NCBI GenBank assembly: GCA_028869095.1
Contig: JAGWTE010000005.1
Location: 1-34,835, forward strand
DNA from: Burkholderiales bacterium
GTDB lineage: Bacteria; Pseudomonadota; Gammaproteobacteria; Burkholderiales; Burkholderiaceae_C
Direction of reading: 5' to 3'
Length of the DNA: 34,835 nt
In this document: positions 1 through 34,835 of the stretch, piece after piece
How the letters are laid out: each line of letters begins with the position of its first letter
How positions within the stretch are numbered: the first letter of the stretch is position 1
Notes under the pieces: generated by a model
What the model saw: only the letters and a program-made list of their open reading frames with translations
Told to the model about the DNA's origin: nothing
Database searches by the model: none
Program-made: the position numbers and the translations under genes

Positions 1-2
1 GT

Positions 3-79
3 GGTGGCTATAGCTCAGTTGGTAGAGTCCCAGATTGTGATTCTGGTTGTCGTGGGTTCGAGTCCCATTAGCCACCCCA
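3..79 (+). tRNA. tRNA-His (anticodon GTG)
   Basis: 7-bp acceptor stem gtggcta/tagccac, extra G(-1) opposite discriminator C, anticodon GTG at 37-39, T-arm ggttcgagtcc, encoded CCA. Confidence 0.97.
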
Positions 80-89
80 CCCAATAAGA

Positions 90-125
90 AATCCCCTAGT
101 AGACCGGTTCTACTAGGGGATTTTG
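90..125 (+). terminator. Rho-independent terminator after tRNA-His
   Basis: Perfect 14-bp inverted repeat aatcccctagtaga-ccggt-tctactaggggatt followed by TT. Confidence 0.85.
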
Positions 126-234
126 CTTTGCGCCGGCGCGACAGTGCAACCTTCGTTTAGACGTCATTGCCTCATGAGCGCGGTGCGCTGTCGGCTATCC
201 TGTCTCCACACAAAAATCGAAATCAAGGACGGAC

Positions 235-426
235 ATGCTTGGAAAGATCGCTGGGTTCATCATGGGGTTTGGCGTGGCCTTGGCCGCAGTGCTGTTGGTC
301 AGCATGTGGGCTGGCGTCATGCCTCGAGGCCTTGGCTGGCTGCTCTTGATTTTCGCTGCAGGGTCAGCGGGCTCTCGATGGTTGTCGGGTTTGTGGCCCA
401 ACGAAGGGTCTTCTGAGTCCTTCTGA
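235..426 (+). CDS. Small hypothetical membrane protein (63 aa)
   Basis: ORF with upstream aagga-like RBS and two hydrophobic stretches. Confidence 0.5.
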   Translation: MLGKIAGFIMGFGVALAAVLLVSMWAGVMPRGLGWLLLIFAAGSAGSRWLSGLWPNEGSSESF

Positions 427-551
427 AGCGTTGCGGGCGGCCCAGAAAAAGAAACAGCCTCCACGAGGGAGGCTGAAAACAAATCTGAAGTCATGCCTTT
501 GTATTTACGGCAGATCTCATCCAGACTTGAGAGAAATTTTAAAAATTTTTC

Positions 552-746
552 TTACCGCCAGACGCGGGTGTCGCGACGTTGACGTGTGACGTCGCGGCTG
601 TACTCCAAAGTGGAGTTCATGCGGTCTTCTTGCAAAAAGCGTTGGTACTCACGCTTGCGGGCTTGGATTTGGCTGCCGCTCAGCAATCGCGCTACGACGT
701 AGAGTGCGCTCACCAGGCCCAGTGTCATCGTCAAAGTCAAGATCAT
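552..746 (-). CDS. Hypothetical protein with N-terminal hydrophobic segment (64 aa)
   Basis: ORF adjacent to and co-oriented with 757..1194; N-terminal hydrophobic helix. Confidence 0.5.
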   Translation of the reverse strand: MILTLTMTLGLVSALYVVARLLSGSQIQARKREYQRFLQEDRMNSTLEYSRDVTRQRRDTRVWR

Positions 747-756
747 GATTGGCCAC

Positions 757-1194
757 TTATTCTTCGTTGGTGGCCACTGTGCTGTGGAACGGCTTTAAGA
801 CCCCGAGGTTGGCGGCATAGGCTTGGTCAAACTCTCGGCGAGCACGGATGTGCTCATCCGCACAGGCTGTAAACAGGCGGTTTGTGCTGGGATTTTGGCA
901 AGCACTCGGCTGAACGTAAAAAGCTTGCCAAGCCTGGTCCCGATTTTTGCGCTCCATCATTTGCTTGGCGCGTTGAGACTCTTGTTCTTGGCGGTCCTCG
1001 CGCAGCAAGGTCTGGCGGGCAGATACCTCGCGGCGCTCGGTTTGAGCTGCCTGGATGGCTTCAGCCGACGTGCGGTAGGCCGCTTGGCTGGCGCTGTAGG
1101 GGCGATGGTCCCCAAACCATTGTTGCGCCAAGCAAGCGACAAGCAGGCCGACTGCGGAAAAACCGCTGAGGTGGAGGTAGTTGAAGTTTTTCAC
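757..1194 (-). CDS. Hypothetical membrane-anchored protein (145 aa)
   Basis: ORF with N-terminal hydrophobic segment followed by a charged region. Confidence 0.55.
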   Translation of the reverse strand: MKNFNYLHLSGFSAVGLLVACLAQQWFGDHRPYSASQAAYRTSAEAIQAAQTERREVSARQTLLREDRQEQESQRAKQMMERKNRDQAWQAFYVQPSACQNPSTNRLFTACADEHIRARREFDQAYAANLGVLKPFHSTVATNEE

Positions 1195-1328
1195 AGAGGT
1201 ACAGCCTTTTTCTGCGGATCAATTCACGGTAGGTGAGCGAATCGTAGACTTGTACACACCTTGTTACATTGGGGTTGCACCTGAGAACTATGCACGGACA
1301 ACCTGAATGAGGGGGGCGTCAGTGCGGC

Positions 1329-1359
1329 AAAAAAAAAGCCTGCTCAGTGTGAGCAGGCT
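1329..1359 (-). terminator. Rho-independent terminator of the outer-membrane protein gene
   Basis: 10-bp stem agcctgctca/tgagcaggct with an A-run on + (T-run on -). Confidence 0.85.
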
Positions 1360-1380
1360 GCTGCGGCGCAAAAAGGTCGC

Positions 1381-2109
1381 TCAGAAGCGCGCGCCGATTT
1401 TCAGGTTATAGGTGGAGGCCTTGCCTGTGCGGTCGCCTTCGATGGCCAAGTTCATCAGACCCAAATTCAGGTTGACGCCGCCAAAGTACTTGGTCTGGCT
1501 GACCTTTTCAGACGACAGCGCGGGCGATTGGGGGGCTGATACGCGGGACTGGACGTAGCCGATGCCTGCGTAAGGGGTCAACAAGGTGAAGCCTTTGGAC
1601 ACGGAGATGTCAAAGCCGGTGCTGTTCATCTTGAGCTGGTCCAGCCTCGTGGTGGATGACAGCGAGATGCGTGCCGCGACTGCGGGTGCCAAGGTGCTGC
1701 CAGGCATGAAGGCCCAACGCAGTTCTCCGCCCAGTGCCGACAGCGGCGAGCCTGGCACGTTGGTGTAAGACGCGCCGACGTTGAGGTTGAAAGGCAAGCC
1801 TTTGTTGACGCGCAGGGCCACCGTGGGTATGACGGCAGGGACAGACGCGCCCCCTGCAGCCTTCTTGAGCACATCGCGGTTTTCAATGTGCGTGCCGCCC
1901 ACGCTCAAGCCCAGATCAAACCCGGTGATGCCCAGATCGGCTGCGGGGATCACAGGTTTGTAGGACAGTGTGGATGACAAATCCTCGCTCAGCAGCCGGA
2001 ATTCCGATTGGCTGAGTGTGCTGATGGAATTGAATTCATAAGCATGGGCCTGCGTTGCAGCGATCAGGGCAGATGCGACAACGATGCTGGGTAGCAAACG
2101 AAGGTTCAT
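1381..2109 (-). CDS. Outer-membrane beta-barrel-like protein
   Basis: Start MNLRLLPSIVVASALIAATQAHA is a signal peptide; alternating amphipathic strands and C-terminal aromatic residue (GARF). Confidence 0.65.
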   Translation of the reverse strand: MNLRLLPSIVVASALIAATQAHAYEFNSISTLSQSEFRLLSEDLSSTLSYKPVIPAADLGITGFDLGLSVGGTHIENRDVLKKAAGGASVPAVIPTVALRVNKGLPFNLNVGASYTNVPGSPLSALGGELRWAFMPGSTLAPAVAARISLSSTTRLDQLKMNSTGFDISVSKGFTLLTPYAGIGYVQSRVSAPQSPALSSEKVSQTKYFGGVNLNLGLMNLAIEGDRTGKASTYNLKIGARF

Positions 2110-2174
2110 GGCAGCTCCAGAAAAGTCCATAAGACTCAGAAGATTGAACAAAAAGAGTGGGCTCAAAATGCTGA

Positions 2175-2211
2175 CAGGCCACCTTCTTCCTCATTGAAAG
2201 AAGGTGGCCTG
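2175..2211 (-). terminator. Strong hairpin downstream of the HU gene (possible terminator)
   Basis: Perfect 14-bp arms caggccaccttctt/aagaaggtggcctg; poor T-tract. A second 7-bp hairpin caggtgc-ttgac-gcacctg sits at 2225-2243. Confidence 0.55.
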
Positions 2212-2248
2212 TGCCAACAAGGTCCAGGTGCTTGACGCACCTGCATGA

Positions 2249-2605
2249 TCACTTCTTGGCTTTGGCGGCTTTCTTGGCAGGAGCCTTCTTGGCTGCTGGA
2301 GCTTTGGCAGCAGCCTTCTTGGCGGCAGCCTTAGGATCCACTGCGGCCTTGAATGTCGCACCAGGGGTGAACTTTGGCAGCTTGGCGGCCGCGATCTTGA
2401 TCTTGGCGCCAGTGCTGGGGTTCACGCCATTGCGGGCTGCGCGAGCGTGCTGCTTGAACGTACCAAAGCCTGGCAGAGTGACCGTACCACCCTTCTTGAC
2501 AGTCGTGACCACGACATCAAGAAGCGTATCCAGGATGCGACCAGCTTCTGCCTTGGACAGTTCATGCTGGGTAGCCAGATGCTGAATCAGTTCGCCTTTG
2601 TTCAT
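2249..2605 (-). CDS. HU-family DNA-binding protein with Lys/Ala-rich C-terminal tail
   Basis: MNKGELIQHLATQ...LPGFGTFKQHARAARNGVNPSTGAKIKI is an HU/IHF fold signature; tail PKAAAKKAAAKAPAAKKAPAKKAAKAKK. Confidence 0.93.
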   Translation of the reverse strand: MNKGELIQHLATQHELSKAEAGRILDTLLDVVVTTVKKGGTVTLPGFGTFKQHARAARNGVNPSTGAKIKIAAAKLPKFTPGATFKAAVDPKAAAKKAAAKAPAAKKAPAKKAAKAKK

Positions 2606-2961
2606 CTGAGGAAACTCTTTGGGTTGCACCCGCAACATTGCGGGCGTAGGTATTGTGCCGGACCTCCACTAGGTGGATACCGGTTTTCCACCTATAAACA
2701 TGCGAAAAACCCAGTTCTGATCGGCCCTGTAGCGTGATTGCGTCTTTTGTCAGGGCTGCTGCGTCTTTTTGATGATGCCTATCTGCGCTGTCGTCAAATC
2801 AGCACGATTTTGTAACCCACGTGTTTCGGTCGTGATTTTTTACCGCCGCAATTGTGCTTATGGTGGGCGCACGCGAGTGGCGCAGTTACAGCTAGACGCA
2901 TCGCCAGGCTCAACTCTTCCTACAGTCGCTACCAGCGGCAAACTGGTTGGGGGAGTACGGC

Positions 2962-3228
2962 ATGTCGAGATTTCATTCAATGTTCAAAGGGCAGACTTGG
3001 TTTGGTCTGTCGGTCAGTGTCGTCGCAGCGGCTACAGCCGGCATGGTGTGGGGCGCGCCGGGCGCGGTTCTTTGCTTTCTGGCCTTTGCAGGCGGGACGC
3101 TGGTACTGGAAGCGCATAGCCGTCGTGTCAAAGGACGGCAGGCCCGTGTGGTGTATCGGATGACTGAATTTTTGGGGCTTCTCGGTGCGCTGGGTGTCCT
3201 GATGACTGTGGCAACGGTGCTGACCTGA
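2962..3228 (+). CDS. Small hypothetical membrane protein
   Basis: ORF with hydrophobic segments, followed by a terminator hairpin. Confidence 0.5.
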   Translation: MSRFHSMFKGQTWFGLSVSVVAAATAGMVWGAPGAVLCFLAFAGGTLVLEAHSRRVKGRQARVVYRMTEFLGLLGALGVLMTVATVLT

Positions 3229-3256
3229 CGCTGGTTTTGAGCCGGTTGTGCGAAGA

Positions 3257-3285
3257 GGGCTGATCCAATTAGATCGGCCCTTTTT
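3257..3285 (+). terminator. Rho-independent terminator
   Basis: gggctgatc/gatcggccc stem (one G-T pair) followed by TTTTT. Confidence 0.75.
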
Positions 3286-3403
3286 GTTGGTGCCCCCCCG
3301 GTGCAGGGGGCTGCACTGAGGTTGTACCGGATTGTCAGTCACCCTGTTGCAGTGCAGTATGTGCGCCATTTCCCGAAGAAATCAGAGCTTGAGAGGATAC
3401 GAA

Positions 3404-4018
3404 ATGGGGCGTTCGAGTTTGGTGGCTGCACTGTGTGCTGCATGGCTGGCCTTGGTCAGCGTGTCGGCCATGGCGGCTTGTAAAACCCAGGCAACCACCG
3501 CTGCGCCCCCGACCGATCGTTTCACCGTTGAGGGCGACACGGTCAAGGACAAGTTGACCGGTTTGACCTGGAAGCGCTGCAGCCTGGGACAGAAGTGGAA
3601 AGACAAGGTGGGCTGTGTCGGCTTGGTCGATCAGGTCAAGTTCAATGCGGCAAAAGATGAAGAAGAGGATGGCTGGCGTTTGCCCAGGCCAGCTGAGCTG
3701 CGCTCCTTGCTATTGGGGCGCTGCCACAATCCCTCGATCAATGAAGAGGCCTTCCCGGACATGGATCCGGATTTCCAGTGGTACTGGGCATTCAACGGCA
3801 AGATGGATCAGGTCGTCAATTTTGGGGACGGCAATCCGCCTTTTTGCGATAGTCCAAAATGCAAGGGTAATGCGGTGCGTTTGGTTCGTGGCGAGATGCT
3901 GCCGCCGACTCCCGCTCCGGCTCCAGCGGCGCCTGTTCCTGCTGCCGCTCCCACCGATCCTGCATCGGGCGATCAGCCTGCATCCGATCCGCTCTTGAAG
4001 ATTCCTGACGCGCGTTGA
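3404..4018 (+). CDS. DUF1566 (Lcl C-terminal)-like secreted protein with Pro/Ala-rich tail
   Basis: RBS agagga; signal peptide MGRSSLVAALCAAWLALVSVSAMAA; TGLTWKRC...GWRLPRPAELRSLL...NAVRLVR motifs. Confidence 0.75.
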   Translation: MGRSSLVAALCAAWLALVSVSAMAACKTQATTAAPPTDRFTVEGDTVKDKLTGLTWKRCSLGQKWKDKVGCVGLVDQVKFNAAKDEEEDGWRLPRPAELRSLLLGRCHNPSINEEAFPDMDPDFQWYWAFNGKMDQVVNFGDGNPPFCDSPKCKGNAVRLVRGEMLPPTPAPAPAAPVPAAAPTDPASGDQPASDPLLKIPDAR

Positions 4019-4043
4019 TTCGACCAGCCACCACCACCATTGC

Positions 4044-5357
4044 ATGACGATCCGTTTTGGGCAGCGCTGGCTGTCTTTGGACCTTTGGGTCATGTTGCTG
4101 CTCTTGGTGGCTTTGGCCGTGGCTGGATGGTGGGCGGTCGTGCGCTTTATCCAGCCCGAGCCTCCGCGGCACATCGTGATGACGGTTGGGCCGGAAGGCG
4201 GTGGCTACGAGGGGTTTGCCAAGCAGTTCAAGGCCGCGTTGGCCCGTGACGGCATTGACGTTGAATTGCGCCCCAGCGGCGGTGCGCTGGACGACCTCAA
4301 GCTGCTCAACGATCCAGCTTCCGACGTGGCCATCGCCTTGATCCAAGGTGGTTTGGCGCAGGACTCTGACGGTGACAACCTGATGAGTCTGGCTTCGCTG
4401 TACTACGAACCCGTCTGGGTGTTTTATCGCCGTGGCCTGGCCGTGGATCGGCTGAGTGCCCTGAAGGGGCTGCGTGTTGGGCTGGGCCCGCATGCCAGCG
4501 GCATGAATGCCTTGGCGGTGCAACTGTTCAATGCCAATGGTCTGGACAGCGACAACACCCATTTCGAGGCCTGGACGCCGCAGGAGGCCGCGCGGCGTTT
4601 GCAAAACCATGATTTGGATGCCGTGTTCCTGGTCGGCGCGCCCGAGTCTTCTTTGATCCAGCATTTGATGATGGCGCCAGGCATCAATGTGTTGTCGTTC
4701 AAGCAGGCGGATGCTTACTCGCGGCTGTTTCCCTTTTTGACCAGGGTGGTGGTGCCCGAGGGCGGGTTCAGTCTGGAGCGCAACATTCCTTCTCGGCCTG
4801 TCGAGTTGGTTGCGCCGACCGCCATTTTGGTGGCCCGTGACACCTTGCATCCCGCTTTGATCACCTTGTTCATGCAGGCAGCGACAGATCTGTTCGGTAA
4901 CGACGGTCTGTTTCAGCACGAGGGGGATTTCCCGTCCCCCAAGGGCGTGGACATTCCCATGAGTCTGGATGCCGAGCACTACATGAAGGCCGGCCCTTCC
5001 TTCTTGCATCGGCATTTGCCGTTCTGGATCGCCGTCTGGATTGACCGGGTCATTGTGTTTGTGATCCCGGCTCTGGCATTGCTGGTGCCTTTGTTCCGCT
5101 ATGCGCCAACGATTTATTCGTGGCGCGTGCGCTCGCGCATCTACCGGTGGTACGGCAAGCTCAAGAAGTTGGAGTTTGAGCTGGACTTCGAGCAACACGA
5201 CATCGATGTCCCGTCTGCCTTGGCCAAGCTGGACGAGGTTGAGCGAGGCGTCAGTCAGATCCGCACGCCGCTGTCCTATTCCGAGCACCTGTACAACTTG
5301 CGTGCCCACATTGAGCTGGTGCGCCAGAGAATCCTCAAATTGTCGACGCCAGCGTGA
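4044..5357 (+). CDS. TAXI-family (TRAP) solute-binding protein with membrane anchors
   Basis: N-terminal TM, then IVMTVGPEGGGYEGFAKQFKAAL...DVAIALIQGG; C-terminal TM and helical tail. Confidence 0.85.
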   Translation: MTIRFGQRWLSLDLWVMLLLLVALAVAGWWAVVRFIQPEPPRHIVMTVGPEGGGYEGFAKQFKAALARDGIDVELRPSGGALDDLKLLNDPASDVAIALIQGGLAQDSDGDNLMSLASLYYEPVWVFYRRGLAVDRLSALKGLRVGLGPHASGMNALAVQLFNANGLDSDNTHFEAWTPQEAARRLQNHDLDAVFLVGAPESSLIQHLMMAPGINVLSFKQADAYSRLFPFLTRVVVPEGGFSLERNIPSRPVELVAPTAILVARDTLHPALITLFMQAATDLFGNDGLFQHEGDFPSPKGVDIPMSLDAEHYMKAGPSFLHRHLPFWIAVWIDRVIVFVIPALALLVPLFRYAPTIYSWRVRSRIYRWYGKLKKLEFELDFEQHDIDVPSALAKLDEVERGVSQIRTPLSYSEHLYNLRAHIELVRQRILKLSTPA

Positions 5358-5477
5358 CTTACTAACGAAGCGTAGGGAGAGCCCCTCTCCACTTCGGCTT
5401 TGAACCCTCCGTAAAACCGATAAGACCCCTCTGGCAAGACGGGCCTACACTGGGTTTTGCATTGATGGAGGTTGTTC

Positions 5478-8400
5478 ATGAATGCTCCGCTACCCGACCA
5501 TGTCCTGAAGGCACTGGCATCGCTGTCCTTGGATGACAAGTACACGCTGGAGCGGGGGCGTGCCTTCATGAGTGGGATTCAGGCGCTGGTGCGCTTGCCG
5601 ATCCTGCAGCAAACCCGTGACGCGATGTCAGGTTTGCACACTGCTGGGTTCATCAGTGGTTACCGTGGCTCACCCTTGGGGGGCTATGACCAGGCCTTGT
5701 GGAAGGCCCAATCCCACCTCAGCAAACACAACATCGTCTTTCAGCCCGGCGTCAACGAAGAGTTGGGTGCCACGGCCGTGTGGGGGACGCAGCAGTTGGA
5801 TCTGCACCCCGAGCGGCAACGCTTTGATGGAGTGTTTGGCCTTTGGTATGGCAAGGGGCCAGGCGTGGATCGGTGTTCGGACGTGTTCAAGCACGCCAAC
5901 ATGGCAGGCTCTGCCAAACACGGCGGGGTGATCGCGGTGGCGGGTGATGACCATGCGGCCAAGAGTTCATCCCTGGCGCATCAAAGCGATCACATTTTCA
6001 AAGCCTGTGGGCTGCCGGTTTTCTTTCCCAGTTCAGTCCAGGAGATTCTGGATCTGGGCTTGCACGCTTACGCCATGAGCCGTTTCTCGGGCCTGTGGGC
6101 AGGGATGAAGACCATTCAAGAGGTGGTGGAATCAGCCTCGACGGTGTCCGTCGATCCGGACCGGGTGCGCATCGTGGTGCCCACGGAGTTTGGGATGCCC
6201 AGTGGCGGCTTGAACATCCGCTGGCCGGATACGGCGCTGGAGCAAGAAGCCCGCTTGATGGATTACAAGTGGTATGCGGCGCTGGCTTACATCCGGGCCA
6301 ATAAGCTGAACCAGACCGTGCTGGACTCGCCCAATGCCAAGCTGGGCTTGATGGCCAGTGGCAAGGCCTACAACGATTTGATGCAAGCCCTGCATGACCT
6401 GGGGCTGGATGAAGAGGCTTGCCGGCGCATTGGTTTGCGTGTGCACAAGGTGGCTGTGGTGTGGCCTTTGGAAGCCAGCGCCACGCGTGAGTTCGCCACT
6501 GGGCTGCAAGAGATTTTGGTGATCGAAGAGAAACGCCAGATGATCGAGTACCAGCTCAAGGAAGAGCTGTACAACTGGCGTGAAGACGTTCGCCCCAATG
6601 TGTTGGGCAAGTTCTGCGAGTCAGAGGGGGACCGCACGGGTGGGGAGTGGTCGCAAGAGAACCCCGCCTCGCACTGGTTGCTGCGGGCTCAGGCTGATTT
6701 GAACCCCGCAATCATCGCCAAGGCGGTGGCCCAGCGTCTGGACAAGCTCGGTTTGCTGAAAGACCAGGAGCCGGCCTTGCGTGAGCGGGTTGCGCAACGT
6801 TTGCGGGTGATTGAGGCCAAAGAGCGGTCTTTGAAGGACTTGGCCAAGAGTGCGGAACGGGTGCCTTGGTTCTGCAGCGGTTGTCCTCACAACACGTCCA
6901 CCAAGGTGCCAGATGGCTCGCGTGCTATGGCGGGCATTGGTTGCCACTACATGGCGATGTGGATGGGCCGCCATACCGAGACCGTGTCGCAGATGGGCGG
7001 CGAGGGTGTCAACTGGGTGGGGCAGGCGCCGTTTACAAACGAGCAGCACGTCTTTGTCAATCTGGGTGATGGCACTTACTTCCACTCTGGGTTGCTGGCG
7101 ATCCGGCAAAGCATTGCGGCCAAGGTCAATGTGACCTACAAGGTCTTGTACAACGATGCGGTGGCGATGACCGGCGGGCAACCGGTGGACGGCACGCTGA
7201 GCGTGGCGGCGATGACGCGCGAGTTGGAGGCCGAAGGCGCCAAGCGCATCGTGGTGGTGACCGATGATGTGGACAAGTACACCGAGGTGTGTGACCTGGC
7301 ACCGGGGGTGGCGGTGCACCCGCGTGAGTCTTTGGATGTGATCCAGCGGCAGTTGCGTGAAACGGCTGGCTGCACGGTGCTGATTTACGAGCAGACCTGT
7401 GCGACGGAAATGCGCCGGCGTCGCAAACGCGGCACGGCGCCCAAGCTGGCCAAGCGAGTCGTCATCAATGAGATGGTGTGCGAAGGCTGCGGCGATTGCT
7501 CCGAGCAATCCAATTGCCTGAGTGTGGAGCCGGTGGAAACCGAGTTCGGGCGCAAGCGCCGTATCAACCAGAGTTCGTGCAACCAGGACTTCTCTTGCGT
7601 GAGGGGTTTTTGCCCCAGTTTTGTCACGGTGGAGGGGGGGCAGTTGCGGGCGCCCAAGGCGGGCGACGGCATCCCGACGCTGTCCAGCCTGCCTGTGTTG
7701 CCTGAGCCCGAACTGCCCAGCGCCAAATCGGCCTATGGCATTGTGGTTGCGGGCATTGGTGGCACCGGTGTGATCACCATTGGTCAACTATTGGGCATGG
7801 CGGCGCACTTGGAGGGCAAAGGCATCGTCACGCAGGAGGCTGCGGGGTTGGCCCAAAAGGGTGGGGCGACCTGGAGCCACGTGCAGATCGCCGATCGGCC
7901 GGAAGGGATCTTCACCACCCGTGTGGGCATGGCCGAGGCTGATCTGATCATGGGATGCGACCCGATCGTGGCCGCCCATTCCAGTACCTTGACCATGATG
8001 CGTGAGGGGCGCACCAAGGTGGCTTTGAACACGCATGAGACACCCACGGCAGATCTGGTCCACGAGCCGGGTTGGCAATTCCCCGCCCATCAATGTGACC
8101 ACGCCCTGGGCTTGGCCGTGGGCAAGGGCAATGTGGGGCAGATGGATGCGGTCGAACTGGCCACTCGTTTGCTGGGCGATGCGATCTACGCCAACCCCTT
8201 GATGCTGGGCTATGCCTGGCAGCGGGGGTGGGTGCCTTTGAGTCACTCTGCCTTGCATCGCGCCATGGAGCTCAACGCTGTGCAGGTGGAGCGCAATCTG
8301 GCGGCTTTTGAGTGGGGGCGCCGGGTGGCACACGATACGGCTGCTGTCATGCGCTTGGTGACGCCGGCCCAGCCCATCACCTTGATGCGGCAGCCCAAGG

Positions 8401-9020
8401 AGGCGGTGGAAGATTTGATCAGCCGCCGCCAGGGCTACCTCGTGGGCTACCAAGATGAGGCCTATGCACAGGACTATGTGACCCTGGTGCGGCGTGTGCA
8501 GGCCGCCGAGCGGGCATTGGGCAGCACCAAGCTGACCGAGGCGGTGGCGCGCAACTTGTTCAAGCTGATGGCTTACAAGGACGAGTACGAGGTGGCGCGT
8601 CTGTTGAGTGATGAGGCCTTCCGGCAGCAGATCAGTCAGCAGTTTGAGGGCGACTACAAGCTGGTGTTCAACCTGGCGCCACCGTGGATGGCGGGGCAGG
8701 ATGCCGTGGGGGCGCCGACCAAGCGGGCCTGGGGGCAAGCGTGGTTGCCGCTGCTGCGTTGGCTGCCTCGTCTAAAAGGTCTGCGTGGTAGCTGGATGGA
8801 CCCCTTTGGCTATTCGCAAGACCGCAAGCTGGATCGGGATCTGCTGCAAGAGTACCGGCAACGGGTGGAGCGCTTGTTGTCGGGGCTCAAGGCTCAAAAC
8901 CTGTCTCAGGCTGTGGACATTGCCAGTGTGCCGGACCTGATCAAGGGTTACGGCCACATCCGGATGGCCAACGCCAAGACGGCACGCCAGAAGTGGCAGC
9001 AGTTGCAGCCGAGCGCCTGA
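5478..9020 (+). CDS. Indolepyruvate ferredoxin oxidoreductase family protein (fused, 1180 aa)
   Basis: GYRGSPLGGYDQAL thiamine-enzyme region, 4Fe-4S cysteines (CEGCGDC..CNQDFSCVRGFCPSF), GIGGTGVITIGQLLGMAAHLEGK gamma-type domain. Confidence 0.92.
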   Translation: MNAPLPDHVLKALASLSLDDKYTLERGRAFMSGIQALVRLPILQQTRDAMSGLHTAGFISGYRGSPLGGYDQALWKAQSHLSKHNIVFQPGVNEELGATAVWGTQQLDLHPERQRFDGVFGLWYGKGPGVDRCSDVFKHANMAGSAKHGGVIAVAGDDHAAKSSSLAHQSDHIFKACGLPVFFPSSVQEILDLGLHAYAMSRFSGLWAGMKTIQEVVESASTVSVDPDRVRIVVPTEFGMPSGGLNIRWPDTALEQEARLMDYKWYAALAYIRANKLNQTVLDSPNAKLGLMASGKAYNDLMQALHDLGLDEEACRRIGLRVHKVAVVWPLEASATREFATGLQEILVIEEKRQMIEYQLKEELYNWREDVRPNVLGKFCESEGDRTGGEWSQENPASHWLLRAQADLNPAIIAKAVAQRLDKLGLLKDQEPALRERVAQRLRVIEAKERSLKDLAKSAERVPWFCSGCPHNTSTKVPDGSRAMAGIGCHYMAMWMGRHTETVSQMGGEGVNWVGQAPFTNEQHVFVNLGDGTYFHSGLLAIRQSIAAKVNVTYKVLYNDAVAMTGGQPVDGTLSVAAMTRELEAEGAKRIVVVTDDVDKYTEVCDLAPGVAVHPRESLDVIQRQLRETAGCTVLIYEQTCATEMRRRRKRGTAPKLAKRVVINEMVCEGCGDCSEQSNCLSVEPVETEFGRKRRINQSSCNQDFSCVRGFCPSFVTVEGGQLRAPKAGDGIPTLSSLPVLPEPELPSAKSAYGIVVAGIGGTGVITIGQLLGMAAHLEGKGIVTQEAAGLAQKGGATWSHVQIADRPEGIFTTRVGMAEADLIMGCDPIVAAHSSTLTMMREGRTKVALNTHETPTADLVHEPGWQFPAHQCDHALGLAVGKGNVGQMDAVELATRLLGDAIYANPLMLGYAWQRGWVPLSHSALHRAMELNAVQVERNLAAFEWGRRVAHDTAAVMRLVTPAQPITLMRQPKEAVEDLISRRQGYLVGYQDEAYAQDYVTLVRRVQAAERALGSTKLTEAVARNLFKLMAYKDEYEVARLLSDEAFRQQISQQFEGDYKLVFNLAPPWMAGQDAVGAPTKRAWGQAWLPLLRWLPRLKGLRGSWMDPFGYSQDRKLDRDLLQEYRQRVERLLSGLKAQNLSQAVDIASVPDLIKGYGHIRMANAKTARQKWQQLQPSA

Positions 9021-9078
9021 ACTTCACCACATCTTCACGGCTTGAGCGGGCGTGCGGGTGTGTGCTTTCGGTTAGGGT

Positions 9079-10080
9079 GTGGGCATGTCGAACCTTCACA
9101 CCCACCGTCTCCAAGGGCTGGCCTGCGCCACGGCTGGTGCGATTGCTTTTTCAGGCAAAGCGATTGTGGCCAAACTCATTTACCGCATGGGCGGCGATGC
9201 CATCGCGGTGGTGGGCATGCGCATGGCTTTGGCCTTGCCGCTGTTCTTGCTGATGGCCTGGTGGGCCGGTCGCGGAGCGCCCGCTGAGTCACTGAGCCGC
9301 AAGACGCATTGGCAGATTGCGGGCTTGGGTATCACGGGCTACTACCTGGCCAGCACCTTGGACTTCATGGGCCTGCAGTACATCAGCGCCAGCCTGGAGC
9401 GGGCGATTCTGTACCTGAACCCGACCATGGTGTTGGTGATGTCAGCCCTGCGGTTTCGTCGTCCGATTCGCTTGATTCAGTTGGCGTCGATGGCGCTGGC
9501 TTATGTCGGCGTGGCGGTGGTGTGGCTGCATGATTGGGATGCGGCGGCCATGATTTCGGCCGCACAGTCGACGTTGGTTGAGCAGCCCGGTCATAGGGAT
9601 GCTGTGCAGACCATCACACTGGGTAGTTTGCTGGTCCTGGGCAGCGCCTTGTCTTATGCCATCTACCTCATGGGCAGTGGCTCGATGGTGCAACGCCATG
9701 GCTCTTTGTGGCTGGTGGGGCGGGCATCTTGCATCGCTTGTGTGCTGTGCCTGATCCAGTGGGGTGTGCTCTATGTGGCGACCCAGGGGCGGGTGGGCAA
9801 TGCCGCTCATTTGCCTTGGCAGGCCTGGGGCTTGTCAGCCATCAATGCCGTGTTTTGCACCGCCTTGCCCGTCTGGCTGGTGATGCGAGGTGTGCAGCTG
9901 CTGGGCGCTGCGGTGGCCGCGCAGGTGGGCATGGTGGGGCCTTTGTCCACCATCTGGTTGGCCGCCTGGACACTGAATGAGCCGATCACGCCGCGTCTGC
10001 TGATGGGCACGGGCGCGATCCTGGGCGGGATCTTGCTGTTGGCCCGATCGTCCAAGCCGCCTCAGGCCAGCAAGGCTTGA
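9079..10080 (+). CDS. EamA/DMT-family transporter
   Basis: About ten hydrophobic helices, two EamA-like halves (SGKAIVAKLIYRMGGDAIAVVGMRM...; PITPRLLMGTGAILGGILLL). Confidence 0.88.
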   Translation: MGMSNLHTHRLQGLACATAGAIAFSGKAIVAKLIYRMGGDAIAVVGMRMALALPLFLLMAWWAGRGAPAESLSRKTHWQIAGLGITGYYLASTLDFMGLQYISASLERAILYLNPTMVLVMSALRFRRPIRLIQLASMALAYVGVAVVWLHDWDAAAMISAAQSTLVEQPGHRDAVQTITLGSLLVLGSALSYAIYLMGSGSMVQRHGSLWLVGRASCIACVLCLIQWGVLYVATQGRVGNAAHLPWQAWGLSAINAVFCTALPVWLVMRGVQLLGAAVAAQVGMVGPLSTIWLAAWTLNEPITPRLLMGTGAILGGILLLARSSKPPQASKA

Positions 10081-11000
10081 TGGAGGCAGTCCACTTGCGT
10101 GGCGATGGATGCGGGCAAGGGGTGTTGGCCGCGGATGACGTCCCGGATGTAGTCGGCCGTGGTCTGGGCGTCGATCTCGGTGGGCAGGTCTGGCAGGTCT
10201 ACCAGGACGCCTTCTTGCGGCGTGCGGCTCAGGTCTGCGCGTTTGTGGCCAGCCACAAACACATCAAAGCGAGGTTGGCGGCGGGCATCGGCCACCGGCT
10301 CGCCCTCGGTGCCGCGCATCAGCAGGGCGCGGGCATGGGTGTGTTCCAGATAGCTGGTCAGAGACACGGCGTATTCCGGGTGCGTGTGGTTGACCACGCG
10401 GATGGAGGGCACACCGGCTGAGGCAAAGGGATCCAGAATCTTGGCCACCGTGTGGCCGGGGTTGCGCAAGCCCACCACCCAGCGCACATCCAATAACTTG
10501 GCCAATGGCCGACACAAAGTCGCCGTGTCCATGAAGGCGGGTTGCCCTTGTTGCCAGGCCGCTTGCAAGCCCACGGCATCGGCCACGATGGGCCACTGCA
10601 GGGCTTCAAAAATCTGACCTGTGGTGACCCGGGTTTTGTCTTGTGGACCATGAACGAGCACGGACAGGCCGCGCTGGGACAAGGCCCAGGCCAGTAGCGC
10701 CGTCAAATTGGGCAGCTTGCGGGCCCCGTTGTACGAGGGCAAGACCACCACCGGGCGGTGCAGCGCCGTTGCGGCCTCGGCCAGCGAGATGCTGTGTTCG
10801 CTGGCGGCTTGCACAAAGCCTTCCAGTTCGGACACCTCTTCTCCCTTGATGCGCATGGCCAGGCAAAAGGCGCCGATTTCCAGATCCGTCACTTGACCGG
10901 AGAACACTTGGTTCAACAGGTCGTGGGCTTGCTCGACGGTCAGAGGGCGCGCGCCATCTTTGCCTCGGCCGATGGTTTTGAGGTACGCGGCGATGCTCAT
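10062..11000 (-). CDS. ybiB: YbiB/TrpD2-like DNA-binding protein (anthranilate phosphoribosyltransferase-like fold)
   Basis: TrpD-like N-terminus LTVEQAHDLLNQVFSGQVTDLEIGAFCLAMRIKGE; RNPGHTVAKILDPF; start overlaps nasA stop (ATGA). Confidence 0.88.
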   Translation of the reverse strand: MSIAAYLKTIGRGKDGARPLTVEQAHDLLNQVFSGQVTDLEIGAFCLAMRIKGEEVSELEGFVQAASEHSISLAEAATALHRPVVVLPSYNGARKLPNLTALLAWALSQRGLSVLVHGPQDKTRVTTGQIFEALQWPIVADAVGLQAAWQQGQPAFMDTATLCRPLAKLLDVRWVVGLRNPGHTVAKILDPFASAGVPSIRVVNHTHPEYAVSLTSYLEHTHARALLMRGTEGEPVADARRQPRFDVFVAGHKRADLSRTPQEGVLVDLPDLPTEIDAQTTADYIRDVIRGQHPLPASIATQVDCLHQALLA

Positions 11001-13831
11001 GGTGAGGTGGGCGTCGAGGCGTCCAGTGGGTGAAGCTTGATGATCTTGCGCAACTCAGGGATGCACGAGCCGCAATTGGTGCCGCATTTGAGTTGGCCCT
11101 GAAGCTGCGCCAGTCGGCTGTCGATGTCACCCTGGCATTGCTTGAGCGTGTCCACAATGTGGGGCTCGGTCACATTGAAGCAGGTGCAGACCTGGCGGCC
11201 TTTGCTCTCGACTTTGACGGGGGGCTCGGCGCCGGGAGAGAGCAGGGCGCGGCCATAGGCGTCGGCCAGCAACTCGTCTTGCAGCAGCGGTTTGATCCAG
11301 GCCTCGGCACTGATGTCGCCTGCCAGTACAAAGGCTTCCAGGCGCAGGCCATCTGGATGGCGATCCAGCTTCATCGAGCGTCGTTGGCCTTGCGTGCGGT
11401 CTTGGTAGTGCAGTATGTCTACGCCCTTCATGCCCAGGACGGACTCGATCTGGTCGTAGACCTCGTCGCTGCAGGCTTCCAGACCTGCTGCGCGGAACAG
11501 CACACCGACCTTGCCCTTTTCGTTCGGCTCGCGGCCGAACGGCACGCAGCTGGTGAAGGCAAAGGTTTGCATCAGCGGTTTGAGGGCCTCGCGGGCGGCC
11601 AGGGCTTCGTTTTCTGGCAGCCAAGCCACCGCCAGCAAGCGCCAAGGCAGATGGGGCATGGTGATGCGCACGGCCGCATGCTTGAGCTCGGGTTGCTTGG
11701 ACTTGGGGCAGAACGCCGGGTTGGTCAGTGTGTTCACGCCCGCCACAGGCGAGCCTTTGGCGTCGATGCCGCTGAGGTATTCCTGGCCCCAATGCATGGC
11801 CATGTAGGTTTGCATGGGCGCCATGGCCTCGCTGGCCTGGGCCGGGGCAATGAGTTGGCCTCGGCGAGATGCCACCTGAACCAGGTCACCGTCCTTCAGC
11901 CCCAGGCGAGCCATGTCTTGCGGGTTCAACTCCACACAGGGCTCGCTGACGTGGCCAAACAAGCGGCCCAAGGAGCCCGTGCGGCTCATGCCGTGCCATT
12001 GATCGCGCAGGCGGCCGGTGTTGAAGCTGAAGGGATAACGCTGATCCCGTGGTTCGGCCACAGGCTCATAGCGCATGGCACTGAAGTGGGCTCGGCCATC
12101 TTCGGTAGGGAAGCGGCCGTCTTCATACAGGCGGGCTTGGCCTTGTGCCGCGCCTTGGGGCATGGGCCATTGCTGAGGGCCTTGCTCTTGAAGGATGGCG
12201 TAGCTCAGGCCTGTGATATCGAGGTCGCGCCCACGGGTGGATTCACGGTGTTCGTTCCAGACCGATTCGGCATCGGTGTAGGGGAACAGTGTCTCCACGC
12301 CCGGACGGTAGTGCGACTTGCGTTGCGGCAGGCGTGCTTCCAGGCGGCGGCCCACATCGGCCAAGATGTCCCAGTCGTGTCGAGCCTGAGCTGTGGGCGC
12401 AATGGCCGGGCGCACGCGGCTGATGCGGCGTTCGCTGTTGGTGACGGTGCCGTCTTTTTCACCCCAGGTGGTCGCGGGCAGCAAAATATCGGCAAAGGCG
12501 CAGGTGGCCGTGGTGGCAAAGGCTTCTTGCACGATGACCAGTTCAGCCTTTTCCAAGGCCTTGCGCACCGTGGCTTGGTCGGGCATGGACTGGGCCGGGT
12601 TCGTGCAGGCAATCCACAGGGCTTTGATCTCGCCCCGAGCTGCGGCTTCAAACATCTCCACAGCCGTCATGCCAGCTTGTGCCGGCACTTCGTCGACGCC
12701 CCACAGGCTGGCCACTTCGGCGCGGTCTTGCGCGCTGGACAGGTCACGGTGGGCCGACAGCAGGTTGGCCATGCCACCCACTTCACGTCCGCCCATGGCA
12801 TTGGGCTGGCCGGTCAGCGAGAAGGGGCCCGCACCGGGGATGCCGATCTGGCCGGTAGCCAGATGCAGGTTGATCAAGGCGGCGTTCTTATCCGTGCCGC
12901 TGCTGCTTTGGTTCAAGCCTTGGCAGTACAAGGACAGCGTGGGTGTCTGCCCACCAAACCAACGCGCGGCCTGGATCAGATCGTCTTTGGCGATGCCGCA
13001 GACGGAAGCCACCACATCGGGATTGAAGTCCTGCACGATGGCCTGCAAAGCCTCAAAGCCGTTGGTGTGCTTTTGCACATAGGCCATGTCGATCAGGCGT
13101 TCGGCCAGCATCACATGCAGCATGCCGTGGAACAGGGCCACATCGGTGCCGGGCAGGATCTGCAGGAACAGATCGGCCATCTCGGCAGTTTCCGTGCGGC
13201 GAGGGTCGGCCACGATCAGCTTCATGGCCGGGTTGGCGCGACGGGCGTCGTCAATGCGGCGGAACAGGATCGGGTGCGCGTAGGCGGTGTTGGCGCCCAC
13301 GATGAACAGGGTTTGGGCGTGCTGGAAGTCGTCGTAGCAAGCCGGGGGCGCGTCCGAGCCCAGCGTGGCTTTGTAGCCGGCCACGGCGCTGCTCATGCAC
13401 AAGCGCGAGTTGGTGTCCAGGTTGTTGGTGCCGATCAGGCCTTTGACCAGCTTGTTCAGGACGTAGTAGTCCTCGGTCAGCATTTGGCCGGAGCCGTAAA
13501 AGCCCACGGCTTGTGGGCCGTGGCGTTGGATGATGCTGGCGATGCGATCGGCGGCGTCGTCCAGGGCCGCATCCCAACTGATGGCGGTGGGGGCTTCGCC
13601 GCGTTGTGCTCGGCGCATGGGTTGAGCCAGCCGCGTTTGTTGCCGAATGGATTCAGTCGCGGTCAGGTGCAGTGTGCTGCCTTTGGTGCACAGACGGCCA
13701 AAGTTGGCGGGATGGGTTGGATCACCCACCACGTTGATGATGCGCCCTTGGCGGGATTCAATCAGCACGCCACAACCTGTCCCACAGTAGGGGCAAGTTG
13801 CGCGCGTTTGTGTGGTGGTCACTTCACTCAT
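10997..13831 (-). CDS. nasA: Assimilatory nitrate reductase catalytic subunit with C-terminal BFD-like [2Fe-2S] domain
   Basis: CPYCGTGCGV 4Fe-4S motif, Mo-Cys region NSRLCMSSAVAGYK, C-terminal CTCFNVTE...CGTNCGSCIPELRKII. Confidence 0.93.
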   Translation of the reverse strand: MSEVTTTQTRATCPYCGTGCGVLIESRQGRIINVVGDPTHPANFGRLCTKGSTLHLTATESIRQQTRLAQPMRRAQRGEAPTAISWDAALDDAADRIASIIQRHGPQAVGFYGSGQMLTEDYYVLNKLVKGLIGTNNLDTNSRLCMSSAVAGYKATLGSDAPPACYDDFQHAQTLFIVGANTAYAHPILFRRIDDARRANPAMKLIVADPRRTETAEMADLFLQILPGTDVALFHGMLHVMLAERLIDMAYVQKHTNGFEALQAIVQDFNPDVVASVCGIAKDDLIQAARWFGGQTPTLSLYCQGLNQSSSGTDKNAALINLHLATGQIGIPGAGPFSLTGQPNAMGGREVGGMANLLSAHRDLSSAQDRAEVASLWGVDEVPAQAGMTAVEMFEAAARGEIKALWIACTNPAQSMPDQATVRKALEKAELVIVQEAFATTATCAFADILLPATTWGEKDGTVTNSERRISRVRPAIAPTAQARHDWDILADVGRRLEARLPQRKSHYRPGVETLFPYTDAESVWNEHRESTRGRDLDITGLSYAILQEQGPQQWPMPQGAAQGQARLYEDGRFPTEDGRAHFSAMRYEPVAEPRDQRYPFSFNTGRLRDQWHGMSRTGSLGRLFGHVSEPCVELNPQDMARLGLKDGDLVQVASRRGQLIAPAQASEAMAPMQTYMAMHWGQEYLSGIDAKGSPVAGVNTLTNPAFCPKSKQPELKHAAVRITMPHLPWRLLAVAWLPENEALAAREALKPLMQTFAFTSCVPFGREPNEKGKVGVLFRAAGLEACSDEVYDQIESVLGMKGVDILHYQDRTQGQRRSMKLDRHPDGLRLEAFVLAGDISAEAWIKPLLQDELLADAYGRALLSPGAEPPVKVESKGRQVCTCFNVTEPHIVDTLKQCQGDIDSRLAQLQGQLKCGTNCGSCIPELRKIIKLHPLDASTPTSP

Positions 13832-13933
13832 TCAGGGATGGGGCCGGTCAATTGCTGGGGGGACAGGGGTGTGGCTAAGCACGCCCCATTCTAAAGGGGC
13901 GGCTCAATTCTTGGGCGACGGCGCGGGCTTAGG

Positions 13934-14311
13934 TCAGCCGACCTGAGGGGGAACGAGATTGGGCTCCCACTCCCACCATTCATGCTGCCCCTCGGCTGTG
14001 TTTTCTTTGGTGCGGTGCACGTTCCACGTCACCAAGAAATCGGGGTTTTGCATGTCGACGCCGGAAGGCGCGTGGCGGTAGTGCCCGGGCGGCGCTTTGA
14101 ACCATGCCTGCAGATTGGGCGGCAAGATGAACTCGGCCTGTTCGACCGAGGCATCGCTGTGTTGCAGCCCGATGGTGATGCCCAGTTCCGCGTCCACCTT
14201 GAGGACCGTGCCGGCAAACTGCGTTTGTTTGAGCAGTTCGCCTTGCACGTCAAAGTAAGACACGCCAATCACGCAGGTCTTGGTGAGCAGGTCTTGCAAT
14301 TGGGTAACCAT
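13934..14311 (-). CDS. Uncharacterised small protein in the nitrate operon (125 aa)
   Basis: Start at 14311, one base after the upstream stop; tight operonic spacing. Confidence 0.7.
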   Translation of the reverse strand: MVTQLQDLLTKTCVIGVSYFDVQGELLKQTQFAGTVLKVDAELGITIGLQHSDASVEQAEFILPPNLQAWFKAPPGHYRHAPSGVDMQNPDFLVTWNVHRTKENTAEGQHEWWEWEPNLVPPQVG

Positions 14312-14312
14312 G

Positions 14313-16304
14313 TCAATGACGCAGAGGGGCCACGCCCACTTGAGGCATGTTGGCCAGACCGATGTCGCGGGCATGTTCCTCAAAGCCCTTGTTCTTCCAG
14401 AAGAAGGCACCGGGCATGGTGGTGGGAATGACCAGGACATAGAACAAGGCACGGCTGACCAGGCTGGTGAACACGGCCGTGGCGGCCACTACACCCCAGC
14501 CCAACCAGGCAGGCAGGCCGGTCTGGCCCAAGGCCAACATGCTGGTCAACAGACCGGCAGCCAGCAGGGCATTGCTGCCCAGCAAGGCATTGCGCAGGAT
14601 GAAGGTCTTGCCGAAGGTGGTGCTTTGGATGTAGTAAGAAGCGCCGCCTTCATGTTCGGCACGGCCCATGTCGCGGGCATGGCCGGTGTGGCCCACGCCT
14701 TCGATCACCAAGCCCAGCGCCACCAGGGCAGCGAACAACTCGGCGGTGCCTTGCACGGCGTGGCCCGTCAGTGCCAATGTGCTCAAGACCACGGCGCCGG
14801 CCAGCAAGCCACCCAGGGTCAGCGCGGTGCCGATGAAGGCGGTGCTGACTTGCCAGTGGTTCCAGAACGGACGGGCCTTGATGCGGTAGCACTTGTTCAT
14901 GTAGTAGATGCCAACCACGCTGGACGCCACCGCCAGCACACCGCAGGCATTGGCCAGGCGATGCGCCAGATCAGGGGCGATCAGCTGGGTGACATCCAGG
15001 CCCAACAGGCTTTGCGCCAAAGACTGGAACAGCGTGTTCGCTGGCAGGCTGAACACGATGTGCAAGCCCAGCATGCCGATGAACAAGGCGATGCCCAGCC
15101 CTTCACGCGACACGGGCGAATGACGCAGGTTGTTGAAACCGCGATAGAAGCGATGAGGCTTACCCAAGTGCAAGGTGGACATGAACAGACCGAAGGCCAC
15201 CAACACGAAGTTCAAGATGGCCAAGGGTGCGTAGACCACCGATTGGGCAAAGGCCACAAAGCCATCCAACCCAGCCAGCGCGCCCAGGAACTGCATGGCA
15301 AAGGCGCCTGCGGTCATTTGAGCGGCCAGGGTGAACATCACCAAGGGGTTCTCACGCGAGCTCAGGCGGGCCATGTTCCAGTGTTTGGCCTTGCCTTTTT
15401 TCTGGTCGATGGCGGGCTTGTACTGGCCGTTCTCGTCCTTGTGGTACTTCACCGGCATCGAGTCGGTGCGCTTCATCTCGTCCGGCAACTGCTTGATCTG
15501 CTGAAAGCGGATGTTGGGGTGCGTGATCTCGGGGCTGGGGAAACCGGGGATCTCGACGCGGGCTTGCTCGCGCTTCTCAGGCACGTTTTCGATCACGCCA
15601 AAGTCCAGCGCATTGCCCACGCAGGCTGACACGCAAGCGGGCTTGAGGCCGACTTCCAGGCGGTCCACGCACATATTGCACTTGGAGACACGGCCTTTGA
15701 CCGGGTCCAGCTGCGGTGCGTTGTAAGGGCACACCCAGGTGCAGTAACCGCAACCAAAGCAGGTTTCAGGGTCTTGCAACACGGCGCCGTATTCCACGTG
15801 CTTGGTGTAGGCGCGGGTGGGGCAGCCCTTCAAGCAAACGGGGTCATCGCAATGGTTACAGGCCATCGAGATGTTCATGCGCTTGTAGTCGGGGTAGCTG
15901 CCGCCTTCCACATAGCCCACGGAGCGGAAGGCCAGGTGGGGCGGGTTCTCGTTCTTTTCGCTGCAAGCCGCTTCACAGGCGTGGCAGCCAATGCAGTTGT
16001 CGGCCGTGAAGAAAAAGCCGTGCTGTTTGTTGCGGTTGGGGTTGCTGCCAACGGCCGGGTTTTCGTTGATGAACATCGAGCGACCGACGGGCAGCTTGCC
16101 CTCGGTGTGCGCAATCAGGTCGATCTTCTGGCCGTAGCGGTTGGTGTCCTTGTTGTTCTTGTCGCGTAGGAAAGCGTAGTACTGCTCTTCGGTGCGGATT
16201 TCCCAAATCTTGCGTTGTTTGGGCTTGGCGTTGGCCTGGCTATGTGCCTGGGCGTTGGCGATGTCAGCTTGAGCGGTCTCGCCGACTTTTGGATTTTCTG
16301 TCAT
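14313..16304 (-). CDS. Fused DmsB-like four-cluster ferredoxin and DmsC-like membrane anchor (663 aa)
   Basis: Four Cys clusters CIGCHACEAAC, CNHCDDPVCLKGCP, CFGCGYCTWVCP, CNMCVDRLEVGLKPACVSAC, followed by about 330 aa of polytopic DmsC-like sequence. Confidence 0.9.
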   Translation of the reverse strand: MTENPKVGETAQADIANAQAHSQANAKPKQRKIWEIRTEEQYYAFLRDKNNKDTNRYGQKIDLIAHTEGKLPVGRSMFINENPAVGSNPNRNKQHGFFFTADNCIGCHACEAACSEKNENPPHLAFRSVGYVEGGSYPDYKRMNISMACNHCDDPVCLKGCPTRAYTKHVEYGAVLQDPETCFGCGYCTWVCPYNAPQLDPVKGRVSKCNMCVDRLEVGLKPACVSACVGNALDFGVIENVPEKREQARVEIPGFPSPEITHPNIRFQQIKQLPDEMKRTDSMPVKYHKDENGQYKPAIDQKKGKAKHWNMARLSSRENPLVMFTLAAQMTAGAFAMQFLGALAGLDGFVAFAQSVVYAPLAILNFVLVAFGLFMSTLHLGKPHRFYRGFNNLRHSPVSREGLGIALFIGMLGLHIVFSLPANTLFQSLAQSLLGLDVTQLIAPDLAHRLANACGVLAVASSVVGIYYMNKCYRIKARPFWNHWQVSTAFIGTALTLGGLLAGAVVLSTLALTGHAVQGTAELFAALVALGLVIEGVGHTGHARDMGRAEHEGGASYYIQSTTFGKTFILRNALLGSNALLAAGLLTSMLALGQTGLPAWLGWGVVAATAVFTSLVSRALFYVLVIPTTMPGAFFWKNKGFEEHARDIGLANMPQVGVAPLRH

Positions 16305-16319
16305 GGCAGTCCCTCAGGT

Positions 16320-18566
16320 TTAGAACGCGCGGCGCTCAAGGTTCAAACGAGCGGCTTCTTTTTGGTCGATCTTCTCGACGCGAACGGCGTTTTGCTTGAA
16401 GGCAGGTTGCCGAGAGTGAGGGTCCAGCAGACCCAGGGTCAGTCGGTTGACGCAATCGTGGAAGTGGAAGGGGATGAACAACATGTCCCGGCCCACGCGC
16501 TGCGTCAGCTGCACCATGACCACGGCATCGCCACGTCGGCTGACCAGGCGCACATAGCTTTGATGCTCGATGCCCAACTCATCGGCGGCATCGGGGTTCA
16601 TCTCCATGTACGGCGTGGGACTGAACTTGTTGCAGTTGCCGATCTTGCCGGTGCGGGTGCGGGTGTGGAAATGCTCGACCACACGGCCGGAGTTCAACCA
16701 GAAGGGGTATTCGCTGTCCGGGCATTCGTTGTTGTTCACGAAGCGGATCGGCAGCAGGTTGGCGCGGCCATCCGGTGTCTGGTATTGGCCGTCCGTGTAC
16801 AAGCGAGGGTTGCCCAGATAAGGCTTGCGCGCGAGCATGTCCAGGCCGTTGGATTCACCAATCGCCTGTGCATCTTGTTCAGCTTGCGCTTCGCTGTAGG
16901 GCCACTGGATGCCGCGAGCGGCTTCGATGCGGTCGTAGCTCATGCCCGAGATGTCCAGCGTGCGGCCTTCGCCCTTGGACAGTTCACGCATTTCATTGAA
17001 CGCGCCTTCCGCCGTGGCCGGGAAGTGGATCTTGTTGCGGTCTTCAAACCGCTTGGACATCTCGTTGAAGATCCAGAAGTCGGGCTTGCTGTCGGCATAG
17101 GCGGGCAACACATTGCGCGTCAGGTTCACGCGGCGCTCGGTGTTGGTGTGGCAGCCTTCCTTTTCGGCCCACACAGCAGCAGGGAAGTACACGTGCGAGT
17201 ACTTGTTGGTCTCGACGTCTTCATACACGTCTTGCACCACCAAGAATTCGAGGTTCTCCATCGCCTTGCGGATGCGAGGCTGGTTGGGCATGGAGGTCAT
17301 GGGGTTGGTGGCCACCAGCCACAGGCCCTTGATTTCACCCGTTTCAATGGCAGGGAAGATATCGGTTTGCGACAAGCCGCGTGCGGGCGGGAAGAAGCTC
17401 TCGTCAATGCCCCAGAACTCGGCAATGTGCTTGCGGTCTTTTTCCTTCTCCAGCAGACGATAGCCAGGCAGGCCCGAGCAAGACGACCATTCGCGCGTGC
17501 CCATGGCATTGCACTGGCCGGTGATCGACAAGCTAGTGCCACCGGGCTTGCCGATGTTGCCGGTGATCAGGTTCAGGTTGTTGATGTTGACGACGCCGTC
17601 CGAGCCGTGTGTGGACTGGTTGATGCCCATCGTCCAGATGCTCATGGCCGCAGGGGCCTTGGCATAGATGCGCGCCACGGTGCGAATGCGGTCTTCGTCG
17701 ATGCCGCAAATGTGCTGCGCCGTCTTGGGATCGTAGTCAGCCAGCAGCGTGCGCAGATCTTCGATGCCCTTGGTGTGCTTGGCGATGTAGTCGTCGTCCT
17801 GCAGACCTTCCTTGAAGATCACATGCATCATGGCATTGATCAACACGGTGTCGGTGCCGGGCGTGATGGGCAAGTGAATGTCGGCAAACTGGGCCAGCAT
17901 GGTCACGCGAGGGTCCACCACGATCAGCGGGAACTTGCGCTTTTCCAGTGCTTCCTTGAGGCGCCAGTAGATGATGGGGTGCTGCTCAGGCAGGTTCGAG
18001 CCAAAAGCCATCAGGCAGTGCGTGTGCTCGAAATCGCCATAGCAGCCCGGAGGGCCATCTGAGCCGAACGAGCGCTTGTAGCCCGACACGGCAGATGCCA
18101 TGCACAGCGTCGTGTTGCCGTCGTAGTTGTTGGTGCCGATCTGGCCGCGCACCAGCTTGCCCAGGGTGTAGAACTCTTCGGTCAAGAGCTGACCGGTCGA
18201 GACCACGGCAAACGAATCACGGCCATATTTGGCCTGGATCTCTTTGATCTTGGCCGCCGTGACGTCCATGGCCTTGTCCCAGCTGGTGGGCTGAAAGGGC
18301 AGGTGGGCCTTGTCACGCATCAACGGCACTTTGCCGCGACCGGGCGAGTCAAAGAGTTCGTGTTCCAGCAAGCCTTTGATGCACAGCTTGCCACGGTTGA
18401 CGTCCGAGCCCGCGTGGCCCCGGCTGGTGACGATCCTGCCGCTGTCGTTCAAGCCGATCTCAATGGAGCAGCCGGTTGAGCAGTAGTTGCAGGTGGTGTA
18501 TTTCCACTCCTTCACATCCTTGACGGGAATGGCGATGGGTTTTCTGTTTTTGCGACCGAAGATCAT
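16320..18566 (-). CDS. Molybdopterin oxidoreductase, Nas/Nap-type nitrate reductase catalytic subunit (748 aa, no export signal)
   Basis: CNYCSTGCSIEI FeS motif; TTLCMASAVSGYKRSFGSDGPP parallels the NasA Mo-Cys region; bis-MGD C-terminal domain. Confidence 0.9.
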   Translation of the reverse strand: MIFGRKNRKPIAIPVKDVKEWKYTTCNYCSTGCSIEIGLNDSGRIVTSRGHAGSDVNRGKLCIKGLLEHELFDSPGRGKVPLMRDKAHLPFQPTSWDKAMDVTAAKIKEIQAKYGRDSFAVVSTGQLLTEEFYTLGKLVRGQIGTNNYDGNTTLCMASAVSGYKRSFGSDGPPGCYGDFEHTHCLMAFGSNLPEQHPIIYWRLKEALEKRKFPLIVVDPRVTMLAQFADIHLPITPGTDTVLINAMMHVIFKEGLQDDDYIAKHTKGIEDLRTLLADYDPKTAQHICGIDEDRIRTVARIYAKAPAAMSIWTMGINQSTHGSDGVVNINNLNLITGNIGKPGGTSLSITGQCNAMGTREWSSCSGLPGYRLLEKEKDRKHIAEFWGIDESFFPPARGLSQTDIFPAIETGEIKGLWLVATNPMTSMPNQPRIRKAMENLEFLVVQDVYEDVETNKYSHVYFPAAVWAEKEGCHTNTERRVNLTRNVLPAYADSKPDFWIFNEMSKRFEDRNKIHFPATAEGAFNEMRELSKGEGRTLDISGMSYDRIEAARGIQWPYSEAQAEQDAQAIGESNGLDMLARKPYLGNPRLYTDGQYQTPDGRANLLPIRFVNNNECPDSEYPFWLNSGRVVEHFHTRTRTGKIGNCNKFSPTPYMEMNPDAADELGIEHQSYVRLVSRRGDAVVMVQLTQRVGRDMLFIPFHFHDCVNRLTLGLLDPHSRQPAFKQNAVRVEKIDQKEAARLNLERRAF

Positions 18567-18593
18567 GGGGTGCTTTCCTGTTGTCCGTACTGC

Positions 18594-18950
18594 TTAAGCC
18601 GATTTCTCAACAGGATCCAGCGCGAGCTGGGTGAGCTCTGCCACATTGAGATGAACGATGCCGTTTTCCACCTTGACGCTGAACTTGGGTGTGCTGCCTT
18701 CGTCAGGGGCGTGAGCACACCCGTTTTCCAAGCCGATGGTCCAGTTGTGCAGTGGGCAAGCCACGCTGTGACCAAACACCAAGCCTTGAGACAGGGGGCC
18801 GCCTTTGTGCGGGCAGCGATCGAGCAGCGCGAAGACTTGGTCGTCTTCAGCTCGAAACACTGCGACCTGGCAGCCGTGATCTCGTTGGACACGACGTGCG
18901 CCAAGTTTGGGTATGTCTTCCACCTGGCAAATCGGTTTCCATTCGGACAT
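18594..18950 (-). CDS. nirD: NirD-like Rieske [2Fe-2S] protein
   Basis: CPHKGGPLSQGLVFGHSVACPLHNW Rieske ligands; NirD length; beside nirB and nitrate reductase. Confidence 0.88.
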   Translation of the reverse strand: MSEWKPICQVEDIPKLGARRVQRDHGCQVAVFRAEDDQVFALLDRCPHKGGPLSQGLVFGHSVACPLHNWTIGLENGCAHAPDEGSTPKFSVKVENGIVHLNVAELTQLALDPVEKSA

Positions 18951-19028
18951 GATGTTTCTCTTTCTTGGAAATAACTCAGCGGGGAAGCCATGTGCCGGTG
19001 GCCATGGCTTTCTTCTTCACAACAGATA

Positions 19029-19835
19029 TCAGGTCAGCTGGCTGTAGAGACTGGTCACGTGATCCATCAGCGTCAGCAGCCGTTCACTGGATGCAAACAC
19101 CTCGACGGCGTGTTTCTTCGTGTTGGTGGCCTCCGTCAGGCGCTGCAAGGCGTTGTCAAAAAAGACCCATTGCTGCGAAGCAATCTCGATTTCTTGACGG
19201 ATCTGATTGGTGGCCTCGGGCGCATCTGCCAACACGGTCAAGGCCCGTTGAAATTCATCACGGGCTTTGTTTAACTCGTTGACTTGATCGGGAACCAGCG
19301 CGCCCCAGCGATTGCTCAAGTAGTACTTGGCCATGCGCTGCGACAGCATCCGCTGGCGTCCGGCCAGGTTCACCAACTTGCCAACCGAGTGGCCTGAGAA
19401 CTTCTCCAACTGGACCGTTCCTTGGTTGGCCAAGGCCAGGACCATGTTGTCCAGCTTGATCAGCGAAGGCGTGGTGTTGACGGCGGGCGATGCCCCCACC
19501 AACACGCCCTTGTATTCGCTCCAAATGGATTCGAGCGCCGAATAGGTCGACTTGATTTCGGCGTTAGGGGCGAACGCTTTGAGTTCAACGAACTGTCGAT
19601 CAAACAAGGCCATCGAATCAAACAAGATCTTTTCAGCCTTGCTGGATTCAACGTCCTGGCCGACCGCCAGCCACGCTTTGGCCATGCGCTGGGACAGCAT
19701 GCGCTGGCGCCCCGCCTTGTTGATGGCCTCGTTGATTCCATTGATTTGAGCCACAGCAGGGAACGCTGCCATGGCCACGCCTGCGGCGACGCCGCATTTC
19801 AAGATATGTCTACGGGAGTACAACACTGGGATCAC
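19029..19835 (-). CDS. Exported protein with two PilJ/NarX-like N-terminal-type (P-box) segments
   Basis: SRRHILK twin-arginine-like signal and AFPAVAQ; AGRQRMLSQRMAK occurs twice. Confidence 0.85.
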   Translation of the reverse strand: MIPVLYSRRHILKCGVAAGVAMAAFPAVAQINGINEAINKAGRQRMLSQRMAKAWLAVGQDVESSKAEKILFDSMALFDRQFVELKAFAPNAEIKSTYSALESIWSEYKGVLVGASPAVNTTPSLIKLDNMVLALANQGTVQLEKFSGHSVGKLVNLAGRQRMLSQRMAKYYLSNRWGALVPDQVNELNKARDEFQRALTVLADAPEATNQIRQEIEIASQQWVFFDNALQRLTEATNTKKHAVEVFASSERLLTLMDHVTSLYSQLT

Positions 19836-19849
19836 CTGTCAATTTCCGG

Positions 19850-22282
19850 TCAGATTGATAAGGGTTCAAACTGACGGGTATCGACCTTGGCGCGATCGAA
19901 GTCGAACCAGGGATCCGGTTCCCCGTCGAGAGAGAACTGGAGCTTGGCCCAAAGGGCTTGGCGATACTCAGGGTTTTCCAGTATCTTGGCTTTGACGTAA
20001 TCCAAACCAACGCGGCTCACATAGTGGCAAGTGCGCTCCAAATACCAACCTTCTTCGCGGTATAGCTGCAAGAACGCGCCGGAGTACTCCAACACCTCTT
20101 GCGGTGTCTTGACCTTCACAAAGAAGTGCGCCACCTCGGTTTTGATGCCGCCGTTGCCAGCCACATACAACTCCCAGCCAGAGTCGACCCCGATCACGCC
20201 CACGTCCTTGATGCCGGCTTCAGCGCAGTTGCGGGGGCAGCCCGACACGGCCAGCTTGACCTTGTGGGGGGCATACATGCGCCACAACGCCTTTTCCAAG
20301 TCCTTGCCCATTTGGGTGGAGTCTTGCGTGCCAAAACGACACCACTCGCTGCCCACGCAGGTCTTCACGGTGCGCAGGCCCTTGGCGTAGGCGTGGCCGC
20401 AAGGCATGCCAATGTCTTTCCAGACATTGACCAGGTCTTCTTTCTTTACGCCCAGCAAGTCGATGCGCTGGCCGCCCGTGACCTTGACCGTTGGGATCTT
20501 GTACTTGTCCACGGCATCAGCAATGCGGCGCAGCTCGTCTGCTGTGGTCTCGCCGCCCCACATGCGGGGCACGACCGAGTACGTGCCATCCTTTTGGATG
20601 TTGGCGTGGCTGCGCTCGTTGATCAGGCGGCTTTGTGGGTCGTCTTGCGCCTCTTTGGGCCAAGTGCTGATCAGGTAGTAGTTGATGGCCGGGCGGCAGC
20701 TGGCACAACCATTGGCCGTGCGCCAGCCCAAGGTCTTGTAGACGCCATCGATGGTGAGGATCTTTTGATCGCGGATGGCCTCGCGCACATCCTGGTGGCT
20801 GTGGTCGGTGCAGCCGCACATCGCCTTCTTCTTGGGCGTGGCCGAATAGTCGCCGCCAGCGGTGAACATGATCAGTTGTTCAACCAAGCCGGTGCAGGAT
20901 CCGCAAGACGCGCTGGCCTTGGTGTGCTTGCGCACTTCGTCCAGGGTGAACAGGCCCTTGTCCTTGATCGCCTTGCAGATGGCACCCTTGGTGACGCCGT
21001 TGCAGCCGCAAACCTCGTCAGTGTCGGCCATCGCGGCGGCCTTGTTGTGGCCTTCGTGGCCGGTGTCGCCAATGTTGGACTCGCCAAACATCAGGCGATC
21101 ACGCTTGTCGCGGATGCAATTGCCTTCGCGGATCAGCTTGAAGTAGTAGCTGCCATCCACCGTGTCGCCATACAGGCAGGCGCCCACCAGCTTGTTGTCC
21201 TTGATGACCAGCTTTTTGTAGACGCCGCCAAAGGGGTCGGACAAAACCATCTCTTCGGTGCCGTCGCCACCCATGAAGTCGCCCGCCGAGAACAGATCAA
21301 TGCCGGTGACCTTCAGCTTGGTCGAGGTTTGCGAGCCGGTGTAGCGGCCGATGCCGAACATGGCCAAGTGGTTCGCGCACACCTTGCCTTGCTCAAACAA
21401 GGGGGCGACCAGGCCGTAGGCAATGCCACGGTGCGCTGCGCATTCGCCGACCGAATACACGCGAGGGTCGGTCACGGTTTGCATGGTGTCGGTCACCACG
21501 ATGCCACGGTTGCAATGCAGGCCAATCTTTTCAGCCAGTTCGGTGTTGGGGCGGATACCGGCAGCCATGACGACCAGGTCGGCCGGCACTTCGGTGCCGT
21601 CTTTGAACTTGACCGCCTTGACGCGATCGTCTTCGCTGCCCACCAACTCTTGCGTTTGCGCGCCGATGCGGAACTGCAAACCACGCTCTTCCAGCGAACG
21701 TTGCAGCATCTTGCCCGCCACGTCGTCCAGCTGGCGCTCCATCAGCCAGGGGGCAATGTGCACCACCGTCACGCTCATGCCGCGCAGCATCAAACCGTTG
21801 GCCGCTTCCAGGCCCAGCAAGCCGCCGCCGATGACCACGGCGTGCTTGTGCGTCTTGGCCGTGTCGATCATCGTGTTGGTGTCGGCGATGTCGCGGTATG
21901 CGATCACGCCCTTCAAGTCCTTGCCGGGCACGGGCAAGATGAAGGGGTTCGACCCTGTGGCGATCAGCAGGCGGTCGTATTCGGCTTCCGTGCCATCCTC
22001 GGCGATGACCACCCGACGGGTACGGTCCACGTGCGTCACCTTCTTGTGGGTGTGCAGCGTGATGCCGTGCTCAGCGTACCAATCCAGAGGGTTGAGAATG
22101 ATCTCGTCGATCGTTTGTTCGCCCGCCAGCACGGGTGACAGCAAAATGCGGTTGTAGTTGGGATGAGGCTCAGCGCCGAATACGGTGATGTCGTACAAGT
22201 CGGGGGCGACCTTCAACAGCTCTTCCAGGGCGCGAACCCCAGCCATACCGTTGCCGATCAAAACAAGCTTCATCTTCTTCAT
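19850..22282 (-). CDS. nirB: NAD(P)H nitrite reductase large subunit
   Basis: KLVLIGNGMAGVRALEELL FAD domain, BFD-like Cys motifs, siroheme/4Fe-4S motifs TCVGSEWCRFG and SGCPRNCAEA. Confidence 0.97.
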   Translation of the reverse strand: MKKMKLVLIGNGMAGVRALEELLKVAPDLYDITVFGAEPHPNYNRILLSPVLAGEQTIDEIILNPLDWYAEHGITLHTHKKVTHVDRTRRVVIAEDGTEAEYDRLLIATGSNPFILPVPGKDLKGVIAYRDIADTNTMIDTAKTHKHAVVIGGGLLGLEAANGLMLRGMSVTVVHIAPWLMERQLDDVAGKMLQRSLEERGLQFRIGAQTQELVGSEDDRVKAVKFKDGTEVPADLVVMAAGIRPNTELAEKIGLHCNRGIVVTDTMQTVTDPRVYSVGECAAHRGIAYGLVAPLFEQGKVCANHLAMFGIGRYTGSQTSTKLKVTGIDLFSAGDFMGGDGTEEMVLSDPFGGVYKKLVIKDNKLVGACLYGDTVDGSYYFKLIREGNCIRDKRDRLMFGESNIGDTGHEGHNKAAAMADTDEVCGCNGVTKGAICKAIKDKGLFTLDEVRKHTKASASCGSCTGLVEQLIMFTAGGDYSATPKKKAMCGCTDHSHQDVREAIRDQKILTIDGVYKTLGWRTANGCASCRPAINYYLISTWPKEAQDDPQSRLINERSHANIQKDGTYSVVPRMWGGETTADELRRIADAVDKYKIPTVKVTGGQRIDLLGVKKEDLVNVWKDIGMPCGHAYAKGLRTVKTCVGSEWCRFGTQDSTQMGKDLEKALWRMYAPHKVKLAVSGCPRNCAEAGIKDVGVIGVDSGWELYVAGNGGIKTEVAHFFVKVKTPQEVLEYSGAFLQLYREEGWYLERTCHYVSRVGLDYVKAKILENPEYRQALWAKLQFSLDGEPDPWFDFDRAKVDTRQFEPLSI

Positions 22283-22328
22283 GAACAGCTCCTCAGCGCG
22301 GAGACAGAAATCGTTATGACCTAGATCA

Positions 22329-22344
22329 AGCAAAAACAAGGCCA
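22329..22344 (-). promoter_or_regulatory. Sigma54-like -24/-12 promoter of nirB
   Basis: Minus strand TGGCCTTGTTTTTGCT: GG-N10-GC spacing, TGGC and TTGC intact. Confidence 0.6.
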
Positions 22345-22426
22345 GCTTGTTTGTAGTGCGGGATTACTCGGATTGCACCGTGCGTGGGCTTGAAACTTGC
22401 GCGCGATAAGGCCTGGCCCGATTGGG

Positions 22427-22443
22427 TGCACCAATGTGGTGAC
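22427..22443. promoter_or_regulatory. NtrC-like binding site
   Basis: TGCACCA-ATG-TGGTGAC; core GCACCA-N3-TGGTGA matches 11/12 of GCACCA-N3-TGGTGC. Confidence 0.6.
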
Positions 22444-22478
22444 TCAAGGGTGCCTTAGCCTCAGAAAACAAGGACAGC

Positions 22479-24215
22479 ATGAGTTTTGACTTGGACATCG
22501 GGTACGCCAGCCAGAAAGGCCCGCGCACCGATTTGGAAGATTTCGCAGCCGTCGGCCAACCCTCGCCCCATGAAGAGGCATGGGGTGTGGTGGCGGCCAT
22601 TGCCGATGGCGTGTCTGCAGGCGGCTTGGGCCGCGAGGCCGCGCAAACGACCGTGATGGCTTTGCTGCAGGACTACTACGCCACGCCCGCCACCTGGGAC
22701 ACGACGGTGGCCTTGGACCGCGTCATCGCTGCGCAAAACGCCTGGTTGGCAGACCACAACCGCCGACGCGCGGGCCACAAGCAAGACGGTGCGGCTCAAG
22801 CAGCCATGACCACCTTGACCGCCGTCGTGTTGCGCGGTCACAGCTACACCCTGGCGCATGTGGGCGACAGCCGAGCCTACTTGATCCGTGGGGGCGACTG
22901 CGTGCAGCTCACCCAAGATCACACCCTTGGCACCCTTGAATTTCAAAATGGCTTGACTCGCGCCGTGGGCTTGGACGATGGCCTTCGCGTGGACTACGAA
23001 GAGGGCGAGCTGCAGATCGGCGACACCTTTGTGTTGACCACCGATGGCGTGCACGGTGTGCTCAAGCGTCAAGCCGTGCTGGATCTGGCGCGAGATGGGT
23101 CTGCACAGGACGCCAGCGAAGCCTTGGTGGCCAAAGCCTTGGCCGCCAATGGCCGCGACAACGCTACTGCCTTGGTGATTCGGGTCAAAGGCTTGGCCGC
23201 AGCGCGGCTGGAGGATGCCCACCGCCGGGGGCGCCAACTGCCGGTTCCGGCCAAGCTCGTGGCGGGGGATACCTTGGACGGTTTGACGGTCGATGCCTGC
23301 GTGTTTTCAAACGGCGTGCACCGTGTCTACAAGGTTCGCGATACAGCGCGTGGGCTGACCTATGCGCTCAAAACCTTGCACGAAGCCCGAGCCAGTGACC
23401 CCGAAGAGCGCGCCATGCTGGCGCACGAGGCCTGGTTGGGCGCGCGGGTCACGGAGCGCAAAGACACCGGGCTGGTGCGCGTGTATGAACCGGTTGACCC
23501 CAGTTGCTTCTACACGCTGTTTGAATGGGTCGATGGCGCCATGCTCAGCGACATGTTGGCGCGCAAGCAGGCCTTCAGTGTGACCGACGTGGTGGCAGGC
23601 ATTTCAGACGTGGTGCGGGCCTTGGGTCGCTTGCACCAATTTGGCGTCATCCACCGTGATGTCAAACCGGAGAACGTGCTCAAAGGCGTCGATGGCCAAT
23701 GGCGTTTGATGGATCTGGGGGTGGCACTGTCGGGTAAAGAGCCGGAGTCCTTGAAAGTGCTCCACGCCGGAACGCCCAGCTACATGAACCCCGAACAATG
23801 GGATGACGACCCTGCGGTCTCTCGGGCTGATTCACAAAGCGATCTGTTCGCTTTGGGGGTGACGCTGTATCAATGGTTGACCGGGCGCCTGCCTTACGGT
23901 GAGGTGGAGCCTTACCAGACAGGGCGATTCAGGCGTGTCAACCCGATCGCTCCCTCGCGCTTGCGCCCGGATGTGCCGATCTGGTTGGATCACATCGTGC
24001 TCAAGGCCATTGCCAAAGACAAAAAGCAGCGCTTTGAAACGGCGGAAGAAATGCTGCTGGCGCTGGACCGTGGTGCCTCCCGGCCTTTGTCTGCTTTGGC
24101 CGCGACCCCTTTGGTGGGACGCGATCCCGCTGATTTGTGGAAGGTGGCGTTGGCTGTGTCCGTGCTGCTCAATTTGTTGCTGGTCTACTGGTTGATGTTC
24201 CTGCCTAAAGGGTGA
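22479..24215 (+). CDS. Bifunctional PP2C phosphatase / Ser-Thr protein kinase with C-terminal TM
   Basis: PP2C motifs (AIADGVSAGGLG, VGDSRAYLI, GRDNATALVIRV) then kinase motifs (YALKTL, HRDVKPENV, MDLGVA, GTPSYMNPEQW); terminal hydrophobic helix. Confidence 0.95.
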   Translation: MSFDLDIGYASQKGPRTDLEDFAAVGQPSPHEEAWGVVAAIADGVSAGGLGREAAQTTVMALLQDYYATPATWDTTVALDRVIAAQNAWLADHNRRRAGHKQDGAAQAAMTTLTAVVLRGHSYTLAHVGDSRAYLIRGGDCVQLTQDHTLGTLEFQNGLTRAVGLDDGLRVDYEEGELQIGDTFVLTTDGVHGVLKRQAVLDLARDGSAQDASEALVAKALAANGRDNATALVIRVKGLAAARLEDAHRRGRQLPVPAKLVAGDTLDGLTVDACVFSNGVHRVYKVRDTARGLTYALKTLHEARASDPEERAMLAHEAWLGARVTERKDTGLVRVYEPVDPSCFYTLFEWVDGAMLSDMLARKQAFSVTDVVAGISDVVRALGRLHQFGVIHRDVKPENVLKGVDGQWRLMDLGVALSGKEPESLKVLHAGTPSYMNPEQWDDDPAVSRADSQSDLFALGVTLYQWLTGRLPYGEVEPYQTGRFRRVNPIAPSRLRPDVPIWLDHIVLKAIAKDKKQRFETAEEMLLALDRGASRPLSALAATPLVGRDPADLWKVALAVSVLLNLLLVYWLMFLPKG

Positions 24216-24232
24216 AAAGGGCAGAACCATAA

Positions 24233-24265
24233 AAAAAGCCCCAAGCTTGTGCCTTGGGGCTTTTT
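24233..24265. terminator. Bidirectional rho-independent terminator between convergent genes
   Basis: aaaaagccccaag-cttgtgc-cttggggcttttt, A-run and T-run on both sides. Confidence 0.88.
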
Positions 24266-24309
24266 CATGTGCCGCACATGTGCGGCCCATGTGCGGCCCA
24301 TGTGCTTCA
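24266..24309. repeat. Four 11-bp tandem CATGTGC-units, first two forming a 16-bp palindrome
   Basis: catgtgccgca catgtgcggcc catgtgcggcc catgtgcttca; gccgcacatgtgcggc at 24271-24286 is a perfect palindrome. Confidence 0.75.
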
Positions 24310-24336
24310 TGGGCGCGCGGATGGTGCGTTCGGGCC

Positions 24337-25593
24337 TCAGGCCTTCACGGTGTTGTCGCGGTAAGCGCCCGAGGTGCTACCGGTGGTGCGTGCGCGGCCA
24401 CCCTTTTCAGCCCAGGTGCGGGTCCAGCGGATTTGCATGACGCGCATCATCACCAGAGACAGCACAGCCAGCACGGCAATCGCGACGAAGCCACCGAGGT
24501 AGCTGCCCGTGTGCGTCTTGGCCAGGCCCATGGCGTTGGGGACCAAACCGCCGCCCAGGGCGCCAATTTCACCAATCATCGAACCGGCCACAGCAGTGGT
24601 CAGAGGCCAGCGCAGGGGCACCAGTTGGAACAGGGCGCCATTGCCCGTACCCAGGGCCGCAAAGCACAGCATCAGCAGCAGGGTCGTCAAGATCAACGAA
24701 TCACCAGCCATGCCAGCCAGGACCAGGGAGATCGCCACGGTGATGATCACCACGGTCAAGGTGTTCACGCCGCCCCAACGGTCGGAGATCCAGCCGCCAA
24801 AGATGCGCAGCGCGGCAGCCATGAAAGCAGCCAGCATGGTCAACTGACCGGCTTGCACCTTGCTCACATGGAATTGCTCGTAGTAGTAGCTGGGCAGGAA
24901 GGAGGTCAAACCAATGAAACCGCCAAAGGTCACGCCGTAGATGATGCTGAAGGCCCAGCCATCTTTTTCAAACAAACAGGCAATGTGCTCGCGGAACGAA
25001 GCGTGGGCGTCGCGGTCAGGTGGTTCTTTGGCGAAGAAAATCATCACCAGCATGGGCAGGCAGATCGCGATGGCGGCAAAACCATAGACCGTTTGCCAGC
25101 CGTAGGCTTGGGCCAGGGGAGGGGCCACCAGCACCGACACAGCCGTGCCGACGTTACCCGCGCCCACCAAACCCATGGCCAGCCCCTTGTACTTGGGTGG
25201 GAACCAGCCAGAACCCAGCGACAGCGCCACGCCGAAACTGGCGCCCGCGATACCCAGCAGTGCACCCATGGCCAAGAGGTTGTCAAAGGTGTGCACGTAA
25301 AAGTAGCCATAAATCATGGCGACGGCGATCATGCTCATCTCGACCAGGGTCGCTGCTTTGCGGCCCACATACTGCGCCAGGATGCCCAGCGGAAAGCGCA
25401 TGAATGCGCCCGCAAAAATCGGGATCGACAGCATCAGCCCCTTCTGCGCAGCCGTCAGCTTCAGGTCTTCGGTGATGAAGGGGGCCATGGCGCCATTCAT
25501 CACCCAGATGCAGCACGAAAACGCAAAGTACAGAAACGATGCAAACAAGGTTGGGGCGTGCCCCGCCTTCAGGAAGGATTTGAAATCTGACAT
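24337..25593 (-). CDS. NarK/NasA-type MFS nitrate/nitrite transporter
   Basis: MFS topology; nitrate-signature-like segments [21 protein letters not shown] and [20 protein letters not shown]. Confidence 0.92.
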
Positions 25594-25653
25594 GAGTAAC
25601 CTCAGCGTTGTTGGCTCAGCCTTCGTTGGCCAAGTCCTTGTGCAGGGTCCTAA

Positions 25654-25669
25654 AGCGAGATCCGTGCCA
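25654..25669 (-). promoter_or_regulatory. Sigma54-like promoter of the nitrate transporter gene
   Basis: Minus strand TGGCACGGATCTCGCT: perfect TGGCACG, N4, TCGC; GG-N10-GC spacing. Confidence 0.6.
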
Positions 25670-25678
25670 GCGCAGTGC

Positions 25679-25693
25679 GCTTCACTTTGGTGC
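25679..25693. promoter_or_regulatory. Possible NtrC-like half-conserved palindrome
   Basis: GCTTCA-CTT-TGGTGC, 10/12 of GCACCA-N3-TGGTGC. Confidence 0.4.
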
Positions 25694-25807
25694 GCGATCC
25701 GTGAGCAGAAAATCAAGCGCCCTGCGCTGGCTCAAAAACCATCCGCGCTGGTGGTGTCAGAAATGCCCCGCGATCGGGGACAATCCGCTCAGTTCACAGG
25801 AGATTGC

Positions 25808-26377
25808 ATGAGCATCAAGTCTGATCGCTGGATCCGCCGCATGGCCGAAGAGCACGGCATGATCGAGCCGTTTGAGCCCGGCCAGGTCCGCCAGTCGGCC
25901 GATGGCCAGAAAATTGTCAGCTACGGCACCAGCAGCTACGGATATGACATCCGTTGCGCCCCCGAGTTCAAGGTCTTCACCAACATCCACTCCACGGTGG
26001 TCGACCCCAAGAACTTCGACGAAAAGAGTTTTGTCGACATCCATAGCGATGTCTGCATCATCCCGCCCAACAGCTTTGCGCTGGCCCGCACGGTGGAGTA
26101 CTTCCGCATTCCCCGTAACGTGCTGACCATCTGCCTGGGCAAAAGCACCTACGCGCGCTGCGGCATCATCGTCAACGTGACCCCGTTCGAGCCCGAGTGG
26201 GAAGGCTACGTCACGCTCGAATTCAGCAACACCACACCGCTGCCCGCCAAGATTTACGCGGGCGAGGGTTGTGCTCAGGTGCTGTTCTTTGAAAGCGATG
26301 AGGTCTGCGAAACCAGTTACCGAGACCGAGGCGGGAAGTACCAAGGCCAGACCGGCGTGACCCTGCCCAAAACCTGA
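25808..26377 (+). CDS. dcd: dCTP deaminase
   Basis: [28 protein letters not shown]...SSYGYDIRC...[27 protein letters not shown] aggag. Confidence 0.97.
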
Positions 26378-26644
26378 TCGGGGTCAATAAAGGGGGCTTC
26401 GCGTTAAATTCCCCCGTAATGAGTGTGCAACAACTCATTACGTTCAGTTACGATTATCGGGTCGGCATTGAGCACTTTCGGGTGCCCTGCCACTGACCCT
26501 GCGTCTCCAAGACAGTCGCCAACCCGGTCCGCCGGGGGCAAATAAACAAAAGCAGTAGGTGGTATTGGCGTTTCGCGCCAAAAGCGAGCCTTTCGAGGTT
26601 CGTCGGGCGTCGTCTGGCATCAATGTCACCGTTGTACTTTTTGT

Positions 26645-27043
26645 TTGAGTGCCCCTCCGATGCGTCGTCCGCTCCAGTCCCCTGCGTTGATCAACGCGTT
26701 TTACGACAGCCTGCGCCCCGAGCAGCGCGATACCGCGCAGGCCATGCACAAGGCCATTCTTGAGGCCGCGCCTCAACTGCGTCCTGAGGTCAAGTGGGGC
26801 AATCTGTGCTTCATCAACGATGGCGACAACGTCATGGCCATCGTGCTGCACAAAGCCAACGCGCACCTGCAAGTCTTCAACGGTGTGCAACTGGTGGCGG
26901 ACTTTCCTGAGTTGGATGGCGCAGGCAAGGGCATGCGTCACATCAAGGTTCGCTATCGCCAGCCGGTTGACGACCAACTCGTCAGGGAATTGACTCAAGC
27001 CTGCCTACATGCCTGGGGGCGCTCGACACCCAAGTGGGGTTAA
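26645..27043 (+). CDS. DUF1801-like protein (start TTG 26645 or ATG 26660)
   Basis: PEVKWGNLCFINDGDNVMAIVLHKANAHLQVFNGVQL; start uncertain. Confidence 0.7.
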   Translation: MSAPPMRRPLQSPALINAFYDSLRPEQRDTAQAMHKAILEAAPQLRPEVKWGNLCFINDGDNVMAIVLHKANAHLQVFNGVQLVADFPELDGAGKGMRHIKVRYRQPVDDQLVRELTQACLHAWGRSTPKWG

Positions 27044-27110
27044 TCACACACCGCAGGTGGCGAGGGACCCAGGCTTGATAGGATGACCAAGAACAAGCTT
27101 TAACCCGGAC

Positions 27111-27968
27111 ATGCACCTCATCAACGCCGATCTGCACTGCCACTCCAATGTGTCAGATGGCACCCTGTCGCCCGAAGCGGTGGCAGCGCGCGCCTGTGCC
27201 AATGGCGTCCAGTTGTGGTCCCTGACCGACCATGATGAAGTGGGTGGGCAGCACCGCGCTCACCAAGCGGCCAATGCGTTGGGCATGGGCTACTTGGCCG
27301 GCTCTGAAATCTCGGTCACCTTCGCGCACAAAACCGTTCACATCGTCGGATTGGGCTTTGATCCGGATGACGCTCAATTGGTGCAAGGCCTGCACGAGAC
27401 GCGCAATGGCCGCGAACGCCGTGCCCGTGACATGGCGGCTGATCTGGCTCGCGTGGGCATTCCCGGCACGTTTGAGGGGGCGCTCAAATACGTTGGCAAC
27501 CCCGATTTGATCTCGCGAACGCACTTTGCACGCTACATGGTCGAGATCGGTGTGTGCGGTGATCCTCATGAGGTCTTCAAAAAGTACCTGACTGAAGGCA
27601 AGCCGGGCTTTGTCGAACACCGTTGGGCCAAGTTGGCCGACGCGGTTCGCTGGATCACCGAGGCCGGTGGCATCGCCGTCGTCGCCCACCCTGGTCGATA
27701 CGATTTCACCCCCAACGAAGAGTACGCCTTGTTCACCGAATTCAAGGCGCACGGCGGTTTGGGTGTGGAGGTGGTGACCGGTAGCCACACGGTGCCCGAG
27801 TACCAAAAATACGCCGACATGGCCCAGGAGTTCGATCTGCTGGCGTCGCGCGGCTCTGACTTCCATGACCCCGCCGAAAGCCACACCGATCTGGGTACCT
27901 TGCCGGCTCTGCCCCGCTCCGTTCGTCCGGTCTGGGACGCGTTGGCACACCGAATTTTGATGCCTTGA
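27111..27968 (+). CDS. PHP-domain phosphoesterase (nucleoside bisphosphate phosphatase-like)
   Basis: NADLHCHSNVSDGTLSPEAVAARA...LTDHDEVGG...VVAHPGRY...GSDFHDP metal-binding motifs. Confidence 0.93.
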   Translation: MHLINADLHCHSNVSDGTLSPEAVAARACANGVQLWSLTDHDEVGGQHRAHQAANALGMGYLAGSEISVTFAHKTVHIVGLGFDPDDAQLVQGLHETRNGRERRARDMAADLARVGIPGTFEGALKYVGNPDLISRTHFARYMVEIGVCGDPHEVFKKYLTEGKPGFVEHRWAKLADAVRWITEAGGIAVVAHPGRYDFTPNEEYALFTEFKAHGGLGVEVVTGSHTVPEYQKYADMAQEFDLLASRGSDFHDPAESHTDLGTLPALPRSVRPVWDALAHRILMP

Positions 27969-28004
27969 GCTTGACTGGGGCCTGAAGCAGTTAGGCTAGA
28001 GCCC

Positions 28005-28634
28005 ATGGCTCAATACTTTGAAGTTCACCCGCAGCATCCTCAGCCCCGCTTGATCAAGCAGGCCGCAGACATCTTGCATCGTGGGGGCGTCGCCGCCATT
28101 CCGACCGATTCCTGCTACGCCTTGGTTTGCCATCTGGACGACAAGGCGGCGGTCGATGCCTTGCGCCGCATTCGCGGTGTCGACGAGCGGCATCACCTCT
28201 CACTGCTGTGTCGAGACCTGTCTGAGCTCGCCAACTACGCCCGCGTCGACAACAAGCAATACCGCATGCTCAAGGCTGCAACACCCGGTCCGTATGCCTT
28301 CATTTTGGAGGCCACCAAGGAGGTGCCGCGCCGCGTGTCCCACCCTTCGCGCCGCACCATTGGCCTGCGGGTTCCGGATCACGTCGTGACCCAGGCTTTG
28401 CTTGAGCAAATGGGGCAGCCTTTGCTGGCAACCACCTTGATCCTGCCGGACCAGGAGCAAGCGCTCAACGACCCTCAAGAGATTCGCGCACAACTGGAAA
28501 AGCGCATTCAGGCGGTTGTCGATGCCGGCGCCTGCGCGATGGAGCCCTGCACGGTGATCGACCTCAGCTCAGGCGAGGTGCAAGTGGTGCGTCAAGGGCG
28601 AGGGGGTGTGGCGGCGCTGGGGCTGTCCGCCTGA
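28005..28634 (+). CDS. L-threonylcarbamoyladenylate synthase family protein (YciO/Sua5/YrdC)
   Basis: GGVAAIPTDSCYALVC, GPYAFILEATKEVPRRV, RTIGLRVPDH. Confidence 0.93.
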   Translation: MAQYFEVHPQHPQPRLIKQAADILHRGGVAAIPTDSCYALVCHLDDKAAVDALRRIRGVDERHHLSLLCRDLSELANYARVDNKQYRMLKAATPGPYAFILEATKEVPRRVSHPSRRTIGLRVPDHVVTQALLEQMGQPLLATTLILPDQEQALNDPQEIRAQLEKRIQAVVDAGACAMEPCTVIDLSSGEVQVVRQGRGGVAALGLSA

Positions 28635-29038
28635 TGGCGGGCCGGCTGGCCGGCTTGACGTTGAAGCGCCAGGGTGACCCATTGGGCGTCAAACCCCAGG
28701 TTCCATAGGCCACGTACCTGCATCAGGGGGACGCCTGGTGAGCCTTGGCGCTCAAATTCCGCCTGGCAATGGGCTTCTTGCTCAACGTTGCACTCGGTAA
28801 ATGGCACGTGGTTGCGGCCCAACCAGTCGCGAGCCTGGGCGCAGTACGGGCAGCTGGATGTGGTGTACATCAGCACGTCGCCAGCCTTCACGGGATGCTG
28901 TTGCAGCACCTCAGCCAAGGCCTGGCTTTGACGCTGGCTTTGCCACCATTGCAGCGCTTGAAACAGTCCCCAAACCACGCCCAAGGTGATCAACAAGGTC
29001 CACCACGACGAGGCCCGAGGCTGAGGCGCTGGCGTCAT
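28592..29038 (-). CDS. Membrane-anchored glutaredoxin-like protein
   Basis: N-terminal TM; VLMYTTSSCPYCAQARDWL...GVPLMQV. Confidence 0.85.
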   Translation of the reverse strand: MTPAPQPRASSWWTLLITLGVVWGLFQALQWWQSQRQSQALAEVLQQHPVKAGDVLMYTTSSCPYCAQARDWLGRNHVPFTECNVEQEAHCQAEFERQGSPGVPLMQVRGLWNLGFDAQWVTLALQRQAGQPARHQADSPSAATPPRP

Positions 29039-29052
29039 CGCCGTTCAGCCGG

Positions 29053-29670
29053 TCAGGCCTTTTGGCCCAGCTTGCTTTCTTGGCCGGCCAGCAGTTTGCG
29101 GATGTTGGCCTCGTGACGCCAGATCAGCAGAACACTCATCACGACGATGGCGCCTGTGGTGACGCTCACCCCCCAGCCGAAAGCGTGAATCAGCGGGGCG
29201 GCAATCGAGGCTGTCAAGGCAGCCAGCGACGAGTAACGGAAGATCGCGGCCATGGCGATCCAGACCAGCAACACGCCGCCACCCAGTGCCCCAGAAAAGC
29301 CCAGCAACACACCCGCTGCCGTGGCGACCCCCTTGCCACCCTCGAATTTGAAAAACACGGGCCACAAATGGCCCAGGAAGGCGCCCAGACCGGCGACAGC
29401 AACCACTTGTTCAGACAGGCCCAGATGTTGAGCCACCACCACGGGCACATAGCCCTTGACGGCATCGAACAACAGGGTCAGCACAGCCGCGCCTTTGTTA
29501 CCCGAGCGCAGCACATTGGTCGCACCTGGGTTGCCTGAGCCATAAGTGCGCGGGTCAGCCAGGCCAAACAGTCGGCTGACGATGACCGCAAAGGACAAAG
29601 ACCCCACCAGGTAGGAGGCGACGGCCGCCACGGCCGTGATGACCATCGGGTCAAAACTGTTCAGATTCAT
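29053..29670 (-). CDS. plsY: Glycerol-3-phosphate acyltransferase PlsY
   Basis: YLVGSLSFAVIVSRLFGLADPRTYGSGNPGATNVLRSG...GHLWPVFFKFEGGKGVATAAGV. Confidence 0.95.
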   Translation of the reverse strand: MNLNSFDPMVITAVAAVASYLVGSLSFAVIVSRLFGLADPRTYGSGNPGATNVLRSGNKGAAVLTLLFDAVKGYVPVVVAQHLGLSEQVVAVAGLGAFLGHLWPVFFKFEGGKGVATAAGVLLGFSGALGGGVLLVWIAMAAIFRYSSLAALTASIAAPLIHAFGWGVSVTTGAIVVMSVLLIWRHEANIRKLLAGQESKLGQKA

Positions 29671-29741
29671 GGACATTGAACGGATCCGCAAACGGATCGT
29701 GGAGAGGGTGACAACAGGCCGCCAGTGTAGTGGCAGGTGTT

Positions 29742-29760
29742 GTATGTGGTCACCACATAC
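29742..29760. promoter_or_regulatory. 19-bp near-perfect palindrome, candidate operator
   Basis: gtatgtggt-c-accacatac, 9-bp perfect arms in a divergent intergenic region. Confidence 0.5.
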
Positions 29761-29861
29761 CCCGTCAGCTTGAGGGGCGCCGTGGGTTTATCCCATGTCG
29801 TGGCATGCGGGTGCCTCACCACAATCCCGGGGTTTCATGTCATTGCATTGTTGGTTTCAAC

Positions 29862-30620
29862 ATGATCACGTATCAAAGTCGTCAGGGTTGGCGGCGTCCT
29901 TGGGTTGGGGCGTTGTTGGTAGGCGCGTTGTTGGTAGGCGCGTTGGTCGGGGCCACCGCTTGGTGGTGGTTGACCCGCGCTGACGAGTCCGTGCCTGCCC
30001 GCGTCGAGCCAGGTAGGCCCGCCTCTTGGCCTGCCGTGGCTGCCGGCCCCAAGCTGGTCGAATCGGCGCTGGTGACCCCTCCGCCCGTGTTGGCCGACGG
30101 GCGTCCGGCTGATTTCACTCCCGAAGACTGGGCCGCCTTGAAAGAGGCCATGGCCAAAACCCCCAATCCCAAGGCCGAAACCGAGCGGGTACTCAAGTAC
30201 TTGCGGTTTCAACGGGGCTTTGAGCAATGGCAAAGTCTCAAGGGCTCGCCTGACGTGGCCCATCGCCAGGAATTGGCCAAGCGCCTGCTGGAGCAAGTGC
30301 CTGAGCGCTTGCGTCAAGGCGAGGCCTCCATGGGTGAGGCCCTGATGCTGGCCACGGCTTTGTGGACGGACCTGGAGCCCAACGAAGACCTGCGCAAGCA
30401 GCGCATTGACGAGGCCAAAAACATCCTGATCAACGCTGCGCCCAAGCCGGATGCCGAGCAGGTGGCCCAAGACGCATCCCGTTTGACCGAGTACAAGCGC
30501 CGCGAAGCAGCCATCGTGGCTGACTGGCAGGCCAAGCCTGCAGCACAGCGCGACCAGGCCAAGCTGGAAGAGGCTCTGGAGTCGGCCCGCCGGGCTGTTT
30601 ACGCAAGGGATAAGAACTGA
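29862..30620 (+). CDS. Hypothetical membrane-anchored protein
   Basis: Start MITYQSRQGWRRPW, one N-terminal TM, then soluble helical region. Confidence 0.65.
   Translation: MITYQSRQGWRRPWVGALLVGALLVGALVGATAWWWLTRADESVPARVEPGRPASWPAVAAGPKLVESALVTPPPVLADGRPADFTPEDWAALKEAMAKTPNPKAETERVLKYLRFQRGFEQWQSLKGSPDVAHRQELAKRLLEQVPERLRQGEASMGEALMLATALWTDLEPNEDLRKQRIDEAKNILINAAPKPDAEQVAQDASRLTEYKRREAAIVADWQAKPAAQRDQAKLEEALESARRAVYARDKN
29911..29940 (+). repeat. Exact 15-bp tandem duplication inside a TM segment
   Basis: cgttgttggtaggcg x2, encoding part of GALLVGALLVGALVG. Confidence 0.9.
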
Positions 30621-30662
30621 GCGGCGGCGCCACGCCTGGGAGCCCGATAAAATCGGGTTCAC

Positions 30663-31436
30663 ATGACAAGTTCGACAGACAGTTTGGCGCACGACGGTGT
30701 GCAGTTTGATGCCCTGATGCGCCAGATGCCTTTGGATCTGGGGCCCGTTGCCGCCCCTGGTCTGGATGATTTCATCGTGGGTGACAATGCGCAGGCGCTG
30801 AACTGGCTGCGTAACTGGCCCCAAGCTGGCTCGAACCAGAGTCCGGTGTACCTGTGGGGCGCGTCTGGTGTCGGCAAAACCCATTTGCTGCGTGCCTTGG
30901 TGGAAAAGGCCGTGGCACTGCAGTTTGGCGTCATCTGGCTCAATGCGCAGACCTGCCAGATCTGGGATGCACCTGATCCGCAAGGGCCCACTTTGGCCGT
31001 CATCGATGACTGCGATTTGCTGGACGCGCACAACCAGCATCTGGCCTTCAACCTCTTCATCGAATCGGCCACGGCGGGTGTCTCTGATGTGGTGGGCGAG
31101 GGCGGTGTGCCCATGTTGAGCATCGTGGCTGCCGGCCGTGTCCCGCCTGTTGATTTACCAGTGCGAGACGACTTGCGGACCCGATTGGGCTGGGGCCTGA
31201 CCTTTGCGCTCGAAGCGCTGGACGAGGCCGGCGTACGCGATGCCTTGCAGCGCGAAGCGGCGCGGCGCGGCATCGACCTGGGTGAGGGCGTTTTGAGCTA
31301 CCTGCTCACGCGCTACAGCCGCGACTTGGGATTTTTGATGGCACTGCTGGACCGACTGGACCGCTTTGCCCTGGCCGAGCACCGCGTGGTGACCGTGCCG
31401 CTACTGAAACAAATGCTGGCCTTGGAGACCCCATGA
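30663..31436 (+). CDS. hda: DnaA regulatory inactivator Hda
   Basis: DnaA-like AAA: LDDFIVGDNAQAL, VYLWGASGVGKTHLLRAL, lacks DnaA N- and C-terminal domains. Confidence 0.92.
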   Translation: MTSSTDSLAHDGVQFDALMRQMPLDLGPVAAPGLDDFIVGDNAQALNWLRNWPQAGSNQSPVYLWGASGVGKTHLLRALVEKAVALQFGVIWLNAQTCQIWDAPDPQGPTLAVIDDCDLLDAHNQHLAFNLFIESATAGVSDVVGEGGVPMLSIVAAGRVPPVDLPVRDDLRTRLGWGLTFALEALDEAGVRDALQREAARRGIDLGEGVLSYLLTRYSRDLGFLMALLDRLDRFALAEHRVVTVPLLKQMLALETP

Positions 31437-32101
31437 ATTTGTGCCTGTTTGACCTGGACCACACCCTCTTGCCCTTGGACTCAGACCATGAGTTCGGTGA
31501 ATTCCTGATCCGCCAAGGGCTGGCCGATGCGGTGCAGTACCGTCAGACCAATGACGGCTTCTACCAACAATACTGCGAAGGCACCTTGGTGCTGGATGAC
31601 TACATCCGCTTTACCACCAGCATCTGGCGGCAAATGACCCCAGCTGAGCAATTGCACCTGCAGCAGGCCTTCATGGACGAGGTCATCTACCCCGCCATGC
31701 AGCCTCAGGCTGTCGAGCTGGTGGAGGCCCACCGTGCCAAGGGCGATTTGTTGGCCATCGTCACGGCCACCAACGAATTTGTGACCCGTCCCATTGCCGA
31801 CGCCTTTGATGTGGCCGATCTGTTGGCTGTACGCCTCGTTCGTGATGCCCAAGGGCGTGTCACCGGGGCGATTGACGGCGTGCCCTCCTTCCGAGAGGGC
31901 AAAATCACACGTGTGGAACAATGGCTGGCCGACAAAGGCCATCAGCTGAGCGATTTTGATCGCGTCAGCTTCTACAGCGATTCCCCCAACGACCTGCCTT
32001 TACTGGAGAGAGCCAACGATCCAGTGGCCACCAACCCCAGCCCCGCGCTGGAAACGGTGGCCCTTGAGCGTGGCTGGCGTGTTCTTCGATTGTTCGCATG
32101 A
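31433..32101 (+). CDS. HAD-IB (SerB-like) hydrolase
   Basis: LCLFDLDHTLLPLDSD, IVTATNEFVTRPIA, FYSDSPNDLPLLE; ATGA overlap with hda. Confidence 0.93.
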   Translation: MNLCLFDLDHTLLPLDSDHEFGEFLIRQGLADAVQYRQTNDGFYQQYCEGTLVLDDYIRFTTSIWRQMTPAEQLHLQQAFMDEVIYPAMQPQAVELVEAHRAKGDLLAIVTATNEFVTRPIADAFDVADLLAVRLVRDAQGRVTGAIDGVPSFREGKITRVEQWLADKGHQLSDFDRVSFYSDSPNDLPLLERANDPVATNPSPALETVALERGWRVLRLFA

Positions 32102-33615
32102 TCAAAAGTCTGATTGACAAGATTCTCAAGCCCCGTTCGGGTGCGGCCGGCCGTCAGGCCAAAACACGCATCCCGACGGGCAAGCGCGTCGAAGTGCCTC
32201 AAAGTGAGCACGGAATCGACGTCAACCTCGTCGACGACCGGGCCATGCGCGTGGTCGAAACCCTGCAAAACGCCGGGTATGAGGCCTACATCGTCGGTGG
32301 TGCGGTGCGCGACCTGATCCTGGGGCATCGTCCCAAAGATTTCGACGTGGCCACCAACGCCACGCCGGAGCAGGTCAAAGGACTGTTTCGCCGCGCCTTC
32401 ATCATCGGTCGTCGTTTCCGGATCGTCCACGTGGTCTATGGCCGTGGCCGAGAAAACGAAGTCATCGAGGTGTCGACCTTCCGCGCCTATCTGGACGCCA
32501 CGGCGGCCGAGCAAGTCTCTGGCAACGAAAAGACATCCCGCAAAGAGTTGGCTGACAAGTCCCATGTGGTCGACGCCAGCGGCCGCGTGCTGCGCGACAA
32601 CGTCTGGGGGCCGCAAGACCAGGACGCGGCGCGCCGTGACTTCACCGTCAACGCCATGTACTACGACCCGCGAACGGGCATCGTGGTCGACTTCCACCAT
32701 GGCATCAAAGATGCCAAAAAGCGCGTGCTGCGCATGATCGGCGTGCCTGAGGTGCGTTACCGCGAAGACCCGGTTCGCATCATCCGCGTCGTGCGCTTTG
32801 CCGCCAAGCTGGGCTTTGAGATCGAGCCCAAGACCCGCGAACCCTTGCAGGAAATGGCCGAGTTGCTGAGCAACGTGCCCCAGTCGCGCTTGTTTGACGA
32901 AATGATCAAGTTGCTGCAGACCGGGCACGCCCGTGCGTCGCTGGATCAGTTGCGCAAGCAGGGACTGGACCGCGGTGTGTTCCCCATCTTGGATGCCGTG
33001 TTTGACGAAGCCCGCCGCCATCCTGGTCGCGAGCAGTTCGTTCAACTGGCGCTGGCCGACACCGACCGCCGCGTGTCTGAAGGCAAGCCCGTGGCGCCCA
33101 GCTTCTTGCTGGCCTGCCTGCTGTGGCATGACGTGCAGGATCACTGGAAGCGCGCCATGGCCAAGGGCGAGCCCGCCTTCCCGGCGCTGCAAGCAGCCAC
33201 CGACGCAGTGTTTGACGCCAGCATTGGCGACATCTCTGGTCGCGGCAAGCTGGCCGCCGACATGCGCGAGATCTGGACCATGCAACCCCGCTTTGACAAG
33301 CGTGTGGGCAATGGCCCTCTGACCCTGGTCGAGCAACCACGCTTCCGTGCTGGCTTTGACTTTTTGCGCCTGCGCGGTCAATGTGGTGAGATCGACCCCA
33401 CTCTGGCGAGTTGGTGGGAGGCTTTTTCGCTGGCCGATGCCCACGAGCGCAAGCACCTGATGGACGAAGCGCGCCAGCAAGAGTCGGCCAAACGCGCTGC
33501 CCTGGCTGCCAATGGTGGCAGCGGTGAAGACGGTGACGCCCCGGCCAAGAAACGCCGCCGTCGCCGCCGCAAGCCTGCGGGTGAGGGCGCTTCGCGCGAG
33601 ACCCAAGAGGACTGA
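32098..33615 (+). CDS. pcnB: Poly(A) polymerase
   Basis: AYIVGGAVRDLILGHRPKDFDVATNATPEQVKGLFRR; basic C-terminus KKRRRRRRKP; ATGA overlap. Confidence 0.95.
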   Translation: MIKSLIDKILKPRSGAAGRQAKTRIPTGKRVEVPQSEHGIDVNLVDDRAMRVVETLQNAGYEAYIVGGAVRDLILGHRPKDFDVATNATPEQVKGLFRRAFIIGRRFRIVHVVYGRGRENEVIEVSTFRAYLDATAAEQVSGNEKTSRKELADKSHVVDASGRVLRDNVWGPQDQDAARRDFTVNAMYYDPRTGIVVDFHHGIKDAKKRVLRMIGVPEVRYREDPVRIIRVVRFAAKLGFEIEPKTREPLQEMAELLSNVPQSRLFDEMIKLLQTGHARASLDQLRKQGLDRGVFPILDAVFDEARRHPGREQFVQLALADTDRRVSEGKPVAPSFLLACLLWHDVQDHWKRAMAKGEPAFPALQAATDAVFDASIGDISGRGKLAADMREIWTMQPRFDKRVGNGPLTLVEQPRFRAGFDFLRLRGQCGEIDPTLASWWEAFSLADAHERKHLMDEARQQESAKRAALAANGGSGEDGDAPAKKRRRRRRKPAGEGASRETQED

Positions 33616-33621
33616 ACATCC

Positions 33622-34155
33622 ATGGCTGAGCCGCAGATCCCCCCGCGTTTTCGCGCCTTGGTGGGCATGGGGGGCAATCTGGGCGATGTGGCTGCGCAGC
33701 TGCGCTCGGCCCTGTCTGCTTTGGAGACCCTGCCGTGGACCCGGGTGGAGGGCGTCTCGTCTGTGTACCAGACCGCCCCGGTGGATGCGTCCGGCCCCGA
33801 TTACCTCAACGCCGTGGTGGCCCTGCAGTCCGCATTGGGGCCTGAGGAATTGCTTCGCGCCTTGCTGCAATTGGAGTGCGACCACGACCGCACGCGCCCT
33901 TATCGCCATGCCCCTCGCACCCTGGACCTGGACCTGCTGTGGTTTGGGGGCGCCCAGCGCGACACGGCAACTTTGACCTTGCCGCACCCACGCATGCTGC
34001 AACGCGCATTTGTGCTGGAGCCTTTGAGCGATTTGTTGGATACTCAAAAATGGCCTTGGCCCGCAGATTTACCCCGCCCGACGGCGCAAGAGCGCCAGTT
34101 TTTGGCCCAGCAGCAGGGCATTGCCCAAATCGAATCGCTGCATTTGGCTAAATAG
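33622..34155 (+). CDS. folK: 2-amino-4-hydroxy-6-hydroxymethyldihydropteridine pyrophosphokinase
   Basis: GMGGNLGDVAAQLRSAL, SSVYQTAPV, RPYRHAPRTLDLDLLWFG, LPHPRMLQRAFVLEPL. Confidence 0.95.
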   Translation: MAEPQIPPRFRALVGMGGNLGDVAAQLRSALSALETLPWTRVEGVSSVYQTAPVDASGPDYLNAVVALQSALGPEELLRALLQLECDHDRTRPYRHAPRTLDLDLLWFGGAQRDTATLTLPHPRMLQRAFVLEPLSDLLDTQKWPWPADLPRPTAQERQFLAQQQGIAQIESLHLAK

Positions 34156-34346
34156 TAGAAATTTGTCAAAAACCGGGGTAGAATCTCAGGCTTTGTTGGT
34201 GGGGCTTGCTTTGATGCTTGCAAAAAAGTCCCCTGGCGTGGCGGTTTAGACCCAGTCATGCACACCCCGTTGGGCAGACCCGTTTCCATCCGCGGAAACC
34301 GGGAGCGGGCCCTGGCCCGGAGGCCTGTGTGAGTGATCCGAACCCA

Positions 34347-34406
34347 ATGTCAGAGGCCGTTGAAGCCAGCCCTTTGAATGCATTCATACTGAAAGCGAAT
34401 CTGTAA
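34347..34406 (+). CDS. Candidate leader peptide overlapping rpsU start (TAATG)
   Basis: [19 protein letters not shown] ends at TAA 34404-34406; rpsU ATG starts at 34406. Confidence 0.3.
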
Positions 34407-34618
34407 TGACGACCATCCGTGTCAAAGAAAACGAGCCGTTTGACGTGGCCCTGCGCCGTTTCAAGCGCACCATTGAAAAGCTGGGTCTGCTGACCGAACT
34501 GCGCGCACGCGAGTTCTACGAAAAGCCCACCGCTGAACGCAAGCGCAAGAAGGCTGCTGCCGTCAAGCGCCACTACAAGCGCGTGCGCAGCATGCAACTG
34601 CCCAAGAAGCTGTACTGA
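34406..34618 (+). CDS. rpsU: 30S ribosomal protein S21
   Basis: [56 protein letters not shown]. Confidence 0.97.
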
Positions 34619-34674
34619 TACCGGTCTGCTTCTGAACCGGTCAAAATGGCTATCCGCCTGATCGGTTCCTGCAT

Positions 34675-34708
34675 AAAGCCCGCGCGGGGACGCCCATGCG
34701 GGCTTTTT
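34675..34708 (+). terminator. Rho-independent terminator/attenuator after rpsU
   Basis: aaagcccgc ... gcgggcttt stem followed by TTGTTTTTTG. Confidence 0.82.
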
Positions 34709-34750
34709 GTTTTTTGCATCCATTTCAACCATCCAACCTGATTCACTGCC

Positions 34751-34835
34751 ATGAGCTTGAAAGCACGTATCTCTGATGACATGAAGGCCGCCATGCGCGC
34801 CAAAGAGGCCGACCGTCTGGGCACCATCCGGATGC
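34751..34835 (+). CDS. GatB/YqeY-domain protein, truncated by window end
   Basis: MSLKARISDDMKAAMRAKEADRLGTIRM matches YqeY N-terminus; usual position after rpsU. Confidence 0.85.
   Translation, partial: MSLKARISDDMKAAMRAKEADRLGTIRM

Follow-up and report, generated by a model that had tools for sequence, protein, structure and literature searches.

A Nas/Nap-type molybdenum subunit paired with a fused DmsB-DmsC-like membrane protein: a candidate quinol-linked nitrate reductase for assimilation

In a 34,835-nucleotide stretch of DNA from a Burkholderiales bacterium (the window), the gene for a Mo-bisPGD catalytic subunit (the Mo subunit) is followed after a gap of 15 bp by dmsBC, a gene encoding a DmsB-like ferredoxin and a DmsC-like membrane domain as a single chain (Table 1). 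The favored interpretation, to which a probability of roughly three in four is given, is that the two proteins form a two-chain, membrane-bound quinol:nitrate oxidoreductase for nitrate assimilation. Somewhat less firmly, but still as the likelier case, the family would represent a third lineage of Cys-ligated nitrate reductases beside NasA and NapA, in which an inverted, fused DmsBC module connects the respiratory quinol pool directly with nitrate assimilation. About one sixth of the gammaproteobacterial genomes sampled (class in the GTDB sense) would encode it, many of them with no other assimilatory nitrate reductase.

Gene Neighborhood in the Window

The minus-strand cluster runs in the order nirB, a gene for a PilJ-domain protein, nirD, the Mo subunit gene, dmsBC, a gene for a protein of about 125 residues, nasA with a BFD domain, and ybiB. 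The PilJ-domain protein is likely a nitrate/nitrite-binding sensor. The preliminary description of this DNA did not mention nirB, nirD, the 944-residue NasA or the small third gene. The presence of a conventional NasA in the same cluster means that the Mo-dmsBC enzyme is not the only nitrate reductase of the source genome, which was counted against the favored interpretation.

The third gene begins 1 nt past the stop codon of the fusion. Its product has no match in Pfam, NCBIfam or the PDB, and though its structure is modeled with confidence (pLDDT 91), the model resembles no PDB structure. The gene is found at about half of the close loci and is rare across the wider class; as it was found in just 2 of 184 class genomes, a role as core subunit was rejected and the protein is considered accessory.

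Table 1. Features of the window, with positions counted from its first nucleotide.
Feature	Position	Strand	Remarks
Second, separate nitrate reductase NasA	10997..13831	(-)	944 aa; C-terminal BFD [2Fe-2S] domain
Third gene, small beta-rich protein	13934..14311	(-)	about 125 aa; accessory
Fused DmsB-DmsC-like protein	14313..16304	(-)	663 aa, single in-frame chain
8-helix DmsC/PsrC/ActC-like membrane domain of fusion	14409..15353	(-)	residues about 318-632; S376, H379, S396, E401
Four-cluster ferredoxin domain of fusion	15570..16022	(-)	residues about 95-245; 16 invariant Cys
Mo-bisPGD catalytic subunit	16320..18566	(-)	748 aa, predicted cytoplasmic; N-terminal [4Fe-4S]; Cys155-Met156 Mo-ligand motif, Gln351, Arg358
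NirD, Rieske-type nitrite reductase small subunit	18594..18950	(-)	
PilJ-domain protein with a Tat-like leader, encoded between nirB and nirD	19029..19835	(-)	
NirB, NAD(P)H nitrite reductase large subunit	19850..22282	(-)	935.9 bits, cut-off 578
Sigma54-type -24/-12 site TGGCCTTGTTTTTGC	22330..22344	(-)	roughly 60 nt ahead of nirB
NarK-family nitrate/nitrite transporter-like MFS protein	24337..25716	(-)	below family cut-off

The Catalytic Subunit

Domain searches revealed that the Mo subunit consists of Molybdop_Fe4S4, Molybdopterin and Molydop_binding domains. Its [4Fe-4S] motif begins at residue 26 and leaves no space for a Tat leader, unlike E. coli NapA and E. coli DmsA, both of which carry one. 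The open reading frame of 748 residues and the missing twin-arginine leader are exactly as the preliminary description had stated. Residues C155, M156, Q351 and R358 align with C140, M141, Q346 and R354 of Desulfovibrio desulfuricans NapA and are invariant across 31 Mo-subunit homologues. Formate dehydrogenases have Sec/Cys-His at the Mo site; the Cys-Met pair, as in NapA, is of the nitrate reductase type. As a predicted cytoplasmic Mo-bisPGD subunit with a Cys ligand and no Tat leader, the protein fits the Nas-type functional class.

Among nitrate reductases in the PDB, the top-scoring by sequence is the Desulfovibrio-type monomeric NapA, and searches of plasmids and the PDB found no closer relative. 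The best NCBIfam match is TIGR01591 (formate dehydrogenase), below its cut-off, a point that was counted against the favored interpretation; the same family is likewise the best NCBIfam match, below cut-off, of the adjoining NasA. The Mo subunit also falls short of the NasC model (496 bits, cut-off 1100) and the haloarchaeal NasA model (445 bits, cut-off 1000), and the adjoining 944-residue NasA is below both of these curated NCBIfam cut-offs as well. In a phylogenetic tree that sampled NasA and NapA, the Mo subunit clade is separate from the sampled sequences with support of 100/100, and the NasA group, with support of 99/98, does not include it. Uniting the clade with NasA (p-AU 0.153) or with NapA (p-AU 0.056) was not rejected. 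Among the NasA and NapA sequences sampled, the Mo subunit is thus placed by the tree outside the NasA clade, as a putative lineage of its own.

The Fused Membrane Subunit and Its Predicted Orientation

In the fusion, domain searches place Fer4_11 at residues 145-237 and DmsC (PF04976, E=3.5e-12) at residues 318-622 of one 663-residue chain, bearing out the earlier account of a protein that joins a four-cluster ferredoxin to a polytopic DmsC-like domain. All 16 cysteines of the ferredoxin are invariant in 46 homologues, a number sufficient for four [4Fe-4S] clusters, and the ferredoxin shares 39% identity with E. coli DmsB. A single-chain structure model contains eight helices, with pLDDT mostly >85 in the membrane domain and low confidence in the ferredoxin domain. 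The top fold matches of the modeled membrane domain are ActC and PsrC, with a probability of 1.00 and a best E of 2.6e-3.

The quinol site of DmsC has been given as S62, H65, S82 and E87, and replacing H65 is reported to abolish quinol oxidation (PMC8076601). The counterparts in the fusion are S376, H379, S396 and E401, of which the last three are invariant in homologues and S376 nearly so. With its modeled 8-helix fold and quinol-site residues in helices 1-4, the fusion is assigned to the NrfD/PsrC/DmsC membrane superfamily.

Membrane topology was called by the positive-inside rule, from loop charge. Lys and Arg residues number 10.7 on average in the ferredoxin-side loops and 0.8 on the other side, and the same bias is seen in 46 of 46 fusion homologues. 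As controls, E. coli DmsC, with the ferredoxin on its periplasmic side, has 3 versus 5 such residues, while two SoeC-like proteins, which their operons suggest to be SoeC, have 12 versus 0 and 11 versus 3. Together, the bias and the behavior of the controls predict that the ferredoxin and the Mo subunit are cytoplasmic and that quinol is oxidized near the same face, an orientation shared with the SoeC-like proteins and reversed in E. coli DmsC. The four-cluster and anchor modules are thus predicted to face inward, in the manner of SoeABC.

Conservation of the Pair and Probable Link to Nitrate Assimilation

A survey of the fused DmsBC family and its neighbors, proposed in the preliminary description as a check, revealed that Mo and dmsBC are a conserved pair. 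Among 184 evenly drawn gammaproteobacterial (GTDB sense) genomes, 31 encode the fusion family and 32 encode the Mo family. These are the same genomes, bar one whose Mo match starts at contig base 6. The Mo gene is directly upstream of the fusion gene in 30 of the 31 carriers, with a spacing of -56 to +104 bp in 29 of the 30 adjacent pairs. Similarly, nirB is found upstream of the Mo gene, on the same strand and within 3.3 kb, in 30 of the 31 carrier genomes. A scan of named genomes found 80 loci in beta- and gammaproteobacteria, in nearly all of which the Mo gene adjoins the fusion gene; carriers include Polaromonas, Rhodoferax, Aquabacterium, Simiduia, Shewanella, Colwellia, Zhongshania and Methylophaga. 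An orthologous pair is encoded in another family of the order (59% identity for the fusion, 68% for the Mo subunit), and a phylum-wide draw gave two carriers outside the class. The distribution is patchy, as 36 other species of the source genus gave no fusion-level match. The NasA of the window nests within the source genus, and the contig therefore belongs to that genus.

Two apparent variants were discarded. An apparent Mo-DmsB-DmsC triple fusion (a 1410-aa open reading frame in L087) was rejected because its Mo match lies in another frame of high-GC DNA, and the long frames in genomes G041 and G038, considered as fused DmsBC with unrelated Mo partners, are not such fusions, B and C being separate in G038.

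NirB is encoded in 31 of 31 fusion carriers versus 63 of 153 other class genomes (p = 6e-11), and in all 37 carrier genomes reached through loci. Neighbors at these loci include NirBD, NarK-type transporters and uroporphyrinogen methyltransferase (CobA, for sirohaem). In addition, 11 of 14 loci have a sigma54-type -24/-12 site ahead of nirB, where shuffling gave an expectation of 0.05. Since chance alone would place one such site somewhere in the window, the argument lies in the recurring position of the site, not in its mere presence. The nirBD linkage and this putative expression signal also fit the Nas-type functional class. NapA is found in 19 of the 37 carrier genomes and NarG in 14. In 12 others of the 37, no NarG, NapA or other Nas-type match was found apart from the Mo subunit, which is their only strong Nas-type match, and the Mo-dmsBC enzyme would be the obvious source of nitrite for NirB in these genomes. 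Isolates for which no second nitrate reductase was found include Simiduia aestuariiviva, Zhongshania antarctica and Litorivivens lipolytica.

Proposed Mechanism and Alternative Interpretations

In the proposed mechanism, the two chains would associate at the membrane, and electrons from quinol, the presumed donor, would pass from the DmsC-like domain along the chain of four [4Fe-4S] clusters in the DmsB-like domain to the [4Fe-4S] cluster of the Mo subunit, and from there to Mo and nitrate, the presumed substrate. Two electrons would thereby reach the Cys-ligated Mo-bisPGD center and reduce nitrate; the nitrite so formed in the cytoplasm would there be reduced further to ammonium by NirBD. The direction from quinol to nitrate is expected because the redox potential of nitrate/nitrite lies far above that of ubiquinone. 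As protons would be released and consumed on the same side, no net charge would move unless a subunit pumps ions, and net proton translocation is not anticipated. Because quinol would be oxidized and nitrate reduced at one and the same face, the reaction is not expected to conserve energy, and the "respiratory" part of the enzyme would be its electron source. The best reading of the sequences is that the enzyme acts like a SoeABC-type inward-facing complex in reverse, with a Nas/Nap-type catalytic subunit. The earlier proposal of a quinol-linked nitrate reductase with an inward-facing active site thus finds support in silico from the Nap/Nas active-site residues, the quinol-site residues and the loop charge. 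Of the "hybrid of assimilatory and respiratory logic" proposed with it, the assimilatory half is favored by the operon and the sigma54-type promoter, while the respiratory half is narrowed to the electron source.

The same complex could instead serve mainly in respiratory electron disposal or redox balancing, with quinol oxidized by cytoplasmic nitrate at low oxygen, and the NrfD-like subunit might translocate ions in the process. This role is unlikely, though the second NasA alongside suggests a distinct function, many carriers also encode NarG (14 of 37) or NapA (19 of 37), and NrfD-like subunits have been proposed as ion translocators in some complexes (PMC8076601). Against it stand the near-obligate link to NirB, the nirB-nirD-Mo-dmsBC operon with sigma54-type promoters, the 12 NirB-bearing carriers without NarG or NapA, and the placement of donor and acceptor on the same side, which moves no net charge unless ions are pumped. 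Given the direct adjacency in 30 of 31 carriers, the close spacing in 29 and the occurrence of both families in the same genomes, a chance pairing, in which the Mo subunit would act as a soluble Nas linked to ferredoxin or NAD(P)H and the neighboring DmsBC fusion would have no relation to it, is improbable. Characterized NasA, NasC and NarB enzymes are soluble, which counts in favor of this possibility, as does the published generalization about their clade that is discussed below (PMC7331816).

A complex that acts as a formate:quinone or sulfite:quinone oxidoreductase, and not as a nitrate reductase, is less probable still: the Fdh-alpha model is the best NCBIfam match (below cut-off) and the architecture is common to SoeABC, but the Cys-Met pair at the Mo site, the retained Arg and Gln of NapA, and the linkage to nirBD, narK and cobA all argue for nitrate. 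Finally, an assembly or frameshift artefact could have made the fusion or the gene order, as the preliminary description had cautioned for the fusion, given that the window is a single contig from a MAG of 72% completeness and that no fusion-level match was obtained in the 36 further species searched from the genus. The survey refutes this explanation, whose probability is negligible. The intact fusion and pair are present in about 80 independent assemblies, isolates included, and the NasA of the window falls within its own genus. Moreover, the orthologue at 59% identity in an independent genome is likewise a single uninterrupted frame, and in 31 of 31 class-survey carriers the frame at the match stays open for 585 aa or more.

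Comparison With Known Systems

The sulfite dehydrogenase SoeABC, a CISM complex that faces the cytoplasm, is an earlier inward-facing complex of the DmsABC type (PMC8076601), and with this precedent such an arrangement is not itself new. Like the proposed Mo-dmsBC enzyme, SoeABC has a cytoplasmic Mo subunit, a four-cluster B subunit and an 8-helix C subunit with quinol-site residues His65/Glu87 near the N-side, and the loop-charge pattern is common to both. However, SoeB and SoeC are separate proteins, and SoeA is not of the Nas/Nap type to which the Mo subunit belongs. SoeABC also lacks a link to nirBD and reduces the quinone pool, whereas the Mo-dmsBC enzyme would oxidize it. With the dimethyl sulfoxide reductase DmsABC, the fusion shares the DmsB-type ferredoxin and a DmsC-type membrane domain that keeps S62, H65, R71, S82 and E87. 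The sequences place the pair outside DmsABC, which is defined by a Ser ligand, a Tat-exported A subunit, separate B and C subunits and a periplasm-facing orientation; here B and C are fused, the Mo ligand is Cys rather than Ser, the Mo subunit has no Tat leader, and the predicted topology is inverted.

With NasA, NasC and NarB, the Mo subunit shares a predicted cytoplasmic location, the Cys ligand, an N-terminal [4Fe-4S] cluster, nirBD, narK and cobA neighbors and a nitrogen-type promoter. Those enzymes have ferredoxin or flavoprotein donors and no membrane anchor, and in the tree the Mo subunit stands apart from NasA, in a clade of its own with full support. The Desulfovibrio-type monomeric NapA has its C140, M141, Q346 and R354 kept in the Mo subunit, but NapA itself is exported by the Tat pathway and receives its electrons from donors of the NapC/NapGH type. 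Lacking a Tat leader and scoring only 389 bits on the NapA model (cut-off 931), the Mo subunit is not a member of that family.

No description of a nitrate reductase of the Mo-dmsBC kind was found in the open-licence literature searched. The textbook electron donors for nitrate assimilation are NAD(P)H, ferredoxin and flavodoxin. If the favored interpretation is true, electrons of the respiratory chain would be spent on nitrate, with complex I conserving energy beforehand, and nitrogen assimilation would be tied to the membrane redox state. Genomes scored as having no known nitrate reductase may, in addition, assimilate nitrate. Within the Fdh/Nas/Aio/Nap clade, no member has been associated with four-cluster or membrane-anchor subunits (PMC7331816), a generalization to which the Mo-dmsBC family appears to be an exception, and the enzyme would join SoeABC as another case in which the DmsC/NrfD module faces inward.

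Genes and sites around the Mo-dmsBC pair

The pair formed by the Mo subunit gene and the fused dmsBC gene shares its cluster with a second nitrate reductase, NasA-BFD, which likewise adjoins the pair in two Rhodoferax loci (L029 and L036). The genome also carries another NirB gene, whose product differs in type from the NirB of the window and scores higher.

A gene of the beta-rich family immediately follows dmsBC in roughly half of the closely related loci; in one locus (L077) it lies on the opposite strand. This family has invariant Trp residues and a WW.W.P motif close to the C-terminus, and comparisons with Pfam, NCBIfam and the PDB gave no match. Given that no NarJ/DmsD-type chaperone was seen near the Mo-dmsBC pair, this protein is possibly an assembly factor.

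Features of the window and its genome
Feature	Position	Strand	Remark
tRNA gene	4-76	+	contig end
1182-aa protein of the indolepyruvate ferredoxin oxidoreductase type, containing a POR and a DUF6537 domain	5472-9020	+	
NasA-BFD	10997-13831	-	
Conserved beta-rich protein, ~125 aa	13934-14311	-	directly after dmsBC
PilJ-domain protein	19029-19835	-	Tat-like leader; between nirB and nirD
NtrC-like inverted half-sites	22414-22443		2-3 mismatches
PP2C phosphatase-Ser/Thr kinase fusion	22479-24215	+	divergent from nirB
Second NirB	G000:C285:5408-7792		

Upstream of nirB, the NtrC-like half-sites lie ~70-100 bp upstream of the sigma54-type (-24/-12) site, with NtrC-like matches across the whole window not exceeding the number expected by chance. 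Proteins similar in appearance to the phosphatase-kinase fusion are found near narK or nirBD in three other loci with fused dmsBC (L024, L050 and L102).

Several Comamonadaceae and Aquabacterium loci also carry the PilJ-domain gene between nirB and nirD. The protein in the window, perhaps a free-standing periplasmic nitrate sensor, contains two copies of the motif AGRQRMLSQRMAK, which we take to resemble the nitrate-binding P-box of NarX.

Follow-up and report, generated by a model that had tools for sequence, protein, structure and literature searches.

The nitrate operon of the window (the whole stretch of 34,835 nucleotides analysed here) encodes a stand-alone tandem-PilJ protein, which we tentatively read as a soluble, exported nitrate/nitrite-binding protein that may capture or buffer these ions at the membrane. 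The parts of this reading differ in strength: the protein is very likely exported; its sequence and predicted fold indicate that it probably binds nitrate or nitrite; and they point, with somewhat less assurance, to two repeats that jointly make up one shared putative site, in the manner of NasR, and not to a separate site for each. An earlier note on this DNA is corrected or extended as to the strand, the nearest relative, how old the family is, the route of export and the probable single-site architecture.

The gene, its operon and its distribution

The ORF list gives the gene exactly the place it had in the earlier note and puts it on the minus strand, which that note had left unsaid. It lies among the following genes:

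24337..25716, minus strand: NarK-type nitrate/nitrite MFS transporter (TIGR00886 232.7 bits, under the cut-off of 311.7)
22479..24215, plus strand: fusion of a PP2C phosphatase and a Ser/Thr kinase (Pfam), a recurrent neighbour of the family
19850..22285, minus strand: nirB, nitrite reductase large subunit (TIGR02374 935.9 bits)
19029..19835, minus strand: stand-alone tandem-PilJ protein, 268 aa with a GTG start (ORF call and Pfam PilJ)
18594..18950, minus strand: nirD, nitrite reductase small subunit (TIGR02378 91.9 bits, exceeding the cut-off of 74.65)
16320..18566, minus strand: NasA-type molybdopterin nitrate reductase (Pfam Molybdopterin 9e-66; NasC-like, under the equivalog cut-offs)

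NirB and NirD are thus named by NCBIfam and, with NasA/NasC-type reductases and a NarK-type MFS transporter present, the nitrate-operon setting proposed earlier is borne out. The minus-strand order is NarK-type MFS, NirB, tandem-PilJ protein, NirD, NasA-type reductase, Fe-S/DmsC-type membrane subunit, a reductase with a BFD-type C-terminus and, last, a gene that we tentatively take to be YbiB-like; the PP2C-kinase fusion intervenes between narK and nirB, on the plus strand. The GTG start of the tandem-PilJ gene is 14 nt past the nirB stop codon, and nirD starts 78 nt beyond the end of the gene. No minus-strand promoter- or terminator-like sites were found inside the operon, and a candidate leader RNA 5′ of nirB folded no better than shuffled sequences (z 0.93). 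Further along the operon, the NasA-type reductase is followed by the Fe-S/DmsC-type fused membrane subunit (14313-18566, minus strand), and the two may make up an assimilatory nitrate reductase that is linked to quinol and exists alongside the usual enzyme; a second, BFD-containing reductase is encoded in the same operon at 10997-13831.

The window comes from a metagenome-assembled genome that is 72% complete and in which no other PilJ matches were found. The same genome encodes a REC-ANTAR NasT-like protein (L141), NrtC/D, and a NIT-ANTAR NasR-like protein adjoining a second nirB/nirD-like pair (L142), so that candidate regulators and an ABC uptake system exist besides the tandem-PilJ protein. 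At L142:3466-7894 (contig C285), the nirB/nirD-like pair, recognized by sequence inspection, and the NIT-ANTAR gene are accompanied by a gene for a 4HB-HAMP-GGDEF-EAL protein.

Among 151 genomes drawn from the window's family, 112 have NirB and 27 have a protein of the tandem-PilJ type, which marks the latter as an optional addition. The gene is placed directly 3′ of nirB in 21 of these 27 genomes, elsewhere in five and on contigs too broken to tell in one, while nirB lies in the same cluster at 37 of the 80 named loci; some of the named loci belong to the same organisms as the numbered genomes, and the counts of 21 of 27 and 37 of 80 are therefore not independent. Of 398 Pseudomonadota genomes, 22 gave a hit to the profile, a few of these hits being ANTAR-fused or of other architecture, and a plasmid collection yielded only three matches, all distant. 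In the tree, one fully supported clade of 40 takes in 37 of the 39 nirB-linked rows; the copies at L131 and L134 came independently to their place in a nas cluster, and a distinct clade, again fully supported, unites the ANTAR-fused PilJ pairs. Judged from these sequences, the stand-alone tandem-PilJ family is old, stands as a separate clade and spans several classes of Pseudomonadota. Derivation as a fragment detached from a neighbouring receptor is rejected, since stand-alone and ANTAR-fused pairs occupy separate supported clades, and the term 'detached sensor' used earlier is misleading for the same reason. A search of the literature, mostly of journals open without subscription, found no paper on stand-alone PilJ proteins or ANTAR-PilJ fusions.

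The surroundings of the relatives vary. The order is narK-PilJ2-kinase at L131 and L134 and nrtABC-PilJ2-narK-kinase, in one row, at L177; the PilJ pair follows narGHJI at L101 and L180 and stands amid siroheme-decarboxylase, NirJ and cytochrome d1 (heme-d1) genes at L122 and L125. At L131 a NasT-like gene is also present, next to NasS/NrtA-like ORFs. Many copies from Rhodocyclales, Oxalobacteraceae and Gammaproteobacteria lie amid unrelated housekeeping genes. The PP2C-Ser/Thr kinase fusion of the window (22479-24215) recurs in distantly related lineages (L131, L134 and L177), again near narK, nirB and the PilJ pair. In Ralstonia and Cupriavidus, a 262-aa protein is encoded directly before the exported PilJ pair (L105:8187-8975 and L126:8175-8963); it combines an N-box-bearing PilJ segment with a short stretch of MCP signalling domain (tested in L105) and has no obvious signal peptide. 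Exported paralogues of the PilJ pair are found near the molybdenum cofactor gene moaA (L048:8285-11323, L049:6250-8176 and L190 around 8160-9038); those at L048 and L049 stand two or three in tandem, their first box being degenerate (e.g., TARNRALSQ), and such degenerate-box paralogues might bind another oxyanion.

Nitrate boxes, export leader and predicted fold

The repeat noticed earlier is real: AGRQRMLSQRMAK is present twice in the tandem-PilJ ORF, coded at 19677-19715 and 19326-19364, and the two 39-nt stretches share 34 identical bases. Together with the three residues preceding it, each copy makes an exact match to the published nitrate-site N-box, [IVL]-[ND]-x-A-G-x-Q-R-M-L-[ST]-Q (PMC6381276). 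The parts of the protein are, from its N-terminus:

19749..19835, minus strand: Tat-like signal peptide, residues 1-29, with SRRHILK and the putative cleavage site AVA|Q (by sequence)
19395..19736, minus strand: module 1, predicted PilJ four-helix bundle with helices 34-59, 64-88, 92-114 and 119-147 (AlphaFold; Pfam stretch 28-112)
19724-19689, minus strand: N-box 1, INKAGRQRMLSQ, a full N-box match with G42 and R45 invariant in 76 homologues
19041..19388, minus strand: module 2, predicted PilJ four-helix bundle with helices 150-177, 184-204, 210-234 and 240-265 (AlphaFold)
19373-19338, minus strand: N-box 2, VNLAGRQRMLSQ, a full N-box match with G159 and R162 invariant in 76 homologues

No further N-box turns up in any of the six frames of the window; from its composition such a protein should contain about 3e-9 by chance, and the longest exact repeat in 2000 shuffles of the protein did not exceed six residues. 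In an alignment of 76 stand-alone homologues G42, R45, R50, G159, R162, M163 and Q166 are invariant, and with them both G-x-x-R nitrate motifs. The boxes are 117 residues apart in the window protein, and in a set of 80 copies, consisting of this protein and copies from the fetched loci, the distance is 117 residues in 66, 116 in 11 and 115 in three. Pfam PilJ (PF13675) matches the protein in two stretches at 2.1e-23 (83 bits against a gathering cut-off of 26.6) which, with the two canonical nitrate boxes, upholds the earlier assignment to the PilJ/NarX-like sensor family; the NCBIfam NarX model scores 14.8 bits against a cut-off of 578. The earlier note had also seen no HAMP, kinase or MCP domain, and indeed none of these (MCPsignal for the last) has a Pfam match in the protein, where Pfam finds PilJ and a sub-threshold TAT_signal and no output domain. 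Pfam NIT (PF08376) likewise gives no match, although the overall fold aligns to NasR.

The leader of the window protein has the features of a Tat substrate, namely the twin-arginine motif SRRHILK, a moderately hydrophobic core and an A-x-A site (AVA). The Pfam TAT_signal score is 16.8 bits, under the cut-off of 22.7, and TatC is present in the same genome as pieces on two contigs. Over the same set of 80 copies, 55 leaders have RR and 25 are hydrophobic, Sec-type leaders without it; the mean Kyte-Doolittle maximum of the hydrophobic core is 1.89 in the former and 2.74 in the latter (p = 1.6e-11), and a simple pattern finds the A-x-A site in 64. The Tat export proposed earlier agrees with the RR leader of the window protein; Tat is not essential to the family, since relatives outside the Comamonadaceae-like group often have Sec-type leaders, and we reject it as a family-defining trait in view of these distant members. 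Leader type changes by lineage and export is kept, which points to the periplasm as the place of work.

The AlphaFold model (pLDDT 92.4, pTM 0.87) has eight helices in two four-helix bundles, the leader being its main low-confidence part. As all Foldseek E-values were above 0.1, weight was put on probability, TM-score and agreement with the sequence. By these measures each bundle resembles the PilJ domain of nitrate-bound McpN, the match of one module to the McpN ligand-binding domain having probability 1.00 (TMt 0.73, rmsd 2.4, 25% identity, E-value 0.2), and the best match of the whole chain is NasR 4akk (probability 0.91, TMq 0.52, 266 columns). A profile search of the PDB also placed McpN first (8e-9), followed by PilJ (1e-5) and NarQ (1e-3), with NarX and NarQ spanning 1e-3 to 0.3. 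Among solved structures the PilJ domain of McpN is thus nearer than NarX/NarQ, with which the earlier note had suggested comparison. The fit of the full chain to the tandem PilJ receptor 8wdf was poor (TMq 0.25, rmsd 22), so the halves are probably arranged otherwise than in that receptor, and its arrangement is disfavoured as a model for this chain. McpN binds nitrate across its dimer axis with R61 (PMC6381276), and the NIT domain of NasR has eight helices (PMC7496416) and binds nitrate similarly, with two arginines in an asymmetric site (review PMC8199190). These nitrate-site arginines have their counterparts here in R45 (helix 1) and R162 (helix 5); this correspondence, the fold match and the NasR and McpN precedents make one putative site between the halves the natural reading.

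Proposed role and its alternatives

In the mechanism that we propose, the Tat-type leader would direct the chain to the periplasm and then be cleaved, and the remaining 239 residues are predicted with high confidence to fold as two PilJ four-helix bundles. The N-box helices H1 and H5 would face each other, with R45 and R162 lining the one anion site between them, as the fold match and the conserved residues suggest; this putative site would amount to an internal copy of the two-subunit site of McpN, NarX and NarQ and resemble the one-chain site of NasR. Nitrate or nitrite would then most likely be captured or buffered at the membrane during uptake, export or reduction. By itself the protein would be unable to signal, as it has neither a transmembrane nor an output domain; it is made with NirB and NirD, its relatives stand beside NarK, NrtABC, NarGHJI and nir genes, and capture or buffering is for these reasons the likeliest role. 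The position of the gene among transport and enzyme genes, not regulators, counts the same way. Against it count the presence of the nitrate ABC transporter ATPase NrtC/D in 25 of the 27 genomes bearing the gene, which makes a separate capture protein look redundant, the cost of a buffer that spends one binding protein per ion, and the many copies, noted above, that lie amid housekeeping genes. A stand-in for a missing NrtA is disfavoured by the same NrtC/D count, and the chaperone role suggested earlier found no support.

Our preference for capture or buffering over a co-receptor role is a guarded one. As a periplasmic co-receptor, the nitrate-loaded protein would dock on the external part of a receptor in the membrane, through which a kinase, cyclase or chemoreceptor would be informed. 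TorT docks on TorS likewise, and inside the cell NreA, the soluble nitrate receptor for NreB, is a precedent. PilJ domains are signalling modules, the small protein with PilJ and MCP-signal segments is encoded directly upstream in Ralstonia and Cupriavidus, and a HisKA-containing protein follows the exported PilJ pair at L128. Yet no receptor gene adjoins the pair in the nas, nar, nir and nrt loci examined, and L131 has its own NasT-like gene and NasS/NrtA-like ORFs. Moreover, in three near-complete relatives (G131, G133 and G006, 97-100% completeness) the other PilJ matches lie only in one protein of 759-796 aa, which we take to be the type IV pilus receptor PilJ and which is apparently the sole other PilJ protein there. 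No separate NarX- or McpN-type PilJ partner occurs in these genomes, so that partnership with such a receptor is rejected as a general rule, and we regard the co-receptor role as the less likely of the two.

Binding of another anion (e.g., sulfite, chlorate or molybdate), with the operon place serving that anion, is more doubtful still. An extra arginine per box in almost all members (GRQRM, where McpN has alanine after the glycine) and the paralogues with an altered box 1 that adjoin moaA speak for it, as does the binding of sulfite by NarX and NarQ (PMC6381276), but both boxes are exact nitrate N-boxes and the intact form is found repeatedly amid nitrate and nitrite genes. That the protein is a decaying remnant of a receptor, functionless after loss of its output domain, would fit a chain that is exactly the sensor part of a receptor; it is hardly credible for a clade that has lasted so long, keeps its site residues invariant and its spacing and export conserved, and has repeatedly entered nitrogen operons, the more so as the stand-alone family does not branch from within the ANTAR-fused one.

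PilJ, NarX and NIT modules are understood as nitrate sensors within membrane-crossing receptors or RNA-binding regulators. That a secreted, output-free module of this kind is conserved near nas, nar, nir and nrt genes implies either that the module also works outside signalling or that there is a soluble nitrate co-receptor not recognised before. The protein might represent a new class among periplasmic oxyanion-binding proteins, made out of a receptor module in place of the classical two-lobe fold; its single-chain NasR-like site would belong to a secreted chain that serves transport or reduction in place of signalling, or that is itself the diffusible ligand of a membrane receptor, the type IV pilus PilJ for example. 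A single-chain, two-box putative nitrate binder would also be a natural starting point for a nitrate biosensor.

Comparison with known systems

The closest likeness per half is to the PilJ domain of McpN, the nitrate chemoreceptor of P. aeruginosa (PDB 6gcv), with which the protein shares the Pfam domain, the N-box and the fold. McpN has one PilJ domain, arranges two chains around one nitrate and is membrane-bound with an MCP output, whereas the tandem-PilJ protein has two domains in a single exported chain and no output. Nitrate is not a ligand of all PilJ domains, which counts against binding by the tandem-PilJ protein: the PilJ receptor of P. aeruginosa does not bind it, though the N-box is not conserved there (PMC6381276). 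With NarX and NarQ the protein has in common the G-x-x-R motif of the P-box and a weak sequence-profile match, but these have a single sensor domain per chain, and the HAMP and kinase domains are absent here. NasR, the NIT-ANTAR antiterminator (PDB 4akk), is also an eight-helix, one-chain sensor, whose site, by the literature, holds one nitrate with two arginines. It is cytoplasmic and carries an ANTAR domain, while the tandem-PilJ protein has neither ANTAR nor a Pfam NIT match; and NasR has lost one glycine, where the tandem-PilJ protein keeps both glycines and both arginines.

The REC-ANTAR-PilJ-PilJ proteins of nas clusters (about 425 aa) share the tandem PilJ module and the genomic neighbourhood, but have an RNA-binding domain and no export leader and form the separate, fully supported clade described above; their box 1 is mostly AGQLRM, that of the stand-alone proteins AGRQRM. 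They were seen at L043:13720-14994, L044:7161-8462 and 16 further loci of Comamonadaceae-like bacteria, all in one clade and with GRQRM in box 2, and are apparently NasR-type antiterminators in which a PilJ pair replaces the NIT domain. The top Foldseek matches of a model of such a protein were only of REC/ANTAR type (EutV, AmiR) and uninformative on how the PilJ halves pair. NreA of staphylococci is, like the tandem-PilJ protein, stand-alone and soluble, without an output domain and concerned with nitrate regulation (PMC8199190), but it has a GAF fold, is cytoplasmic and acts on NreB. NrtA and NasF of the ABC importers share the presumed periplasmic binding of nitrate or nitrite; they belong to an unrelated, NMT1-like family, which co-occurs with the PilJ pair at L177.
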